64,000 nucleotides of DNA from Myxococcales bacterium (GTDB lineage: Bacteria; Myxococcota_A; Polyangia; Haliangiales; Haliangiaceae), in contig JAEUJY010000051.1 of NCBI GenBank assembly GCA_016794525.1, positions 1 through 64,000 of the forward strand, given 5' to 3'. Of this stretch, positions 1 through 64,000 are shown in pieces (positions within the stretch are counted from its first letter, which is position 1; every line of letters begins with the position of its first letter). The notes under the pieces are model-generated. The model was not told where the DNA came from. It ran no database searches and worked only from the letters and a program-made list of their open reading frames with translations. Made by a program: the position numbers and the translations under genes.

Positions 1-2
1 GG

Positions 3-497
3 GCCGCCGGTGGCAACGCGCTCGGCGGCGCCGGTGGGCCCGGCGGCGGCGCGGTGGTGATCGCGGCGCGCGATCGCGTCCAGCTCGACGGTGTCGTCGC
101 GGCGGGCGGCGCGGGCGGCGGCGCGGCGCAGGGCGGCCGCGGCGGTGGCGGCGGTGGCGGCGCCGGGGGCGTCGTCGCGCGGGCCGCGCCGACGATCGCG
201 ATCGGCCCGGGCGCGGTGATCGCCGCCAACGGCGGCGGCGGTGGCGGCGGCAGCGATGGCAACCCGGCGATGGCCGGCCTCGACGGTCAGCCGTCGGCGG
301 GCGCCGCCACCGGCGGTCCGGGGCAGGGCATGGGCGGCGACGGCGGTGCCGGCGGCGCGGGCGCGACCGGCGCGCTGGTCGGCGGCCGCGCCCGGCGCGG
401 CGGCGGCGGAGGAGGAGGAGGAGTCGGCCAGATCTCGCTCGACGGCCCCGCGGTCACCGTCGACCCCGCGGCGATCCTCTCGCCGGCGCCGCGGTGA
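3..497 (+). CDS. Glycine-rich surface/secreted protein, C-terminal fragment
   Basis: The gene enters from the left edge in frame 3 and stops at 495-497. The visible 164 residues are dominated by Gly and Ala, with runs of 7-8 Gly separated by short strands such as RDRVQLDGVVAAGG, TIAIGPGAVIAANG and ISLDGPAVTVDPAAIL. This alternation of a short aliphatic strand and a Gly-rich turn is what a right-handed beta-solenoid with Gly loops looks like, and similar proteins are common at myxobacterial cell surfaces. No enzymatic motif is visible. The signal peptide and any anchor would lie before the window. The function is unknown; the surface location is inferred from composition only. Confidence 0.6.
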   Translation, partial: AAGGNALGGAGGPGGGAVVIAARDRVQLDGVVAAGGAGGGAAQGGRGGGGGGGAGGVVARAAPTIAIGPGAVIAANGGGGGGGSDGNPAMAGLDGQPSAGAATGGPGQGMGGDGGAGGAGATGALVGGRARRGGGGGGGGVGQISLDGPAVTVDPAAILSPAPR

Positions 498-570
498 CCT
501 CCGCGTCTGTCCGCGTTCGGACGCGCGCCGGTCGACGCGCGGGGCGTCCGCGGCGACGAGCCCCTGAGAC

Positions 571-1050
571 TCACGGCGCGACGGCGAAGGCCCGCGGCGC
601 GCAGGCCACGACGCGGCAGTGCAGGGTGTAGCGCCCCGGCGGCAGCGTCGGCGAGAACACGTCGAGGCGGTAGTCGCGGGCCAGCGCCTGGCCGGGCGCG
701 ATGGCGATCGGGTCGGCGTCCTCGGGCTGCGGCACCGGCGGCGGGATCGTCGGCACGCGGCGATCGTCGGCGTCGCGCACCTCGACCGCCAGCACCGCGA
801 GGTCGAGCGCGCCGCGGGTGAGGATCAGCGGATCGGGGCCCGGGTTGGTGATCGCCAGGTGCGCGGTCAGCGCGGTCGAGCTGGCGACGGTCGCTGGCGC
901 GGTCAGCACGCCGGCGAAGGTGGCGGAGCCGGTGGCGACCGCGACCTCGGGCGTCGCGGCGTCGCGGTTGGCCGGCGCCGCGGTCGGGCCCGGCGCCGCG
1001 CGCGAGCTGCAGCCGGTCGCGAGGCACACGCAGGCGAGGAGGGCGCGCAT
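571..1050 (-). CDS. Small lipoprotein, unknown function
   Basis: This 159-residue protein starts at the ATG at 1048-1050, chosen because it gives a compact lipoprotein signal: MRALLACVCLATGCSS, with lipobox LATGC. The mature part is a single beta-rich domain with a motif (AHLAITNPGPDPLIL ... LAVEVRDADDRRVP ... YTLHCRVV) like the intracellular/periplasmic proteinase inhibitor (BsuPI) or Ig-like fold: strand, polar loop, then a final strand with a Cys pair. It should be a membrane-anchored periplasmic or surface protein. It lies downstream of the LysR gene on the same strand with a gap of 26 bases, so co-transcription is possible. I cannot name a specific function. Confidence 0.7.
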   Translation of the reverse strand: MRALLACVCLATGCSSRAAPGPTAAPANRDAATPEVAVATGSATFAGVLTAPATVASSTALTAHLAITNPGPDPLILTRGALDLAVLAVEVRDADDRRVPTIPPPVPQPEDADPIAIAPGQALARDYRLDVFSPTLPPGRYTLHCRVVACAPRAFAVAP

Positions 1051-1076
1051 GCGGCCAGCGTAGCGCGGCCGCGGCG

Positions 1077-1970
1077 TCAGCGATCGGCCGCCGCCCGCAG
1101 CGGCGCCAGCGCGTCGTCGAACCAGGCCAGCGCGGCGCGCACCCGCGGATCGCGCCGCAGCGCCGCCGGCACCACCGCGTACAGCGTCCGCTCGCCGATC
1201 GGCGGCGCGGCGGGCGCGAGCCGGCGCAGCGCGCCGTGCAGCGCGGCCAGCGGCGTCGGCAAGATCGCCACGCCGAGGCCGGCGGCGGCCGCCGCGGCCA
1301 GCGCGGTCAGGCTGGTGGCGCGCAGCTCGGGCGGGCGGCCCGCGAGCGCCCGCGTGGTCCACCGCGCCTCCGGCGTCCGGGCCATCGCGCCGTCGAGCGC
1401 GAGGTACGCGTGCGGGCCGCGGTGGTCGCGTCGGTAGCCGTCGGTGCAGTACGCGGCGTAGGGGATGCGGGCGACCGCGCGGGCCCGCAGCGTCGCGCCG
1501 CGCGGCCGGGCCATCCGCAGCGCCACGTCGGCCGCGCCGCCGGCGAGGTCGAGGTTGGCGGCCGCGCCGATCAGCTCGAGCTTGATGCCCGGGTGACGCG
1601 CGCGGAACCGCGGCAGCGCCGGCGCCAGCGCCAGGTTGACCAGCTCCTCGGGCGCGGTCACCCGCAGCGGGCCGCTGGGCTGCGCGTCGTCGGCCGACCA
1701 CCGGGCCACCGCGCGCACGGCGCGCTCGACCTCCTCGGCCCGGGCCTGCACCGCCGCGCCGGCCGGCGTCAGCCGCGGCCCGCCGACGCCGCGCCGCACC
1801 AGCGCCGCGCCCAGCGCGCGCTCCAGCCCCGCCAGGCGGCGGCTGACCGTCGCGGTGTCGACGCCGAGCGCCGCGGCGGCGTCGGCCAGCGACCGGGTCC
1901 GCGCCACCGCCAGGAACAGCGCCAGGTCGTCCCAGCGGAACGGGACACGCGCGATCGGCTCGGCTTGCAT
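1077..1970 (-). CDS. LysR-family transcriptional regulator
   Basis: The protein has 297 residues, the usual length for the family. The winged helix-turn-helix is at residues 13-70 (WDDLALFLAVARTRSL ... ALGVDTATVSRRLAGLE), followed by a periplasmic-binding-protein-like effector domain (LRVTAPEELV, then repeated Rossmann-like segments). LysR proteins bind DNA as tetramers and usually control a divergent neighbour and themselves. Here the divergent neighbour is the metallo-hydrolase gene that starts 66 bases away, and the shared intergenic region carries palindromic TGCA sites. The ATG at 1968-1970 was preferred over GTG at 1989-1991 because it puts the HTH at the usual distance from the N-terminus. 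That start codon lies inside the first palindrome, so binding there would block the gene itself. The effector is unknown. Confidence 0.9.
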   Translation of the reverse strand: MQAEPIARVPFRWDDLALFLAVARTRSLADAAAALGVDTATVSRRLAGLERALGAALVRRGVGGPRLTPAGAAVQARAEEVERAVRAVARWSADDAQPSGPLRVTAPEELVNLALAPALPRFRARHPGIKLELIGAAANLDLAGGAADVALRMARPRGATLRARAVARIPYAAYCTDGYRRDHRGPHAYLALDGAMARTPEARWTTRALAGRPPELRATSLTALAAAAAAGLGVAILPTPLAALHGALRRLAPAAPPIGERTLYAVVPAALRRDPRVRAALAWFDDALAPLRAAADR

Positions 1971-2018
1971 GAGTGCAAACCGAGTGTGCACCGGCCGGCT
2001 GGCGCTTGCACGCGTGCA
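1965..2018. promoter_or_regulatory. Divergent promoter region with palindromic TGCA operators
   Basis: Three TGCA-centred sites lie between the LysR gene and the hydrolase gene: TTGCA-TGAG-TGCAA at 1965-1978, GTGCAC at 1986-1991 and the perfect 12-base palindrome TGCACGCGTGCA at 2007-2018. The outer two fit the T-N11-A type dyads that LysR proteins bind. Spacing is about two and a half to four helical turns between centres. The role as LysR operators is inferred from position and symmetry. Confidence 0.55.
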
Positions 2019-2035
2019 CGCGGCAGGCTGGGGCC

Positions 2036-2797
2036 ATGGCGCTGCACCTGACCCACGTCGGCACCGCGACCCTGCTCATCGAGATCGACGGCGTCCGGCT
2101 GCTGACCGACCCGGCGTTCGATCCGCCGGGCGCGACCTACGGCTTCGGCTGGGGCACGCGCTCGCGGCGGCTGGCCGGGCCCGCGCTGCCGGCCGCCGCG
2201 CTCGGGCCGATCGACGCGGTGCTGCTCAGCCACGACCAGCACGCCGACAACCTCGACGGCGCCGGCCGGGCGCTGTTGCCGTCGGTGGCCACGGTGATCA
2301 CCACCCGCGCCGCCGCGCGGCGGCTCGGCCACCCCGGCGCGATCGGCCTCGCGCCGTTCGCCGCGACCCGGGTCGGCCCGCTGCGCATCACCGCGACCCC
2401 GGCGCGCCACGGGCCGGCGTGCTCGCGGCCGGTGGTCGGCCCGGTGATCGGCTTCGTCATCGAGGGGCCAGGGCTCGCCGGTCCGCTCTACCTGTCGGGT
2501 GACACGGTGTGGTTCCGCGGCGTCGCCGAGGTGGCGCGGCGCTGGCGGGTCGACACCGCGGTGCTGCACCTCGGCGGCGTGGGCTTCCGCACCACCGGGC
2601 CGATCCGCTACACGTTCGACGCGGCCGGCGCGATCACCGCCGCCCGCGCGCTGGCCGCTCGCGCGATCGTGCCGGTGCACTACGACGGCTGGACCCACTT
2701 CCGCGAGGGCGCGGCCGACGCGCGGCGGGCCCTCGCGGCCACCGAGCTCGCCGATCGCGTGGCGTGGCTGACGCCGGGGGCGCGCACCGCGGTGTGA
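2036..2797 (+). CDS. Metallo-beta-lactamase-fold hydrolase (UlaG/NAPE-PLD-like)
   Basis: This 253-residue protein has the MBL alpha-beta-beta-alpha fold as a single domain. The metal-site segment is SHDQHADNLD (His66, His69, Asp71), followed by His125 (ARHGP), Asp156 (SGDTVW) and His215 (VPVHYDGW), the ligand order of the UlaG/RomA/NAPE-PLD branch. The second position of the usual HxH is Gln68, with His69 next to it. Such proteins hydrolyse phosphodiester or ester bonds, sometimes in phospholipid metabolites; the substrate cannot be told here. ATG at 2036 was chosen because MALHLTHVGTATLLIEIDG is the typical first strand. The gene is divergent from a LysR gene and is probably its target. Confidence 0.85.
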   Translation: MALHLTHVGTATLLIEIDGVRLLTDPAFDPPGATYGFGWGTRSRRLAGPALPAAALGPIDAVLLSHDQHADNLDGAGRALLPSVATVITTRAAARRLGHPGAIGLAPFAATRVGPLRITATPARHGPACSRPVVGPVIGFVIEGPGLAGPLYLSGDTVWFRGVAEVARRWRVDTAVLHLGGVGFRTTGPIRYTFDAAGAITAARALAARAIVPVHYDGWTHFREGAADARRALAATELADRVAWLTPGARTAV

Positions 2798-2810
2798 CGC
2801 CGCGCCGGGC

Positions 2811-4055
2811 TCACCGGGCGATCGCCGCCTCGAGCACCGCGAAGCCGGTGGCGCCCCAGCGCGGCGCCGCCGCGAACCCGAGCACGTCGGCGGCGTAGAA
2901 CGACCGCGCCAGCTCGAACCGCGCGCTGGCGGTGAGGCGCGGCGACAGGCGGCGGGCGATCGCCAGCGCGCCGCCGCCGGTGGTGGCGCGGCTCACCGCG
3001 GCCATGCCGGGCACGTGGACCTCGGTGCGCGCCAGCGTGCCGTCGAGCGTCACCCGGGTGGTGGCGCCGGTGACCGCCAGCGCGGCGGCCAGCCGCGAGT
3101 CGAGGGTGACGTAGCCGTCGGGCGCCAGCGCGACGTCGCGGGTGGCGCGCACCGAGGCCGCGACCCGCTCGCCCGGCAGCGCCACGCCGACCACGGCCCG
3201 CGGCGTCGTCACGTCGACCTCGCGGGTGTACTGCTCGACGAACGGGCCGGCGCTGCCCGACGCGAAGCCGATGCCCGCGGTGAGGTCGAGGGGCCCGACG
3301 CCGTAGTCCTCCAGCTTGACCACCCAGGCGTGGACCAGCGAGCCGGCGTCGTTGAACTCGCCGCCGCCGGCGCCGATGTCGAGCGTGAAGCGGTCGCGGG
3401 CGTAGCGGAACGGCACCGCCTCGACCCGCTCGAGCCACGTGGCCGGCGCCATCGTCGACGCGTCCCACAGGATCGTGTGCTGGACGTCGATGTCGAAGAT
3501 CACCAGCTCGCCCTGGGGCAGGCGCGCCTCCTCGGCCGGGGTCCGCTCCGGCGGCGGCGGCAGCCCCTGCTTGGCGGCCTCGCCGCGCTCGACCGCGGCC
3601 AGCACCCGGGGCAGGGGACCGCGCAGCGGCTGCCAGTGGAAGCGCAGCGTCTCGCGACGGTTCAGGCCGGCGCGCAGCCCCAGCGGCGCCAGCAGCGACG
3701 GCCGCACGTCCCACTCGAGGTGGTGTCCGAATTCCATCGTGATGACCGGGACGCAGGCGCTGGCCCACTGCTCGGCTGACACCCGCGCGGTGTCGTTGAC
3801 CCCCAGCCGCAGCTGGCCGCCGGCGCGCAGGTAGTCGCAGCGCGGCCCCTCGTAGCTGACCTCGCCGCCGATCGCCGCGCCGCCCTCGACGGCGTCGGCG
3901 CCGAGCTGCGCGAAGCCGCGGGCGTGGAAGCGCCCGGGCCCGGTCGGGAACAGCCAGCTGTCGCGGGCCGCGGCCTCCTGGGTGGCCGGCTCGGCGTGCG
4001 CGGCGACCGCGCCCAGGCTCAGCGCCACGATCGATCCCAGCGTGCGGCGGTGCAT
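2811..4055 (-). CDS. Secreted protein, probable outer-membrane beta-barrel
   Basis: This 414-residue protein starts at the ATG at 4053-4055, which gives a clean signal peptide (MHRRTLGSIVALSLGAVAAHA, cleavage after AHA). The longer reading to 4142 would bury that signal. The mature part has alternating hydrophobic strands, Gly-rich turns and repeated phrases of barrel character (FTLDIGAGGGEFNDAG, LTAGIGFASGSAGP, LTASARFELARSFY), and it ends in a strand, although with Arg rather than an aromatic residue. A Pro/Glu-rich linker sits near residue 200. I recognise no named family. It is divergent from the P450 gene (131-base gap) and convergent with the hydrolase gene. Confidence 0.7.
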   Translation of the reverse strand: MHRRTLGSIVALSLGAVAAHAEPATQEAAARDSWLFPTGPGRFHARGFAQLGADAVEGGAAIGGEVSYEGPRCDYLRAGGQLRLGVNDTARVSAEQWASACVPVITMEFGHHLEWDVRPSLLAPLGLRAGLNRRETLRFHWQPLRGPLPRVLAAVERGEAAKQGLPPPPERTPAEEARLPQGELVIFDIDVQHTILWDASTMAPATWLERVEAVPFRYARDRFTLDIGAGGGEFNDAGSLVHAWVVKLEDYGVGPLDLTAGIGFASGSAGPFVEQYTREVDVTTPRAVVGVALPGERVAASVRATRDVALAPDGYVTLDSRLAAALAVTGATTRVTLDGTLARTEVHVPGMAAVSRATTGGGALAIARRLSPRLTASARFELARSFYAADVLGFAAAPRWGATGFAVLEAAIAR

Positions 4056-4186
4056 GGCGGGCCAGCACAGCAAGCCGCTTGCCAGGCCGAAAGTGTCGAC
4101 GATCGGACGCCCGGGCGGCACGATCGCGGGCCGGGGCGTCATCGAAGCGCGCTACGATCACGCGCGTCGCGCGCATCTCACCGATC

Positions 4187-5635
4187 ATGTCGCCGCCACC
4201 GCCCGCCCCCGCCTCGTCCGTCGCCCCCGCCGCCGCGGCCGAGGTCGCGCCGTGGATCCGCGCGCGGGTCGGCGACGTCGGCCGCCCCACCGCCGGGCTG
4301 CCGCCGGTGCGCGGCGGCGACCACCTCCCCGGCGAGGCCGGGCTCGTCACCGGCCTGCGCAACCTGCGGGCGTGGATGCACACCGGCGTCGACTTCATGC
4401 GCGCCCGCGTCGAGCACTACGGGCCGGTGTTCCGGTTGCCGGTGGGACCGATCGCCACCGTCGCGGTGGCCGACCCCGAGGCGATCGAGCGGATCTTGCG
4501 CAACGACGATCGCGCGTGGTCGGCGGCGCTGGGGTGGCGGGTGTTCTTCGATGGCATCGACCCGACGCGCGCGACCGCCGACTCGCCGGCGTCGTTCGAC
4601 TTCGAGCCGCACAAGGACATCCGCCGCCTGCTGCAGCCCGGCTTCTCGGCCGCCGCGCTGGCCGGCTACGTCGAGCAGGCCGGCGCGGTGATCGCCCCGA
4701 CGATCGACGGCTGGCTCGCGGCCCGCCGCGTGACGTTCAAGCCGGCCGCCCGGCGGATGTTCGCGACGATCGCCGATCGGGTGTTCCTCGGCGTCGAGGA
4801 TCCGGACGAGGCCGCGCTGCTCGATCGCACGATGCAGGCGTTCTGGCGCGGCTCGATCGCGGTCGCCAAGCACCCGTGGCTGTCGCCGACCTGGCGCCGC
4901 GCGACCCGGGCGTACGCGGAGCTGCGCGATCGGCTGCGCGGCCAGGTCGACGCGCGGCGCCGCGGCGACGCCGGCGATCTGTTCAGCCGGGTGTGTCGCG
5001 CCGCGCCGGCGATCGGCTGGGTCGACGACGACACGCTGGTGGCTTGCTACCTCGGGCTGATGGCGGCGGCGTTCGACACCACCGCCTGCGCCGTCACCAG
5101 CATGGCGTACCTGCTGGCGACGCACCCGCCGTGGCAGGAGCGGCTGCGCGCCGAGGCGCTGGCGCTCGGGCCCGGCCCGCTGGTCGCCGAGCAGCTCAAG
5201 CAGCTCGAGCTGTGCGATCGCGCGTGGCGCGAGACCCTGCGGCGCTTCCCGGTCGCGCCCGACGTGCCGCGGCGCCCGCTGCGCGACGTCGAGGTCGCCG
5301 GCCACGCGATCCCGGCGGGCGCGATGGTGCTGGCGCTGACCGCGCCGCTGCAGCTCGATCCGGCGGTGTGGACCGAGCCGCGCGCGTTCGATCCCGATCG
5401 CTTCGCGCCGGGGCGCGCCGAGGATCGCCGGCGACGCGGCGCGTACCTGCCGTTCGGCGCCGGCGCCCACGCCTGCATCGGCGCGCAGCTGGCGAGCCTC
5501 GAGGCCAAGGCGTTCTGGCACGCGCTCTTGTCGCGGGCGCGGATCCGCCTGGCGCATCCGTACCACGCCCGCCACGAGCTCTCGCCGCTGGGCAGCGTGT
5601 CGGGGGACGTCGAGCTGATCGTCGAGCCGGCCTGA
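4187..5635 (+). CDS. Cytochrome P450
   Basis: This 482-residue heme mono-oxygenase has all diagnostic motifs: I-helix MAAAFDTT, the K-helix ExxR as WRETLRRFP, a PERF-type segment (EPRAFDPDRFAPGR) and the heme loop FGAGAHACIG with the proximal thiolate at about Cys430. The N-terminus is Pro/Ala-rich and lacks a membrane anchor, so the enzyme should be soluble and depend on a separate ferredoxin or reductase, none of which is adjacent. ATG at 4187 is preferred over upstream codons, which read through a basic unfolded stretch. The box TACGAT at 4153-4158 may be its -10. The substrate is unknown: no biosynthetic cluster surrounds it. The gene ends one base before the convergent ATPase stop. Confidence 0.93.
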   Translation: MSPPPPAPASSVAPAAAAEVAPWIRARVGDVGRPTAGLPPVRGGDHLPGEAGLVTGLRNLRAWMHTGVDFMRARVEHYGPVFRLPVGPIATVAVADPEAIERILRNDDRAWSAALGWRVFFDGIDPTRATADSPASFDFEPHKDIRRLLQPGFSAAALAGYVEQAGAVIAPTIDGWLAARRVTFKPAARRMFATIADRVFLGVEDPDEAALLDRTMQAFWRGSIAVAKHPWLSPTWRRATRAYAELRDRLRGQVDARRRGDAGDLFSRVCRAAPAIGWVDDDTLVACYLGLMAAAFDTTACAVTSMAYLLATHPPWQERLRAEALALGPGPLVAEQLKQLELCDRAWRETLRRFPVAPDVPRRPLRDVEVAGHAIPAGAMVLALTAPLQLDPAVWTEPRAFDPDRFAPGRAEDRRRRGAYLPFGAGAHACIGAQLASLEAKAFWHALLSRARIRLAHPYHARHELSPLGSVSGDVELIVEPA

Positions 5636-5636
5636 G

Positions 5637-8141
5637 TCACCGCTTGCCGAGATCGAGCGCCAGCACCGCGACGCCGGCGAGCGCGGCCACGCCCAGCACC
5701 GCGAGGTCGGGGGCGGCCAGCCCGAACAGCCCGCGCACCGGCGCGATCGCCAGGATCGCGCCGAGCAACGCGGCGGCGCCGCCCACCAGCCACGGCACGG
5801 TGCGGTTGCGGCGCGCGAGCGTCCGCCACCACGGCGCGCGGGTGCTGCGGCTGGCGATCAGCGTCGCCAGGTTGCCGAGCACCAGCGTCGTGAAGCCGGC
5901 GGCGCGCGCCTCGCCGGCGGCGAGGCCCACGTCGCGACCCCACGCGATCACCGCGAGCGCCGCCGCCAGCACGGTCAGGCCCTGGGCGACGCTCCACGCC
6001 ACCGCGCGGGCGTCGAACAGGTGCGCCGCGCGCGACCGCGGCGGCCGCGCCATCACGGCGGCGTCCTCCGGCTCGGCCTCGAAGACGATCGAGCACGCGG
6101 GATCGATGATCAGCTCGAGGAACAGCACGTGGGCCGGGCCCAGGATCGGCGGCCAGCCGAGCAGCGCCGGCACCAGCGCCAGGCCGGCGATCGGCAGGTG
6201 GACCGCGACGATGTAGCCGATCGCGGCGCGCAGGTTGTCGTAGACCCGGCGGCCGGTGCGCACCGCCGCGACGATCGCCGCGAAGTCGTCGTCGACCAGC
6301 ACCAGCGCCGCCGCCTCGCGGGCGACGTCGGTGCCGCGGGCGCCCATCGCCACGCCGATGTCGGCGGCGCGCAGCGCCGGCGCGTCGTTGACGCCGTCGC
6401 CGGTCATGCCGACCACCAGCCCGCGCCGCTGCAGCGCGCGGATGATCCGCAGCTTGTGATCGGGCACGGCGCGGGCCACGACCGCGGTCCGGGCCAGCCG
6501 CTCGCCGAGCGCCTCGTCGTCGAGACCCTCCAGCTCGGCGCCGGTCACGACGTCGCCGGCGTCGATGCCGGCGGCGCGGGCGATCGCGCGCGCGGTGTCG
6601 GGGTGGTCGCCGGTGATCATCACCACCCGGATGCCCGCGGCGCGGCACTGCGCGACCGCGGCCGGCACCGCCGGGCGCAGCGGATCGACCAGCCCGACCA
6701 GGCCGATCAGCGCGAACCCGACGTCGTGCGCGACCGCCGGCGACTCGGTCGGCAGCTCGGGGCTGCGCGCCACCGCCAGCACCCGCAGCCCCTGGGTGGC
6801 CAGCGCCGCGACCCGCGCGCGCCACGGCGCGGCGGCGGCCTCGTCGAGGTGGCACAGCTCGAACACCGCCTCGGGCGCGCCCTTGGTCGCGACCACGAGC
6901 CCCGGCGCGTCGTCGGCCTGCCACGCCCGGGTCACCGCCAGCAGCTCGGGCGACAGCGGGTACTCGCGGACCGGTCGCCACGCCGGGTGCAGGTGCTCGC
7001 TGCCGGCGAGCGTGCGGCGGGCCAGCGCCCAGAACGCGGTCTCCATCGGATCGAACGGATCGCGCGGGCAGGCGAGGATGCCGGCCTCGACCAGCGCGTG
7101 CACCGCCTCGGGCAGGTCGCCGTCGTCGGCCACCGCGACGTCGGCGTCGGCGGTGACCAGCCGGGCGATCGTCATGCGGTTCTGGGTCAGCGTGCCGGTC
7201 TTGTCGGTGCACAGCACGTCGGCGCCGCCCAGCGTCTCGACCGCGGTGACCCGGCGGGTCAAGACGCCGTCGCGGGCGATCCGCCACGCGCCGAGCGCCA
7301 GGAACACCGTCATCACCACCGGCAGCTCCTCGGGCAAGAGCGCCATCGCCAGCGTGATGCCGGCCAGCAGCGCGTCGCGCCACGGCGTGCCCAGCGCCAG
7401 GCGGATCACCGCCAGGCCGATCGCCAGCGCGCCGCCGCCGATCGCGAACCACCGCACCAGCGTCCCGATCTCGGTCTGCAGCGGCGTGCGCCGCGGCGCG
7501 ACCTCGCGCAGCGACGCGCCGATGCGCCCGAGCTGCGAGCGCGGCCCGGTCGCCAGCACCTCGGCGACGCCGCGGCCGGCCACGACGACGGTGCCCGCGA
7601 ACAACGCCGGCGTGCCGTCGCCGCCGGGCGGGCCCAGCGCGGCGGCGTCGCCGTCGGGGCGCTTCGACACCGGCACCGACTCGCCGGTCAGGAGCGACTC
7701 GTCGACCGACAGCGCGGTGCCTTCGCGCAGCACCGCGTCGGCCGGCACCCGGTCGCCCTCGGCCACGCGGATGACGTCGCCTCGCACCAGGTCGCGCGCC
7801 GCCAGCGTGACCACCGCGCCGTCGCGCAAGACCTGCGCGCGCGGGCTCGACAGGTCCCGCAGCGCGTCCAGCGCGCGCTCGGTCCGGCCCTCCTGGACGA
7901 TCGTGATCGCCATGACGATCACGACGAAGCCCAGGAGCGTCAGCGCCTCCTGCACGTCGCCGAACGCGACGTACAGCCCGCCTGCCACGATCAGCAGCAC
8001 GAACATCGGCTCGCGGACCACCTCGAGCGCCAGCCGCAGCGCGGTCCGACGTTCGGACGTCGCCAGCGCGTTGGGGCCCTCTGCGACGAGCCGCCGCGCC
8101 GCCTCGGCGGAATCCAGGCCCGGCCAGCGCGCGCTCGACAC
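5637..8141 (-). CDS. Cation-translocating P-type ATPase (P2-type)
   Basis: This 834-residue protein shows the complete P-type ATPase layout: N-terminal cation-ATPase domain, TGES loop in the actuator domain, two TM pairs, PEELP in M4, phosphorylation site DKTGTLT at Asp313, TGDHPDTA and TGDGVNDAPAL in the P domain, and six C-terminal TM segments, including the M6 stretch IDPACSIVFEAEP. PEELP in place of the PEGLP of SERCA, together with FEAEP, is typical of a bacterial P2-like branch whose ion is not settled (Ca2+, Mn2+ or Na+/K+ like). It should pump a cation across the inner membrane. The start is a GTG at 8139-8141. The gene stands alone, convergent with the P450. Confidence 0.93.
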   Translation of the reverse strand: MSSARWPGLDSAEAARRLVAEGPNALATSERRTALRLALEVVREPMFVLLIVAGGLYVAFGDVQEALTLLGFVVIVMAITIVQEGRTERALDALRDLSSPRAQVLRDGAVVTLAARDLVRGDVIRVAEGDRVPADAVLREGTALSVDESLLTGESVPVSKRPDGDAAALGPPGGDGTPALFAGTVVVAGRGVAEVLATGPRSQLGRIGASLREVAPRRTPLQTEIGTLVRWFAIGGGALAIGLAVIRLALGTPWRDALLAGITLAMALLPEELPVVMTVFLALGAWRIARDGVLTRRVTAVETLGGADVLCTDKTGTLTQNRMTIARLVTADADVAVADDGDLPEAVHALVEAGILACPRDPFDPMETAFWALARRTLAGSEHLHPAWRPVREYPLSPELLAVTRAWQADDAPGLVVATKGAPEAVFELCHLDEAAAAPWRARVAALATQGLRVLAVARSPELPTESPAVAHDVGFALIGLVGLVDPLRPAVPAAVAQCRAAGIRVVMITGDHPDTARAIARAAGIDAGDVVTGAELEGLDDEALGERLARTAVVARAVPDHKLRIIRALQRRGLVVGMTGDGVNDAPALRAADIGVAMGARGTDVAREAAALVLVDDDFAAIVAAVRTGRRVYDNLRAAIGYIVAVHLPIAGLALVPALLGWPPILGPAHVLFLELIIDPACSIVFEAEPEDAAVMARPPRSRAAHLFDARAVAWSVAQGLTVLAAALAVIAWGRDVGLAAGEARAAGFTTLVLGNLATLIASRSTRAPWWRTLARRNRTVPWLVGGAAALLGAILAIAPVRGLFGLAAPDLAVLGVAALAGVAVLALDLGKR

Positions 8142-8224
8142 GCGGTGGAGACTTGCATAGGCCGGGCCGGCGTGGCCGGCGACGTTCGCGCGTCACAACC
8201 GCGACCACCCCGGCGCTACCTGGC

Positions 8225-11200
8225 ATGCGCCCGCCCCCGAGCCTCCGCCCCCTCCGCCTCGCCGCGCTGCTGGCGATCGCCCTGATCGCCTGCAGCGCCG
8301 ACCCGCCGACCGACCCCGCCGCGCGGGTGCTCGGGCCGTGCTGGCATCGCCCCGACGGCGCCGCGTGCGACGACGGCGTCGCGTGCAACGGCCCCGAGGC
8401 GTGCCGCGCCGGCCGCTGCGCCACCCTCGGCCGCTGGCTCGACGACGGCACCGCCTGCGGCGACGGCGACCCGTGCGACGGCGACGACGCGTGCCTGGCC
8501 GGCGCCTGCGTCACCGGCGCCCCGCCGGTCGTCGACGACGGCGACGCCTGCACCGACGACGGCTGCACCATCGAGCGCGGCGTGTTCCACGACCCGTCGC
8601 TCGCGTGCGCCGCGCCGGTCGGCACCGACCTCATGCCCGGCGGCCAGCCGCTGCCGATCGTGATCGCCGGCCGGCGCTGGGACGACCAGGCCGACGGCGG
8701 CGTCGCGGCGTTCGTCACCCGCGTGACCGACGAGGACTTCCACGTGTCGCTCCGCGCCCAGGCGATCGACCTGGCCGCGTACCTGGGCCAGGCCGCCGGG
8801 CTGGCCGACGCGTTCCCGATCGAGTGCGTCGGCGAGGGCTGCCCGGCCGAGGCGCTGCACGCCGCGGGGGCGCCGGCGATCTGGCTCGGCACCGCCGCCG
8901 ACTTCGCCGACGATCCGGTCGTGCTGGCGGCGTTCCCGGAGCCGCTCGCCGTCGTGCCGCTCGCGCAGCGCCAGCGGTACGTGCTCGCGCCGGCCGGCGC
9001 CAGCTACTACCTGATCGGCGCCACCGAGCGCGCGACCGACGCGGCGATCTGGGATCTGCTGCGCGAGCTCGGCTACCGCCACTTCGCGCCGGGCCCGGCG
9101 TGGGAGATCCCGGCGCGGCTGCCGAACCCGGCGCTCGTCACCGCGGCGCGCGACGTCACGCCGCGGGCGCTCTACCACGGCTTCTTGATGCAGCCCGATC
9201 CGCAGTCGGGCTACGGCCAGGCCGAGTGGCTGCGCCACAACCGCCTCGGCGACGACGCGGTGCGGCCGCTGCAGGGCCAGGCGATCACCGGCTCGCACCA
9301 CAACCCCGACGATCCCGCCGAGCAGGCGATGAGCCACGTCATCGGCCACTGGATGCCGGCGTGGCGTAGCGAGATGGCCGACCTCTACCCGGCGAGCCAC
9401 GCCTGCTACCAGGCGTGCCTGGCGACGGCGTCGCCCCCCGCCGACGGGCCGGTCAACTGCGCCAACGCGTGCCTCGCCGCGGCCACCGTGCCGGCCGAGA
9501 CGCTGTGCGCGCCGCTGTTCACCGACTGGCCGGCGGTCACGATGCAGTCGGCGGATCCGGAGACGCAGGCGCGCATCGACGACTACTTCACCGACCTCGC
9601 GATCGCGTACTTCCGCGCGTACCCCCATGCCGACAGCTTCTCGCTCGAGCTGAGCGATCGCACGACGCCGTGCTGCGACGGCGGCTGCTGCGACGGGACC
9701 TGCACCAACGCCGCCGGCAACCCGCTGCCGGGGCCGGCTACGACCGACGCGTACGTCGGCCTCGCCAACCGGGTCGCCGCGCGGCTGCGCGCGTGCCCGG
9801 TAGAGCTGTGCCCGTGGAACGACCCGGCCAGCCCGCAGCGCACGCTGGTCCAGACCGCGCTGTACAAGGCCACGCACACGGCGCCGACGATCGCCTACGA
9901 CCCCGACGTGGTCGCCACCGCGAACCTCGATCACGCCGACCCCGACGCGCTCGAGGCCGCCGCGACCCAGGCCCCCGACTCCGTCGTCGGCTACTACGGC
10001 TACCAGCTGCTCGCGCGCGGCGTGCTGGTCGATCGCTTCCCGTCGCGCGCCGAGGACTACCTGACCCAGCTGGCCAGCCTCGACGCGCGCCTCGCGCCGC
10101 GCACCAACCAGTGGGTGTTCTTCGAGACCGCGCGCAAGGCGCTGGCCCGGGTGGTGCAGTGGCAGACCGCGTTCGCCTACGTGTGGGGCGGCGAGGGGAC
10201 CGCCGCCGCCGCCGCCGCTGCGCGCGACGACTTCTTCGCGACGGCGTTCCCCGAGCCCGCGGCGCGCGAGCGCGTGCGCCGGCTGTACGTCGAGCTCGAG
10301 ACGATGGAGCAGACCCCGTCGCTCGAGGTGCTGGGCCGCGCGTACTGGCACGTCGCCGAGGCGCGCGCGCTGACCGAGGCGTGCGATCCGGCGCTGTGCG
10401 GCGCACCCGGCGAGGCGCGGTACGAGCGTCTGCTCGACCGGCTCGACAGCCTGACCCTGTACCTGCGCGGGCTCGAGCTCGAGTACCGGCGTCTCGACGA
10501 TCATCCGCAGGCCGGGGTCTTCATCTGGGCCGATGCGGTGATCGCGGGCGTCGACGACGCTCCGATCGGCGAGTTCCTGGCGCGCACCGAGGCGCCGGTG
10601 CGGGGGCAGGGCGCGGCGCTGTTCGACTTCGGCGACCACCCCGCCGCCAAGACCGCGTACGTCGCGGCGCACCCCGGGCCGATCGCGCCGATCAGCCGCG
10701 AGGAGATCGCGGCGATGTCGGCCGCCGGCTGCGACCTGTACCCGGCCGGGTGGCTGGCGCCCGAGGGCGGCGTGCCGGCGACCCCGACCTTCTCCGATCG
10801 CCTGGTCGCGCCGCCGGCCGGCATCCCGGTGGCGTGCGCGACCGCGGGCGCGTGCGGCGACTTCCCGCTGTACGCGGCGCCGGCCCCGACGTCGTTCCAG
10901 TACTTCGAGTACCAGGTGCTGCTCGGCAGCGAGCCGACACTGCCGCGGGTGGTCGGCCTCGGCGAGTCGCCGGGGTACTTCCTCCAGGTCTGGTCCGACG
11001 ACGATCAGCGCTGGGTCGATCTGTTCGGCGCGCGCCAGGTGCGCTCGGCGCCGGCCAACTGCGCGCCGCTGGATCTGACCGAGGCCGAGCTGGCCGAGGT
11101 GGCGACGCTGGCCAACCGGCGGGTCCGGCTGCTGGCCGGTTACAGCAGCAACAGCGCGCCCGGCGTGTGCGAGGTCGAGCTGTGGGGCGCGTCGCCGCTG

Positions 11201-11668
11201 CGCGCCGCGCGCACGCCCGCGTCGCCGCTGAGCGACGCCAACCACTCCGCGATCACGACGGTCCAGCACTTCTACGTCCCGCCCGGGCTCGATCACCTCG
11301 ACGTCTACGGCCTCGACGGCGCGTGCCTGGTGGATCCGACCGGCGCGACGATCGCGATCGGCGACGCCCGCGACGACACCTGCCACTTCGAGGCCGGCGT
11401 GCCGTGCCCGTGCGCGGACGGCGCGCCGATCGTCGACGATCAGCACCGCTTCGTGCCGGGGACGTTCCTGCGCGAGGCGTCGATCGCGATCGACCCCGCG
11501 GCCTGGGGCATCTGGCGCATGTACAAGCACCCCGGGACCGCCAACGCCATGCCGATGACGTTCCGCAACGTCCCGCCGTACCTCGCGACCCGCGCCGACG
11601 TCTTGCCGCTGCCCGCCGAGTGCGTCACCGCCGACGGCCAGGGCGTCGTCGACCGCTGCGGGCGCTGA
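8225..11668 (+). CDS. Large Cys-rich lipoprotein with DUF4838-like domain
   Basis: This 1147-residue protein begins with a lipoprotein signal (RLAALLAIALIACSAD, lipobox LIAC); ATG at 8225 was chosen for that reason. Residues 35-130 are a Cys-rich head of DDGxxCxG/GxC repeats seen in many myxobacterial exported proteins. Then comes a segment with LLRELGYRHFAPGPAWEIP (about residue 280), which matches the hallmark of DUF4838, a domain found with polysaccharide-acting proteins, and a long alpha-helical region like a glycosidase barrel. The C-terminal third is beta-rich with a discoidin-like ending (EVELWG). I infer an outer-surface carbohydrate-binding or carbohydrate-degrading protein. The catalytic residues cannot be assigned from sequence alone. 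Confidence 0.75.
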   Translation: MRPPPSLRPLRLAALLAIALIACSADPPTDPAARVLGPCWHRPDGAACDDGVACNGPEACRAGRCATLGRWLDDGTACGDGDPCDGDDACLAGACVTGAPPVVDDGDACTDDGCTIERGVFHDPSLACAAPVGTDLMPGGQPLPIVIAGRRWDDQADGGVAAFVTRVTDEDFHVSLRAQAIDLAAYLGQAAGLADAFPIECVGEGCPAEALHAAGAPAIWLGTAADFADDPVVLAAFPEPLAVVPLAQRQRYVLAPAGASYYLIGATERATDAAIWDLLRELGYRHFAPGPAWEIPARLPNPALVTAARDVTPRALYHGFLMQPDPQSGYGQAEWLRHNRLGDDAVRPLQGQAITGSHHNPDDPAEQAMSHVIGHWMPAWRSEMADLYPASHACYQACLATASPPADGPVNCANACLAAATVPAETLCAPLFTDWPAVTMQSADPETQARIDDYFTDLAIAYFRAYPHADSFSLELSDRTTPCCDGGCCDGTCTNAAGNPLPGPATTDAYVGLANRVAARLRACPVELCPWNDPASPQRTLVQTALYKATHTAPTIAYDPDVVATANLDHADPDALEAAATQAPDSVVGYYGYQLLARGVLVDRFPSRAEDYLTQLASLDARLAPRTNQWVFFETARKALARVVQWQTAFAYVWGGEGTAAAAAAARDDFFATAFPEPAARERVRRLYVELETMEQTPSLEVLGRAYWHVAEARALTEACDPALCGAPGEARYERLLDRLDSLTLYLRGLELEYRRLDDHPQAGVFIWADAVIAGVDDAPIGEFLARTEAPVRGQGAALFDFGDHPAAKTAYVAAHPGPIAPISREEIAAMSAAGCDLYPAGWLAPEGGVPATPTFSDRLVAPPAGIPVACATAGACGDFPLYAAPAPTSFQYFEYQVLLGSEPTLPRVVGLGESPGYFLQVWSDDDQRWVDLFGARQVRSAPANCAPLDLTEAELAEVATLANRRVRLLAGYSSNSAPGVCEVELWGASPLRAARTPASPLSDANHSAITTVQHFYVPPGLDHLDVYGLDGACLVDPTGATIAIGDARDDTCHFEAGVPCPCADGAPIVDDQHRFVPGTFLREASIAIDPAAWGIWRMYKHPGTANAMPMTFRNVPPYLATRADVLPLPAECVTADGQGVVDRCGR

Positions 11669-11792
11669 CGCGGCGCTGCGTGCAAGCGCTGCGAGGCCGA
11701 CGCGGCCAGGTGCGAGAGCTGCGCGCGGCGGCGGCGGATCGGGGCGGTCCGGCTGGCATCGCCGATGCAGTCGCCGGGGGCGGAGGCGTCCC

Positions 11793-12428
11793 ATGCCGAG
11801 CGCGACCGAGATCCTGGCTGGCCTGACCACCATCGCGCACCGCGGCCTCGCCGCGGCGATCGCCTGGCACGTCGTGCTCGCGGTGGTGCTCGTCGCCCTG
11901 GCGCGGGGCTGGCGGCCCGGCCAGCGCGTGGCCGCGGCGTTGCTCGCCGCGCCGCTGGTCTCGGTGGCGGCCTTCGCGCTGGCGTTCGCCAACCCGTTCA
12001 ACGGCGCCGTGTTCGCGCTCGGCGCCGTCGGCCTGACCGGGCTGGCGCTGCGCGGCGACCCGCGACCGGTCGCGCGCGGAGCGGCGTGGGCGTGGTGGGG
12101 CGGCGTCGCGATGATCGCGTTCGGCTGGTGCTACCCGCACTTCCTCGACGATCGTCCGCTCGCGTACCTGTACGCGGCGCCGATGGGGCTCGTGCCGTGC
12201 CCGACGCTGTCGGCGGTGATCGGCCTCGCGCTCCTCGCCGGCGCGCCGGCGTCGCGGCCGTGGTCGCTCGCGCTCGCCGGGCTCGGGCTGTTCTACGGGC
12301 TGGTCGGCGTGGTGCGGCTGGGCGTCGCGCTCGACCTCGGGCTGGTGGCGGGCGCCACGGCGCTGGCGGTCGCCGCGCTTCGCCCGCACGGCGTCGCGAC
12401 CGCGCCCGGCCACGCCCAGCCCGCGTGA
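11793..12428 (+). CDS. Polytopic inner-membrane protein, unknown
   Basis: This 211-residue protein is almost entirely hydrophobic, with about six membrane helices (residues 18-40, 47-67, 70-85, 100-118, 130-175 in two passes, 178-205). Recognisable phrases are FANPFNGAVFALGAVGLTG and WCYPHFL, which recur in small uncharacterised membrane proteins of Myxococcota and Proteobacteria. No transporter or enzyme signature is visible. The likely ribosome site GGAGG lies about 10 bases before the ATG at 11793. It lies 124 bases after the DUF4838-like gene and 125 bases before the FHA regulator, so any operon link is weak. Confidence 0.65.
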   Translation: MPSATEILAGLTTIAHRGLAAAIAWHVVLAVVLVALARGWRPGQRVAAALLAAPLVSVAAFALAFANPFNGAVFALGAVGLTGLALRGDPRPVARGAAWAWWGGVAMIAFGWCYPHFLDDRPLAYLYAAPMGLVPCPTLSAVIGLALLAGAPASRPWSLALAGLGLFYGLVGVVRLGVALDLGLVAGATALAVAALRPHGVATAPGHAQPA

Positions 12429-12553
12429 GCCGGCACCGCCGAAGATCCGCTCCCGCGCGGCTTGCCAGGCGCGTCGCTCGGCGGCCAACATCCGGCCCGT
12501 GAGCGAGTCGACGAGCATGGAGGCGCGGGTCGCGCCCGCGCGCTGAGGGCACG

Positions 12554-13972
12554 ATGGCACCGATCAGCACCGGCCGGCCCGGCGCGGACGAGCCCACGCC
12601 GATCCTCACGACCGACGACGCCGCGGCGCCGATCGGCGATCGACTGCTGGTGGCCGGCGAGGGGCTGTTCTCGACCTACGAGCTGGGCGAGCGCGCGCTG
12701 GTGATCGGGCGGGGCGAGGGCTGCGACGTGCGCATCGATCATCGCGCGCTGTCGCGCAAGCACGCCGTCTTGCGCGCGGGCCGGCCCGCCACCGTCCAGG
12801 ACCTGGGCTCGACCAACGGCACGCGGGTCGCGGGCGCGCTGCACAAGGGCGGCGCGCCGATCGCGCTGGCGGCGGCCGACAGCTTCCACATCGGCCCGTT
12901 CTCGTTCGTGCTGGTGGCGCGCACCCGCGGCGACGAGCGCTCGCTGTCGGGGCGCGACGTGCTGCGCGTGCTCGATCCGACGCCGACCGGCGTGCCCGGG
13001 CTGGTGCGCGAACTGGCGGCGAGCAACGTCAGCGTGCTGATCCTCGGCGAGACCGGCGTGGGCAAGGAGGTGCTGGCCGAGACGCTGCACACGCTGTCGG
13101 CGCGGACCGGCGCGTTCACCCGCCTGAACTGCGCCGCGCTGTCCGAGAGCCTGCTCGAGAGCGAGCTGTTCGGCCACGAGAAGGGCGCGTTCACCGGCGC
13201 CGCCACCCGCAAGGTCGGCCTGCTCGAGGCCGCCGACGGCGGCACGGTGTTCCTCGACGAGGTCGGCGAGCTCCCGCCGTCGATCCAGGCCAAGCTCCTG
13301 CGCGCCGTCGAGCACCGCGAGGTGCTGCGCATCGGCTCGACGCGGCCGGTCCAGATCGACGTGCGCTTCGTGTCGGCGACCAACCGCGATCTCCCCGCCG
13401 AGGTCGCGCGCGGGGCGTTCCGCCGCGACCTGTTCTTCCGCCTCGACGGCGTGTCGCTGGTGATCCCGCCGCTGCGCGAGCGGCGCGGCATGATCGGCAA
13501 CCTGGCGATGGGCTTCCTCGCGCGCGCCGGCAAGCCGGCGAGCCCGCCGGCGCGGCTGGCGGTCGACGTGCTGGCCGCGCTCGAGGCCTACCGCTGGCCC
13601 GGCAACGTGCGCGAGCTCAAGGCGGTGGTCGAGCGCGCGGTCTTGCTCGCCCGCGGTGGCGAGCTGGCGGTGAAGCACCTCGCCTTCGCCCGCAACACCG
13701 AGGCGACGGATCCGCCACCCGCCGTCGTGCCAGCGCCGCCCGTCGCCGCGGCGACGCCCGCCAGCGCGCCCGCCGCGCCCAGCGCGCCGCCGTCCGCCGA
13801 GCCCGCGCTCGACTTCCTCGACGAGGCGCAGCGCGCCGACCGGGCCGCGGTGGTGGCCGCGCTCGAGGAGTGCGCCGGCAACCAGACCCGCGCCGCCGCC
13901 AAGCTCGGCATCGCGCGCACCACGCTGGTCACCAAGCTGCGGCTCTACCGGATCCCGCGGCCGCGCACCTGA
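12554..13972 (+). CDS. FHA-domain sigma54-dependent transcriptional activator
   Basis: In this 472-residue regulator an N-terminal FHA domain (residues 45-120: [28 protein letters not shown]) replaces the usual receiver, so it should sense a phosphothreonine rather than an aspartyl phosphate. The AAA+ domain follows with Walker A GETGVGKE, the sigma54 contact loop GAFTGA, Walker [11 protein letters not shown] and the R-finger region. A Pro/Ala-rich linker (about 385-420) leads to a Fis-type HTH ([20 protein letters not shown]). FHA-activators in myxobacteria work with Ser/Thr kinases, and a Ser/Thr kinase gene converges on this one. This partnership is inferred from position. Target promoters are unknown. 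Confidence 0.92.
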
Positions 13973-13975
13973 CGC

Positions 13976-13998
13976 CGCGCGCCTGACGCCGGCGCGCG
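13976..13998. terminator. Bidirectional hairpin between convergent genes
   Basis: A perfect 8-bp stem (CGCGCGCC and GGCGCGCG) with a 7-base loop fills the 37-base gap between the FHA activator and the convergent kinase. There is no U-tract, so it would be a non-canonical terminator or an RNA 3' end stabiliser. Its role is inferred from position. Confidence 0.35.
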
Positions 13999-14009
13999 TC
14001 CGGCCGACG

Positions 14010-16658
<2,649 letters not shown>

Positions 16659-16665
16659 GCGCCCG

Positions 16666-16671
16666 ACTCTA
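16666..16671 (-). promoter_or_regulatory. TAGAGT -10-like box, leaderless type
   Basis: TAGAGT is read on the minus strand and ends 7 bases before the TTG start of the propeller kinase. With a normal -10 to +1 distance the transcript would begin at or next to the start codon. The same hexamer at the same distance precedes the NUDIX gene. Confidence 0.4.
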
Positions 16672-16724
16672 CCCCGGTGGGGCGTTCATTCGGGCGGCGG
16701 CCGGCCGATCTCGCGCCGAGGCGG

Positions 16725-17561
16725 CTAGCCGGTCGCGTAGAGCACGTGCGCGATCTTGGTGACGCCGTCGGCGAGGCGGCGCTGCGCCTCGGGCACCGCG
16801 GCGTCGACGCGCGCCTCGTAGGCGGCGCGGAACGACGCCAGGATGGCCTGGTCGCGGCGCGCGCACGCGGCGAACTCGTCGGGCGGGTACTGGTCGCCGC
16901 GCGGGATCATCGGCCGGCCCAGCACCATCGCGTGGACGATGCCGGTGGCGGCGAGCTGGTCGCGGTACCAGCGCTCGGCCTCCTGGCCCGGGATGAAGAA
17001 GCCGGCGTCGAGCAGGCTGTCCTCGAGGGTCGTGCGCTCGTCGCCCTGGACGTTGAGCGTGTCGACGATGAGGTGGCCGGCCGGGCGCAGCCGTCCTTCG
17101 AAGGACCGCGCCGCGCGCCGCTGGACGTCGGGCGCGAGCTGCGAGAACGCGCGGCAGTTGATCACGACGTCGAACTCGCCGTCGGGCTGCTCCTGCGTGA
17201 AGTCCTGGCGCAGCGCGACGAACGATCCCGGCGCCGGCACCAGCTGGTTGGCGTCGGTGAACGCCTTCCAGCCGCGGGCGATGCGCGTGCCCGGCTGCGC
17301 CGCGAGCGCGGCCTGCCAGCCGATCGCGAACGGCGAGACGTCGGTGACCGTCACGCGGCAGCCGAGCGCCGCGTACAGCGCCGGGCCGCGATCCACGCCG
17401 CAGCCCGGGACCCACAGCCGGCCGCCTTCGCGCAGCACCATCGGCGCGAAGCGCAGGCTGAGGATGTCGTCGGCGCGCGGGGCCGCGGCGCGCGCCTGCG
17501 CCCGCAGGTAGCGATCCCACGCGTCGACGTCGGTCCAGTCCTGGGGCGGCTGCGGTGGCAC
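16725..17561 (-). CDS. SAM-dependent methyltransferase (TPMT-like class I)
   Basis: This 278-residue protein opens with VPPQPPQDWTDVDAWDRYL and has the SAM-binding motif I in the form LWVPGCGVDRGPAL, the VPGCG variant of the thiopurine/thiol methyltransferase branch. Motif II is VTVTDVSPFAI (acidic residue for the ribose) and a post-motif FDVVINCRAFSQL follows. The substrate is unknown. GTG at 17559-17561 was chosen over the ATG at 17663 because the longer form adds a low-complexity basic tail. A TACCAT box 9 bases before the GTG supports this start. The C-terminal part is helical with a YATG end. Confidence 0.82.
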   Translation of the reverse strand: MPPQPPQDWTDVDAWDRYLRAQARAAAPRADDILSLRFAPMVLREGGRLWVPGCGVDRGPALYAALGCRVTVTDVSPFAIGWQAALAAQPGTRIARGWKAFTDANQLVPAPGSFVALRQDFTQEQPDGEFDVVINCRAFSQLAPDVQRRAARSFEGRLRPAGHLIVDTLNVQGDERTTLEDSLLDAGFFIPGQEAERWYRDQLAATGIVHAMVLGRPMIPRGDQYPPDEFAACARRDQAILASFRAAYEARVDAAVPEAQRRLADGVTKIAHVLYATG

Positions 17562-17570
17562 GTTGTCGTG

Positions 17571-17576
17571 ATGGTA
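17571..17576 (-). promoter_or_regulatory. TACCAT -10-like box, leaderless type
   Basis: TACCAT on the minus strand ends 9 bases before the GTG start of the TPMT-like methyltransferase. It fits the TAnnnT boxes found at the same distance before several other genes in the window. Confidence 0.4.
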
Positions 17577-17635
17577 CGCGGCGTCGCGGCGTCGCTGTGT
17601 GAGCCGCGGCGCGCGGAGGCGACAATAGGCGGAGT

Positions 17636-17664
17636 GGGACGGGCGAAAACGCTCCAGACGCATC
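17636..17664 (+). repeat. 29-base direct repeat, copy 1
   Basis: This 29-base element, with the core GGGCGAAAACGCTCC followed by one variable base and GACGCATC, matches a second copy at 21923-21951 at 27 of 29 positions in the same orientation. This copy is intergenic, about 75 bases upstream of the methyltransferase start and 54 bases after the DUF1963 stop. It marks the place where base composition changes. Confidence 0.6.
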
Positions 17665-17717
17665 AGCCCACGTGCCGAACGGGGGGCCTTACCGGCAGCG
17701 GGTGACGGTACGAGATT

Positions 17718-18581
17718 TTAGCTGCATTGAAGGATGCACCACGCGCCTTCGAACCGACGTGCGGCGAGGTCGTCACGGCGGAGCCAGTAGTAGATGCGGC
17801 CAACGTCCCCCCACATGATGCGGGCATCGTCGTCGGAATCGATCTGGAGGAGGAGGCGCCAGGACCCAGCGTCCGCGCGCAGCGTGTCCGCACGCGGATC
17901 TGCGGAGCCAGTTGCGTCCCCGCAGTAGAGCCCGTTCGACGCAAGCTGACACTCGACCTGCATGTCGCCCTGGATCATGTCCGGATGGCCTCGCAGGCGA
18001 TGCACGGTTCCCTGGTGATCGTCAGCAGGAAGCGCGTCGGCGTAGGCCAGCGCCTGCGCCAGGCTGAGTCCGAGCGCGCGCACGTCGAACGACTCCCAAG
18101 GCGCACGTGTCAGCTCGACGCGCGGACGCAACGCGCGTGCAGCGAAGCGGCCGCCTTCGGGAAGGCTCGCCGGGAACCGGCGTCGATGTAGCGACGCCCC
18201 GGGCGGAGTGAACATCACGGACCACCCGCCGCGGTCCTTGGGATCGAAGCCCCAAACTCGCTGGTCCCCATCGAAGAAGAAGCTGAGTAGTCCGTCGTCC
18301 GGTAGTTCGTTCGTGCCGGCCAGGCCGCTCACGTCGGCAAGGTTGATCTGCGCAATGAACGAGTGCGGCATGTCGCGGAACGATGGCCACGCTGCTGCGT
18401 CCGGCAGGTCTGGTTCGCCGCCGAGCCTGGTTGTCCCTGTCGCGGCTGCGTCGCGCTCGCTCATCGGCTCGGAGACGAGGCGAACCGATGGCTCGATCAG
18501 GTCGAGGAGCGCGTCTGCGTGGTGTCCAAGGTTCGCTTCGACGAGGCGCGCGCGCAGTCGATCAAGGTCCAACACGGTCAC
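17718..18581 (-). CDS. DUF1963 (YwqG-like) protein
   Basis: This 287-residue protein matches the YwqG/DUF1963 family from end to end: RLGGEPDLPDAAAWP, FIAQINLADV, LPDDGLLSFFFDGD, WGFDPKDRGGW, the HRLRGHPDMIQGDM segment and the closing block WRLLLQIDSDDDARIMWGDVGRIYYWL with a final ILQC. The fold is a beta sandwich and the molecular activity is not established. In Bacillus subtilis ywqG lies in a toxin/immunity locus; a similar immunity-type role here is only a possibility. The start is a GTG at 18579-18581. Codon use is less GC-extreme than in genes to the left, and a DUF4272-like relic lies upstream, so this may be acquired DNA. Confidence 0.87.
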   Translation of the reverse strand: MTVLDLDRLRARLVEANLGHHADALLDLIEPSVRLVSEPMSERDAAATGTTRLGGEPDLPDAAAWPSFRDMPHSFIAQINLADVSGLAGTNELPDDGLLSFFFDGDQRVWGFDPKDRGGWSVMFTPPGASLHRRRFPASLPEGGRFAARALRPRVELTRAPWESFDVRALGLSLAQALAYADALPADDHQGTVHRLRGHPDMIQGDMQVECQLASNGLYCGDATGSADPRADTLRADAGSWRLLLQIDSDDDARIMWGDVGRIYYWLRRDDLAARRFEGAWCILQCS

Positions 18582-18594
18582 GGCGGGCAGGCTC

Positions 18595-18696
18595 TCACAG
18601 GTGCGCGGCGCGTGGGGCGTGCCCGAGCGCGACGAAACGCTCGACCTTGAGCGTGTAGCCGTGCTCCTTGCCGACAGCCGCGCGCACGGCCGTCAT
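18595..18696 (-). CDS. Possible 33-residue ORF upstream of DUF1963 gene
   Basis: A short reading frame starts at ATG 18694-18696 (MTAVRAAVGKEHGYTLKVER) and stops 13 bases before the DUF1963 start. Third codon positions are nearly all G or C, as in true genes of this genome, and the composition is protein-like rather than the Arg/Ala noise of shadow frames. The frame stays open upstream of the ATG, reading about 30 further residues (with GNQGHEIHGEA just before the Met), so it may be the tail of a decayed longer gene instead of a functional small protein. I do not recognise a family. Confidence 0.35.
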   Translation of the reverse strand: MTAVRAAVGKEHGYTLKVERFVALGHAPRAAHL

Positions 18697-18784
18697 CGCC
18701 TCGCCGTGGATTTCGTGACCCTGATTGCCGCGGCCGGCTTCGAGTCCGCCTGGTCGGCCCGGAGCGGCGGTCGCGTCCGGGGCA

Positions 18785-19081
18785 CTAGGTATCGAGCGAC
18801 GTCTTCGCCCAGCTCTTGCCGGGCGACAGGCACCAGGTCAGCCCGTGGCGACGCGCCGCGATGACGAGGCCGCCGAAATCCAGGTCGAAGTCGCGTGGCA
18901 CGGTTCGACGGCCGAGGTGTGCGCTGCGCACGGCGTTGTGCGCGCAGTAGAAGCGGTCCTCCAGCCGGTCGCGCGGGACCTCAGGAGCGCGCGCGCCGTG
19001 AGCACCACCGCATCGTCGCCGCCGACAAGCGGGCCCACGATCTGCGGCAAGAGCTCGACGGCGCCGCGGCGTCGATCGATG
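18785..19081 (-). pseudogene. Decayed DUF4272-like gene (truncated and frameshifted)
   Basis: Two frames of the minus strand join into one plausible protein. Upstream, to about 18980, one frame reads ELLPQIVGPLVGGDDAVVL then TARALLRS. Downstream, another frame reads EDRFYCAHNAVRSAHLG, then DFDLDFGGLVIAARRHGL and TWCLSPGKSWAKTSLDT before the TAG at 18785-18787. The ending (D..Y..hnAvR.A.lG ... ERR.aLtW ... W..t.lsT) resembles the C-terminus of DUF4272 proteins. A single frameshift near 18975-18985 would restore one frame. The N-terminal half is absent; the methyltransferase gene lies where it would be. It is therefore best called a relic. The family name is my recognition and was not tested by search. 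Confidence 0.45.
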
Positions 19082-19187
19082 GGCGCATCCGATGTCGGCC
19101 GGGACGCCCGCGAGCTACGCTGCGCTGGCCGGGACCCGCGACCGTGACGCGCGCGCGCGCCGTCCGGGCGGTCTCGCGAGAACCGCC

Positions 19188-19781
19188 GTGGACGACGTCG
19201 CTCACCTGTACGAGATCCACGCGGCCGCTTACGACCGCGCCCGCGACCGTTCCGGCATGGAGGCGGCCTACCTGCGCCAGTTGGTCGACGGCCTGCCGCC
19301 CGGTCCCGCCACCGTGCTCGACCTGGGCTGCGGCGCCGGTGCGCCGATCGCGGCCTGGCTGATGGCCGCCGGTTGCCAGGTCACCGGCGTCGACGCCGCG
19401 CCCGCGATGCTCGCGCTCGCGCGCGCGCGGCTGCCCGCCGCGACCTGGATCGAGCACGACATGCGGTCGCTGGCGCTGGGCGCGCGCTTCCTTGCGATCG
19501 TCGCCTGGGACAGCTTCTTTCATCTCCGGCGCGACGCGCAGCGCGCGATGTTCTCGGTATTCCGCGACCACCTGGTGGAGGGCGGACTCCTGCTGTTCAC
19601 CAGCGGTCACACCGACGGGGAGGCGATCGGGCAGGTGAACGGCGCGCCGCTGTATCACGCTAGCCTCGACCCGGCGGCGTACGCCCGGCTGCTCGACCAG
19701 CACGGCCTCGACGTCGTCCTGTACCGCGCGCAGGATCCGGCGTGCGGTGACCACACGGTCTGGCTCGCGCGCGCTCGGTAG
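19188..19781 (+). CDS. Class I SAM-dependent methyltransferase
   Basis: This 197-residue protein is a minimal Rossmann methyltransferase: HLYEIHAAAYDRARDR lead-in, motif I VLDLGCGAGAPI, ribose-binding VTGVDAAPAMLALAR, motif with HDMRSLALGARF, and WDSFFHLRRDAQRAMF (motif IV region), then GGLLLFTSG. It belongs to the Methyltransf_25/41-type superfamily, and the small molecule it methylates is unknown. GTG at 19188 was preferred to the ATG at 19092, because the extra 32 residues are Ala/Arg/Gly-rich and overlap the decayed DUF4272-like sequence on the other strand. No neighbour suggests a pathway. Confidence 0.83.
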   Translation: MDDVAHLYEIHAAAYDRARDRSGMEAAYLRQLVDGLPPGPATVLDLGCGAGAPIAAWLMAAGCQVTGVDAAPAMLALARARLPAATWIEHDMRSLALGARFLAIVAWDSFFHLRRDAQRAMFSVFRDHLVEGGLLLFTSGHTDGEAIGQVNGAPLYHASLDPAAYARLLDQHGLDVVLYRAQDPACGDHTVWLARAR

Positions 19782-20074
19782 AGGACCCGAGTCGATCCGT
19801 GCCAAGACGCGGCGGAGTTCTGGCGCCATCTCGTCGATAACAAACGCAAGCGCACGGTAATCGAGCCCGGGCGGAACCGCACGGAACCAACATCGACCGC
19901 GCAGCCCTGCAGCGATTCCAGCAGGGTTGCCCCGTGCGCCGTCCGTCGTGATCGTCCCCGGTGCGTGGGCTTCTTCTGGGTCGTGGCAAGGATTTGCAAC
20001 GGCTCCGGCGCCGCCGACGGTCGATGTGCGCTCGATCGCTTGTCCGGCGCTGACGCCTCGGGTACCAGAACACC
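19782..20074. other. Intergenic stretch, lower GC, no clear gene
   Basis: Nearly 300 bases separate the methyltransferase from the next lipoprotein gene. The base composition is less GC-rich than in the flanks. On the minus strand near 19800-19960 one frame reads protein-like text ([19 protein letters not shown]), but it has no start codon and no clear end, so at most it is a gene remnant. No tRNA, hairpin or strong promoter was seen. Confidence 0.3.
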
Positions 20075-20944
20075 ATGTGGCGTTGGTGCCTGCTCGGTGT
20101 CGGGCTAGCGGCTGGGTGCGTGCCGTTCGAGTCGGGCACCGGTGTACGCGAGCGCATGGTCAGCACGCCCCCGGCCCAGTCGGCGCCGGTACTCCTGGGC
20201 GCCGCGGTCGAGCGCGGCGCCCTCCGCATCGGCGGCCTCGGCTCGGCGGCGGCGTGGCAGTCAGGGCACGATGCGCGCCCGCCCAACGAGGGCGCGCGTC
20301 AGGCCCCGGGGCCCGCGGGCGGCGGCTGGGTCGGCGTCGGGCTGGGCAACGATGCCGAGGTCGCGGCGACTGTGGCGGTGAGCGCCCCGGGCCGCGGCGA
20401 GCACCTACCGTTCACGCCGCGGCGCGCGACGTCCCAGCGGTACGGCCTCGAGGTGCGCGACGTCGCGGATCTGAGTCGGTTCGTGGTGCAGTGGCACCTG
20501 GGCGTGCGCGTCTACCGCATCCCGTACACCTGGGATGCCGGCGACTGCTTCGAGGTCGACGGCGCGTGCCTGGCCTGGGACCGCAAGGCCGGCCCCGTGA
20601 GCGGCACCGCGTGGCGTCCGGGCGCGCAGGTCGGGTTCACCTACTGGCACGACGTCGGTCACGGCATCGCGCTGCTCGGCGGCGCGCAGGTCGAACTGCT
20701 GCCGGCGATGAACACCGCCGATCGGGCGAACTTCCAGTGCAACTCGCTCGGTCAGTGCGAGTTCGGCCAGCATCCGAGCTTCTTCGGCACGTCGCTCGCG
20801 GTATCGCCCGATCTGTACCTCGGCGCGCTTTGGGATCCGCTGCCCTGGCTCGGCGTCCGGGTTGTCGTTACGCCGTGGTCCGGTCCTCACGATGGCCCAT
20901 CGCAGTGGTTGGCGACCCAGGTGTCGCTGGAGATCAGACCATGA
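20075..20944 (+). CDS. Lipoprotein, unknown function
   Basis: This 289-residue protein starts with MWRWCLLGVGLAAGC, a short lipoprotein signal with lipobox LAAGC. The mature part is beta-rich, with repeated strands ending in aromatic residues (VGFTYWHDVGHGIALLGGAQVELL, DLYLGALWDPLPWLGVRVVVTP) and a last strand (WLATQVSLEIRP), as in an outer-membrane or propeller-like protein. Two Cys pairs sit in loops (GDCFEVDGACLAW and QCNSLGQCEF). No family is recognised. Its stop overlaps the start of the next lipoprotein gene by ATGA, so the two are translationally coupled and probably act together at the envelope. Confidence 0.7.
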   Translation: MWRWCLLGVGLAAGCVPFESGTGVRERMVSTPPAQSAPVLLGAAVERGALRIGGLGSAAAWQSGHDARPPNEGARQAPGPAGGGWVGVGLGNDAEVAATVAVSAPGRGEHLPFTPRRATSQRYGLEVRDVADLSRFVVQWHLGVRVYRIPYTWDAGDCFEVDGACLAWDRKAGPVSGTAWRPGAQVGFTYWHDVGHGIALLGGAQVELLPAMNTADRANFQCNSLGQCEFGQHPSFFGTSLAVSPDLYLGALWDPLPWLGVRVVVTPWSGPHDGPSQWLATQVSLEIRP

Positions 20945-21528
20945 CGATCCGTGCGATGAGCCTGCTCGCTGTTGGCGTGTTCGCGCTCGGTGGCTGCTGC
21001 ACCGACCATATGGAGATCAAGCAATGCGAGTGCGTTCCAGAGGCGGTCATCGCCTTGGGCGACACGTGCGTCGGTCGCGATGACTGCGATATTTGCCTCG
21101 CCTCCCTCACCTGCAATGCCGCAACGACCCGATGCGAGATGCCACGGGCCAACGCGGCGGGGCAGCCATGCGGCTACGACGGGAACTGCATGATACCGCT
21201 GGTGTGCAATGCGGCGCCGGGAGTTCGCGTGTGCGAGTCGGTCGGACTCCACGTCGAGGGTGAGGCGTGCAGCCAGGACGACAACTGCCAGCCGGGGCTG
21301 GTGTGCAGCGAGACCGGCGCTGGCAAGGTGTGCGATCTTGAGGGTCAGGTCGCGGAGCTGTGCCTGCAGGACAGCGATTGCATCGGCGGGCTGGTCTGCA
21401 ACACCGGCTACACGCCTCACGAGTGTCACCCGCCGGGAGCGGTGGGCGCTCGCTGCGGCGGCCGGGCCGAGGACTGCGAGTCCGGGCTCACATGCGATCG
21501 CAGCGTCGTGCCGTACGTCTGTCGCTGA
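20941..21528 (+). CDS. Cys-rich lipoprotein with repeated GxxC/C-x-GLVC units
   Basis: This 195-residue protein has a lipoprotein signal (LLAVGVFALGGCC, lipobox LGGC) and then four to five repeats of about 35 residues of the form GxxCxxxxxCxxGLxCxxxxxxxxxC (for example CSQDDNCQPGLVC, CLQDSDCIGGLVC, CGGRAEDCESGLTC). These small disulfide-bonded modules recur in exported myxobacterial proteins and have no assigned biochemical role. It is coupled to the preceding lipoprotein gene through a 4-base overlap. It is convergent with the giant-protein operon, with only 3 bases between the stops. Confidence 0.75.
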   Translation: MTIRAMSLLAVGVFALGGCCTDHMEIKQCECVPEAVIALGDTCVGRDDCDICLASLTCNAATTRCEMPRANAAGQPCGYDGNCMIPLVCNAAPGVRVCESVGLHVEGEACSQDDNCQPGLVCSETGAGKVCDLEGQVAELCLQDSDCIGGLVCNTGYTPHECHPPGAVGARCGGRAEDCESGLTCDRSVVPYVCR

Positions 21529-21531
21529 GCC

Positions 21532-22644
21532 TCATCGGCAGGTCCACGCGTGGACCAGCTCCGGCTGCGCGCCCTCGCGGCGATAGGCGATGTGGATCTC
21601 GGCACCGTGGGTGGCGATCCCCGCCGACAGGCCTGCGTCGCCCACCGCATCGATGGGCTCCGACGTGAGCTGGCCGCCACGCACGGTGCCGAGACGGAGC
21701 TCGCGGCCAGCGGTCGCCCGATACAGCACCGCGAAGGAGCCGTCCCGGAGCGTGGCGACGTCGTGGACGTAGTCGACGACCACGCCAGTGGGATAATGCG
21801 TCCAGGTGCCTCCTGTGTACAACGAGTAGCCCAGCTCGCCGGATGGCTCTCGGGTGTACGCCAGCAGGACGTCGTCGTTCGGCGCCCGACCCAGGTTCGC
21901 GAACGCACCATCGAAGGGCAGGGGGATGGGCGAAAACGCTCCGGACGCATCCGAAGCGACCATCACGGCCGGCGGTGACAATCGACGGTAGGCAACCGTG
22001 GTCTTGCCTGGCGGGCTGTCGATCACTGCCACGTCGCCGATCACGTCGGTTCCATCCACTGTCGTGACCTGCCAAGTCGTCGAGGCGCGGATGGCGAGGC
22101 GTACGCCGGCGGTGATGGTCCGATCGTAGGCGACCCGCACCACGCCGTCGCGGCCGACGACCATATCGAGCGACGTTGCGCCAGGTGTGTTGGTCTCGAT
22201 CGGTGTGCTCATCCACGTCGGCGTGGCACGGGTGGCGAACCATACGTCGCGGCCCCGTCGGTCGAGGTGCGCGACGTCGACGTGACCGACGGAGTCCACG
22301 ACGATCGCTGGGTCGGGTAGGCCCGGGTCCGTCAGCGTCGCAACGGTCTCGCTGGACCACGTACCGCTCACATTGGTCGTGTAGACGATGGTGGCGGTGC
22401 CCCGGTCGTAGCGCGCGATGTGGATGCCGCCGCTCGCGTCGATGGTGATCGCGTTCTGTACGCTGACATCGCCTGTGGCCAGGACCTCGCGGCGCCAGGA
22501 GGCGTCGCAGCCAGCATCCACCGCAGTGTCGGGGGGGACGGTATCGACGGCGCCGTCGATCAGCGTCTCGCCCGATCCGCTGCACGCGAGCGACGCGATG
22601 AGCGCCAGGAGCGAACACCGGTGGAGGTTGAGCGGCGCGGTCAT
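21532..22644 (-). CDS. Propeller-like lipoprotein, last gene of the giant operon
   Basis: This 370-residue protein has a lipoprotein signal (SLLALIASLACSGSG, lipobox SLAC). The body contains about seven repeats of roughly 50 residues ending in phrases such as GGIHIARYDRGTATIVYTT, GHVDVAHLDRRGRDVWFAT, GVVRVAYDRTITAGVRLAI and AEIHIAYRREGAQPELVH, the pattern of a sialidase-like or YVTN-like beta propeller. It should sit at the outer surface. It overlaps the phospholipase D-family gene by four bases (22641-22644, ATGA), so it is translated with it. It is the only exported member of the operon and might be its receptor or anchor; that role is inferred. The second copy of the 29-base repeat lies inside its coding region. 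Confidence 0.75.
   Translation of the reverse strand: MTAPLNLHRCSLLALIASLACSGSGETLIDGAVDTVPPDTAVDAGCDASWRREVLATGDVSVQNAITIDASGGIHIARYDRGTATIVYTTNVSGTWSSETVATLTDPGLPDPAIVVDSVGHVDVAHLDRRGRDVWFATRATPTWMSTPIETNTPGATSLDMVVGRDGVVRVAYDRTITAGVRLAIRASTTWQVTTVDGTDVIGDVAVIDSPPGKTTVAYRRLSPPAVMVASDASGAFSPIPLPFDGAFANLGRAPNDDVLLAYTREPSGELGYSLYTGGTWTHYPTGVVVDYVHDVATLRDGSFAVLYRATAGRELRLGTVRGGQLTSEPIDAVGDAGLSAGIATHGAEIHIAYRREGAQPELVHAWTCR
21923..21951 (+). repeat. 29-base direct repeat, copy 2
   Basis: This is the second copy of the element at 17636-17664 (27 of 29 bases identical, same orientation). It lies within the propeller lipoprotein gene on the opposite strand, where it encodes part of AFSPIPLP. One intergenic and one coding copy 4.3 kb apart suggest either mobility/duplication or a shared binding site. 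Confidence 0.6.
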
Positions 22645-25600
22645 GGTGGGGTAAAGGTAAGTGTGACCGTGGTCACCAGGCTGGTCGGCGTCACGTCGAC
22701 CTGAGACCTCGCTAGCACCGTGCCCGGCGCCGATGCAAGGAATACTTCCCCCGTGACCCGCCATGATCGAGCCGCGTCCACCAGGCCGAGGCTCGCGGCC
22801 TGGTCGGCCTCGAGAGGACCGACGGTGCGCAGCGGCGGCGTCGCGCCTTCGGCGAGGTCGACCTGCCACAGGTATCGCTCCGCGCCTGGCAACGCCGGCA
22901 GCGCCGACAGGTCTGCGGTGGCTCGCACCGCCGCCAGTCCGCCGAGCGTGGTCGGATCCGCCGCGGCGGTGAGGTGTTGCCTCAGCGCCATGAAGTCGAC
23001 CAGGCGGAGCTCATGCGAGCTGCGCCCATCCGGGTCCATGCCGGCGGCCAGCGCGTCGGGCAGGTAGGCATCGAAGTCGGGCGGCTGGGTGCCGTACTGG
23101 GTCGTCAGCGGGTCGTACGCCATCAGACCACTGCGCACCCACGGTCGCTGTCCCGCCAGGGTCGCCTTGAGTAGCCGGAACGCATCGGCCGGGTCTTCGA
23201 GCAGGCCGCGCTCCTCGGGCAACACCCGCAGATGCTCGGCCATCAACGCCACCCGCAGCTCGTGAGCAAACCGATGCCGCCCGTTGCGCAGGCGCGTGTC
23301 GATGGTGGCGGCGGTGATCTCCGAGTCGAGCGTGGCCGACCGCCGGCTCATGTTGGCCGAGCCGATCGACGCCCACAGGTCGTCGACCAGCACGGTCTTG
23401 GCGTGGACATAGACCGGGGTCCCGTCCTCGTTGATGGGGTGGGCGAACACCACGCGGTCGCCGGTGTAGTCCGGCAGCGTGGTCCCGTCCTCGCCGGGCG
23501 CCAGGACCTCCTTGCCGTACAGGATCAGGTTGATGCAGCGACGCCGGATCGCATAGAGCACCAGATCGAGCACCGGAAACTCGGCGAGCTGGCGCGGCAG
23601 GATGAACACCACCCACTCCAGGGCATCGGGTCCGAGGAGCCGGGCCCGGATCCGCTGCGCCAGCTCGGGGTTCCACAGGTACTGTTCCTCGCAGTACAGG
23701 AAGCGTCGCGCTTGCTCGATCGCCCGGAAGGTCGACTGGATGGCCGACAGGTCGCCGCGATCGGTCTGCACGATGGCGGTGTACTCGGGGATGTGGGGCG
23801 CCAGGGTGCGATTGATCTGCACGGTGTGGGGGCCGTCGTTCACCGCCGACAGGATCTGGGTCGCGGTCGGCGGCGGTAGTGGCGTGGCATGGGCCGGCAC
23901 CGGGTGGCGGCTCGGGTGCGCCACCGCCGCGTTCCACCGCTCCTGAAAGTTGCGGTAGACGTCCCACGCGGCGCGACCGCGGACCTGGCAGTGGATGTCG
24001 TGCCACAGGCCGGTCGGTCGATCGGGGTTGGGATCGGGGTGGGTCGGCTCGTCGAAGCGCCCGATGTTGAGATCGATGCCCCCGACGAATGCCATCGGCC
24101 CGCTCGGCGACTCGACGAAGGTCGACTTTTGATGATGGACCCCGGTCTCGCGAGTGAGCTCATCGACGATGGCCTGGCCGCGGCGACCGTCGACCTCGGC
24201 GTTGACGAGGGCCGCCATCCCCAGGCTGTGTCGCACCAGCGCTCCGGCGTCGGGCTCGAACTTGTCGCGCCACGGCAACCACCGCACATCGACGCCGCGC
24301 CGGATGCTCTCTCGGATCAGGCCGCCGATCTCCTTGGGGTGCATCGGCACCAGGCCGCTGGCGAGCTGGCCATCGGCGGCGCGGATCTCGAAGAAGCCAT
24401 CGCACGCCGCGAGATCGCGCGCCCCGGCGGCGGCGACCCCGACCGCGAAGCCATCGTCGCGGGCAACATTGTTGACCGTCACCGACCTGGCCGCGCTGGT
24501 TTCTGCATCCTCCCACTGCACCGCGCTGGTGCGCGTGTTGACGATCGCGATCGCCGACGGCGGGCTGGTCACGAAGCCTGACGGGAACTGCAGTTCGGCC
24601 TGCCCCGGGGTGCCGTTCCACAACAGCCGCACGGTGGCCGCCGGGTTGGCGCGCAGCGGTGGCGGCGGCGACATGCCACCAGGCGCCGCTGGCAAGGTCA
24701 AGCGACCATATCCGTGGACGTGCAGCGCGCCTCGACCCGCGGTCGCGGTGTCCTGGGGATCGGGATCATCCTGCGCCGGTGACCACCACACCGCGCGGCA
24801 CTCGACCTCGCCAGCCCAGTCGGGGTCGTGCACCGCGCGCAGCAGGCACTGGCCGCCAGGGCCTACGAACGCGCCGAAGCGCCGTGGCGTGGACGGCTCG
24901 GTGACCCGGCCGAACAGGTCGGCCCCGGCATCGTCCCCGACGATGCGTGGATCGTCGCCGCGAAACACTGTCGAGAACTCGAGCTGGGTCAAGGTCACGT
25001 ACATGCCCGGCGAAAAGGTTCCGGCCGGAAACAGCACCCAGTAGAATCGCTGGTCATCGACATCGTCGTCGTCGAGGTCGATGAGCGGATCACCCGGGAG
25101 CGGCTCGGGATCACCGGGCGGCCGCGGCAGCCGGCTCTGCTGGTGACACGGCAGCGCGCGCCAGATCGCGGTCACGTCCTTGGGTAGGACCACCGGCGCC
25201 TGCATGCGCGGGACCTCCAGCATCGCGCGTCGGCCGAGGACCGGCACATCGGCGGCGACCCAGGCATTGATGCCGAGGACCTTCGCCCCGGCGTTGGCCG
25301 CCGGGTCGCGCAGGACCCCCGACGGCATGGCGTCGTCGCGATCGTAAGTCTCGTCGACGTAGGTGGCGCGGATGGCTCGGTAGAGCGCCCGGAACGCGGC
25401 GCGCGCGTCGACCAGCGCGTCGACGTGGTTGCCCTCGGAGTAGCGCTGGAGCTGGTTCTGCGGGTTGGGGTTGCGCGGCAGCCAGCGCGCGTAGTCGATG
25501 ACGCGCAGCCGGAAGAAGCTCCAGCGGGAGAATCCGAGTCGGGTCGTCGCTGCGAGCACACCGTGCGGGTGTGGCGCCAGGCGCACATGCTCGCCCGGGA

Positions 25601-26618
25601 TCACCACCTCGACGAGCTGCGAGGTGAGCGCGCTGTGCTCGCTGGTGCCCTGGGCGAACGACACCACCCCGTGGGTGGGGATCGCGACCTCGATGTTGGC
25701 AGACGGCACCAGCAGCAGGCGCTCCGGTGCCGGCGATGGCGGCTCGGGTGGCGGTGGCGCCGGATCGTTGTCGAGCCATGGCTCGTACGGCGTACCGACG
25801 TGGTCGCTCAGCACCAGGGTGTGGCGCGGTGGCGTGGCCGATACCCAGTTCGTCGACCACGCCGCGACCGTGGATGCATCGGGGCGCGCGAGACGGCCGA
25901 AGTTACCGGCCGCCAGGCGCGCGAGCTGTGCGAAGACAAAGACCGGGTCGAGGGGCAGGCCGGCGACATCGAACATGCGGATGCGCACCGTGCTTCCCAT
26001 CGGCAGGTCGCCCAGGCTCTGGTGGCATGCGACATAGAGTTTCTCGAGTCCCGACTGGAAGTTGCCGAGGGATGGCGCCGGCACCGGGAGTCCAGCGAAC
26101 TGGCTGGTAGCGATCGCGGTGGTAGCCGCCGCGAGAGACGTTGGGCCGATCCCGCGAACGATGAGCCAGCGAGGGACCGGCATGTGCGGCGCCAGGTCGG
26201 TCGCCGTTGGCGTCGGCCCGCTGAAGTCCAGCGCGGCCCAGAGATACTCGAGTCGTCGGCACGCCCCGCCGGTGACCTCGAGCACCAGATCGTTGGTCTG
26301 CAGGCGATCGTTATCCAGACTCACGCGACGCCCAGACGTGTCGCGTAGCGCAGGCAGCCTGTCGATGAAGGCTCGGCGTTGGTCAGCCGACAGCGTCGCG
26401 ATATCAGGAACCCGCGTTGCGAAGCAGTTGAACGGCGCGCGCAGCGAGTCGCTGGCCGTGGTGCTTAGGACGAACTCGCCCCCGACACTGCCCGGATCCG
26501 CAGGTGACGACTGGTGAAACTCTCGAGCCACGTTGTGGACGTGCTCGAACATCTGCCCGAACAGCGGCGCTCCGGGGCCGCTGGCCAGCCAGATCTGCAG
26601 GTCGTCGATCAAGCTCAT
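22641..26618 (-). CDS. Giant phospholipase D-family protein (two HKD motifs)
   Basis: This 1325-residue protein has no signal peptide (MSLIDDLQIWLASGPGAPLF). The first 750 residues are an unrecognised mixed alpha/beta region with a Pro-rich linker near residue 290. The last half is a PLD fold. HKD motif 1 is HHQKSTFVE (His829, Lys831) followed by FVGGIDLNIGRFD; the usual Asp is Glu836. HKD motif 2 is HAKTVLVDD (His1072, Lys1074, Asp1079) followed by IGSANMSRRS. This arrangement resembles eukaryotic-type PLDs (GGIDL and IGSAN) and predicts transfer or hydrolysis of phosphatidyl groups or another phosphodiester. It is coupled by ATGA overlaps to the genes on both sides. Delivery outside the cell, if any, would need a dedicated system not visible here. 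Confidence 0.85.
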   Translation of the reverse strand: MSLIDDLQIWLASGPGAPLFGQMFEHVHNVAREFHQSSPADPGSVGGEFVLSTTASDSLRAPFNCFATRVPDIATLSADQRRAFIDRLPALRDTSGRRVSLDNDRLQTNDLVLEVTGGACRRLEYLWAALDFSGPTPTATDLAPHMPVPRWLIVRGIGPTSLAAATTAIATSQFAGLPVPAPSLGNFQSGLEKLYVACHQSLGDLPMGSTVRIRMFDVAGLPLDPVFVFAQLARLAAGNFGRLARPDASTVAAWSTNWVSATPPRHTLVLSDHVGTPYEPWLDNDPAPPPPEPPSPAPERLLLVPSANIEVAIPTHGVVSFAQGTSEHSALTSQLVEVVIPGEHVRLAPHPHGVLAATTRLGFSRWSFFRLRVIDYARWLPRNPNPQNQLQRYSEGNHVDALVDARAAFRALYRAIRATYVDETYDRDDAMPSGVLRDPAANAGAKVLGINAWVAADVPVLGRRAMLEVPRMQAPVVLPKDVTAIWRALPCHQQSRLPRPPGDPEPLPGDPLIDLDDDDVDDQRFYWVLFPAGTFSPGMYVTLTQLEFSTVFRGDDPRIVGDDAGADLFGRVTEPSTPRRFGAFVGPGGQCLLRAVHDPDWAGEVECRAVWWSPAQDDPDPQDTATAGRGALHVHGYGRLTLPAAPGGMSPPPPLRANPAATVRLLWNGTPGQAELQFPSGFVTSPPSAIAIVNTRTSAVQWEDAETSAARSVTVNNVARDDGFAVGVAAAGARDLAACDGFFEIRAADGQLASGLVPMHPKEIGGLIRESIRRGVDVRWLPWRDKFEPDAGALVRHSLGMAALVNAEVDGRRGQAIVDELTRETGVHHQKSTFVESPSGPMAFVGGIDLNIGRFDEPTHPDPNPDRPTGLWHDIHCQVRGRAAWDVYRNFQERWNAAVAHPSRHPVPAHATPLPPPTATQILSAVNDGPHTVQINRTLAPHIPEYTAIVQTDRGDLSAIQSTFRAIEQARRFLYCEEQYLWNPELAQRIRARLLGPDALEWVVFILPRQLAEFPVLDLVLYAIRRRCINLILYGKEVLAPGEDGTTLPDYTGDRVVFAHPINEDGTPVYVHAKTVLVDDLWASIGSANMSRRSATLDSEITAATIDTRLRNGRHRFAHELRVALMAEHLRVLPEERGLLEDPADAFRLLKATLAGQRPWVRSGLMAYDPLTTQYGTQPPDFDAYLPDALAAGMDPDGRSSHELRLVDFMALRQHLTAAADPTTLGGLAAVRATADLSALPALPGAERYLWQVDLAEGATPPLRTVGPLEADQAASLGLVDAARSWRVTGEVFLASAPGTVLARSQVDVTPTSLVTTVTLTFTPP

Positions 26619-29600
26619 GGCGAATCCTCGACGATGGCGCTCATCGATCGCCGACCGCGCGGGTCGACGATCTCGACGCGGTATGCCCAGCGCGCCGCCG
26701 GCGCGGGCACCAGGTCCTCGGTGGTGACCACGTAGGCTCCGGCGTCGACGACCGCGGGCAGCGCCGCGACCTCGAGTGAACCGTCGGCGCGAGTCACTGG
26801 CGTGGTCGCCGGGCTCCACCCCGGCACGCCGCGCTGGCGCCGCAGCAGCGTCACCGTGTAGTCGCGGCGCGGCAGACGCACGCGCACGCCGCGGCGGCTC
26901 GGATCCGGCGGCCGCGACACCGCCTCGACCGTCGCCGTCGCGGGCGGCTGACTCGAGGTGGCGCGCACCGTGACCGGCGACGAAGCCAGCGAGTGCACCC
27001 CGTCGGCGTTCACCGCGACCGCGCGATAGTAGTAGTCGACGTCGGCCAGCAGGTCGCTGTCGGTGAGGACCACCGCGCTGGCGCTGGCCGCGACGACGGC
27101 GCCCGGGCGCATCCGGCGCACGTCAGCGACCGCCACCGGGTCGCGCGTGCGGTACACGCGCAGCTCGGTGGCGCGACCGCTGGGGTCGGGCGCGATGCGC
27201 AGGGTCGCGCTGCGGTCACCACCGCGAGCCTCGACCACTCGCGGCGCATCCGGGACCTCGAGCAGTGGCACCGCCACGACCTCGAAGCGCAGCGGTTCCA
27301 CCGGCCACGCCGCGGCGATGCCGTGCGCCGACACCGCCAGGACGACGAACAGCGTCCAGCCGCGGTCGACGCCCCCGAGTTCGCCATCGTGGTGGGTGGC
27401 GGCGTCAACATACGGCGCCGCGTGATCGATCCGGAAGCTCGGGCGATGCTGGGTCGCGAGTCCCTGGAGCAGATCGACTCGCGCGGTGGCATCGAGCGCC
27501 TGGAAGACCGCATCATCGACCTGGCCGGCGGCCAGGAGCACCGCAGCCGGGCAGCGATACACCTGCACCGACCCGTGCGGCGGCACCACGAAGGCGATCC
27601 GCACCGAGGCCCGGCCCTGCGCATCGGCGTGGGTCGCGTAGCGCAGGGTGCCGTGCGCTGGTGGCGGCGGTGGCGGCGCCAGATCAGCCCGCGACGCGAT
27701 GGCGCACCGGGCCAGTCGGCTGGCGTTGCCGCTGCCATCGACCGCGCGGACGGTGGCGCTGAGCTGGGCGCGGCCGCGCCCGTCGAACGGCACCACCACC
27801 GGGCCAAGCTCGATCGTGACCCGGGTGGCACCGCCGCCACCGCTGACGACATGGGCCATGGTGACCGTCGCGGTCAAGCCGGGCGGGGCGAGGGTGGCAC
27901 CGCTCGGCCACGCCACGATCAGCGGCAGGGTCGTCGCGCCCGGTGCGGTCTCGAGCCGCCCCCACAGGGTCGGATCGTCGGTGTCAGCGAAGCCGGCGGC
28001 GCCCTGGCGCAGGTGCAGCTCGAATCGGGCCAGATCGGGTGCGGCGGCCGCGGCCCCGTCGCCCCAGTCGAAGCCGACGCGTAGTCGCGCCCAGGTCGGG
28101 GCCAGCTCCGGGGCGCCGACCAGCTCGGCGGCCAGCGCCGCTGGCGCCGGCGGCGGCACCTGATCGACGACCGCCCGAGACACGTCGGCGAATGGGCTCC
28201 AGCGTCCCCACAGATCCATGCCGCTCAGGCGCCAGGTGTACGTGCCATACGCGGGCACCGATCGGTCGTGGACCGCGACCCGCCCGCTGGTGGTCGCGGC
28301 TCGCGTCGGGACCAGGGGCACCCGGCGGCCCGACTCGTCATCGTTGGCATGCAGCGCGACGTCGTCGCCAGCCGCCGATCGGCGGCGCACTGCGAACATG
28401 ACCCGGGCCTGGGCCTCGAACAGGTTGCTGTCGTTGCCGCGGCAGCTGGCGATCACCTCGGCCTCGATCGGACGAGCGCCGGGGCGAGGCAGGATCTCGA
28501 CCTGCGGATCGAGCGGTGGGGTCAGCGGCGGCCGCGCCTCCTGGGCGATGTGGGTGGCGAGCGACACGCACGCTTGTGAGTTCGAGGCCAGCCGCGCCGA
28601 GCGCTCGAGCGAGTCGAGGTGCGGCAGCGCGGCGACCAGCGCGCGCGGCGCCTCGCGCAGGCCGCCCAGGAGCTGGCGCTGGAGCCAGCGGGTCGGGAAG
28701 CCGGCATCGACGGCGTAGTCCCACGGCGACGCGTCGGTCGCAGCGTCGGTGGTCATGAGCCCCAGGAGGCGGGCCACGCATGGATCGAGCGCGGCGCTGC
28801 GCAGCACGTCGTAGGGCGACAGCCGGATGGTGCCGCCGCCGAGGTCGTCGTCGGCGGGCACGGTCGCGATGGCGTCGTCGTAGACGAACATGGCCTGCGG
28901 CTCGCTGGCCGCCAGCTCGTGGTCGAGGAAGCCCTTCATGGCCGCGTGCATGCGCTGGTAGCCGACACCGAGATAGCGCTGGGACAGGTCGGCCGCGATC
29001 TCGGCCGGCGGCGCCGGCGGTGGCGGCATCGCCGCGGTATCCCACGGGGCCAGCGCGCGTGGCGGCGCTGCGAACAGACGGTTCTTGGCCACCTCTTCGC
29101 CGCCCTGTGCGGTCCACGTCGGGTAGATCGCCGGTTGATCGGTGAGCGGCAGATAGAAGCGATCGACCTCGGTCCATACCGGCGCCTGGGCGTAGGCGCG
29201 CGACGGCAGCCACTCGATGCGCGCCACCACGGCGTCGTGCCCCACCAGCTCGATGCGCTCGATGAGCCCGCCGTGCAAGAGCAACGTGTCGGCGACCCAC
29301 GGGTTGCGACGGGGCCAGGGCGGGAGCCGCAGCTCCTCGGGGCGCAGCCACGGCTCGCGGTCCCGGTACACTCGCTCGGTCACCGCCCCCAGTAGATCCT
29401 GGCGCTCGGTGCGGCGGATCGCCGACCGCAGCGTCGCAGGAACCAGGGCGTCGAGACCGCGGCCGATGGCCGCCCGATCCTGGTAGTGCCAGCTCCCGCG
29501 GCCGTTGGCGAAGGCGGTCGCGACCACACTGCCGGTCTCGACGCGGCGGAGAATCGTGAGGCGCACCCAGGCCGCGGGGTTGACCGACAGCGGCGGCGCC

Positions 29601-29992
29601 GGTGGCGTCGCCGACGGTCCCTCGAAGCCGAGGTCGAGCCACGCCGGTCGGGTGTCGAGGCGCAGGTACGGCACGCTGGCCGGCCCGGCGGCCTGGAACG
29701 CCGGTCCGCCGGCCTTGTCGACCGTGAGGCCGCTGGCGAAGCGATGGCGCACCGGGCCGATCGCCGCCTGGGTGAGTTCCTGGACGCGGCCGACGTCGCC
29801 GGCGGTGTAGATCGCCTTCCACCGCTGTGGCGTCGTCGGGCTGCCGCTGCGGCGCAGGCGGAAGCCCGAGCGTGGGAACCCTAGCCACCGGCCGAAGAAC
29901 CAGCGCAGGTGACGGCCATCGGCGATGTGACTGTCACCCTTGGTCCCCAGGCCCACGAGCTGCAGGAGCTCGGGATCGATCCAGTAGCTCAT
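26615..29992 (-). CDS. Giant protein with C-terminal fibronectin III-like domains
   Basis: This 1125-residue protein has no signal peptide (MSYWIDPELLQLVGLGTKGD). An N-terminal block has DGRHLRWFFGRWLGFPRSGF, a phrase that suggests a conserved folded module, then a long beta-rich region with many Trp and Pro. The last 500 residues look like consecutive FN3 modules (TYTWRLSGMDLWGRWSPF, PPPAPAALAAEL, VPDAPRVVEARGGDRSATL, DVDYYYRAVAVNADGVHS), which usually bind proteins or sugars. No catalytic motif is visible. ATG at 29990-29992 overlaps the stop of the upstream giant gene, and its own stop overlaps the PLD gene start. I infer a structural or adaptor part of the operon product. Confidence 0.75.
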   Translation of the reverse strand: MSYWIDPELLQLVGLGTKGDSHIADGRHLRWFFGRWLGFPRSGFRLRRSGSPTTPQRWKAIYTAGDVGRVQELTQAAIGPVRHRFASGLTVDKAGGPAFQAAGPASVPYLRLDTRPAWLDLGFEGPSATPPAPPLSVNPAAWVRLTILRRVETGSVVATAFANGRGSWHYQDRAAIGRGLDALVPATLRSAIRRTERQDLLGAVTERVYRDREPWLRPEELRLPPWPRRNPWVADTLLLHGGLIERIELVGHDAVVARIEWLPSRAYAQAPVWTEVDRFYLPLTDQPAIYPTWTAQGGEEVAKNRLFAAPPRALAPWDTAAMPPPPAPPAEIAADLSQRYLGVGYQRMHAAMKGFLDHELAASEPQAMFVYDDAIATVPADDDLGGGTIRLSPYDVLRSAALDPCVARLLGLMTTDAATDASPWDYAVDAGFPTRWLQRQLLGGLREAPRALVAALPHLDSLERSARLASNSQACVSLATHIAQEARPPLTPPLDPQVEILPRPGARPIEAEVIASCRGNDSNLFEAQARVMFAVRRRSAAGDDVALHANDDESGRRVPLVPTRAATTSGRVAVHDRSVPAYGTYTWRLSGMDLWGRWSPFADVSRAVVDQVPPPAPAALAAELVGAPELAPTWARLRVGFDWGDGAAAAAPDLARFELHLRQGAAGFADTDDPTLWGRLETAPGATTLPLIVAWPSGATLAPPGLTATVTMAHVVSGGGGATRVTIELGPVVVPFDGRGRAQLSATVRAVDGSGNASRLARCAIASRADLAPPPPPPAHGTLRYATHADAQGRASVRIAFVVPPHGSVQVYRCPAAVLLAAGQVDDAVFQALDATARVDLLQGLATQHRPSFRIDHAAPYVDAATHHDGELGGVDRGWTLFVVLAVSAHGIAAAWPVEPLRFEVVAVPLLEVPDAPRVVEARGGDRSATLRIAPDPSGRATELRVYRTRDPVAVADVRRMRPGAVVAASASAVVLTDSDLLADVDYYYRAVAVNADGVHSLASSPVTVRATSSQPPATATVEAVSRPPDPSRRGVRVRLPRRDYTVTLLRRQRGVPGWSPATTPVTRADGSLEVAALPAVVDAGAYVVTTEDLVPAPAARWAYRVEIVDPRGRRSMSAIVEDSP

Positions 29993-32900
29993 GGCGGCAG
30001 CTCCTCGGCCAGCACCGCCGGGGCGGTGGAAACCACGAGCGTCATCGTCGCCGACTCGGCGCCGTCGGACACCGTCAGGACCAGCGGCCCCACGGGCGCG
30101 ACGCTGACACCGGTGCCGGCCGTGAACAGCACCAGCGCCCGGCTGCGCGACAGCGCGGCGACGATCGTGATGGTCACGCCGCCGACCGCCGACGCAGCCG
30201 CGAGCTGCACGCCGTCGCGGAGCACGGGCTCGGGGCCATCGATCAGCAGGGCGATCACCGACCACGGTGCCCCGGCGCTGCTGCCCCGGTTCCACACGCG
30301 CACGATCTCCGGCTCGCGCGCCGGCGGTCGCGGCGGTAGCTCGAGCCGCTCGAGCAGCGCGGCGACGGCGGCATCGCTCACCTGCGGGACGGCCGGTCCC
30401 AGGGTGGCGACTTCGAGCGGTCGCTCCAGCAGCTCGTCGACGACCTGGTGCGCCGCCAGGTGGGCCGCGAGCGACGGCCAGCGCGAGGTGCGAAAGTGAA
30501 ACGTGTGCAAGCTCGGCAGGCTGGCCCAGTCGACGGTGGCCAGGTCGACGCTGCCGGTCGGATCGGGCACCGGTATCAGATCGCCGCGGTAGCCAGTGCC
30601 CAGCTCGAGCAGCGAGCCGAAGTGGGCGACACCGACGGCCCACAGCGACGCCACCCCCGGGTCGGTACAGCCGGTGCCGAGGACGACGTCGCGCCACAGC
30701 TCCTGGTACTCGGGCAGCTCGGCGCCATGGTCGGCCAGGAAGGCCAGGCGGTCGAACAGGTCCTGGCCGCGGTCATCGACCAGGCGCAGCACCAGGCGCC
30801 TGCCGAACTTGCGGTAGCGAGCGTCGGTGCGCGGGTCGAGGAAGTGCAGCGTGACGCCACGGTCGCGGTAGTGAGCCGGAGCGCCGTCGGCGGGCGTGGT
30901 GTCGACCTCCCAGGCCCCGGCATCGACGGCCTGGGCCCGAGTGCGCAGACGTTCGAGTGGTGGCTGATCAGCGGCCACGGTGCGGAAGCGGAAGCTGCGG
31001 ACCTCGGTGCCACCGACCGTCTCTTGGTTGCCGTGGACCTGAGACCAGCGGACGCGGGCGTCGAGCACGTAGGTGGTCCCCGGCTCGAGCAGCAAGGCGT
31101 CCGAGGTCGCGGCGTTATCGGCCAGGAGATCCGACCAGAGCTGCGACCACGCGCCGGCGGTCGCCAGGCTGTCCTGCCAGTCGCGCACGTGGTCTTCGTA
31201 CGTGAGGCACGCTTCGTAGATCTCGGACAGCGGTCGCAGCGGGGCCCCGTCCGGGAGCTGCTGCAGTGCCGCCATCTCGACGCGGGTCGACGGCACGGAG
31301 CAAACGAAGCGGACATCGTCGTAGCGATCGAGCACGTTGCCGACCACGACACCGCTGGCGTCCTCGAGCACGAGCGTGTCGCCATCGAAGAAGCGCGCGA
31401 TGACGCGGGCCCGTCGACCGTCGCGGTACGCCGACACCACCGCGCGGTGGGCCCGTCGCCAGTCCATTCGTAGCGAGGCCGACAGGATCGGTTCGGTCGC
31501 GGCGCCGGGCAGCGTCAGGCCGTAGGTGGTGGGCAGCAGGACGCCGCGCAGCAACTCCGGGGCCAGTCCTCCGCGCACGCAACCGGTGGCATCGCGCGCG
31601 AGCAGGCGTCGCAGGGTCTCGGCGCCCTCCGGAGCCGGGATGCAGCGGAGCGTCACCGGCGGATCGCCGGCGACTGCGATCCCATTCGGCAGCTCGCCGC
31701 CAGGGAGGCCGTCGAGCCGATAACACACCGGGCGCGGGCGGTCACCAGGGCAAGGATCGAAGGTCTCGGCGATGGAGCGGATGTAGTCGGCGGTTCCGCC
31801 GACGTACCGCGAGGTGAGCGGTCCATCGTAGGCGAAGAGCTGCAGGGTCTTGCGCGACCGCTGGCCTCCGGGCCCGGGTTCGCCAGTGTCGAACCAGAGC
31901 GCCGGCACGCCGGGCGTCACCGGGACCCGTGTGCCGTCGGGCTGCTCGACGGCGAGGGCCAGCTCGACGAGCTCGAAGGCGTAGCCCTTGTCGTCGCTCA
32001 TCGGCCAGTGGACCTGGGTGTCCACACCGTCGAGGTGGAAGGCGCCGACGGTGCCGGTGGCGTTGCGCGTCGGATAGGTGAAGGTCAGCGTGAACGCTGG
32101 ATCGATCGGGACCTCCGCCAGCGTCTGGCCCTCGACCACCTCGACCGGGGCGTGGCGGGCGCGAGGATGCAGGGTCAGCGCCGCGCAGGTGCGCCCCGGC
32201 GCGGGCAGGAGGCCGTCCGCGCCCTTCTGATAGCGGACCACCGCGTCGATGTCGGGCAACGGCCACGGCAGGCCGATCGAGACCGACACCGCCAGATCGA
32301 AGTACTTCGGGGCCGGGGTCATCCAGATCATCGACGCGTCGAGCCCGAGCTCGAAGCCCATGCCGAAGACTTTGAGGCCGACGGCGCCGGTCAGGTGCAG
32401 GAGGCCGCCGAAGAAGGTTCCATCGGTGGCATCGCCCGCGTCACCCGAGTTGCCGATCGACCCCAGCGCCAGGTGGACCTCGAACCCGGCGCGGAAGAAC
32501 AGCTTGATGCGGCCGCTTCCGAACTGCCAGTCGAAGCCCGCGGCGCCGCCGAGGACGATGGCCGTCCCGGGAATGTCGAGCTGCGCGTGGCCGCCGAGAT
32601 CCGCGATGTCGTTGCGATCGATCATCAGGTAGAACGACCCGTCGAACTTGCCGAGGACCTTCACCAGCACGCGCTTGGCCACCGGCATGTGCTCGCCGAT
32701 GTACAGGTGCAAGGCCTTGGGCGACTTGCTCGAATAGAAGTCGATGGGGACGTGGATGCGCAGCAGCTTCCCGTCCTCGGGCTTGGCGTAGTCGATGGTG
32801 ATCGACGCGGCGTAGATGTCGTGTTCCCAGTCGAACGCCAGCACCATGCCGAAGGCCGCGGCGCGGTCGTCGGTGAGTTTCGGTCGATCGGTCAACAGGT

Positions 32901-35154
32901 TCAGCGAGCCGGGGATGATCAACACGCCCGGCGCGTAGATGATCGCGGCCTTGGCGCTCCAGGCTCGACCACCGTCCGGCGCCGAGCCGAGGATGGCCCC
33001 GAAGGCCCCGGCCCAGCCACCGGCGTGGTGGCCCCACTTGAGGGCGCTGATGCGGTTGCGCGGCGGCAGCTCGCGATACCACTGGACGTAGTCGGGATGC
33101 TCGCGATCGGTGACCGCCGGCGCGGTGTTGCGGCCGAGCAGCATCGACAGCCCGTACAGCGCGATGGTCGGTGACAGCTTCCAGCCGTCGGCGTTGGTCA
33201 CCTCCAAGGACACCGCGGTCGACGACAGCCCGTCGCGAGTCTCCTCGCGTAGCGCCACCTCGAGATCCCACAGCCAGCTCGACCGCTCGTCGGCGCTGGC
33301 GGTGTAGTCCTTGCGCAGCAGGTAGGCCCGTCCGGTCCCCAGCCGCACCGGGTCGCCCCACTCGAGCTGGCCCTTGGCGTGCAGCAGCTGCGGCACCAGC
33401 ACCGAGAACGACAGCCCCGAGAACGACACGTGATCGAAGCTGCCGTCCTGGCGGAACCACAGTCGCACCACCGAGGGCACGACCGATACCGCGACCTCGC
33501 CCATCTCGGCGTTGACCTTGACCCCGACATCGACCCAGATGCCGCCATCCCAGCTGCCGAGGCCGGCCTTGGCGATCACCAGCGGCGAGCCGGCGATGAG
33601 GGTCTGGTCGCCGACGTCGAAGCTGATCCCGCTGCTAGGGTCAAACACGATGTCGAGGGCCTTGACCCCGGCGGCCTGACCGCCGATCGACGCGCGCAGG
33701 GTCAGTCCGCGGAGCTCGAGCCCGATCGGGCGCTCGGTCTTGATCGTGGGCACGATGATCGGCGGCCCCGGCAGATCGATGTCGATCGACAGGCGCAGCC
33801 GCAGATCGAGCGCCAGGTCGATGAACCGGACCGTGTGGCCGTTCACCATCTCGGTGAAGTAGCGGCCGGTGATCTTGATGAGGTCGATCTCCTCGATCCG
33901 CAGCGCGCCGCGGGTCTGCAACACCGACGCTGCGGCCAGGAGCCCGGCCACCAGTACCTGGCCGGGTGACAGCGCCGGGTCGGTCGTGAGCCCGGTCGCG
34001 AGCAGCACCGCGCCGCACAGGCCGCCCTCGATCGCGGCGATGGCGGAGCGGCCGAGATGTAGGAGCCCGTCAGTGTCGTCCTGGGTCGACGCCACCGCGA
34101 TGTCGAAGCCCAGCGAGTCAAGGGCCGACGCCATCGCCGGGTTGTGGCGAATCGTGAACAGGAAGCGCAGCGGGTGCCACGCTGCCCAGTCGCTGTTGAG
34201 GCGGTCCCAGTGCAGGGTGGTCTCGACCGTGCCGCGGATGAACACGCTCCGCTCCAGCTCGAAGCTGAAGGCGTCGAGCGCCAGCGCCCCGAACGGCGCG
34301 TCGGGTGGCAGCCTGGCCTCGACCACACCACTCACGCCGTCGCTGTCGATGATCGCGTCATGCAGTTCGATCTGCGACGGCAACACCGGCAGTAGGTTGT
34401 CCAGCCCCAGCAGACGCGCGCGGTTCAGGTACAAGCCACGCCATGACTCGTCGAAGTTCGGCCGGCTGAGCAGTTCGGGAATACCCTGGTCGCGGGATAG
34501 GTCGACCTTGAGGTCGATCACCTGCAGGCCGATGCCGGTCTCGCCGAACACGAACGGCGGCACGTTGACCGCCGCGCTGGGATCGAGCGCTATCGAGATG
34601 CCGCGCTCGGTGTCGAACACCAGGGACCCCGATGGCAAGCTGACCTCGACCCGCCGGGGTGGCTCGAAGCGTTCGATGCCGACCACTTGCCCTGCGTCCT
34701 CGATCAGCTCGCCAAGGTGCAGGCCAGGGGGCAGACGCAGGCGAGCGGTCAGATCGTGGATCGCCAGGCGGAAGCCAAGGCATGGTCCGTCAGCCTCCCA
34801 GAACACGCGCACGGCGCCGTGCTCGCCGTCGATGACCGTCGGCTCGACGCCGAAGTACTCTTCGCCGTGACCGATGATGAGGCTGGCGATCGACAGCCTG
34901 GCGGCCGCCACCTCGAATCGGACGATGGTCTCGCCGGCGCTGCCACTGCCAAGGACCAGTCCGCCCCACTCGCCGCCGATGACCACCTCGTCGAGCACCA
35001 CCGCGTCGCCGGTTACGATGAACGTCTGATCGTTCCAGCGATCGCGGAGGTCGCGCACCCCGATGTACGGATAGACCGTACCGATGACCGGGATGTGCCT
35101 GACAAACGACGGCAACGGTAGCAACACCGACAGCGGCACGAAGTAGTCGCCCAA
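29989..35154 (-). CDS. Giant 1721-residue beta-repeat protein, first gene of the operon
   Basis: This protein has no signal peptide (MGDYFVPLSVLLPLPSFV). Residues 1-950 are an unusually long series of amphipathic beta strands with phrases such as LRLRLSIDIDLPGPPIIVPT, LTLRASIGGQAAGVKALDIVF, WVDVGVKVNAEMGEVAVSVV and HAQLDIPGTAIVLGGAAGF. The pattern is reminiscent of AsmA/TamB or bridge-like lipid-transfer grooves or of DUF6603-type proteins, but I cannot assign a family. Residues 980-1721 hold Ig/FN3-like pieces and helical inserts (YEACLTYEDHVRDWQDSL). The start is TTG at 35152-35154 with a GTGAGG ribosome site 5 bases before it. It is transcribed from the promoter at 35178-35206 and coupled by ATGA to the next gene. 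Function unknown. Confidence 0.75.
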   Translation of the reverse strand: MGDYFVPLSVLLPLPSFVRHIPVIGTVYPYIGVRDLRDRWNDQTFIVTGDAVVLDEVVIGGEWGGLVLGSGSAGETIVRFEVAAARLSIASLIIGHGEEYFGVEPTVIDGEHGAVRVFWEADGPCLGFRLAIHDLTARLRLPPGLHLGELIEDAGQVVGIERFEPPRRVEVSLPSGSLVFDTERGISIALDPSAAVNVPPFVFGETGIGLQVIDLKVDLSRDQGIPELLSRPNFDESWRGLYLNRARLLGLDNLLPVLPSQIELHDAIIDSDGVSGVVEARLPPDAPFGALALDAFSFELERSVFIRGTVETTLHWDRLNSDWAAWHPLRFLFTIRHNPAMASALDSLGFDIAVASTQDDTDGLLHLGRSAIAAIEGGLCGAVLLATGLTTDPALSPGQVLVAGLLAAASVLQTRGALRIEEIDLIKITGRYFTEMVNGHTVRFIDLALDLRLRLSIDIDLPGPPIIVPTIKTERPIGLELRGLTLRASIGGQAAGVKALDIVFDPSSGISFDVGDQTLIAGSPLVIAKAGLGSWDGGIWVDVGVKVNAEMGEVAVSVVPSVVRLWFRQDGSFDHVSFSGLSFSVLVPQLLHAKGQLEWGDPVRLGTGRAYLLRKDYTASADERSSWLWDLEVALREETRDGLSSTAVSLEVTNADGWKLSPTIALYGLSMLLGRNTAPAVTDREHPDYVQWYRELPPRNRISALKWGHHAGGWAGAFGAILGSAPDGGRAWSAKAAIIYAPGVLIIPGSLNLLTDRPKLTDDRAAAFGMVLAFDWEHDIYAASITIDYAKPEDGKLLRIHVPIDFYSSKSPKALHLYIGEHMPVAKRVLVKVLGKFDGSFYLMIDRNDIADLGGHAQLDIPGTAIVLGGAAGFDWQFGSGRIKLFFRAGFEVHLALGSIGNSGDAGDATDGTFFGGLLHLTGAVGLKVFGMGFELGLDASMIWMTPAPKYFDLAVSVSIGLPWPLPDIDAVVRYQKGADGLLPAPGRTCAALTLHPRARHAPVEVVEGQTLAEVPIDPAFTLTFTYPTRNATGTVGAFHLDGVDTQVHWPMSDDKGYAFELVELALAVEQPDGTRVPVTPGVPALWFDTGEPGPGGQRSRKTLQLFAYDGPLTSRYVGGTADYIRSIAETFDPCPGDRPRPVCYRLDGLPGGELPNGIAVAGDPPVTLRCIPAPEGAETLRRLLARDATGCVRGGLAPELLRGVLLPTTYGLTLPGAATEPILSASLRMDWRRAHRAVVSAYRDGRRARVIARFFDGDTLVLEDASGVVVGNVLDRYDDVRFVCSVPSTRVEMAALQQLPDGAPLRPLSEIYEACLTYEDHVRDWQDSLATAGAWSQLWSDLLADNAATSDALLLEPGTTYVLDARVRWSQVHGNQETVGGTEVRSFRFRTVAADQPPLERLRTRAQAVDAGAWEVDTTPADGAPAHYRDRGVTLHFLDPRTDARYRKFGRRLVLRLVDDRGQDLFDRLAFLADHGAELPEYQELWRDVVLGTGCTDPGVASLWAVGVAHFGSLLELGTGYRGDLIPVPDPTGSVDLATVDWASLPSLHTFHFRTSRWPSLAAHLAAHQVVDELLERPLEVATLGPAVPQVSDAAVAALLERLELPPRPPAREPEIVRVWNRGSSAGAPWSVIALLIDGPEPVLRDGVQLAAASAVGGVTITIVAALSRSRALVLFTAGTGVSVAPVGPLVLTVSDGAESATMTLVVSTAPAVLAEELPP

Positions 35155-35177
35155 GCCAACCTCACTTCCGTCGGTTC

Positions 35178-35206
35178 ATTCGATCACGGCAACTCGACGG
35201 TATCAA
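35178..35206 (-). promoter_or_regulatory. Sigma70-like promoter of the giant operon
   Basis: On the minus strand TTGATA (35201-35206, one mismatch to TTGACA), a 17-base spacer and TCGAAT (35178-35183, four of six to TATAAT) lie just before the first giant gene. The predicted start point near 35171 leaves a short leader of about 17 bases holding the ribosome site GTGAGG. Confidence 0.5.
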
Positions 35207-35207
35207 G

Positions 35208-35238
35208 CGAGTCGCCCGAATATCCGAGATTCGACTCG
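35208..35238. promoter_or_regulatory. Inverted repeat upstream of the giant-operon promoter
   Basis: The arms CGAGTCG (35208-35214) and CGACTCG (35232-35238) are separated by 17 bases and end directly upstream of the -35 box. A related direct repeat ACTCGACGG occurs at 35192-35200 (in the promoter spacer) and 35234-35242. Their position suits an activator or repressor site; this is an inference from symmetry. Confidence 0.35.
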
Positions 35239-35351
35239 ACGGCTTCGCGCGCCAGGCCCGCTCGCGTTCGGCGCATTAGCCGGCCGAATCCTGGCTCCGC
35301 GGACGCGGGGCGTGACCGCGAGGCCTCAGCTCGATTGCCGATGACAACTAG

Positions 35352-35448
35352 CGGAAGCGCACGGGAATCGAACCCGCCGTGCCGCCGCTCGCGCGGAGCA
35401 CCACCGGCTTTGAAGGCCGAGCCGCGCACCAGCCGCGGATGCGCTTCC
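35352..35448 (-). tRNA. selC: tRNA-Sec (anticodon UCA)
   Basis: The minus strand folds as a selenocysteine tRNA. It has an 8-bp acceptor stem (GGAAGCGC with GCGCTTCC, discriminator G), the anticodon loop CTTCAAA with anticodon TCA (plus-strand tga at 35411-35413), a long variable arm and the T-arm GGGTTCGATTCCC. The 97-base length and the GGAAG start and CTTCCG end match bacterial selC. CCA is not encoded. It implies that the organism inserts selenocysteine at UGA; selA, selB and selD must lie elsewhere. Its 3' end faces the giant operon, the side on which islands insert at tRNA genes. Confidence 0.93.
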
Positions 35449-35506
35449 GTCGCGCAGCGTGGCACAGGCGGCGGGCGGCCCACAATGGGCGGGGGCGACG
35501 TCGGTG

Positions 35507-36067
35507 TCAGCGGCTGGCGGCGGCGGGCCACGCGCACAGGAAGCCGTCGGCGCCGTCGGGCGGCAGCATGTCGGCGTTGGCGGTGAGCTGGTAGCCGTCG
35601 CGCAAGAACAGGTGGGTGCGCGGCTCGCCGCGGCCGTTGCGGACCCAGTACGGGCCTCGATACGGGATGTCGACGGGCGCGCCGGAGCTCCAGCACAGGC
35701 GCTCCGGGTCGTCGGTGGCGTCGGCGCACGCGCCGCCGCCGATCCACACGGCGTCGAGGTCGATCGCGGTGCGAACCTCGGCGCCGACCGCCTCGAGCTC
35801 GGCGGTGGTCGCGAGCTGCGCGAGGGCGGCGCCGCTGGCTTCGCAGGCCTGTGCGGCGGCCTCCCAGGCGGCGCCGGGCGCTTCCCACAGCTGGTAGCGC
35901 CGGCCGAGCACCTCGAACGGCGGCTGCGCGACGCCGACGCTGACGGCGGCATCGGGGCCCGCGGGCTCGACGACCGGCGGGGCTGGCGTCGCGGCGGGGC
36001 TCGCCGCGCGCGGGCACCCGACCAGGCCGGGCGCGAGCGCGCCCAGGACGACCGCGACGAGACGCAT
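35507..36067 (-). CDS. Lipoprotein with C-type-lectin-like domain
   Basis: This 186-residue protein starts at ATG 36065-36067, giving a lipoprotein signal (RLVAVVLGALAPGLVGC, lipobox LVGC). After a Pro/Ala linker (residues 20-45), a C-type-lectin-like fold follows: RRYQLWEAPGAAWEAAAQAC (the W-A-C strand-helix), LAQLATTAELEAV, the core VWIGGGAC and the end GADGFLCAW. Calcium-binding EPN/WND residues are not evident, so carbohydrate binding is uncertain; many bacterial members bind proteins. It is exported and anchored to a membrane. The longer frame to 36250 has no sensible signal and was rejected. Confidence 0.78.
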   Translation of the reverse strand: MRLVAVVLGALAPGLVGCPRAASPAATPAPPVVEPAGPDAAVSVGVAQPPFEVLGRRYQLWEAPGAAWEAAAQACEASGAALAQLATTAELEAVGAEVRTAIDLDAVWIGGGACADATDDPERLCWSSGAPVDIPYRGPYWVRNGRGEPRTHLFLRDGYQLTANADMLPPDGADGFLCAWPAAASR

Positions 36068-36191
36068 CCAGCGAGCGAACCACGCGAGCGCGATCGGCGC
36101 AAACCCGCGCGGCGGCCCGTCGCCGGCAGCGCGGGTGTCAGGCGGGTCACAATGGGCCGGCGGCGCGGAGGCGGTGGTGCATACTGGACGG

Positions 36192-37436
36192 ATGGTGCGT
36201 CGACGTTCGAGCCGCGCGTGGGAGGCCCTGGCGGCCGCCGCGCTGCTCAACGCGGGCGCGGTGCTGGTGCTCGATCACGTCGTGCCGGCGATGGGGCGGC
36301 TGAGCTGGCCGACGTTCGCGGCGCCCGGGCCGCCGGTGCCGACGGCGCCGAGCCTGACGTCGGCGGGGCTGCAGGGCTTCGGCGTCGTGACCGTGATCCC
36401 GCCGGCGATCCCGCTCGAGGCGATCCTCGGCACCGGCGACGACGCGGCGGGGCACGGGCGGGCGGCGCGGCCGTCGAGCGCCGATCTGCCCGGCGACCGC
36501 GCGGCCGATCGCGGCGGCGGCGCCGAGGGCGGCGCCGACACCTGGGCCGATCGCCGGGATCGCGCCGACGACGCGGCGCTGCGCAAGCAGGTGTGGACGT
36601 CGGATCAGGCGTACCTGGCGCCGCGCAGCCCCGGCGATCGGACCGCGCGGTCGCCCGAGGCGATCGCCCGCGCGCCCGAGGCGGCGTACGGCGATCGCGC
36701 GCCGCAGCGGCTGGCGCGCGCCGGCGAGGACCAGGCCCGGGTGGGCGACGCGACCGGGGCCGGGGCGCCGGGGCTGCCGACCAGCGTCGGCGTCGACGAC
36801 GCGCGCGCCGGGACGCCGGGCGCGACCGCGCCGGCCCGGGTCGACGGCGCGACGGCGACGGCGCGCGACGCGGCGTACGTCGATCGCGGCGAGCGCGCGG
36901 TCGACGTGGCCCGGCGCGGCGCGACCGCCGACGATCGCGCGGTGGCGGCGTCGTCGGATCAGCGGCGCCCCGATCCGTTCGACCTCACGCCGCCGCGGGC
37001 CGGCGGCACCAGCGGCGAGGGCGTGCGCGGCGTGGCCGGGCCGGGCGTCGCGCCCGACGGCTGGGGCCAGGGCACCGCGGCGTCGCGGGCCGAGTCGCCG
37101 GCGGGCGACGACGGCGCGCCGACCTACGCGTCGCGCCGCGACCCGTACTTCCTCGAGTTGTTCCGCCGGCTCGATCAGCGCATCGAGTACCCGCACGAGC
37201 TGGCGCTGGCGATGACCTCGGGCCGGGTGGTCGCGTCGATGGTGCTGCGCGCCGACGGCACCTTCGCGGAGATCGCGCTCCACGCCGGCAGCGGCTACGA
37301 GGCGTTCGATCGCGAGGTCACCGACGCGCTCAAGGCGGTGGGCAAGCTGCCGCCGGTGCCGGCGGCGCTGCTCGGCGGGCGCGCCGCGCTGCGGGTGCGC
37401 ATCCCGTACACGTTCAAGAACCCGATGATCCAGTAG
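36192..37436 (+). CDS. TonB-family C-terminal domain protein
   Basis: This 414-residue protein has one N-terminal TM helix (residues 12-32 after a basic MVRRRSSR), a long low-complexity Ala/Asp/Arg/Gly spacer through residue 310 (periplasm-spanning, probably extended) and a C-terminal TonB-like fold (DPYFLELFRRLDQRIEYP, GRVVASMVLRADGTFAEI, VGKLPPVPAALLGG, IPYTFKNP). TonB proteins transfer proton-motive energy to outer-membrane receptors, but no exbB/exbD or receptor is adjacent, and an acidic/basic spacer is unusual compared with the Pro-Lys spacer of classic TonB. In myxobacteria such domains also occur in gliding or envelope proteins. The 3' end overlaps the convergent membrane-protein gene by 23 bases. 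Confidence 0.8.
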   Translation: MVRRRSSRAWEALAAAALLNAGAVLVLDHVVPAMGRLSWPTFAAPGPPVPTAPSLTSAGLQGFGVVTVIPPAIPLEAILGTGDDAAGHGRAARPSSADLPGDRAADRGGGAEGGADTWADRRDRADDAALRKQVWTSDQAYLAPRSPGDRTARSPEAIARAPEAAYGDRAPQRLARAGEDQARVGDATGAGAPGLPTSVGVDDARAGTPGATAPARVDGATATARDAAYVDRGERAVDVARRGATADDRAVAASSDQRRPDPFDLTPPRAGGTSGEGVRGVAGPGVAPDGWGQGTAASRAESPAGDDGAPTYASRRDPYFLELFRRLDQRIEYPHELALAMTSGRVVASMVLRADGTFAEIALHAGSGYEAFDREVTDALKAVGKLPPVPAALLGGRAALRVRIPYTFKNPMIQ

Positions 37437-37956
37437 CGCGGTCGGCGCCCGGGCGCAGCGGCCACGCCAGCCACGCCGCCGACCCCAGCACCAGCGCCCA
37501 GCCGAGCAGGCGGAACACGGCGGCGACGGTGTGGTCGGCGTCGAGCGCGTGCCAGCGCGACAGGATGTGGAACCAGTCGTGCTCGCCGCCGCCGACCAGC
37601 GGCAGCGCCTGGGCGCGGGCGTCGGCGGCGTAGCGCGCGATGTTTCCGCAGTTCTGCCCGAACCACGCGAGGCCGACCGCGGTGCCGATCGGCTCGCGTC
37701 GCCAGAAGAACGTCGCGGCCGCGACCGCCGGGAAGGTGAGCTGGCCGAGCGTCCCGCCGTACAGCGCCAGCGTCGATCCGAACAGGCCGTAGATCTGGTG
37801 GCCGGCCTCGTGGAACGCCAGGTTGGCGTCGTCGAGCGGGCGCAGGTAGGCGTCGTCGTCGACGGCCATCCACAGCGCCAGCAGGCCGAGCCCGATCAGC
37901 GCGGCGATCGTGTGGCTGCGCGGCACGGGCCGCCACGGCATCAGCTCGAGCTCCAC
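37414..37956 (-). CDS. Membrane protein with HEAGH motif
   Basis: This 180-residue protein has about four membrane helices (residues 16-32, 58-82 in part, 90-105, 150-168). Between the first two it has the sequence NLAFHEAGHQIYGLFG, a canonical HExxH zinc-protease signature in membrane context like site-2 proteases and their relatives, with further histidines and Asp near the C-terminus (EHDWFHIL, SRWHALDADH) that could complete a metal site. It resembles a family of small uncharacterised bacterial proteins, so peptidase activity is a possibility and not established. It converges on and overlaps the TonB-family gene. Confidence 0.7.
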   Translation of the reverse strand: MELELMPWRPVPRSHTIAALIGLGLLALWMAVDDDAYLRPLDDANLAFHEAGHQIYGLFGSTLALYGGTLGQLTFPAVAAATFFWRREPIGTAVGLAWFGQNCGNIARYAADARAQALPLVGGGEHDWFHILSRWHALDADHTVAAVFRLLGWALVLGSAAWLAWPLRPGADRATGSSGS

Positions 37957-38007
37957 CGGTCGAGGATACGCTTCCCGGTGGCCGACGCGCGTGCGATCAT
38001 GGCGGTC

Positions 38008-39486
38008 ATGCCGCGCGGGCCGACGCCGTTGCTACTCACGCTGGCGCTCGGGTGCGGCGGCGACGGCAGCGGCGGCGGGCCCGACGCCGCGCCGCCGAGC
38101 GCGACCTGCGAGGCGCCGGCGCCGGCCGCCACCGCGACGCCGACCACGGTCGTCGGCGACGGCACCCCGGCGAGCTGCACCGAGACCGCGCTGCGGGCGG
38201 CGGCGGCGACCGGCGGCGTGATCACGTTCGCCTGCGGCGCGGCGCCGCACACGATCGCCGTGGCCGCGGCGATCGTCGTCACCGCCGAGAGCGTGATCGA
38301 CGGCGGCGGGCTGATCACGCTCGACGGCGGCGGCGCGACGCGGATCCTGTACCTCGACTCGGGCTACGACCAGGCGACGCCGCGGCTGACCGTGCAGCGG
38401 CTGGCGTTCCGCCGCGGCCAGGCCCCGGCCACCGGCGCCGACACCGCGCAGGGCGGCGGCGCGATCTACCGCGACGGCGGCAGCCTGACGGTCATCGACT
38501 GCACGTTCGACGACAACCACGCGCCGGCCACCGGGCAGGACGTCGCCGGCGGCGCGATCTACGGCTTCGGCGGCGGCGACACGATCGTCGCCGGCAGCAC
38601 GTTCACCGGCAACTCGGCCAGCGACGGCGGCGCGATCGGCAGCCTCAACGCCGATCTGACGATCGTCAACAGCCGCTTCACCGGCAACGCCGCCACCGGC
38701 ACCGGCGGTAACCCCGGCGACGGCGGGGCCGGCGGGGCGCTGTACATGGACGGCCGCGACGAGCGGACCTCGCTGTGCGGGGTGACGATCGCCGACAACA
38801 CCGCCGGCGCGATCGGCGGCGGCGGGTTCCGCGTGTCCAACGATCACACCGGCAGCTTCGCGATGGATCGCACCACCGTCGACCACAACGCCGTCACCGC
38901 GAGCGGCGAGGGCAACGCCGGCGGCCTGTACCTCGAGGGCCTGGCGCTGGCGATCTCCGCCAGCACGATCTCGCGCAACCAGGCGTTCTACAACGGCGGC
39001 ATCTGGATCAACGCGTGCGCCGCCGAGCTGACCAACGTCACGATCGCCGGCAACGTCGCCACCGGCTCTAACGGCGGCGGCGTGTGGCTGGGCAACGGCC
39101 CCACCGGCACGATGCGCAACTGCACGATCGCCGACAACCACGCCACCGCCGACGGCCAGGTGGCGGGCGCGATCTTCGGCGGCGGGATGACGCTGGTGAA
39201 CACGATCGTCGCCGGCAACAGCGCGATGTACCGGCCGAGCTGCGACGGCGCGCGCGCCGACGGCAGCGGCAACCTGCAGTGGCCCGACGGCGCCTTGTGC
39301 ACGACCGCGCCGCGGGTCGCCGATCCGTTGCTCGGCGCGCTGGGCGACAACGGCGGGCCGACCGCGACGATGGCCCCGGCCGCCGGCAGCCCGGCGATCG
39401 GCCTGGGCACTGGCTGTCCGCCGACCGATCAGCGCGGCCGGCCGCGCGGCGAGCCGTGCACCGCGGGCGCGGTCGAGGCGCCGTGA
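38008..39486 (+). CDS. Right-handed beta-helix lipoprotein (choice-of-anchor Q)
   Basis: This 492-residue protein opens with a short lipoprotein signal (PTPLLLTLALGCGG). The body is a parallel beta-helix of polymorphic outer-membrane type: repeated units like GGAIYRDGGSLTVIDCTF, GGGDTIVAGSTFTGNSA, GGALYMDGRDE and GGIWINACAAELTNVTI with many Asn/Gly turns. The C-terminus (GSPAIGLGTGCPPTDQRGRPRGEPCTAGAVE) is the choice-of-anchor Q signature, in which NSPAID and DQRGxPRP are usual. It should be exposed at the cell surface, and enzymatic or adhesive activity is unproven. The second ATG (38008) was chosen over 37999. The stop overlaps the GTG of the next lipoprotein gene. Confidence 0.85.
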   Translation: MPRGPTPLLLTLALGCGGDGSGGGPDAAPPSATCEAPAPAATATPTTVVGDGTPASCTETALRAAAATGGVITFACGAAPHTIAVAAAIVVTAESVIDGGGLITLDGGGATRILYLDSGYDQATPRLTVQRLAFRRGQAPATGADTAQGGGAIYRDGGSLTVIDCTFDDNHAPATGQDVAGGAIYGFGGGDTIVAGSTFTGNSASDGGAIGSLNADLTIVNSRFTGNAATGTGGNPGDGGAGGALYMDGRDERTSLCGVTIADNTAGAIGGGGFRVSNDHTGSFAMDRTTVDHNAVTASGEGNAGGLYLEGLALAISASTISRNQAFYNGGIWINACAAELTNVTIAGNVATGSNGGGVWLGNGPTGTMRNCTIADNHATADGQVAGAIFGGGMTLVNTIVAGNSAMYRPSCDGARADGSGNLQWPDGALCTTAPRVADPLLGALGDNGGPTATMAPAAGSPAIGLGTGCPPTDQRGRPRGEPCTAGAVEAP

Positions 39487-40832
39487 CGGTCGCGGCGCGG
39501 GGCGCGCTGGCGCTGGCCGCGCTGCTCGCCGCGTGCGGTGGCGACGACGCCGCCGATCCCGACGCCGGCCTGGCGCCCGACGGCGGTCCGCCGACCGGGC
39601 CAACCCGCTACCCCGCCGACGTCGAGGCCGCGCCGGTGACCGACGCCGTGGTCGCGCGGATGCGGGCGATCGCCGCCGCCGGTCCCGGGCAGCGCGACGA
39701 CGTGTTCATGAAGGTCGGCGCGTCGGGCACCGTCAGCACCAGCTTCCTGTATTGCCTCGCCGGCGCCGCGCACCAGCCGGCGTACACGATCGATCTCGCC
39801 GGGCGCGACGCGCTCGGCGCCACGCTCGACCACTTCCGCGGCGGGCTGATCGGCGCCGACACGCCGTTCGATCGCGCGACGCTGGCCGCCGAGGTCGGGC
39901 GCACGGCGGCGTGGGCGATCACCGGCGCGCCGTCGCCGCTCGCCGCCGAGCTGGCCGCGACCACGCCGCGGTTCGCGTTCGTCAACTACGGCACCAACGA
40001 CATGAACGCCGCCGCGACCTACGGCGCCGCGCTGGGCCCGTTCTGGGAGCGGATGGGCACGCTGCTCGATCAGCTCGAGGCCGCCGGCGTGGTGCCGATC
40101 CTCACCGGGCTCAACCCGCGCGGCGACGATCCCGCCGCGGCGCGCTGGGTGCCCACCTGGGACAGCGTCACCCGCGCGCTGGCCGAGGCGCGCCAGCTGC
40201 CGTACCTGAGCCTGTGGGTGGCGTCGGCGCCGCTGGCCGATCAGGGCCTGCTCGCCGACGGGCTCCACGGCAACGTCTACGTCGTCGGCGGCCGCGCCCA
40301 GCCGTGCGTGTTCACGCCGACCGGGCTGGCCTTCAACTACGACGTCCGCAACCTGCGCTCGCTCGAACTGCTCGACGCCGCGCGCCGCACCGTGCTCGCC
40401 GGCGAGGCCGCCCCGGGCGCGCCGCCGCTGCCCCCGGTGATCGGCGCCGGCACCGACGCCGATCCGCTGATCGTCGATCGCCTGCCGTTCACGCACACCG
40501 GCGACACCGTCGGCGGTCAGGCCGCGCGCGCCGGCTACCCCGGCTGCGACCAGGGCCAGGACGAGTCGGGGCCCGAGCGGGTCTACGCGCTGCACCTCGC
40601 CGCGCCCGCCGCGCTGCGCGTGATCGCGCTCGATCGCGCGGGCGTCGACGTCGACGTCCACCTGCTCACCGCCGGCGCGTGCGTCGAGCGCGCCGATCGT
40701 CTGCTCGATCGGACGCTGCCCGCCGGCGATCACCGGATCGTCGTCGACTCGTTCGTCACCGCCGCCGGCGCCCAGGCCGGCCCGTACACGCTGGTCATCC
40801 AGCCGTGCGCCGCCGGCGATCCGGACTGCTGA
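39483..40832 (+). CDS. SGNH/GDSL-like lipoprotein hydrolase
   Basis: This 449-residue protein has a lipoprotein signal (ALALAALLAACGGD, lipobox LAAC), an Asp-rich linker and an SGNH-hydrolase-like domain: KVGASGTVSTSF (block I nucleophile region), FVNYGTNDMN (block III GxND) and ADGLHGN (block V DxxH). The C-terminal 110 residues form a beta domain (GQDESGPERVYALHLAAPA ... DRTLPAGDHRIVVDSF) like pre-peptidase or carbohydrate-binding modules. A surface esterase acting on polysaccharide or lipid is likely; the substrate is unknown. The GTG start at 39483 overlaps the stop of the beta-helix gene (GTGA), so the two are coupled. Confidence 0.8.
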   Translation: MTVAARGALALAALLAACGGDDAADPDAGLAPDGGPPTGPTRYPADVEAAPVTDAVVARMRAIAAAGPGQRDDVFMKVGASGTVSTSFLYCLAGAAHQPAYTIDLAGRDALGATLDHFRGGLIGADTPFDRATLAAEVGRTAAWAITGAPSPLAAELAATTPRFAFVNYGTNDMNAAATYGAALGPFWERMGTLLDQLEAAGVVPILTGLNPRGDDPAAARWVPTWDSVTRALAEARQLPYLSLWVASAPLADQGLLADGLHGNVYVVGGRAQPCVFTPTGLAFNYDVRNLRSLELLDAARRTVLAGEAAPGAPPLPPVIGAGTDADPLIVDRLPFTHTGDTVGGQAARAGYPGCDQGQDESGPERVYALHLAAPAALRVIALDRAGVDVDVHLLTAGACVERADRLLDRTLPAGDHRIVVDSFVTAAGAQAGPYTLVIQPCAAGDPDC

Positions 40833-40849
40833 GGCTCCGGCGGCGCCTC
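40831..40849. terminator. Hairpin between convergent genes
   Basis: GAGGCTCC, a 3-base loop and GGCGCCTC form an 8-bp stem with one mismatch. It starts in the stop codon of the SGNH gene and ends 8 bases before the gcvH stop. It could end transcription from both sides. There is no U-tract. Confidence 0.35.
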
Positions 40850-40856
40850 GCTCGGA

Positions 40857-41231
40857 TCAAGCCAGGGTCGCGCTGTACGCGTCGGCCCCGAGCAGCCCGT
40901 CGATCTGGCCGGCGTCGCTGGGCGTGATCTCGACCATCCACGCGGCGTAGCAGTCGGCGTTGACCGCCTCGGGCGCGTCCTTGAGGGCGCCGTTGACCTT
41001 GGTGACGGTGCCCGAGATCGGGGCGTACAGGTCGGACACCGACTTGACGCTCTCGATGGTGCCGAACCGCGCGCCCTTCTCGACGACGGTGCCGACCGCG
41101 GGCAGCTCGACCATCGTGATGTCGCCGAGCTGCTCGACGGCGAAGGCGGTGATGCCGACCGCGCAGGTCGCGCCGGGGCGCAGCCACTCGTGGTCGGCGG
41201 TGTAGCGGAGGTCGCTCGGGACGTTGGACAT
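40857..41231 (-). CDS. gcvH: Glycine cleavage system H protein
   Basis: This 124-residue protein matches GcvH over its full length: LRYTADHEWLRP, VGITAFAVEQLGDITMVELP, and the lipoylation site GTIESVKSVSDLYAP with Lys63 as the lipoyl carrier, then NGALKDAPEAVNADCY. It shuttles the aminomethyl group from the P protein (glycine decarboxylase) to the T protein. The gene follows gcvT with a 62-base gap on the same strand. gcvP is not downstream (the next gene is convergent), so it must lie elsewhere. Confidence 0.97.
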   Translation of the reverse strand: MSNVPSDLRYTADHEWLRPGATCAVGITAFAVEQLGDITMVELPAVGTVVEKGARFGTIESVKSVSDLYAPISGTVTKVNGALKDAPEAVNADCYAAWMVEITPSDAGQIDGLLGADAYSATLA

Positions 41232-41293
41232 CGGGTTCTCGCTGGCCTGAAGGTTCGATGCGGGTGGGTGGCGACGGGTGTCGATGCGGCGCG

Positions 41294-42415
41294 CTAGGCG
41301 CGCTTGTAGAACTTGCCCTTGACCACCGTGGCGGCGACGTCCTTGCCGCGGCAGTCGAGCGTGAGCTGGGTGCCCTCGGCGGCGTAGCTCGGCGGCAGGT
41401 AGGCCAGGCCGATCGCGCCGGTGACCGAGATGCCGGGGCCGCCGCTGGTGACGGTGCCGATGACCTGCGCGTCGGCGGGGCGGCTGCGATCGACGACCGC
41501 GTAGCCGTGGCGGGCGATCGCGCGGTCCTCGATGCGGAAGCCGGTGAGCACGCGGGTGAGGCCGTTGGCCTTCTGCGCGACCAGCGCGGCGCGGCCGAGG
41601 AAGTCGCCGCCGGCCTTGACCCACGGCCGGTCGAGCTTGACCGCCCAGCCCAGGCCGGCCTCGAGCGGCGAGGTGGTGTCGTCGAGGTCGTTGCCGTACA
41701 GCGGCAGCCGCGACTCGAGCCGCAGGCTGTCGCGCGAGCCCAGCCCGCACGGCTGGACGCCGGCGGCGATGATCGCCTGCCACAGCGCCGGCGCGTCCGC
41801 GTTCTTGCACGCCAGCTCGAAGCCGTCCTCGCCGGTGTAGCCGGTGCGGCCCGCGGTGACGGCGACGCCGGCGACGGTGGTGTCGGTGAAGCAGAACGTC
41901 CCGACCTTGGCCAGCGTGCCGCCGGCCAGCCCGTCGAGGATCGCCGTGGCCTTGGGGCCCTGCACGGCGATCAGCGCGGTGGCGTCGGAGACGTCCTCGA
42001 GATCGACGATGCCGCCGATCTGCTCGCGCATCCACGCCACGTCCTTGTGGCGGTTCGACGCGTTGATGATGACGAAGTACTCGTCCTCGGCGCGCTTGTA
42101 GAAGATGCAGTCGTCGACGATGCCGCCGTCGGGCCGGCACAAGAGCGTGTAGACCGCCTTGCCCGGCGCGACGCCGCCGACGTCGTTGGTGGTCAGGCGC
42201 TGCACCGCCTCGGTGGCGCGCGGGCCGCGCAGGAACGCCTCGCCCATGTGGCACACGTCGAACACGCCGGCGGCCTCGCGGACCGCCTTGTGCTCCTTGA
42301 TCGTGCCGGCGGGATAGGACACCGGCATGTCCCAGCCGCCGAAGTCGATCATGCGTGCGCCGAGGGCGCGGTGGGCGTCGTTGAGCGGAGTTCGAAGGCC
42401 TGCCACGGCGCGCAT
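41294..42415 (-). CDS. gcvT: Aminomethyltransferase, glycine cleavage T protein
   Basis: This 373-residue protein is a typical Gcv[30 protein letters not shown], the folate-binding [13 protein letters not shown] (variant of the more common VSHMGE), [64 protein letters not shown] and a C-terminal barrel ending in KGKFYKRA. It transfers the methylene group from lipoylated GcvH to tetrahydrofolate and releases ammonia. It precedes gcvH and follows the AttH/CrtC-like gene by 21 bases, so the three may be one transcript. The short gap leaves no room for a glycine riboswitch. Confidence 0.97.
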
Positions 42416-42436
42416 CCTACAACACGCGGCCGGCCG

Positions 42437-43456
42437 CTACACCGCCACGTGGTCGCAGGTGACGGCCGGATCGGCGGTCGGGCCGGCGATCTCGAACGCG
42501 GCGCGGCGCGGCGCGGTCAGCTGCTCGGTCACCTGCCACCGCCCGCGCACCCGGCGCGACAGCGTCAGCCGCAGGTCGCCGATCGCGGTGAAGTGGTTCC
42601 ACCGCTCCTCGCCGTCGGGGTCGTGGTAGTGGGCGCGGATCAGATCGGCCGGCGCGCACGACAGCTCGCCCTCGATCCGGGCCAGCAGCCCGCCCGCGCG
42701 GAACCTGAAGCGCCCGGTGCCCAGCTCGGCCGGGCCCGACCACAGCGCCTGATCGAAGCGGTTGAACGCCAGATCCTCGCCGGGCAGGCGCAGCACCGCG
42801 ACCGTCAGCGGCGGCAGGTTGACGCCGCGCCGCCGCAGCCGCGCGTGCAACACCTCGAGCGCCGCGCCGGGCCGATCGTCGAACGCGTTGCAGTGGCCCC
42901 AGGCCCACGCCGCGGCGTGCTTGACGCCCCACAGGTGGGTCTGGCCGCCGCGGGCGCCGGCCAGCGCGACCTTGACGCCGTCGATGGTCAACGTGCCGGT
43001 GATCGGCACGTCGACGTTGGGCGACTGCACGGTGGTCTCGCCGAGCCCGCCGTTGCGGTACATCACCGCCGGCAGCTGGTGCAACGTCGCGACGCCCGGC
43101 TGCCAGGTCAGGTCCCACTCGACGGCGTGGCCGTCGCCCGACACCGCGCCCTTGGCGTGGTCGTGGCCCAGCCGCGACGGGCCGATCGCCACCGCGAACG
43201 GATCGCGGCCGGTGACCAGCGACGTGGTCGGGTAGCGGCGGTTGATGCCGAAGCTCCTGGCCGGATCGCTGGCCGACTGCCGCGCGAACCACACCTGCGC
43301 GTACGGCTCACCGACGTCGGGCAGCGGCGACTCGATCACGTAGCGCAGCCAGTAGCCGTCGCGCGTGACCGGATCGTTCCAGGTCAGGAACCACACCTCG
43401 TAGAAGCCGCGCCGCTGGCCGTCCCACCGCGGCAGGTTGTCCTCGACAGTCGTCAC
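42437..43456 (-). CDS. AttH/CrtC-like lipocalin-fold protein
   Basis: This 339-residue protein is rich in Trp and His and has the features of the hydroxyneurosporene synthase (CrtC)/AttH/tocopherol-cyclase-like superfamily: WFLTWNDPVTRDGYWLRYVIE, WDLTWQPGVATLHQLP, the signature THLWGVKHAAAWAWGHCNAF and a second lipocalin half (RFRFRAGGLLARIEGEL). These double-lipocalin proteins bind hydrophobic molecules, and some hydrate or cyclise isoprenoids. No carotenoid genes are adjacent, so the ligand is unknown. It precedes gcvT on the same strand. The start is a GTG at 43454-43456. Confidence 0.7.
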   Translation of the reverse strand: MTTVEDNLPRWDGQRRGFYEVWFLTWNDPVTRDGYWLRYVIESPLPDVGEPYAQVWFARQSASDPARSFGINRRYPTTSLVTGRDPFAVAIGPSRLGHDHAKGAVSGDGHAVEWDLTWQPGVATLHQLPAVMYRNGGLGETTVQSPNVDVPITGTLTIDGVKVALAGARGGQTHLWGVKHAAAWAWGHCNAFDDRPGAALEVLHARLRRRGVNLPPLTVAVLRLPGEDLAFNRFDQALWSGPAELGTGRFRFRAGGLLARIEGELSCAPADLIRAHYHDPDGEERWNHFTAIGDLRLTLSRRVRGRWQVTEQLTAPRRAAFEIAGPTADPAVTCDHVAV

Positions 43457-43569
43457 GGCGCTCCCTCACGCATCGCCGGAAGCTAACCGATTCCGGCAGC
43501 GCTGGCGATGCGTCGACCGGTCGCGATCGCGCGTTGACGGGCGCCGCGCGGCGCGGGCACGATGTCCCG

Positions 43570-44373
43570 ATGCGCGGCTTCACTACGATCCTGATCGGCG
43601 CGGCCCTGGCGGCCTGTGGCGGCGGCGGCGACGACGCGGCCGCGATCGACGCCGACCCCGGCGACGGCGCCACCGCCGACGACGCGGCCCCCGCGATCGA
43701 CGCCGCCGGCACCGTCGACGCGCCGGCCGGCACCGGCAACTTCAGCTTCTTCGTGACCAGCCTCGACACGATGCGGCTGCAGTCGGGGAGCCAGAACGGC
43801 TTCGGCGGCAACCTCGGCGGGCTGGCCGGCGCCGACGCGATCTGCCAGACCGCCGCGGCCGCGGTCGGCTACGGCCACAAGACCTGGCGCGCGTTCCTGT
43901 CGGTCTACAACAACGGCGCGCCGATCCACGCCATCGATCGCATCGGCAACGGGCCCTGGTACGACCGCAACGGCCGGCTGGTGGCGATGGACCGCGCGGG
44001 CCTGCTGATGCAGCGGCCGGCCGGCGACGCGGCGGTGATCAACGATCTCCCCGACGAGACCGGCCAGGGCACGCGCCGACTCGGCGACACCCACGACGTG
44101 ATGACCGGCTCGAACACGCTGGGCCAGCTCGACGGCACCAGCGCGGCCAACACGTGCAACGACTGGACGAGCGTCCAGGGGCCCGGCACCGAGAACCTGG
44201 TCCGCTGCGGCCACGCCTGGCCGGCGATGAGCGGCATGCACTGGATCCAGGCCCACCGGCTGCGCGGCTGCGAGCCCGGCATCAACCTGGTCCAGAATGG
44301 GCCCGGCACCGGCTACTCGGTCGGCGCCGGCGGCGGGTGGGGCGCGATCTACTGCTTCGCGCTCGAGCCGTAG
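43570..44373 (+). CDS. Lipoprotein with endostatin/C-lectin-like DUF1554-type domain
   Basis: This 267-residue protein has a lipoprotein signal (TTILIGAALAACGGGG, lipobox LAAC), an Asp/Ala-rich stalk (residues 18-55) and a compact domain: NLGGLAGADAICQTAAAAVG, HKTWRAFLSV, IGNGPWYDRNGRLVA, TCNDWTS and RCGHAWPAMSGMHWIQAH. The pattern of LGGLAGADxxC, TWRAxLS, GPWYDRxG and a late C-W pair is that of the collagenase NC10/endostatin-like (DUF1554) surface domain that recurs in Myxococcota and Leptospira. It is a surface-exposed module of unknown binding partner. ATG at 43570 gives the lipobox and was preferred. Confidence 0.77.
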   Translation: MRGFTTILIGAALAACGGGGDDAAAIDADPGDGATADDAAPAIDAAGTVDAPAGTGNFSFFVTSLDTMRLQSGSQNGFGGNLGGLAGADAICQTAAAAVGYGHKTWRAFLSVYNNGAPIHAIDRIGNGPWYDRNGRLVAMDRAGLLMQRPAGDAAVINDLPDETGQGTRRLGDTHDVMTGSNTLGQLDGTSAANTCNDWTSVQGPGTENLVRCGHAWPAMSGMHWIQAHRLRGCEPGINLVQNGPGTGYSVGAGGGWGAIYCFALEP

Positions 44374-44386
44374 CGCGCGGCACGGG

Positions 44387-44392
44387 TAGAGT
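44387..44392 (+). promoter_or_regulatory. TAGAGT -10-like box, leaderless type
   Basis: TAGAGT ends 7 bases before the ATG of the NUDIX gene, in the context GGTAGAGTCG. The same ten bases and the same spacing precede the TTG of the propeller kinase (minus strand, 16662-16673 region). Transcription should begin at or beside the start codon. Confidence 0.42.
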
Positions 44393-44399
44393 CGCGGTC

Positions 44400-45071
44400 A
44401 TGCGGGACCGCGCGCTGGCGTTCGTGATCGATCGCGACGAGGTGGTGGGCGAGGGCGGGTTCCTGGCGATCCGGCGGCTGCGCATGCACAACCGGCGCGG
44501 CGACGGCTCGGCGTCGGCCGGCTTCGTGTGCGACTTCGTCCACCGGCCCTACGGTCAGGACGCGGTGGTGATCGTGCTGTGGCACCGCGACGCCGCCGGC
44601 GCCGTGCAGGTGCTCCTGCGCGAGGGCATGCGGCCGTCGCTGGCGTTCGGGCGCGACCCGGCGCGGGCGCCGCTGCCCGAGCCGGCGGGCGACGGCTGGT
44701 TGATCGAGCTGCCGGCCGGGATCATCGAGCGCGGCGACGTCGGCGAGGCCGGCCTGCGCGCCCGGGCCGCGGCCGAGGCGCTCGAGGAGGGCGGGTTCGC
44801 GGTGGCGCCGGCGGCGATGGCGATCCTCGGCGCGGGCAGCCTGCCCAGCCCGGGCACGGTGCCCGAGAAGTACTACTTCGTCGCCGCCGAGGTCGATCCG
44901 GCGGCGCAGCAGCCGCTGCCCGGCGACGGCTCGCCGATGGAGGAGGGCGCCGGCACCGGCTGGTGGGCGCTCGACGCCGCGATCGCCGCGTGCGTCGCCG
45001 GCGCGCTGGCCGACGGCAAGACCGAGCTCGGGTTGCGCCGGCTGCGCGATCACCTCGCGGGGCCGCGGTGA
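44400..45071 (+). CDS. NUDIX hydrolase
   Basis: This 223-residue protein has an extended N-terminal strand region ([20 protein letters not shown]) like ADP-ribose pyrophosphatases, and a NUDIX box [14 protein letters not shown] ... [10 protein letters not shown]. The canonical REUxEE core reads A-E-A-L-E-E here: the glutamates that hold the metal are present, but the conserved Arg is Ala. [19 protein letters not shown] is the usual ADPRase-type strand with the second acidic site. It probably cleaves a nucleoside diphosphate linked to a sugar; activity may be altered by the Arg loss. Its stop overlaps the GTG of the SecD-P1-like gene (GTGA). Confidence 0.83.
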
Positions 45072-46123
45072 TCCGCGCGGCGCTGATCGGGCTCGCGGTG
45101 GCGGCGCTGACGCTGGGCGCCGCGATCGCGCTGCGCGCCGAGCGCCTGCTCGGCCCGCCGGACGCGGCGATCGACCTCGCCGCGACGGTGCCCGGCGACG
45201 CGTCGCTGGCCGCCTGCGAGCGGGCGTGGCGCGCGCGGCTGCGCGGCTACGCGATCCAGCTGCGGGTGGTCTCGGCCCGCGACGCGACGACGGTCGTGGC
45301 GGTGGCGGTGCGCGGCGCGCCGGCGCGCGAGGCCGAGGGTCTGGCCGCCGCGCTGGCCCGCCCCGGCGCGCTGGCGTTCCAGTGGGTCGACAACGACGCG
45401 GCGGTCGCGCGCGCCTGGTTCCAGCGGCTGGATCCGGCCCACGCCCCGGCGCGGTCCGACGGCGTGGCCGCGGTGGCCGACGGCTGGAGCGACGACGGCG
45501 GCGCGGCGCGCCAGGACTACTTCCTCACCGGCCCGTCGCCGGCGGCGATCACCGCGGCGCTGGCCGAGGTGGCCCCCGACGCGCCGGTGCCGCCGGGGCG
45601 CGCGCTGGTGTTCGAGCGGGTCGCGCCGCGCCCCGACGCGCCCGCGGCGCCGGCCTACCGCAGCTACCTCGTCGAGGACGCGCCGATCCTCACCCAGGCC
45701 GACGTGGCCAGCGCCCGCGTCGCCGCGAACCAGTTCGACGGTCGACCCGAGGTCGAGCTCACCTGGAGCGACCCCGGCGCGCAGGTGTTCGGCGACCAGA
45801 CCGCCGCCCGGACCGGCGCGAAGCTGGCGATCCTCGTCGACGGGGAGGTGGCCTCGGCGCCGGTCGCGCGCGGCGCGATCCGCGGCGGCCGCGCGATGAT
45901 CTCGATGGGCGGCGGCGATCTCCTGGCCGCGCAGCGCGACGCGGTCGCGCTGGCCCACAGCCTCGACGGCGGCGGCGGGCTGGTGCCGCCCGGGGTGACC
46001 GCGCGGGTGGTCGGCGTCCGCGCCGGCGACGCGTCGTCGCCGTGGCTGGTGCGCGGCGGGCTGGCGGCGCTCGCCGGGATCGCGGCCGCCGCCGCCGCGC
46101 TGCGGCTCGCGCGCCGGCGCTGA
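45068..46123 (+). CDS. SecD P1-head-like protein with two membrane anchors
   Basis: This 351-residue protein has one N-terminal and one C-terminal TM helix (residues 3-22 and 322-345) around a large soluble part. The second half of the soluble part resembles the periplasmic P1 head of SecD ([55 protein letters not shown]), which in full-length SecDF is followed by six TM helices. Those export helices are missing here, so this is a stand-alone P1 module and not a working SecD. It is translationally coupled to the NUDIX gene, with which no functional link is known. Envelope protein folding is a guess. Confidence 0.7.
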
Positions 46124-46125
46124 CG

Positions 46126-47532
<1,407 letters not shown>

Positions 47533-47539
47533 GGCCGCC

Positions 47540-47545
47540 ACGCTA
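47540..47545 (-). promoter_or_regulatory. TAGCGT -10-like box before the response regulator
   Basis: TAGCGT on the minus strand ends 7 bases before the ATG at 47530-47532. It lies in the 33-base gap after the histidine kinase gene and could give the regulator its own leaderless transcript besides the operon one. Confidence 0.35.
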
Positions 47546-47565
47546 CCCCACGCTGGGCGGCGGCG

Positions 47566-49089
47566 TCACGCCTCGGTCCGCGGTCGTTCGCCGGCCACCG
47601 CCGCCGGCAGGTAGACGCGGAACACCGCGCCGCCGGTGGCGGCCTCGTCGACCTCGATCCAGCCGTCGTGCTCCTTGACGATGCCGGCGCACACCGCCAG
47701 GCCCAGGCCGGTGCCGCCCTGGCCGTCCTTCGACGTGTAGAACGGCTCGAAGATCTTGTCGCGGCGATCGCGCGGGATGCCGGGCCCGGTGTCGGACACC
47801 TCGATCCGCACGAACGCCTGCTCGGGCGCCAGCTCGAGGCCGGGGCGCTGCTGGGTGACCGCCGAGGTCTCGACGGTGACCGCGCCGCCGTCGGGCATCG
47901 CCTGGATCGCGTTGAGCAAGAGGTTCAGCAGCACCTGCTGCACGCGGTCGCTGTCGGCGACCACCTGGGGCAGGCCCTCGGCGCGGATCAGCCGGGTCTT
48001 GACCTTGGCCGCGGCGAACTGGCTGCCGAGCAGCTCCATCGTCGTCAGCGTGATCTGGTTGAGGTTGAGCCGCTCCATGCCCGGCGGGCCGACCCGGCGC
48101 CGCGCGAAGTCGAGCAGGCGCTGGATGATGCGGGTGATGCGCGCGGTCTGCTCCTCGATGATCGTCGCGTTCTTGGCGACGACCTCGGGATCGGCGGCCT
48201 TCTTGTGGGTGGCGCGGGCGCGGCCGGCGATCACGTTGAGCGGCGTGCCGACCTCGTGGGCGATCTCGGCGGCGATCTGGCCGATCGTCGCCAGCTTCTC
48301 GGTGTGGGCCAGGCGCTGTTCGAGCGTGTGCTTGGCGTCGGCCGAGCGCCGGGTCTCGGCCCGCGACTCGCGCAGCGAGAAGGTCATGTCGTTGAAGCGG
48401 GTGGCGATCGCGCCGATCTCGTCGTCGCGCTCGGACAGGAGCACGTGCGACAGGTCGCCGCGGGCCACCTCGTCGACGCCGCCCAGCAGCTTGGCCATCG
48501 GCCGGGTCATCAGGCTGCGGGTGGCCAGGAACACCGCGGTCGTCGTGAGCGCCGCGATCACGACGACCCAGCCGATCGCGCGCCACACGTCGCCGCGCCA
48601 CGCCGCGTCGAGGTACGCCACCGGCCGCGCCAGCTCGAGCATGCCGGTGACCTCGATGCCGTCCTTGCCCTGGGCGCGCAGCGGCAGCGCCAGCACCAGA
48701 TCGCCGCGCTCGCGCTCGAGCAGCGCCAGCTGCGGCGCGTTGGTGAGCGCGGCCAGGCGGCGGCTCTGGGTCACCGACAGCGCCGGGCGCGCCGGCGGCT
48801 TGCCCGGGCCCGACTCCTCGGCGGTGACGATGTTGATCCGCCAGCCGGCGCCGCTGCGTCCGAGCTCGCGGCCGAGATCGCGGGTCAGCCGCAGCGGATC
48901 GAGGTGCGCGATGTCGGCGCCCAACGTCTCGAGCGTCGTGCGCAGCGCCAGCCCGGTGGCCCGGGCCTCGCTCTCGATCGCGCGCTGGCGGTTGTCGGCG
49001 CGGGCCCGCACCTCGAAGACCGCGTAGACGGTCAACGTCAGCGTGACCACCAGCGCGGTCGCTGCCGTGATGCGGGTGCCGATGCGCAC
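47566..49089 (-). CDS. Membrane sensor histidine kinase
   Basis: This 507-residue protein has an N-terminal TM (residues 8-26), a periplasmic sensing part of about 150 residues, a second TM (about 170-190), a HAMP linker (TRPMAKLLGGVDEVARGDLSHV), a HisKA dimerisation helix with the phospho-His at 278 (IAAEIAHEVGTPLNVIAG) and an HATPase domain (N box LLNAIQAM, G1 VSDTGPGIP, FEPFYTSK, G2 GTGLGLAV). It should phosphorylate the NtrC-type regulator encoded 33 bases downstream. The start is a GTG at 49087-49089. A metallophosphoesterase gene precedes it by 17 bases, so the three genes may form one unit. The signal sensed is unknown. Confidence 0.94.
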   Translation of the reverse strand: MRIGTRITAATALVVTLTLTVYAVFEVRARADNRQRAIESEARATGLALRTTLETLGADIAHLDPLRLTRDLGRELGRSGAGWRINIVTAEESGPGKPPARPALSVTQSRRLAALTNAPQLALLERERGDLVLALPLRAQGKDGIEVTGMLELARPVAYLDAAWRGDVWRAIGWVVVIAALTTTAVFLATRSLMTRPMAKLLGGVDEVARGDLSHVLLSERDDEIGAIATRFNDMTFSLRESRAETRRSADAKHTLEQRLAHTEKLATIGQIAAEIAHEVGTPLNVIAGRARATHKKAADPEVVAKNATIIEEQTARITRIIQRLLDFARRRVGPPGMERLNLNQITLTTMELLGSQFAAAKVKTRLIRAEGLPQVVADSDRVQQVLLNLLLNAIQAMPDGGAVTVETSAVTQQRPGLELAPEQAFVRIEVSDTGPGIPRDRRDKIFEPFYTSKDGQGGTGLGLAVCAGIVKEHDGWIEVDEAATGGAVFRVYLPAAVAGERPRTEA

Positions 49090-49106
49090 GGCGCGAGCTT
49101 ACTCCT

Positions 49107-49637
49107 TCACGGCGGCGACCACGGCTGACCGCTGGCCACGTCGACGTGGGCCAGCGCCAGCCCGCGCGCGGTCAGGGTCATCGTGCCGTAGACGATCGGC
49201 AGCTCGAACCGCCGCGGCCCGGCCGACCCGGGGTTGAACATCGCCAGCCCGCGATCGCGCCCGAGGAACGGCACGTGCGAGTGGCCGCACACCACCAGGT
49301 GCGCCCCCGCCGCGGTGGCCCGCCGCGCGACCTCGGCGCGCAGCCGCGGCCCGGCGACCGCGATGTGGGTCATGTAGATCGTCAGCGCGCTGCCGCCGGT
49401 CACCTCGACCACGACCTCGTCGGGCAGCGGCAGATCGCCGTCGATGTTGCCGCGCACCGCGTGCACCGGCGCCACCGCCTCCAGCGCCTCGACCACCGCC
49501 ATCGCGCCGATGTCCCCCGCCAGCAGGATCGCGTCGGGCGCCCACGCCCGCAGCCGCTCGATCAGCGCCGGGTGCGGCCGCGCGTGGGTGTCCGCCACCG
49601 CCGCGATCCGCAGCGATCCGTCGTCGCGCCGCGCCAT
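49107..49637 (-). CDS. YfcE/MJ0936-type metallophosphoesterase
   Basis: This 176-residue protein belongs to the small calcineurin-like phosphodiesterases: [10 protein letters not shown] (metal ligand Asp and His), [19 protein letters not shown] (catalytic-site Asn), [10 protein letters not shown] and [10 protein letters not shown]. Such enzymes bind two metals and hydrolyse phosphodiesters or phosphomonoesters; the biological substrate is not fixed. ATG at 49635-49637 was preferred to GTG at 49662-49664, because the longer start adds only an Ala-rich lead. It is followed by the histidine kinase gene and faces the alpha/beta hydrolase gene across a repeat-rich stretch. Confidence 0.87.
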
Positions 49638-49727
49638 CGTCGCTCGAACCGCTGCCGTTGCCACCCCGCCACCCTAGCAACTTCCGCCGCGGTCCGTGCC
49701 CCCTCGGTCCGTGCCCCCTCTCGGTCC

Positions 49728-49757
49728 GTGCCCGTGCCCGTGCCCGTGCCCGTGCCC
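49728..49757 (+). repeat. Five tandem GTGCCC hexamers
   Basis: Five perfect copies of GTGCCC lie in the intergenic stretch between the phosphoesterase and the alpha/beta hydrolase genes. They follow three looser CGGTCCGTGCCCC units at 49691-49732. Copy number is probably variable between strains. Confidence 0.9.
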
Positions 49758-49793
49758 GACTCCGGCTCCGACTCCGGCTCCGACTCCGGCTCC
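49758..49793 (+). repeat. Three tandem GACTCCGGCTCC units
   Basis: Three perfect copies of this 12-base unit (itself an imperfect double of GACTCC) directly follow the hexamer array and end 10 bases before the TACCAT box of the next gene. The array sits where upstream promoter elements would be, so copy number could tune expression. Confidence 0.9.
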
Positions 49794-49803
49794 GGGAATC
49801 GGC

Positions 49804-49809
49804 TACCAT
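49804..49809 (+). promoter_or_regulatory. TACCAT -10-like box, leaderless type
   Basis: TACCAT ends 10 bases before the in-frame GTG at 49820 of the alpha/beta hydrolase gene. It supports this start over the ATG at 49853. The tandem repeats lie immediately upstream. Confidence 0.4.
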
Positions 49810-49819
49810 CGCGCGCACA

Positions 49820-50722
49820 GTGGTCCCCGGCCTCGGTCAACACACGCTCCGCATGCGCGACGACACGCGCATCGGTTACCAGTTCCGCCCCGGCTCCAGC
49901 CCCGACGCCCCGCTGGTGGTGCTGAGCAACGGCCTGGGCGGCACGTTCGAGGCGTACCGCCACGTCTTCGCGGCGCTGCCCGGCTTTCGCGTGCTGTGCT
50001 GGGACTACCGCGGCCTGTTCAGCTCGGCGGCGCCCGCCGATCCGACCGCGAACACGGTCGCGCACCAGGTCGACGATCTGATCGAGCTGCTCGATCACCT
50101 CGACGCGCCGCAGGCGGTGGTCGTGGGCTGGTCGATGGGCGTGCAGGTGAACTTCGAGCTGTGGCGGCGCGCCCCGGAGCGGGTGGCTGGCATCCTGGCG
50201 ATCAACGGCACCAGCGGCCGGCCGTTCCGCACGATCATGGGCATGGCCTTCCTCGAGAAGGTCATCCCGTCGGTGATCAACCTGATGCGCGCCCAGGCCG
50301 CGTTCGTCGGCAAGGCGGCGGACAAGGTGGCCGGCTCCGACGCGCTGATCGCCGCCATGCAGGCGTTCGGGATGGTGTCGCAGACCCTCGACGTCGACGC
50401 GTTTCGCGACGTCGCGGCCGGGTTCCGCACCCTCGACTGGCGCATCTACGGCGATCTGCTCGAGCGCCTCAACGAGCACGACGCCGAGGACGTGCTGCCG
50501 ACGATCCGGGTGCCGACCGCGATCGTCACCGGCGACAAGGACGTGCTGACGCCGCCGACCACCGCCGAGCGGCTGCGCCAGGCCATCCCCGGCGCCCGGC
50601 TGCGGGTGATCCCGGGCGGCACCCACTACACGCCGGTCGAGTACCCGGCGATCATCAAGGACGAGCTGCACCGGTTGCTTGCCCGCGTCCCTGGCTGGCA
50701 GCTGGGCCCCGCCAGCGAGTAG
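49820..50722 (+). CDS. Alpha/beta-hydrolase
   Basis: This 300-residue protein has the alpha/beta-hydrolase fold: LVVLSNGLGGTFEAYRHVF (oxyanion segment), VLCWDYRGLFSSAAP, nucleophile elbow VVVGWSMGVQV with the catalytic Ser, IVTGDKDVLTPP (acid Asp) and IPGGTHYTPVEYP (catalytic His). The triad is complete, so an active esterase or related hydrolase is expected; the substrate cannot be told. GTG at 49820 keeps the first strand GQHTLRMRDDTRIGYQ whole, whereas ATG at 49853 would cut it. The zinc-ribbon Ser/Thr kinase gene follows after 14 bases, so the two are probably co-transcribed. Confidence 0.85.
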   Translation: MVPGLGQHTLRMRDDTRIGYQFRPGSSPDAPLVVLSNGLGGTFEAYRHVFAALPGFRVLCWDYRGLFSSAAPADPTANTVAHQVDDLIELLDHLDAPQAVVVGWSMGVQVNFELWRRAPERVAGILAINGTSGRPFRTIMGMAFLEKVIPSVINLMRAQAAFVGKAADKVAGSDALIAAMQAFGMVSQTLDVDAFRDVAAGFRTLDWRIYGDLLERLNEHDAEDVLPTIRVPTAIVTGDKDVLTPPTTAERLRQAIPGARLRVIPGGTHYTPVEYPAIIKDELHRLLARVPGWQLGPASE

Positions 50723-50736
50723 ACTGGCCCCGACCG

Positions 50737-52440
50737 ATGCCTGCCTGTCCGAGCTGTGGTGCCGACGTCCTGGACATCGACGTCAAGTGCGGTGCGTGCG
50801 GCACCAACCTGTCGCCGACCGGCGCCGTCCGCCTGGTCGGCACGACCGTGCTGGGCCAGTACCGGATCGTCGACGTGCTCGGCCAGGGCGGCATGAGCGT
50901 CGTCTACAAGGGCAAGCACGCGCTGACCGATCAGGACGTCGCGCTCAAGGTGCTGCCGCCCGAGCTGGCCGCGTACAGCCAGGTCAAGTCGCGGTTCCTC
51001 GAGGAGGCCAAGGCGCTGGCCCAGCTCGACCACCCCAACATCGTCCACCTGTACAACTTCGGTCAGGAGAACGGCAGCTTCGTCCTGGCCATGCAGTTCG
51101 TGCACGGCCAGACCTGGGAGCGGCTGATCATCGAGAGCGAGGGCCAGGAGTGGCCGACCGCGACCCGGATCGCCGTCGACGTGCTGCGCGGCCTCGAGTA
51201 CGCGCACAACCGCGGCGTCGTCCACCGCGACATGAAGCCGTCCAACGTGCTGGTGCGCGACGACGACGGCACCGCGACGGTGATGGACTTCGGCATCGCC
51301 AAGATGACGACGTCGACCAAGCTGACCGCGACCGGCCAGACGATGGGCACGGTGCGCTACATGTCGCCCGAGCAGGTCCGCGGCCAGGAGGTCGACGCCC
51401 GCTCCGACATCTACTCGCTGGGCGCGACCCTGTACGAGGCGCTGGTGGGCGACACGCCGTTCGACGGCAACACCCACTTCGAGATCATGACCAAGCACCT
51501 GTCGGAGGCGCCGCCGACCTTGACCGAGCGCGGCCTGCGGGTGCCGGCGCTGCTCGAGGCCGCGGTGATGAAGTCGCTGGCCAAGAAGGCCGACGATCGC
51601 TTCGCGACCGCGCGCGACTTCCGCAAGGAGCTCGAGGAGGCGCTCAAGGACGCCAACGACGGCTTCGCCGAGACCCAGCGGCTGTCGCGCGAGACCGTGG
51701 CCAAGGCGCGCTCGGGCGTCGTCGCCAGCGATCCGGTGCTGCCGGTGCCGCCGACCGGGCCGATCCAGTCGACCACGCCGGGCACCCGCGCCGCCAAGGC
51801 CGCCGCCGCCGGCAGCGACGCCGGCAAGCTCACGTCGATCGCCGACAAGCTCGAGCCCGACGGGCCGCCGGCGCCGCCGTCGCGGAGCCTGCCGTGGCTG
51901 TGGATCGGCTCGGGCACGCTGGTGCTGGTGGCCGCCGCCGCGGTGCTGTGGCGGTTGCAGCGATCGCCGGCCAAGGCCCCGCCGCCGCCGCCGCCGGCCC
52001 GCGGCCTGACGCTGCCGAGCCTGCCGTGGAAGCCCGAGGCGACGTTCCCCGACGACCAGCTCACCGTGAAGGTGGTGGCGGCGTCGAAGTGGCAGCCGGC
52101 CGAGATCGCCGCCGCCGCCGGCCGCATCCGCGCGCTCATCCCCGCGCTCCTGACCAAGCACGGGCGCACCGAGCCGCCGGTGGTCCAGCCGTTGACGATC
52201 GTCGTGGTCCCGCAGGAGATCATGTGCGCCCCCGGCGTGGTCGACTCGGTCGAGCGCAAGTGCAACGACATCGGCAACTACTACCGGCTGAAGGAGAAGA
52301 CGCTGCTCCTGGCCGACACCGACGATCAGGAGCTGCGCGACAACCAGCTGGCCGAAGGCCTGGGCGAGGTGTCGTGCCTGTACAACGACGTCACGCCGTG
52401 CTTCGCCGACGAGCTGAAGGCCGCGATCAAACCGCGGTGA
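50737..52440 (+). CDS. Ser/Thr protein kinase with N-terminal zinc ribbon
   Basis: This 567-residue protein begins with a zinc ribbon (Cys4, Cys7, Cys18, Cys21), followed by a complete Hanks-type kinase (GQGGMS loop, VALKVL lysine, HRDMKPSN at 163-170, DFG at 184-186, APE-like MSPEQV). A linker leads to one TM helix (about 385-408) and a Pro-rich then alpha/beta extracytoplasmic domain of about 150 residues (LTVKVVAASKWQPAEIAAAAGRI ... CLYNDVTPCF) with several Cys. TAGACT 11 bases before the ATG may serve as -10. The next gene encodes a membrane sensor of MXAN_5187 type, and a functional pairing is plausible but unproven. Confidence 0.93.
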   Translation: MPACPSCGADVLDIDVKCGACGTNLSPTGAVRLVGTTVLGQYRIVDVLGQGGMSVVYKGKHALTDQDVALKVLPPELAAYSQVKSRFLEEAKALAQLDHPNIVHLYNFGQENGSFVLAMQFVHGQTWERLIIESEGQEWPTATRIAVDVLRGLEYAHNRGVVHRDMKPSNVLVRDDDGTATVMDFGIAKMTTSTKLTATGQTMGTVRYMSPEQVRGQEVDARSDIYSLGATLYEALVGDTPFDGNTHFEIMTKHLSEAPPTLTERGLRVPALLEAAVMKSLAKKADDRFATARDFRKELEEALKDANDGFAETQRLSRETVAKARSGVVASDPVLPVPPTGPIQSTTPGTRAAKAAAAGSDAGKLTSIADKLEPDGPPAPPSRSLPWLWIGSGTLVLVAAAAVLWRLQRSPAKAPPPPPPARGLTLPSLPWKPEATFPDDQLTVKVVAASKWQPAEIAAAAGRIRALIPALLTKHGRTEPPVVQPLTIVVVPQEIMCAPGVVDSVERKCNDIGNYYRLKEKTLLLADTDDQELRDNQLAEGLGEVSCLYNDVTPCFADELKAAIKPR

Positions 52441-52486
52441 TGCCCGCGCCCCGGCGCACCGCGATCCCGGTCGGCGCCCGCAGCGA

Positions 52487-52516
52487 TTGACACGAGGATC
52501 CGCAGGCTTGGATACT
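52487..52516 (+). promoter_or_regulatory. Sigma70-like promoter of the MXAN_5187-like/NamZ/nadD operon
   Basis: A perfect TTGACA (52487-52492), an 18-base spacer and GATACT (52511-52516, four of six to TATAAT) precede the gene at 52539. A ribosome site GGAGG at 52530-52534 lies 4 bases before the ATG. It is the clearest housekeeping promoter in the window. Confidence 0.62.
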
Positions 52517-52538
52517 AGCCGACGAGGCTGGAGGCCAC

Positions 52539-54029
52539 ATGTCACGCACCGTCATCGGGGGCATCGTCGCGATCGCGATCGCGGCGCTCACCGCCGTCTT
52601 GTACTTCGTCGTCAGCGGCAGCCTGGCGCGGCCGCTCCAGCGTGAGGCCCGGTCGCTGATCAAGCGCGCGCCCGAGCAGGCGCTGTCGAACGCCAAGCTG
52701 TCGGCGCTCGACACCTACAACAAGGTCGAGATCCTGTCGCACGACCCGGCGATGCTGAGCGCGCTGAAGACCACGGTGCCGGAGGAGCGCAGCCGGCTGG
52801 TCAAGGGCGTGTTCGATCAGTTCAAGGCCAAGACCGAGGGCGCCAGCCCCGACATGCTGGCGCTGGTCGACGCCTCGGGCGCGATCGTCGCGATGGACGG
52901 CGTCGCCAACCCGGTGGCCGGCGAGTTCAAGAAGAACGACAAGCTGGTGTGGCAGGGCCTCGAGCTGGCGATCGCCCAGCCGACGCTGCTCACCGAGATC
53001 TGGAACTACCCCGGCAAGGGCGTGATGCGCGTCGGCCTGGGCTCGGTGCTCGACGTCGATCAGGTCGACGCCGCCGGCCAGCCCAAGGTCCTGGGCGCGG
53101 TGGTCGTGGCGTACGCGTTCACGTCGAAGGCGGCGCGGCTGCAGCAGCAGATCCTCGGCGCCGACGTCGCGTACTTCGACGCCGGCCAGGTGTTCGCCTC
53201 GAGCTTCCGCCGCGGCGACGACGCCGAGGACACCAGCATGCAGGGCGCGCTGGCGCCGCTGCTCACCAAGGACGATCTGGTCAAGACCGCGCTGGCGAAG
53301 GGCCAGTCGGGCAAGTTCATCCAGGTCGGCGTCCGCGGCAAGACCTACCTGGTGTCGGCGGTGCTGCTGCCGCGGCTGTCGCTCAAGCCGTTCCCCGACG
53401 GCTACCCGCAGCCGACGGCGGGCGCGCTGGTCCTGACCGAGCTCGACCGCACCGCGCCCGAGCACGGCACCGCGACGCTGATGATCCTGGTGCTCGGCGT
53501 CGCCGCGATCCTGCTCGCGGTCGGCGGCGTGTTGCTGTCGACCCAGCGCATCCTGCACCAGGTCGACGAGGTCGAGCTGGGCGTCGCCGAGATCATCAAC
53601 GGCAACATCGATCGCACGTTCCGCCCGGTCGGCGAGGAGCTCGACGGCCTGTCCAACGGCCTCAACGTCATGCTGGCGCGCCTCCTGGGCCGGCCCGAGC
53701 CCGGCGACGAGGACTACGACGAGGACGGCAACCCGATGCAGGCCGGCCGGGTCGAGTTCGACGAGGGCGACGCCCGCCCCGCCGGCGACCCCGACCTGGC
53801 GGCGCTGGCGCAGGAGCCCGAGCCCGACTACTACAAGCGGGTCTTCACCGAGTACACCGAGGCCAAGCGCGCGGCCGGCACCCCCGACGAGGTCAGCTTC
53901 GAGGGCTTCATCGCCAAGCTGCGCGTCAACGAGGGCCGCCTGAAGGCGCAGTTCCAGTGCAAGGCGGTGCGGTTCCGCGTCGTCGCCAAGGACGGCAAGG
54001 TGTCCTTGAAGCCGGTCCCGATCGTCTGA
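52539..54029 (+). CDS. Membrane sensor-like protein, MXAN_5187-type C-terminus
   Basis: This 496-residue protein has an N-terminal TM (residues 5-27), an extracytoplasmic part of about 270 residues that looks like a double Cache sensor (VEILSHDPAMLSALK, LALVDASGAIVAMDG, GAVVVAYAFTSKAARLQQQIL), a second TM (308-330), a HAMP-like helix (HQVDEVELGVAEIINGNIDRTF) and an acidic linker. The C-terminal 75 residues (YYKRVFTEYTEAKRAAG, VSFEGFIAKLRVNEGRLKAQF, VRFRVVAKDGKVSLKPVPI) match the MXAN_5187 C-terminal domain of myxobacteria. It has no kinase domain, so it probably relays a signal through the C-terminal domain. It overlaps the NamZ-like gene by one base. Confidence 0.82.
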   Translation: MSRTVIGGIVAIAIAALTAVLYFVVSGSLARPLQREARSLIKRAPEQALSNAKLSALDTYNKVEILSHDPAMLSALKTTVPEERSRLVKGVFDQFKAKTEGASPDMLALVDASGAIVAMDGVANPVAGEFKKNDKLVWQGLELAIAQPTLLTEIWNYPGKGVMRVGLGSVLDVDQVDAAGQPKVLGAVVVAYAFTSKAARLQQQILGADVAYFDAGQVFASSFRRGDDAEDTSMQGALAPLLTKDDLVKTALAKGQSGKFIQVGVRGKTYLVSAVLLPRLSLKPFPDGYPQPTAGALVLTELDRTAPEHGTATLMILVLGVAAILLAVGGVLLSTQRILHQVDEVELGVAEIINGNIDRTFRPVGEELDGLSNGLNVMLARLLGRPEPGDEDYDEDGNPMQAGRVEFDEGDARPAGDPDLAALAQEPEPDYYKRVFTEYTEAKRAAGTPDEVSFEGFIAKLRVNEGRLKAQFQCKAVRFRVVAKDGKVSLKPVPIV

Positions 54030-55213
54030 TGCGCGTCGCGACCGGGCTCGAGCGCCTGCTGGCCGACGACGCGATCCTGCGCGGGCGGCGGATCGGCCTG
54101 ATCGCCAACCCGACGACGGTCGACGCCGAGCTGACCCACGCGGCGGACGCGCTGGCGGCGCGGTCGCACCTGCGGCTGGCCGCGCTGTTCGGGCCCGAGC
54201 ACGGCGTGCGCGGCGACGCCCAGGACATGATCGGCGTCGACACCGCGCGCGACCCGCGCACCGGCGTGCCGGTGTGGAGCCTGTACGGCCACGACCTGGC
54301 GTCGCTGTCGCCGACCGCCGACATGCTCGACGGCATCGACGTGATGATCTACGACGTCCAGGACGTCGGCAGCCGCTACTACACGTTCGTGTGGACGATG
54401 GTGCTGGCGATGCGCGCGTGCGCCGCCGCCGGCAAGCCGTTCATCGTGCTCGATCGCCCCAACCCGATCGGCGGCGCGCTGGTCGAGGGCGGCGCGATCG
54501 CGCCGGGGTTCGCGTCGTTCGTCGGGCTGGTGAGCTGCCCCAACCGCCACGGCCTCACCGCCGGCGAGATCGCGCGCTGGCGGATGGCCGAGGAGCGCCT
54601 CGACCTCGACCTGACGGTGATCGAGCTGGGCGGCTGGACCCGCGCCATGGGGTTCGGCGCGACCGGGCTGCCGTGGGTGATGCCGTCGCCCAACATGCCG
54701 ACCGTCGACACCGCGCTGGTCTACCCGGGCATGTGCGCGGTCGAGGGCAGCGAGCTGTCCGAGGGCCGCGGCACGACGCGCCCGTTCGAGCTGGCCGGCG
54801 CGCCGTACCTCGATCCGTACCGGCTGGCGGCGGCGCTCGACGCCGAGCGCCTGCCCGGCGTGCGGTTCCGGCCGGTGGTGTTCCGGCCGACGTTCCAGAA
54901 GCACGCCGGCCAGCCGTGCGGCGGCGTGCAGCAGCACGTCACCGACCCGCACGCCTACCGGCCGTACCTCACCGGGCTGGCGTTCCTCAAGGCCGCGTGG
55001 CAGGTGGCCGACGGCGCCGCGGCGTGGCGGGCCAAGGCCTACGAGTTCGTCGACGACGTGCCGGCGATCGATCTGCTGACCGGCGACGCCCGGGCCCGGC
55101 CGATGATCGAGGCCGGCGCGCCGCTGCCCGAGCTGGTCGCGACCTGGGCCGAGGCCGAGCAGGCGTTCCGCGAGGCGCGCCGGCCGCACCTCTTGTACCC
55201 GGACGCGGCGTGA
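54029..55213 (+). CDS. DUF1343 protein, NamZ-like exo-beta-N-acetylmuramidase
   Basis: This 394-residue protein is a full-length DUF1343 member: GLIANPTTVD, LFGPEHGVRGDAQD, VWSLYGHD, IDVMIYDVQDVGSRYYTF, VLDRPNPIGG, GWTRAMGFGATGLPWVMPSPNMPT and the C-terminal block VRFRPVVFRPTFQKHAGQPCGGVQ. The family includes Bacillus NamZ, which removes terminal N-acetylmuramic acid from peptidoglycan fragments. No signal peptide is present, so it would act on recycled muropeptides in the cytoplasm or use another export route; most NamZ proteins are secreted, so this is odd. ATG overlaps the previous stop (TGATG) and its own stop overlaps nadD. Confidence 0.87.
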   Translation: MRVATGLERLLADDAILRGRRIGLIANPTTVDAELTHAADALAARSHLRLAALFGPEHGVRGDAQDMIGVDTARDPRTGVPVWSLYGHDLASLSPTADMLDGIDVMIYDVQDVGSRYYTFVWTMVLAMRACAAAGKPFIVLDRPNPIGGALVEGGAIAPGFASFVGLVSCPNRHGLTAGEIARWRMAEERLDLDLTVIELGGWTRAMGFGATGLPWVMPSPNMPTVDTALVYPGMCAVEGSELSEGRGTTRPFELAGAPYLDPYRLAAALDAERLPGVRFRPVVFRPTFQKHAGQPCGGVQQHVTDPHAYRPYLTGLAFLKAAWQVADGAAAWRAKAYEFVDDVPAIDLLTGDARARPMIEAGAPLPELVATWAEAEQAFREARRPHLLYPDAA

Positions 55214-55794
55214 TCACCGTCGGGCTGTTCGGCGGCAGCTTCAACCCGCCGCACGTCGCCCACGCGCTGGTCGGGCTGTACGCGCTCGAGACCCAGGGGC
55301 TCGACGAGCTGTGGCTGGTGCCGACCTGGCGCCACGCGTTCGGCAAGCAGCTGGCCAGCTACGACGATCGGATCGCGATGTGCGAGCTGGTGGCGGCGGC
55401 GCTGGGCCCGCGGGCCCGGGTGTCGCGGGTCGAGGAGACCGTCGCGCGGGCCCGCGGCGGCGAGAGCCGCACGCTGTACACGCTCGACCACCTCGCGGCC
55501 GCCGAGCCCGCGCGGCAGTTCCGGCTGCTGATCGGCGCCGACATCCTGGGCGAGACCGCGAGCTGGCTGGGCTGGGACGAGGTGTGCCGGCGCGCGCCGC
55601 CGATCGTGATCGGCCGGGGCGGCGTGGCGGCGCCGCCGGGCGCGACGCTCAGCGAGGTGACGATGCCGGCGATCTCGTCGACCGAGCTGCGCCGGCGGCT
55701 GGCTGCGGGAGAAGCGGTGGCGGACCTGTTGCCGGCCTCGGTTTTTCGCTATATCGCCGACCGAGGTCTGTACCGTGACAGCGCGAAGCCCTAA
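55210..55794 (+). CDS. nadD: Nicotinate-nucleotide adenylyltransferase
   Basis: This 194-residue enzyme starts with a GTG inside the previous stop (GTGA). It has the nucleotidyltransferase motif GGSFNPPHVAHA (the HxxH adenylyl-binding motif is HVAH), the nicotinate-site lead LWLVPTWRHAFGKQL, the LIGADIL strand and the closing ISSTELRRRLAAG. It converts nicotinate mononucleotide and ATP to deamido-NAD. It is clearly NadD by motif order, although the residues around LVPTWRHAF differ from E. coli. The next gene starts 20 bases before its stop. Confidence 0.93.
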   Translation: MITVGLFGGSFNPPHVAHALVGLYALETQGLDELWLVPTWRHAFGKQLASYDDRIAMCELVAAALGPRARVSRVEETVARARGGESRTLYTLDHLAAAEPARQFRLLIGADILGETASWLGWDEVCRRAPPIVIGRGGVAAPPGATLSEVTMPAISSTELRRRLAAGEAVADLLPASVFRYIADRGLYRDSAKP

Positions 55795-56656
55795 CACCTT
55801 CGTCGTCGGCGCCGGCGCGGTCGCCACCGCGCTCGCCGGCAGTCTGCGTCAGGCCGGCGTGCCGGTCCTGGGGCTGTGGGCCCGGCGGCCCGAGGCGGCC
55901 CGCGCCGCCGCCGCGCTGGCCGGCGTCGCCGCGTTCTCGCCGGCGCCGCCCGATCTGCTGCTCGAGGCCGAGGTCGTGCTGGTCGCGGTCAAGGACGACG
56001 CGATCGGCGCGGTCGCGACCCAGCTGTGCGCGACCGGCCTGGTCGGCAGCCGCCACGTGCTCCTGCACTGCGCCGGCGCCACCGCGGCGGCGACCGCGTT
56101 CGCGCCGGTGGTCGACAAGGTCGGCGGCGTGGGCACGCTGCACCCGCTGCGCGCGATCGCGTCGGCGGCCGACATCGTCCGCACCCGCGGCGCGCTGAAG
56201 GGCACGGTGTTCGGCGTCGAGGGCGACGCCCGCGGCGCGGCGGCGGCCAACCAGCTGGTGGCCGCGCTCGGCGGCACCGCGCTGGCGGTCGAGGGCGCGA
56301 CGATGGGCGCGTACCACGCCGCCGCGGCCATCGCGTCGAACTTCGCGGTCGCGGTGCTCGACGCCGCGGTCGAGCTGCTCGCCTCGGGCGGCGTCGATCG
56401 CGCGGCGGCGCTGGCCGCGCTGGCGCCGCTGACCCAGGGCGCGATCGCCAACGCCGGCGCCCGCGGGCTGACCGACGGCCTGACCGGGCCGATCCGCCGC
56501 GGCGACGTGGGCACCGTCGAGCGCCACCTGGCCGCGGTGGCCCACGATCCCGAGCTGGCGCAGCTGTACCGGGTGCTGGGGCGGCGGACGCTGGGCCTGG
56601 CCCGCGCCGGCCTCAGCGACGCCGCCGCGGCCGCGCTCGCCCGCCTGCTGGCGTAG
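55775..56656 (+). CDS. Rossmann-like and DUF2520 domain protein
   Basis: This 293-residue protein has an N-terminal NAD(P)-binding fold (FVVGAGAVATALAGSLRQAG, LGLWARRPEAARAAA, VLVAVKDDAIGAVA) and a C-terminal DUF2520 helical domain (GTLHPLRAIASAADIV, GAYHAAAAIASNFAVAVLDAA, LTDGLTGPIRRGDVGTVERHL). The HPLRA segment and the buried YHAAAA helix are family hallmarks. Members look like 6-phosphogluconate-dehydrogenase-type reductases; the substrate is unknown, though in many genomes the gene lies near pantothenate or NAD genes. GTG at 55775 is inside the nadD end (20-base overlap). Confidence 0.87.
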   Translation: MTARSPNTFVVGAGAVATALAGSLRQAGVPVLGLWARRPEAARAAAALAGVAAFSPAPPDLLLEAEVVLVAVKDDAIGAVATQLCATGLVGSRHVLLHCAGATAAATAFAPVVDKVGGVGTLHPLRAIASAADIVRTRGALKGTVFGVEGDARGAAAANQLVAALGGTALAVEGATMGAYHAAAAIASNFAVAVLDAAVELLASGGVDRAAALAALAPLTQGAIANAGARGLTDGLTGPIRRGDVGTVERHLAAVAHDPELAQLYRVLGRRTLGLARAGLSDAAAAALARLLA

Positions 56657-56802
56657 CCACCCATCGCTGAGGCCGGCGGGCCGCAGCGACTTACATCCGA
56701 TCACCGGCGGTTTTCGCGCTGGTGGGCGATGAACATTTTTGGGTACCCTGCGTCACTCCTCGGCTGCCCACGCGGCGGCCTCGACCCGAGCCAGGATCGT
56801 CC

Positions 56803-57354
56803 ATGCGCCGTTCGTTCGTCCCCGTGATCGCCGTCCTCACCCTGGTCCTGTCGCTGGTGGCGGCGTCGCCGGCCCGCGCCGGCGGTGGCCCCGAAAAGGT
56901 GTTCGCCGGCAAGATCCTGACCAGCGACAAGAAGTTCCCGACCTACGCCAAGAGCGCCGGCGCCTACACCGCGGCGCTGCGCAAGCAGAGCAAGAACCAG
57001 TTCTGGGAGGACAAGACCAAGCAGACCTGGAAGATCTACTTCGCGGCCTTCTTCAAGAAGGGCCTCACCGACATCGAGGTGGTGGTCAAGCTCTACGACG
57101 TGACCAACGCGCAGAAGAACCTGATGGCGAGCTTCGAGCAGTACGTCGATCAGCGCGGCCAGACCGCGCTGCTGTCGCAGTTCACCCTCGAGCGGAAGCT
57201 GGTCGGCGTGAACAAGCAGGTGCTGATGGTGATCGAGGTCGGCGGCCGCTCGGTGGCCTCGGGCAAGTTCAAGATCCTCGGGCAGGAGGAGCGGCTGAGC
57301 GGCAAGGTCGACTTCAGCGAGGACGACACCCACAAGACCGACGACGAGGAGTAG
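56803..57354 (+). CDS. Secreted small protein, unknown
   Basis: This 183-residue protein has a Sec signal (MRRSFVPVIAVLTLVLSLVAASPARA) and a mature beta-rich domain with many Lys (GKILTSDKKFPTYAKSAGAY, WKIYFAAFFKKGLTDIEVVV, LERKLVGVNKQVLMVIEVGG) and an acidic tail (DFSEDDTHKTDDEE). The strand-loop pattern (KLYDVTNAQKNLMASFE, SGKFKILGQEE) suggests an immunoglobulin-like or lipocalin-type periplasmic protein found across myxobacteria, with no name known to me. ATG at 56803 gives the signal peptide. The upstream 146 bases hold an AT-rich patch with TACCCT at 56742-56747 as a possible -10. Confidence 0.75.
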   Translation: MRRSFVPVIAVLTLVLSLVAASPARAGGGPEKVFAGKILTSDKKFPTYAKSAGAYTAALRKQSKNQFWEDKTKQTWKIYFAAFFKKGLTDIEVVVKLYDVTNAQKNLMASFEQYVDQRGQTALLSQFTLERKLVGVNKQVLMVIEVGGRSVASGKFKILGQEERLSGKVDFSEDDTHKTDDEE

Positions 57355-57444
57355 CCGAGCGCCCGCGAGGCTAGCGCTGGTTCCACGCCGCACCAGCTGC
57401 CAGCCGGGATCCGGGGCCTCGGACGCGGAACCGGGTTGCAGCGC

Positions 57445-57472
57445 TTGATCTCGGGCGGCGGGTGGCTACGCT
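57445..57472 (+). promoter_or_regulatory. Sigma70-like promoter before the HEAT-repeat gene
   Basis: TTGATC (57445-57450), a 16-base spacer and TACGCT (57467-57472) lie upstream of the gene at 57512, whose start has a GGGGAG ribosome site 7 bases before it. Confidence 0.45.
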
Positions 57473-57511
57473 CCGGCCGGTCGGCGGCAGCCTCGCCGTC
57501 GGGGAGCTTCG

Positions 57512-58336
57512 ATGCGCAAACTGCTTGTCGCCATCTTGTTCGGGCTGGTCGCCACCGCGAGCGCGCAGCCCGCGCCGCCCGCGCGCCCGGCCGCGCCGGC
57601 CCGCCCGGTCCGCGCCAAGGGCAAGGTCGACGTGGCCAAGGCCACCGCCGCGCTGCGCGGCGCCGACGTCGCGGCCGCCGCCAAGGCCGCCGCCGAGCTG
57701 GGCGGCTCGCCCGACCCGGCGCACCACGAGCCGCTGCTCGACGCGCTGGCCACCGGGGTCCACCCCGACGTGCTGGTCGCCGGGCTGACCGCGCTGACCG
57801 GCACCGCCACCAAGACCGACCTCCAGGCGATCGGCACCTACGTCCGCTACCGCAACGGCGCGGTCCGGGCCGCGGCGCTGCGCGCGTTCTCCAAGTCGAT
57901 CGGCGATCCGGCGCTGGTGATCGAGTCGCTGAGCGTGTTCGACGCGCCGGTGCGCGCCGCCGCCGCCGAGGCCGCCGGGCGGATGAAGCTCACCGCCGCG
58001 GTGCCGGCGCTGCTGGTCTTGCTCGACAAGGGCGAGGCGCCGGCCGCGCTCGCGCTGGGCGCGATGGCCGACGAGGCGCTGGCCCGCACCGTCGCCGAGC
58101 ACCTCGGCGTCGCCCCCGACGCGACGCTGGCGATCGCGCTCGGCGCGATGCTGGCGCGGCCGGAGTTCGGCCCCGAGACCATCCGGGTCGATCTGGTCCG
58201 CACGCTGTCGAAGCTGTCGGGCGTCGAGGCGCTCGACGCGCTCGAGGGCTACGTGAAGATCGCGCCCGAGAATCCGCCGCGGCAGTCGCGGCGCGAGGCC
58301 GAGGCGGTGCTGAAGGCTCGCCAGGGGGATCGCTGA
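57512..58336 (+). CDS. Exported HEAT-repeat-like protein
   Basis: This 274-residue protein has a Sec signal peptide (MRKLLVAILFGLVATASAQ), a Pro/Ala linker and a helical solenoid of Ala-rich two-helix repeats (VAKATAALRGADVAAAAKAAAEL, DALATGVHPDVLVAGLTALTGT, RAAALRAFSKSIGDP) like HEAT/Armadillo units. It is likely a periplasmic or surface scaffold that binds other proteins. Its TGA overlaps the ATG of the next gene by one base (TGATG), so translation of a lipoprotein with its own HEAT-like end is coupled to it. Confidence 0.78.
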   Translation: MRKLLVAILFGLVATASAQPAPPARPAAPARPVRAKGKVDVAKATAALRGADVAAAAKAAAELGGSPDPAHHEPLLDALATGVHPDVLVAGLTALTGTATKTDLQAIGTYVRYRNGAVRAAALRAFSKSIGDPALVIESLSVFDAPVRAAAAEAAGRMKLTAAVPALLVLLDKGEAPAALALGAMADEALARTVAEHLGVAPDATLAIALGAMLARPEFGPETIRVDLVRTLSKLSGVEALDALEGYVKIAPENPPRQSRREAEAVLKARQGDR

Positions 58337-60150
58337 TGTCGCTCGCACGCGTGTTCGCTCCGGTGGCGCTGGCCGCCGTCCTCGCCGCGGGCTGCGGCCC
58401 CAAGACCGTCTACGGGCTGTCGTCCGACGACAACAACGCCGAGCGGCTGGGCGCCGCGCTGGCCAAGCGCACCGTCGCCAAGGCCGACGCGCCGCTCAAC
58501 GCGCTGGGCAAGCCGCTGGTGTTCGCCGCGGTCGGCGGCGCCAAGAAGCAGCTGGTGGCGTTCGACGCCGGCGCCGGCAGCGCGCTGTGGACCGTCGACG
58601 CCGACGTGCAGTCGCGGGTCGCCGTGGCCGGCGAGCTGGTGGTCGCCAAGGAGGCCGGCGCCGTCGTCGTGCGCAAGCTGGCCGACGGCAGCGTCCGCGC
58701 CAAGCTGGCGCTGGCCGGCGACCTGGTCGGCGTCACCACCGACGGCGAGCGGGTCTACGTCGTGACCCAGGCCGGCACCAGCGCCAAGCCGGTGTGGTCG
58801 CTGATCGCCTACTCGGGCGACGGCAGCCAGCTGTGGCAGAACGACTCGCCGGGCGCGCTCGGCGCGCCGGTGGCGCAGGGCGGCCTGGTGCTGTCGCCGT
58901 TCCTCAAGCAGTGGCTGGCGGTGCTCGACGCCCGCACCGGCGCGCAGCTGACCCGGGTGCGCGGCCTCGACGAGGAGATCAGCGAGCTGCGGGTGACCGC
59001 GACCGCGGCGTTCTTCGGCTCGAAGTCGGGGGTGTTCCGCCTCGACGACAAGGCCGCGACCGGCAGCCGCGCCGGCTCGACCTACGGCACCGTGACCTTG
59101 CCCAAGGAGCTGGCCACCGCCGACTACGGCCACGACGCGTTCGATCCGGTCCAGGCCGGCTACAGCGCGTTCGATCGCCGCCGCATCCTGTGGCGCGCCG
59201 ATCCCACCGCCGACGGGCCGTTCCGCTGGAGCGACGACCTGATCGCGGTGCACTTCTTCCGCTTCGTCTTCGGCCTGACCCCGGCCGGCGAGTTCCGCTG
59301 GGCGTACAGCCACCCGCGCGTCGAGCTGGTCGCCAGCGAGCACGCCGGCCCGGTGATCGTCGCGGTCGCCGGCGACGGCACGCTGGTCGCGCTCGACGCC
59401 GCCACCGGCGCGGTGCGCGCCAGCGCCAAGCTCGAGGTCGGCGGCCCGGTGCTGGGCGCGACGATCGACTGCGACGGCTGGGCGCCGAGCGGCGCCGGCG
59501 AGGCGCCGTCGACGGTGACCGCGCTGGCGACGATCGCCCGCGACCGCGACGCGCGGTTCGAGGCGATCAAGCAGTACGCGGTGGCGACGATGGCCAAGCT
59601 CGAGGGCGCCGACGTCACCCGCGATCTCGTCGCGCTGGTGGTCGACCCGCGCACGCCGGCCAAGCTGCACGACACCGTCGCCGACCTGCTGGTGGCGCGC
59701 AAGGATCCGACCGGGCTGCCGGCGCTGATCGACGCCCTGGCGGTGCGCCCCGACTTCCTCACCAACACCCAGCCGGTCGGGCTGATCGAGGTCGGCCGCG
59801 CGATCGGCGCGCTGGGCGCGGTCAGCGTCCCCGAGGCCGAGCAGGCGCGGGCGATGGCCGCGCTCGAGCAGCAGGCGTTCGATCCCGCGACGGCGGCGCC
59901 GGCGCGCCTCGAGCTGGTGCGCGCGCTGATCGCGATCGGCCACGGCCGCGAGCGCGGCCGGCTCAAGGCCGAGCTGGTGCAGTACCGCGCCGACCCCGGC
60001 TTCGCCGCCGAGGCCGACCTGGTGGTGGCGATGACCGCGGCGGTGGCCGCCGGTGGCCCCGAGGATCGCGAGGTCGTGCGGTGGATCGCCGCCGACGCGC
60101 GCTCGCACCCGGCGGTGGCGGCGGCGGCGCAGGCCGCGCTGGCGCCGTGA
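58336..60150 (+). CDS. PQQ-propeller lipoprotein with C-terminal HEAT-like repeats
   Basis: This 604-residue protein has a lipoprotein signal (RVFAPVALAAVLAAGCG, lipobox LAAGC). Residues 50-390 are a PQQ-like (BamB-type) beta propeller: repeats such as LVAFDAGAGSALWTVDADV, VRKLADGSVRAKLALAGDLV, LIAYSGDGSQLWQND and LVALDAATGAVRASAKL. The last 190 residues are helical repeats (DLVALVVDPRTPAKLHDTVADLL, GLPALIDALAVRPDFL). BamB-like propellers scaffold outer-membrane assembly, but a fusion to HEAT repeats is not the BamB layout. It is coupled to the HEAT protein gene. It probably works as an envelope scaffold. Confidence 0.82.
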   Translation: MSLARVFAPVALAAVLAAGCGPKTVYGLSSDDNNAERLGAALAKRTVAKADAPLNALGKPLVFAAVGGAKKQLVAFDAGAGSALWTVDADVQSRVAVAGELVVAKEAGAVVVRKLADGSVRAKLALAGDLVGVTTDGERVYVVTQAGTSAKPVWSLIAYSGDGSQLWQNDSPGALGAPVAQGGLVLSPFLKQWLAVLDARTGAQLTRVRGLDEEISELRVTATAAFFGSKSGVFRLDDKAATGSRAGSTYGTVTLPKELATADYGHDAFDPVQAGYSAFDRRRILWRADPTADGPFRWSDDLIAVHFFRFVFGLTPAGEFRWAYSHPRVELVASEHAGPVIVAVAGDGTLVALDAATGAVRASAKLEVGGPVLGATIDCDGWAPSGAGEAPSTVTALATIARDRDARFEAIKQYAVATMAKLEGADVTRDLVALVVDPRTPAKLHDTVADLLVARKDPTGLPALIDALAVRPDFLTNTQPVGLIEVGRAIGALGAVSVPEAEQARAMAALEQQAFDPATAAPARLELVRALIAIGHGRERGRLKAELVQYRADPGFAAEADLVVAMTAAVAAGGPEDREVVRWIAADARSHPAVAAAAQAALAP

Positions 60151-60236
60151 GCGGGGCGGGCGAGGCGGCGCCGGGACGTGACCAGCGCCGCCCGGCTGGT
60201 TGACACCCGGGCGGGGTGGCGTCACGATCGTCGGCG

Positions 60237-60680
60237 GTGCCCGAGCGTCGCTACCGGATCGTGGTGTGTCGCGGGCCGGACTGCGGCGACCGGCGCGACT
60301 CGGCGTCGGTGCACGCCGCGCTGACGCGCGCGGTGGCCGAGGCCGGGCTGGGCGCGGCCTGCGAGCTCGACTGGCAGAGCTGCTTCGGGCGGTGCTCGCA
60401 AGGGCCCAACGTGCTGGTCCGCGAGGTCGTGGCCGCGCCGATCCGCCGCGGGCTCGCCGATCTCCCTCCGCGCCTCGGCGGCGGTCCGCGCGCCGCGACG
60501 GCGCTGTATAATCGCGTCTCACCCGTGCACGCGGCCGAGATCGTCGCCAGCCACATCGGGCGCGGCGCCGTGGTTCGTCACCTGATCGAACCGCTGGTCG
60601 TCGCGCCGCCCGCCGCCCCGCCTCCGCGCCCCGCGGAGCCCACCGCCCCCGAGGTCCGTGAAGATGTCAAAGTTCCGTAG
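60237..60680 (+). CDS. Thioredoxin-like [2Fe-2S] ferredoxin with Pro-rich tail
   Basis: This 147-residue protein has the cluster-ligand pattern of thioredoxin-like ferredoxins (NuoE/HoxE-related): RIVVCRGPDCGDRRDS and CELDWQSCFGRCSQGPNVLV. A Pro/Ala-rich end follows HAAEIVASHIGRGAVVRHLIEPL. It should carry electrons between soluble redox partners; none is adjacent. GTG at 60237 was preferred to GTG at 60216. A perfect TATAAT (60507-60512) lies inside the gene and could be the -10 of the downstream lipoprotein gene, which overlaps its last 17 bases. Confidence 0.82.
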   Translation: MPERRYRIVVCRGPDCGDRRDSASVHAALTRAVAEAGLGAACELDWQSCFGRCSQGPNVLVREVVAAPIRRGLADLPPRLGGGPRAATALYNRVSPVHAAEIVASHIGRGAVVRHLIEPLVVAPPAAPPPRPAEPTAPEVREDVKVP

Positions 60681-61266
60681 CTCCGTGTCGTCGCTCGCCG
60701 GGATCAGCCTCGCGCTGGTGTGCCTGGCCGGTTGCAAGGGCGGCACGACCGTCAAGGACAACCCCGAGACCGTCAAGAAGCTGGGCGACCTCACGACCAA
60801 GCTCGCCGACAAGGACACGTACATCAAGACGCTCGAGGGCGACCTCGCGGCGTGCAAGCTGGCCGCGGGCGGCGCCAGCGCCAACGAGTTCGTCGTGACG
60901 ATCCAGGGCGACGCGCTCGAGATCAAGGCGCGCCCGAGCGGCGGCGGCAGTCCGGCGGTGTCCGACGCGGTGGCCACCGAGCTGTCGCAGAAGTTCATCG
61001 ACCTGGTCCGCAAGTCGCGCGGCAACATCACCAAGTGCTACGAGCAGGCGCTCAAGAAGAACGCGTCGCTCCAGGCGCGGACGATCTCGCTCACCGTGAC
61101 CGCGCGCTACGGCGCCGGCGGCGACGTCACCAAGTCCAGCTTCAAGCCCGACTCGCTGGGCACCGCGTTCGACGGCTGCATGCAGGGCGTGGCGAAGAAC
61201 TGGAAGCTGCCCGAGACCGCCGCCGGCATGAGCTTCCAGAGCACGGTGACGCTGTCGCCGTCGTGA
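60664..61266 (+). CDS. Lipoprotein with AgmX/PglI C-terminal domain
   Basis: This 200-residue protein has a lipoprotein signal (LAGISLALVCLAGCKG, lipobox LAGC), a helical segment (KKLGDLTTKLADKDTYIKTL) and an AgmX/PglI C-terminal TonB-like fold (NITKCYEQALKKNASLQARTI, VTARYGAGGDVTKSSFK, GTAFDGCMQGVAKNWKLPE). AgmX and PglI were found through gliding mutants of Myxococcus, but the domain is widespread in myxobacterial envelope proteins, and motility here is only possible. ATG at 60664 overlaps the ferredoxin gene. Followed by an 18-base tandem repeat and the cyclic-nucleotide-binding protein gene. Confidence 0.82.
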   Translation: MSKFRSSVSSLAGISLALVCLAGCKGGTTVKDNPETVKKLGDLTTKLADKDTYIKTLEGDLAACKLAAGGASANEFVVTIQGDALEIKARPSGGGSPAVSDAVATELSQKFIDLVRKSRGNITKCYEQALKKNASLQARTISLTVTARYGAGGDVTKSSFKPDSLGTAFDGCMQGVAKNWKLPETAAGMSFQSTVTLSPS

Positions 61267-61316
61267 TGGCGGGCGACGTCGTGATCGCCGGCGGCGCCGT
61301 GATCGCCGGCGGCGCC
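61263..61316 (+). repeat. 18-base tandem repeat, 2 perfect and 1 degenerate copies
   Basis: GTGATCGCCGGCGGCGCC occurs perfectly at 61281-61298 and 61299-61316, and in degenerate form (14 of 18) at 61263-61280, where it covers the TGA of the lipoprotein gene. It seems to be a recent slippage duplication in an untranslated stretch 54 bases before the next gene. Confidence 0.88.
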
Positions 61317-61369
61317 TGGGGTACAACCATGGGACGGGGGCGCCAGGGACGCGCCTCGCCGGCCCAGCC

Positions 61370-63250
61370 ATGACCTTGAAGCGCCCGATCCGCGATCTGG
61401 AACGCCAGCTCAAGCGCGAGCCCGACAACCTCGCGTTGCGCCTGACGCTGGCCGCCGCGTACCGCGAGAGCGGGCGCGCGGTCGAGGCGCTCGCGCTGTA
61501 CCGCTCGGTGGCGCTGGCCTACGCCGAGCAGGGGCGCGCGACCCAGGCCACCGCGGTGTGCCGCTCGGCGCTGGAGTTGGCGCCCGAGGACGGCGAGCTG
61601 TTCTCGCTGTTGCGCCACCTCGAGCGCACCACGACGATGCCGCCGCCGTTCGCGCCGACGCCAGCCGCGGCCGCGCCCCCGCCGGCGCCGCCGCCCGACA
61701 CCGCCCCGGCCGCGCCCCCGCCGGCGCCGCGGCCGCCGACCATCGAGCCGCCGCTCCGCCCGGCGGCGCCGCGCCTGCACCCGCCGCCCATGGCCAGCGC
61801 GCCGCCGCCGACGGTGACCACCACCCGCGGCGACAACCCGATGCTGGCCACGGTCAAGCGGGTGCCACCGCCGCCGCGGCCCGCGCCGGCGCCGCTGCGG
61901 CCGCTGCCGCAGACCCGGGCCAGCTCGAGCGAGCTCGACACGCCGCTGCCGCCACCCTTGCCGCTGCACGACGCGGCGCGCGACAGCGTCGTCGAGATGC
62001 CGTCGTCGGCGCTGATCGCCGACGACTCCAACGACTCCGGCGAGACCGTCATCCCGCTGACCCACGTCCGCGGCGAGCGGCCGTCGGTGGCCGACTTCGC
62101 CGCCGAGATGGTGACCCGGCGGCGGCCCAAGCTCAGCTCGCGCGACCTCGAGCTGCTCGACCTCGCGCCCGGCGACAGCGCCGTGACCGATCCGCGGCCG
62201 CGGCTGGGCGGGCGGCAGGTCGAGGTCGAGACCGAGGCCGAGACCGCGATCCTCGACGACGACGAGCCGACGACGCCGCCCGGGCGCCACCCGACCGACG
62301 ACTTCGCCGAGCGCGAGCCGACGACGCCGCCCGGCCGCCACTCGACCGACGACTTCGCCGAGCGCGGCGCCACCTTCGAGCGCTCGTTCGACGAGACGCT
62401 GGCGCAGCTCGACCCCGCCGGGCTCACGCTCGAGGGCCCGCTCGGCGTGTTCGCGATCCTGCCCCCGGAGGCCGCCGCCGAGCTGGCGCGGCGGGCGGTG
62501 GTCAAGCCGTACGATCCGGGCGAGGTCGTGATCCGCGAGGGCGACCTCGGCGACGCCTGCTACGTGATCGTCAAGGGCGAGGTGGTCGTGCAGAAGCGCG
62601 GGCCCGAGGGCGTCGACGTCGAGCTGGCGCGGCTGGGCGAGGGCGCGCTGTTCGGCGAGTTCGCGCTCTTGGCCGATCGCCGGCGCCACGCCACCGTCGT
62701 CGCCGCCATCGACAGCGAGATCTACGAGATCCCGCGCCACCTCCTGCGCGAGCTGGCGGCGGCGTTCCCGGCGGTGGGCCCGGCGCTCGAGGGCTTCTAC
62801 CGCGAGCGGCTGCTGTCGAACCTGCTCCTGACCACGCCGCTGTTCGCGCTGGTGCCGGCCGAGCAGCGCCCGGGGCTGCTGGCGCGGTTCCAGCCGCAGC
62901 GGGTCGAGTCGGGCGCGGCGGTGGTGCGGCAGGGCGAGCGCGCCGGCGGGCTGTTCCTGATCGTGCTCGGCGCCGTCGAGGTGATCCGCGATCTCGGCCT
63001 GCGCACCGCGACCGTGCTGGCGTCGCTCGGCGAGGGCGCGTACTTCGGCGAGATGTCGCTCCTGTCGGGCGACGTCGCGTCGGCCAGCGTGATCGCGGTC
63101 GGCCCGTGCGAGCTCGCGGTGCTACCGCCGCGCGACTTCTACGACGTCGTCTCGGGCAACCCGGCGCTGTGGACCGCGATGCGCGGCGAGGCCGAGGCGC
63201 GGCGGCTGGCCAACGCGCAGATCCTGGCCGGCCGCACCGGCGTCATCTGA
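61370..63250 (+). CDS. TPR protein with two cyclic-nucleotide-binding domains
   Basis: This 626-residue protein has N-terminal TPR-like helices (residues 1-80: LERQLKREPDNLALRLTLAAAYRESGR), a long Pro/Ala-rich disordered region (80-290) and two cNMP-binding domains. The first (about 350-470) has GEVVIREGDLGDACYVIVKGEV, LGEGALFGEFALL and RRRHATVVA; the second (about 490-610) has SGAAVVRQGERAGGLFLIVLGAVEV and LGEGAYFGEMSLLSG. The phosphate-binding cassette FGE-[FM]-[AS]-L is in place, but the usual R-[TS]-A is replaced by R-[RH]-H/A type residues, so nucleotide binding is uncertain. It lacks a DNA-binding or kinase domain. The linker holds an in-frame 51-base duplication. Confidence 0.85.
   Translation: MTLKRPIRDLERQLKREPDNLALRLTLAAAYRESGRAVEALALYRSVALAYAEQGRATQATAVCRSALELAPEDGELFSLLRHLERTTTMPPPFAPTPAAAAPPPAPPPDTAPAAPPPAPRPPTIEPPLRPAAPRLHPPPMASAPPPTVTTTRGDNPMLATVKRVPPPPRPAPAPLRPLPQTRASSSELDTPLPPPLPLHDAARDSVVEMPSSALIADDSNDSGETVIPLTHVRGERPSVADFAAEMVTRRRPKLSSRDLELLDLAPGDSAVTDPRPRLGGRQVEVETEAETAILDDDEPTTPPGRHPTDDFAEREPTTPPGRHSTDDFAERGATFERSFDETLAQLDPAGLTLEGPLGVFAILPPEAAAELARRAVVKPYDPGEVVIREGDLGDACYVIVKGEVVVQKRGPEGVDVELARLGEGALFGEFALLADRRRHATVVAAIDSEIYEIPRHLLRELAAAFPAVGPALEGFYRERLLSNLLLTTPLFALVPAEQRPGLLARFQPQRVESGAAVVRQGERAGGLFLIVLGAVEVIRDLGLRTATVLASLGEGAYFGEMSLLSGDVASASVIAVGPCELAVLPPRDFYDVVSGNPALWTAMRGEAEARRLANAQILAGRTGVI
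62264..62365 (+). repeat. In-frame 51-base tandem duplication in the linker
   Basis: Two nearly identical 51-base units encode EPTTPPGRHPTDDFAER and EPTTPPGRHSTDDFAER. They lie between the disordered linker and the first cyclic-nucleotide-binding domain. The TTPP and DDF segments look like possible Ser/Thr phosphorylation or docking sites. Confidence 0.9.
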
Positions 63251-63287
63251 CCCCCGCCGGCGGCTGATGCCGCGGGCGCCGCTCTGG

Positions 63288-63293
63288 TACCAT
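63288..63293 (+). promoter_or_regulatory. TACCAT -10-like box before the LapA/LapB-like pair
   Basis: TACCAT lies 8 bases before an ATG at 63302 that opens a 6-codon mini-ORF, and 25 bases before the GTG at 63319 of the LapA-like gene. A weak -35 (CTGATG, 63264-63269) is 18 bases upstream. Confidence 0.4.
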
Positions 63294-63301
63294 CGCCGGC
63301 G

Positions 63302-63322
63302 ATGCAGGGGACCGCGCCGTGA
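63302..63322 (+). CDS. Six-codon leader mini-ORF (MQGTAP) coupled to the LapA-like gene
   Basis: ATG at 63302 reads M-Q-G-T-A-P and then TGA at 63320-63322. The stop overlaps the GTG start of the next gene (GTGA), the same overlap used between real genes in this window. It could recruit ribosomes on a leaderless transcript and hand them to the LapA-like gene. It may also be accidental. Confidence 0.35.
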   Translation: MQGTAP

Positions 63323-63756
63323 TCCGCTGGCTGCGCATCGCGGCCAAGGCCACCGCGACGCTGGCGTTCATCGCGCTGGGCATCCTGGTCGGCCTGTTCC
63401 TGGTGGCCAACGGCTCGTGGGTGCCGGTCGACGTGCCGCCGTGGCTGGCCGATCTGACGCCCGAGCCGCGGGTGCAGGTGTGGCTGCCGGCGCTGATCGC
63501 CGGCTGGCTGGTGGCGACGCTGGTGCTGGCGGTCTTGCTCCTGTGGAGCATGTACTACGTGTGGCGGCGCCGGCAGTACGAGTCGCTGGTGGCGCGGCTC
63601 GAGCGCGAGCTGGCGCGGCTGCGCAACCTGCCGCTGGCCGAGCCGTCGCCCCTCGAGGATCTGCCCGAGACCCCGGACCCGGGCGCGGCGCGGGTGCTGG
63701 CGGCGATCGATCGCGCCGTCGACGCCGAGGACGAGCGCGACGAGGCGTCCGCGTGA
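63319..63756 (+). CDS. LapA-like (DUF1049-type) inner-membrane protein
   Basis: This 145-residue protein has two TM helices (residues 11-32 and 55-78) with a short periplasmic loop (NGSWVPVDVPPWLADLTPEP), and a cytoplasmic coiled-coil tail (RRRQYESLVARLERELARL). The layout resembles LapA/YciS, although it is longer. In Proteobacteria LapA pairs with LapB, which sets LpxC turnover and so LPS amount; a LapB-like gene follows 10 bases downstream, which supports the assignment. The identity of this one is inferred from topology and neighbour rather than strong motif matches. Confidence 0.65.
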   Translation: MIRWLRIAAKATATLAFIALGILVGLFLVANGSWVPVDVPPWLADLTPEPRVQVWLPALIAGWLVATLVLAVLLLWSMYYVWRRRQYESLVARLERELARLRNLPLAEPSPLEDLPETPDPGAARVLAAIDRAVDAEDERDEASA

Positions 63757-63766
63757 AGGAGCCGGC

Positions 63767-64000
63767 GTGGCCGCGCTGCTGATCCTGCTGATCGCGCTGG
63801 GCGCGCTGGCCGCCGGCGTGCTGGTCGGGCGCTACTACGTGCCCGACGACCGCGCGCTCAAGCGGCGGGCCCGCCACGCCCAGCACTACCTGAAGGCGCT
63901 GACCCACCACATCGCCCGCGACCACGACGTCGTCGTCGCGGAGCTGCGCAAGGTCGTCGACGACAACGTCGACGACAGCGAGCCGTACTTCGCGCTGGCG
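63767..64000 (+). CDS. LapB-like membrane-anchored TPR protein, N-terminal fragment
   Basis: The gene runs off the right edge after 78 codons. It starts with a GTG at 63767, preceded by AAGGAG at 63756-63761 with 5 bases spacing. Residues 2-20 are a membrane anchor (AALLILLIALGALAAGVLVG). The rest (HAQHYLKALTHHIARDHDVVVAELRKVVDDNVDDSEPYFALA) looks like the first TPR of a LapB/YciM-type protein: Y-x-x-G/A-L, then D-x-A/V and E-x-Y/H-x-x-L. LapB is a cytoplasm-facing regulator of lipopolysaccharide synthesis. Assignment depends on the unseen remainder. Confidence 0.6.
   Translation, partial: MAALLILLIALGALAAGVLVGRYYVPDDRALKRRARHAQHYLKALTHHIARDHDVVVAELRKVVDDNVDDSEPYFALA

Follow-up and report, generated by a model that had tools for sequence, protein, structure and literature searches.

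A recurring trio of giant proteins, one with a phospholipase D domain, in an accessory operon of a Haliangiaceae bacterium

What kind of system is encoded by three very large, overlapping genes whose products resemble no described machinery? The question is raised by an operon in the window, the 64,000-nucleotide stretch of contig JAEUJY010000051.1 from a Myxococcales bacterium (Haliangiaceae) analysed here. The first-pass annotation had described four minus-strand genes joined at every junction by an ATGA overlap; all four reading frames translate as claimed, and the three overlaps can be read on the minus strand.

29989..35154, minus strand: giant 1 (P0001), 1721 aa, TTG start; translation, homologues, hhalign comparison and beta periodicity
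26615..29992, minus strand: giant 2 (P0002), 1125 aa; translation and homologues
22641..26618, minus strand: giant 3 (P0003), 1325 aa; an N-terminus of ~770 aa without known family, followed by a phospholipase D (PLD) domain
21532..22644, minus strand: lipoprotein (P0004), 370 aa, translationally coupled to giant 3
29989..29992, minus strand: ATGA overlap of giants 1 and 2, read from the sequence
26615..26618, minus strand: ATGA overlap of giants 2 and 3, read from the sequence
22641..22644, minus strand: ATGA overlap of giant 3 and the lipoprotein, read from the sequence
35351..35448, minus strand: tRNA-Sec gene neighbouring the operon, a possible island boundary from comparison with congeners

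Gene 1 starts with TTG at 35154, preceded by a plausible ribosome-binding stretch (GGAAGTGAGG), and the operon begins about 200 bases downstream of the tRNA-Sec gene. A codon-usage gene caller returned the same four genes; because its training set consisted in part of the three giants, the agreement serves as a consistency check only. The GC content of the operon, 68-75% per kb, lies below that of most of the window. The sequence downstream of the 3′ end of the tRNA-Sec gene differs in each congener inspected, which hints at a variable insertion site. Since neither an attachment repeat nor an integrase was found at the tRNA-Sec gene, the lower GC content and the differing neighbour sequence only suggest that the operon sits in an island.

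In terms of known systems, Pfam, NCBIfam, PHROGs and the PDB yield the PLD domain only, besides weak matches below cut-off, and PDB profile searches with the families gave nothing significant. Neither the four proteins nor the ten flanking proteins scanned have a Pfam match to sheath, tube, baseplate or VgrG domains, and no defence gene was recognised among the flanking genes scanned. Searches of the open literature, subscription journals and preprints excluded, turned up no paper on DUF6603 (a family taken up below) or on such a system. The initial impression that the set has no known architecture thus holds, and the module is without known functional counterpart.

The lipoprotein has a hydrophobic stretch at its N-terminus and a lipobox (LACS). 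Its proposed propeller fold was not confirmed, a single NCBIfam match falling below cut-off, and no counterpart was found in the homologous loci of other genomes. The four-gene set therefore does not stand as a unit; the conserved unit is the trio of giants.

The distribution of this trio is patchy. A search with giant 2 in the genomes of 56 relatives found it in the window genome only (1/56), which marks the operon as accessory. The wider tallies, by phylum and by class, are based on even draws rather than on full sets of genomes. The phylum draw with giant 1 returned a weak relative in one genome (G167), with a giant 2-like protein on the same contig. Plesiocystis pacifica SIR-1 (G268), reached via giant 3, encodes a giant 1 C-terminus followed by giants 2 and 3, as in the window, with overlaps of 1 bp between giants 1 and 2 and 4 bp between giants 2 and 3; giant 2 matches its P. 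pacifica counterpart with E 4e-35 over 887 columns. When the class was searched by profile, the same order came up in three genomes from a single genus of the Nannocystaceae, in which the trio is separated by gaps of 40-43 bp and 7 bp; giant 2 is fragmented in a fourth genome of that genus and is present in 5/29 Nannocystaceae genomes. Besides the genomes with the full trio, two Myxococcota genomes have giants 1 and 2 as a pair. The giants thus recur together, the outcome named as support in the neighbourhood check first proposed, and given this recurrence the gene order cannot be put down to chance; the existence of the module is well supported.

The homologous loci have no gene for secretion, immunity or regulation in common. 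As first noted for the giants of the window, neither they nor their homologues have an obvious signal peptide, nor do they have a strong membrane helix, and no autotransporter or secretion domain was found in any homologue scanned. In one genome, an HExxH-motif protein with no Pfam or profile match lies between the giant 2 and giant 1 homologues (G271, L047 12168-13244). In another, a cassette of VgrG, DUF4123/Tsi6-like and PAAR-Ntox46 genes lies ~0.75 kb upstream of the trio (G389, L064 4965-10805); it is not conserved in two relatives, and a type VI link was dropped. An M20 peptidase match (G166, L004/L006) was rejected as chance.

Relatives were also found outside the phylum. Giant 3 had no match among phage records and giant 2 none among plasmids, and scans of viral contigs gave no relatives; the plasmid relatives surfaced only when intermediate homologues served as tblastn queries. 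These located giant 1 on plasmids of Mycetohabitans (E 1e-122), a betaproteobacterial fungal symbiont, and giant 2 on pAMI4 of Paracoccus aminophilus (E 2e-23). Like the window, the Mycetohabitans loci have the three partner families adjacent and co-oriented (WP_157864648, WP_013436793, WP_013436792, whose annotation gives no function); unlike the window, their order is giant 2-like, PLD, giant 1, the PLD protein has only 509 aa and giant 1 has 2337 aa. One of these loci belongs to a conjugative plasmid and has an integrase gene downstream; another is flanked by IS genes. The Paracoccus plasmid encodes giants 1 and 2 with a 1-bp gap, and a Paracoccus homologue is annotated as "outer membrane protein". 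An Azospirillum oryzae plasmid (L098 10651-18533) carries a giant 1 homologue beside mobile-element-like genes, followed by only a weak giant 2-like fragment. In all-against-all comparisons, giant 1 of the window matches that of Mycetohabitans with E 9e-22, and giant 1 of G389 that of Paracoccus with E 1e-157. For giant 2, the direct similarity between the window and Mycetohabitans is weak (E 0.001), and the link therefore runs through a chain of intermediates (G271 vs Mycetohabitans, E 1.6e-37; G389 vs Paracoccus, E 2e-43). With its patchy distribution and several copies on plasmids, the trio looks like a mobile unit.

No Pfam family matches giant 1, and an AsmA/TamB-type profile was likewise not found. 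The long beta-strand character ascribed to it on first reading is backed by its hydrophobicity, which is strand-periodic over aa 1-1000 (z 3.2-3.4 vs shuffles) and more so in the corresponding parts of its homologues (z 6.6-6.8 vs shuffles); helical periodicity is below chance in both. An AlphaFold model of aa 1-1051 from the single sequence was unusable (mean pLDDT 32), so that the scaffold and carrier roles discussed below rest on sequence features.

Giant 2 has no family match in Pfam or NCBIfam. Its description as FN3-rich found no support, no FN3 profile matching at E<=1; its C-terminal ~200 aa were weakly modelled as all-beta (AlphaFold with two sequences, mean pLDDT 32). The family is recognisable by a short N-terminal motif, DGxHLRW, whose G, H and R are invariant in a six-member alignment (A11).

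29900..29920, minus strand: DGRHLRW signature of giant 2, N-terminal DGxHLRW motif, from alignment A11

The sequence of giant 3 contains two HxKx4D(E) motifs within a single chain, as in the HKD superfamily. Pfam PLDc scores above cut-off and PLD structures in the PDB match with E 8.5e-11, in agreement with the first-pass assignment to a two-HKD PLD family.

24111..24137, minus strand: PLD catalytic motif 1, HHQKSTFVE (aa 828), in which E replaces D
23379..23405, minus strand: PLD catalytic motif 2, HAKTVLVDD (aa 1072), Pfam PF00614 above cut-off

Giant 3 resembles the members of this superfamily (plant PLD alpha, human PLD1/2, bacterial cardiolipin synthase) in its two motifs and in its sequence match to solved PLDs. 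It differs from them in its extra N-terminus and in being encoded with two giants. Both HKD motifs are intact in the window and in Mycetohabitans and gone in 4/4 Nannocystaceae giant 3 homologues, so that catalysis is not essential there. The dN/dS of the Mycetohabitans PLD is 0.077, indicating strong purifying selection, vs ~0.25 for the giants of the same loci; in the Nannocystaceae genus, giant 3 without HKD motifs has a dN/dS of ~0.5 and the other giants ~0.36-0.46. Together with the loss of the motifs, this contrast makes the PLD seem catalytic in the Mycetohabitans lineage, and in the Nannocystaceae a domain that seems to have been kept while inactivated and faster-evolving. One giant 3 copy of G395 (L060 5561-9153) is split over two frames, through sequencing error or early decay; decay of giant 3 in part of that genus is accordingly possible.

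A wider relationship is indicated by the conserved core of giant 1. Searched directly, giant 1 has no match to PF20248 (Pfam DUF6603) at E<=10, and a giant 1 of Mycetohabitans that carries the annotation DUF6603 likewise lacks a PF20248 match in the Pfam copy searched. Profile-profile alignment by hhalign of the core with the DUF6603 regions of other Myxococcota gave a match of 97.0% (E 9.6e-11, 354 columns). We take profile similarity of this kind, combined with the missing PF20248 match, to mean that giant 1 is remotely related to DUF6603 without belonging to the family.

32155..34467, minus strand: conserved core of giant 1, aa 230-1000, from alignment A9, used for the DUF6603 comparison

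PF20248 scores above cut-off in 10/284 sampled Myxococcota genomes, including two loci of the window's own genome, at C138 and C128 only. DUF6603 genes lie mostly within operons of giants coupled by overlaps, and its ATGA junctions place the operon of the trio with this type when set against L117, L120-L124, L126, L127 and L130. The DUF6603 operons are like that of the trio in having several overlap-coupled giants and, in several cases, a hydrolase gene; they are unlike it in that their partner giants are of different families and that no PLD is found in those inspected. HMM and BLAST searches with the families of giants 1-3 had no match among the proteins of DUF6603 loci. A motif G-x-(H/T)-L-(R/H)-W is also seen at the N-terminus of giants from DUF6603 operons (L121 7632-11789, L120 1-3642, L128 7019-10060); these partner giants have no detectable overall homology to giant 2, and the G-x-H-L-R-W-like motif aligns without significance. 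In the window's genome, the C138 locus (L117 1-13722) encodes an overlap-coupled series of a PhoD-like protein, a DUF6603 giant, proteins of 925 and 1418 aa and further proteins without family, and the second DUF6603 locus, at C128 (L118 9132-14189), has a PhoD-like fragment upstream.

The hydrolases found in DUF6603 operons are of several kinds. At C138 the PhoD-like protein (Pfam E 3.5e-9) adjoins the DUF6603 gene with a 4-bp overlap. A PhoD-like protein occurs in G235 by homology (E 5e-42). G006 encodes an MBL-like protein (motif only), and motifs point to another PhoD-type gene located a few genes upstream; G259 has an EEP-family protein that narrowly exceeds the Pfam cut-off. Roughly half of the DUF6603 operons inspected showed no enzyme that could be recognised, so that an enzyme slot with interchangeable hydrolases across the wider class stands as a hypothesis.

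The reading that best accommodates these observations, and to which we give somewhat less than even weight, is a mobile module of scaffold plus hydrolase, in which giants 1 and 2 would carry and the hydrolase of giant 3 would be the payload, with phospholipid or some other phosphodiester as its possible substrate. The long, strand-rich giant 1, a distant relative of DUF6603 proteins, would be the scaffold and giant 2 its constant partner, and the two would form a carrier or holding structure. Giant 3 would bring the enzyme, in the window a phospholipase D. The variable hydrolase would be the working part, cleaving its substrate in competition, predation or defence. It is from the filling of the enzyme slot by unrelated hydrolases that we infer the roles of carrier and payload; the physical complex, its substrate, its delivery and its target are likewise parts of the predicted function. 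The earlier suggestion of a lipid-attacking complex was not established, given the four Nannocystaceae homologues without HKD motifs and the other hydrolases of the wider class.

The strongest competing explanation, to which we assign about a one-in-four chance, is a scaffold for lipid handling. Giant 1 would then bind or move lipids in the cell envelope by means of a long, amphipathic beta structure, and the PLD domain would be a subunit for lipid binding or remodelling that is able to lose catalysis. The strand-periodic amphipathicity of the giant 1 family, the partner from the PLD superfamily and the retention of the inactivated Nannocystaceae domain at a dN/dS of about 0.5 are consistent with this notion. 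However, no member has a membrane anchor or signal peptide, the AsmA/TamB-type match is missing, other operons have a PhoD, EEP or HExxH protein in place of the PLD, and a patchy, often plasmid-borne distribution speaks against housekeeping lipid transport.

Anti-phage defence, in which infection would be sensed by the giants or trigger their assembly and the enzyme, variously PLD, PhoD, EEP or MBL, would degrade nucleic acid or membrane, is unlikely. The trio shares with many defence systems its mobility, its patchy occurrence and its interchangeable hydrolases, and DISARM, a multi-gene mobile system, contains the PLD-like protein DrmC, which matches weakly. This match reaches only 14.8 bits vs a family cut-off of 133, and the other DISARM proteins (helicase, methyltransferase) were not recognised in the operon. 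Neither a helicase or ATPase nor any other sensor could be recognised in the trio, and its scanned surroundings are free of recognised defence genes. The proteins might also form a giant adhesion complex, secreted or on the cell surface, that is inherited as one operon and has the PLD for an accessory domain. This would fit the very long beta-rich proteins, the lipoprotein coupled to the trio in the window and the annotation of the Paracoccus homologue, but is the least probable reading, the lipoprotein not being conserved and signal peptides, autotransporter and secretion domains being absent from all homologues.

Returning to the module of scaffold plus hydrolase, it is conceivable, at somewhat lower confidence than that module, that the trio and the DUF6603-like giant operons belong to one large class of bacterial machines, mobile and so far undescribed, whose giant beta proteins would carry an interchangeable hydrolase (PLD, PhoD, EEP, MBL-fold or HExxH) to a membrane or competitor cell. 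The trio comprises several thousand co-inherited, conserved residues without assigned function, spread across two phyla, and remote homology links it to the seemingly unstudied DUF6603 operons. The pattern of swapped hydrolases offers a concrete hypothesis that can be tested on an entire class of giant genes now annotated as "hypothetical".

What the first reader, a model, noticed from the sequence alone, without database searches (positions are those of the whole stretch)
35352..35448. Selenocysteine tRNA gene: the organism uses UGA as selenocysteine
The 8-bp acceptor, UCA anticodon and long variable arm identify selC. Genes in this genome with in-frame UGA codons will have been cut short or missed by normal gene calling.
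Basis: partly seen in the sequence, partly recalled or inferred. Interest (0 to 1): 0.55.

Follow-up and report, generated by a model that had tools for sequence, protein, structure and literature searches.

The report
Selenocysteine tRNA and hidden selenoprotein family
The tRNA gene is a normal selenocysteine tRNA, and following it up exposed what looks like an undescribed family of small selenium-containing proteins, found in Myxococcus xanthus and other bacteria, whose gene seems to end early because its UGA codon looks like a stop.

Summary
A single-copy selC (tRNA-Sec, UCA) lies at 35352-35448, minus strand. selA and a selD with an in-frame TGA are in the same 9.8-Mb Myxococcota assembly. 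selB is not, but its neighbours and SerRS are missing too, which points to an assembly gap rather than loss.

A TGA read-through scan of 1.87 Mb (19% of the genome) left one candidate by eye, a 117-codon gene on contig C9. Homologues were found in 20 of 55 relatives, in 80 named contigs kept of 96 (records labelled Myxococcota, Acidobacteriota, Gemmatimonadota, Planctomycetota; Myxococcus xanthus included) and in 30 loci of a phylum search. All 131 sequences read, 99 distinct, carry TGA at one codon; none carries Cys. 47 of 50 family-holding genomes tested have selB. Selection is purifying on both sides of the UGA, two hairpin types covary just downstream, and AlphaFold gives one domain (pLDDT 96). 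No Pfam or NCBIfam family matches more than 1 of 78 members; no PDB sequence matches by profile. I found no description in print. Function is unknown; a redox or metal site is inferred. Eleven weak, stop-free matches were not read.

The parts
35352..35448 (-). selC, tRNA-Sec gene, anticodon UCA
   Evidence: ARAGORN, Rfam RF01852 72.9 bits, sequence
35441..35448 (-). acceptor stem, 5' strand GGAAGCGC (8 bp)
   Evidence: read from the sequence
35353..35360 (-). acceptor stem, 3' strand GCGCTTCC
   Evidence: read from the sequence
35411..35413 (-). anticodon TCA (reads UGA)
   Evidence: ARAGORN position 36 and sequence
35352..35352 (-). discriminator base G; no CCA is encoded after it
   Evidence: sequence
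19836..19869 (-). imperfect copy (28 of 34) of the 3' end of selC plus flanking bases; possible old attachment site, not part of the tRNA
   Evidence: a 25-base piece of it matches with 3 mismatches, 0 expected in shuffles

Best explanation
The window carries a working selC of a Myxococcota bacterium that decodes UGA as selenocysteine by the usual bacterial route (established knowledge): SerRS charges tRNA-Sec, SelA with SelD-made selenophosphate converts Ser to Sec, and SelB delivers it at a UGA followed by a SECIS hairpin. One client is an undescribed family of roughly 100-140 residues. In this genome it is G000 contig C9 10805-11155 minus (L105:10805-11155), family core VQDE[FY]THDVV...LVFDTT[U]LGGVxAVSVWDHRPTADELL...GWxPTPTxTxDGxxVLGHAAC. 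Its single Sec lies at the turn between the third and fourth strands of one compact alpha/beta domain. Shown by computation: the conserved UGA, purifying selection on both sides of it, covarying downstream hairpins, co-occurrence with Sec machinery, and a confident one-domain model. Inferred: that UGA is read as Sec in the cell, and that Sec, the invariant Q39, D40, E41, D45 and D61 and the nearly invariant H44 and T63, which the strand order puts at the same edge of the sheet, form a redox or metal-binding active site. A common but not invariant C-terminal Cys (C110) may resolve it.
For: selC. selA and selD; SelD TGA in MTAEARAALRLTAYARGGG[U]AAKL. selB gap. New family: scan; this genome and 20 of 55 relatives, each with exactly one TGA; 80 of 80 kept genome-contig loci, all TGA, terminal stops TGA 57, TAG 15, TAA 8; 30 of 30 fetched loci of the phylum search (some are the same genes as). 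In a 78-row codon alignment exactly one column is TGA in all rows. selB over cut-off in 47 of 50 family-holding genomes (50 of the 80 tried). Among 56 genomes 21 of 21 holders have selB or selC, and 0 of 11 genomes with neither hold the family (nominal p 0.0028). pN < pS in 2996 of 3003 pairs downstream and 2882 of 3003 in the 35 columns upstream of the UGA. Covariation: A-type hairpin, 40 sequences, 98.3% of cells paired, 16 cells changed on both sides against 2.9 in shuffles, 0 of 500; S-type hairpin, 39 sequences including this genome, 98.3% paired, 5 against 0.6, 0 of 500. The Val codon 7 after the UGA is GTC in 73 of 79 against 147 of 352 at other Val codons nearby (nominal p 7e-18, related sequences). 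AlphaFold pLDDT 96, pTM 0.88.
Against: No experiment shows selenium. selB is not in this assembly. Three of 50 family-holding genomes show no selB (G070, G087, G104, all MAGs). 24 of 45 genomes with selB or selC lack the family. For this genome the apical hairpin alone is -6.6 kcal/mol, short of the published -7.5, and only 7 of 42 S-type members reach it alone against 48 of 56 A-type. RNAalifold on the S-type set hardly beats within-column codon shuffles (-7.5 against -6.7). For the S-type the number of pair types is no higher than in shuffles (253 of 500 as high), and in the slide control the +3 register has a higher covariation score (0.153 against 0.094), though 45.7% of its cells pair. 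An earlier ungapped comparison of the 20 codons before the UGA gave pN > pS in 3 of the 13 pairs printed; the gapped one replaces it. Eleven weak stop-free matches (E 3e-7 to 9e-6) were not read and may be non-Sec relatives.
Confidence: 0.92

Rival explanations
1. The UGA is an ordinary stop; the downstream part is a pseudogene tail or a separate short gene.
For: Gene finders would see a stop; 34 of 84 sequences have a GTG, a possible start, four codons after the UGA.
Against: 131 of 131 sequences have TGA there while terminal stops vary; purifying selection on both sides; one confident domain spans the UGA, with strands ending just before and starting just after it.
Confidence: 0.03
2. UGA is read through as Trp, Cys or another residue by near-cognate suppression, independent of the Sec pathway.
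For: Read-through alone would also give purifying selection downstream.
Against: None of the 131 sequences read has TGG or a Cys codon there; covarying hairpins of SECIS geometry; 47 of 50 holders have selB; none of 11 genomes lacking both selB and selC has the family.
Confidence: 0.03
3. selC is a relic in a lineage that has lost selB, so this organism no longer makes selenoproteins.
For: No selB over the cut-off in a 96.7% complete assembly.
Against: Two selB neighbours and the indispensable SerRS are also absent; 5 of 6 same-genus genomes have selB; SelD and the new gene both keep an in-frame TGA.
Confidence: 0.03
4. The new gene is a divergent subfamily of an already described selenoprotein family.
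For: Most known selenoproteins are small redox proteins; the short table motif UxxG is met by members that read ULGG, which by itself says little.
Against: No NCBIfam family matches more than 1 of 78 members, no Pfam family more than 1 of 78, no PDB sequence by profile, no Foldseek match at E <= 0.001. Families of the table known only by cd or PTHR identifiers were not tested.
Confidence: 0.08

Closest known systems
Bacterial tRNA-Sec (selC, Rfam RF01852)
   Same: 8-bp acceptor, UCA anticodon, long variable arm, discriminator G, single match over the cut-off in the assembly
   Different: No encoded CCA; otherwise ordinary
SelD selenoprotein (selenophosphate synthetase, TIGR00476)
   Same: In-frame TGA at the UxxK motif (UAAK here), 308 bits
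   Different: Nothing notable seen
Orphan selenoproteins found by computation (hypothetical proteins DG, DW, DF; GOS_A to GOS_C)
   Same: Proteins of unknown function with one Sec
   Different: Those were reported with Cys homologues (passages of PMC12013277, and PMC2398784); among 131 strong homologues here none has Cys, and NCBIfam models do not match
OsmE / BLIP / BamE-like structures (VIA-align Z 6.0, 4.9, 4.5)
   Same: Partial structural overlap with the predicted domain
   Different: Z under 8 may mean only a common arrangement (note); no sequence link

Membership tests
tRNA-Sec (selC) | RF01852 score over the gathering cut-off | tested here: met
   72.9 against 47 bits
tRNA-Sec (selC) | 8-bp acceptor, UCA anticodon, long variable arm, G discriminator | tested here: met
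   sequence, ARAGORN
Bacterial Sec-decoding trait | selA present | tested here: met
   C159, 536 bits, cut-off 268
Bacterial Sec-decoding trait | selD present | tested here: met
   C137, 308 bits, cut-off 125, one TGA
Bacterial Sec-decoding trait | selB present | tested here: inconclusive
   Absent from the assembly, but two selB neighbours and SerRS are absent too; 5 of 6 same-genus genomes have it
Bacterial selenoprotein (C9 family) | In-frame UGA conserved among homologues | tested here: met
   21 of 21, 80 of 80 and 30 of 30 sequences, with overlaps between the sets
Bacterial selenoprotein (C9 family) | Downstream hairpin of bSECIS geometry (loop 3-9 nt with G in its first two bases, stem 4-16 bp, loop 16-37 nt after UGA) | tested here: met
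   A-type loop GGUC starting 17 nt after UGA, S-type loop CGUGU starting 23 nt after UGA, both covarying; constraints from PMC13188914 section 5
Bacterial selenoprotein (C9 family) | bSECIS energy <= -7.5 kcal/mol | tested here: inconclusive
   Apical hairpin alone: 48 of 56 A-type pass, 7 of 42 S-type; this genome -6.6; whole elements were not scored by bSECISearch
Bacterial selenoprotein (C9 family) | Host has Sec machinery | tested here: met
   47 of 50 with selB; 21 of 21 holders among 56 genomes with selB or selC
Bacterial selenoprotein (C9 family) | Cys homologues in other organisms (usual, not universal: 'nearly all' in PMC13188914) | tested here: not met
   0 of 131 strong homologues; 11 weak stop-free matches not read
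Bacterial selenoprotein (C9 family) | Selenium incorporated in the protein | not testable with these tools
   needs 75Se or mass spectrometry
Selenoprotein families of PMC13188914 Table 1 that have NCBIfam or Pfam models | match to the model | tested here: not met
   none for member 1; no model matches more than 1 of 78 members at E <= 0.1
Selenoprotein families of that table with only cd or PTHR identifiers | match to the model | not tested
   libraries not on hand
Thioredoxin-like or GPX-like fold | fold match | tested here: inconclusive
   no Foldseek hit at E <= 0.001, VIA-align best Z 6.0 to OsmE

The most novel reading that the evidence does not exclude
The C9 family is an ancient Sec-only enzyme family: in Myxococcota, Acidobacteriota, Gemmatimonadota and Planctomycetota its chemistry requires selenium and Cys has not replaced it in any strong homologue, which is why searches built on Sec/Cys pairs missed it, even in Myxococcus xanthus.
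Probability: 0.5. Interest if true: 0.8.

Novelty: new variant of a known kind. Interest (0 to 1): 0.68.

Why it matters
[quoted passage not shown] A family found in records of four phyla, cultured myxobacteria included, with no Cys version among 131 sequences would be an exception that such searches cannot see. It adds a likely client of the Sec machinery in Myxococcus xanthus, where it could be deleted and tested, and a candidate enzyme whose dependence on selenium can be asked directly.

Tried and rejected
A selB hidden in this genome as the 388-aa EF-Tu-like protein on C102 was rejected: it has the three EF-Tu domains and no winged-helix match, and is 53% identical to the EF-Tu of C41. selB next to selA was rejected: a sigma-70-like gene lies on one side and no selB match lies on that contig. 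A selenoprotein inside the window: none found. The scan is weak for N-terminal Sec: it did not list SelD, whose 19 codons before the TGA hold several low-scoring ones. The other ten candidates were set aside by eye as gene boundaries or weak and were not tested in relatives. Conserved gene neighbourhood of the new family: no neighbour cluster occurs at more than 7 of 80 loci. RNAalifold on all sequences together gave no structure, I think because two hairpin types are mixed. Paralogue in the 3.25 Mb held: none at E < 1 outside the family loci. Foldseek against PDB and BFVD: nothing at E <= 0.001; the VIA-align best Z of 6.0 is not taken as a fold assignment. Paper searches for selenoprotein(s) or selenocysteine with myxobacteria, Myxococcota, Sorangium cellulosum, Myxococcus xanthus, Nannocystis, Corallococcus, and Acidobacteria with Gemmatimonadetes, and for 'novel selenoprotein families' with Acidobacteria, showed no title or abstract start that describes this family (listings). 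Two broader searches led to the papers read; most of their listings were not opened. PMC4807772, on selenoproteins of Planctomycetes, was seen in passages only; its table of candidates is a supplement that was not read.

Full report
OBSERVATION. The tRNA-Sec gene is real. ARAGORN calls it at 35351-35448 minus with anticodon tca. Rfam RF01852 matches its whole model with 72.9 bits, E 5.1e-13. The sequence shows the 8-bp acceptor, the UCA anticodon, the long variable arm and a G discriminator, but no encoded CCA. In the 9.8-Mb assembly (177 contigs, 96.7% complete) it is the only match over the cut-off. In a set of 56 genomes, this one and 55 relatives, 39 have one.

SEC MACHINERY. selA lies on contig C159 (536 bits). 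selD lies on C137 (308 bits) and is itself a UGA gene...TAYARGGG[U]AAKLRL, which fits the UxxK motif given for SelD in PMC13188914 Table 1. No selB passes the cut-off; the best hits are an EF-Tu (194 bits, C41) and an EF-Tu-like protein (147.5 bits, C102). In the same search 38 of the 55 relatives have selB, 5 of the 6 same-genus genomes among them. I fetched the selB region of ten relatives. Gene calling gave nothing on one, L066; in the other nine selB has the same AMP-binding-type gene beside it (one gene between them in L069), and in four of the nine the stretch also holds the SerRS cluster farther out (Pfam names from the L061 copies only). In this assembly the AMP-binding neighbour has only paralogues (best 33% identity), a second neighbour has no match and no seryl-tRNA synthetase passes the cut-off (best 23 bits; 13 of 14 control genomes pass). 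A cell cannot lack SerRS (established knowledge), so I take the block to be missing from the assembly, not lost.

A HIDDEN CLIENT. I looked for genes running through a TGA in 1.87 Mb of this genome: 100 fetched stretches and the window (scans 56, 57, 63). With codon scores learned from the genome, 11 candidates passed the last filter. By eye ten looked like gene boundaries or weak and were not pursued. The one left is on C9, L105:10805-11155 minus: 63 codons, TGA, 53 codons, then the stop. In the 56-genome set it matches in 21 (this genome and 20 relatives), and each match has exactly one in-frame TGA; the 20 are 45-82% identical to this genome's protein. 35 of the 56 have no match.

BREADTH. 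A search of one genome per species used two peptide patterns, one of them written with Cys at the Sec position. It gave 96 relatives, of which the best 80 were kept. All 80 have a stop at that column and all 80 are TGA, while their terminal stops are TGA 57, TAG 15 and TAA 8. Their titles include Myxococcus xanthus AM003, Corallococcus, Pyxidicoccus, Hyalangium, two Nannocystis isolates (one a complete genome) and Paraliomyxa, and MAGs labelled Acidobacteriota, Gemmatimonadota and Planctomycetota. In a tree, phylum labels cluster (7 changes against 18.4 in shuffles, 0 of 200 as low), but 33 of 77 inner branches are open, the bootstrap had not settled, and Myxococcota and Acidobacteriota are not single clades in it. 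A profile search of 377 genomes of the phylum found 42 with a match: 31 strong ones (E <= 6.8e-26), all with TGA inside; the 30 of them that were fetched, some of them genes already seen, all have TGA at the Sec column. The other 12 match rows are weak (E 2.8e-7 to 9.4e-6): one has a TGA, 11 in 10 genomes have no stop. Those 11 were not fetched and may be distant non-Sec relatives. Over the three sets 131 sequences were read; 99 are distinct in the 66 nt from the UGA on.

EVIDENCE FOR RECODING. (i) selB is over the cut-off in 47 of 50 family-holding genomes, 50 of the 80 being tried; the three misses are MAGs. Among the 56 genomes, 21 of 21 holders have selB or selC and none of the 11 genomes with neither holds the family (p 0.0028, relatedness not corrected). 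24 of the 45 genomes with selB or selC lack the family. (ii) On a gapped codon alignment of 78 members, one column alone is TGA in every row; pN is below pS in 2996 of 3003 pairs over the 45 columns after it and in 2882 of 3003 over the 35 columns before it. A first, ungapped test agreed downstream (3477 of 3486 pairs) but was mixed upstream, pN above pS in 3 of the 13 pairs printed. (iii) Hairpins: 40 sequences (A-type, Ala codon after the key Val) form a 6-bp stem with mostly a GGUC loop starting 17 nt after the UGA; 98.3% of cells pair, 16 cells changed on both sides against 2.9 in shuffles, 0 of 500; RNAalifold -10.5 against -3.5 (sd 1.1) for 100 codon shuffles. 39 S-type sequences (Ser codon there), this genome among them, form GGUCUC-loop-GGGACC with the loop starting 23 nt after the UGA; 98.3% pair, 5 cells changed on both sides against 0.6 in shuffles, 0 of 500. 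L296, with neither Ala nor Ser there, and duplicates were left out. The S-type is weaker: the apical hairpin alone is about -6.6 kcal/mol, within-column codon shuffles do nearly as well (-6.7 against -7.5), the number of pair types is no higher than in shuffles, and the +3 slide has a higher covariation score although 45.7% of its cells pair. Both types meet the loop, stem and spacing limits of the bacterial SECIS model in PMC13188914 section 5. In synonymous resamples 19% reach -7.5 kcal/mol against 56 of 99 sequences observed.

THE PROTEIN. An AlphaFold model from a 78-row alignment has pLDDT 96 and pTM 0.88: two helices, four strands, a helix, a small pair of strands, a short helix; residue 64 (Sec) sits between the third and fourth strands. 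Invariant in that alignment are Q39, D40, E41, D45, D61, U64, G66, P78, L84, R87, W92, G102 and G107; T43, H44, T63 and W74 are among the nearly invariant. No solved or viral-protein structure matches at E <= 0.001, no PDB sequence by profile, and no NCBIfam or Pfam family matches more than 1 of 78 members. No gene neighbour recurs at more than 7 of 80 loci. The likeliest work is redox or metal-site chemistry at Sec; this step is inference.

LITERATURE. Sections 5 and 7 of PMC13188914 (2026; section 7 holds Table 1, 119 families/subfamilies) were read in full, other parts as passages. Its motifs are too short to decide (UxxG is met by members reading ULGG, and some entries give no motif); the model searches are the test, and table families with only cd or PTHR identifiers were not tested. 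[quoted passage not shown] Passages of PMC12013277 say that its new families all have Cys homologues; PMC2398784 likewise aligns its new families with Cys homologues. That reliance is, I infer, why this family was missed. Sec use in Myxococcota is itself in print: 11 selenoproteins for Anaeromyxobacter dehalogenans in a table of PMC1794560 (passage; that the genus belongs to Myxococcota is recalled). PMC5029168 and PMC5330540 were seen in passages. That the family is not in print rests on the searches named under Tried and rejected; most subscription papers and preprints are not held.

VERDICT. The tRNA is ordinary and most likely functional; the new selenoprotein family it led to is the result worth keeping.

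Noticed in passing
window 19836-19869 and about 17000-35350: An imperfect copy of the selC 3' end lies 15.5 kb from selC, on the tRNA's 3' side, and the stretch between has GC of about 0.69-0.74 against mostly 0.73-0.81 elsewhere (0.71 again near 51-54 kb). It may be an old island at selC. Only the larger frames there were scanned against Pfam; no integrase among them.
   Followed up: partly
window 35507-47541 against L084 (G006): Genes on the 5' side of selC are in largely the same order as in a same-genus genome, while the 3' side shares no gene cluster with it.
   Followed up: partly
L090 (G019:C163) 3030-3125 and 10027-10122; L092 and L093 (G048): Two identical selC copies 7 kb apart in one relative, and selC at the ends of two contigs in another.
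   Followed up: partly
G000 C102 (L009:1216-2382): A 388-aa EF-Tu-like protein, 53% identical to the EF-Tu on C41, with all three EF-Tu domains.
   Followed up: partly
G000 whole assembly: No seryl-tRNA synthetase over the cut-off in a 96.7% complete assembly: probably the gap that also swallows selB.
   Followed up: yes
window 61218-61316: ARAGORN's tRNA-Asp of 99 bases has no Rfam match at gathering score; probably false.
   Followed up: no
window 29989-35139: A 1716-codon frame just 3' of selC with no Pfam match.
   Followed up: no
L228 (BNCN01000010.1): A record titled Comamonas sp. KCTC 72670 carries the new gene nested among Myxococcus sequences: perhaps mislabelled or contaminated.
   Followed up: no
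G247, G431, G348, G135, G352, G349, G274, G233, G284, G439 (places): Eleven weak, stop-free matches to the new family, possible distant non-Sec relatives; not read.
   Followed up: no
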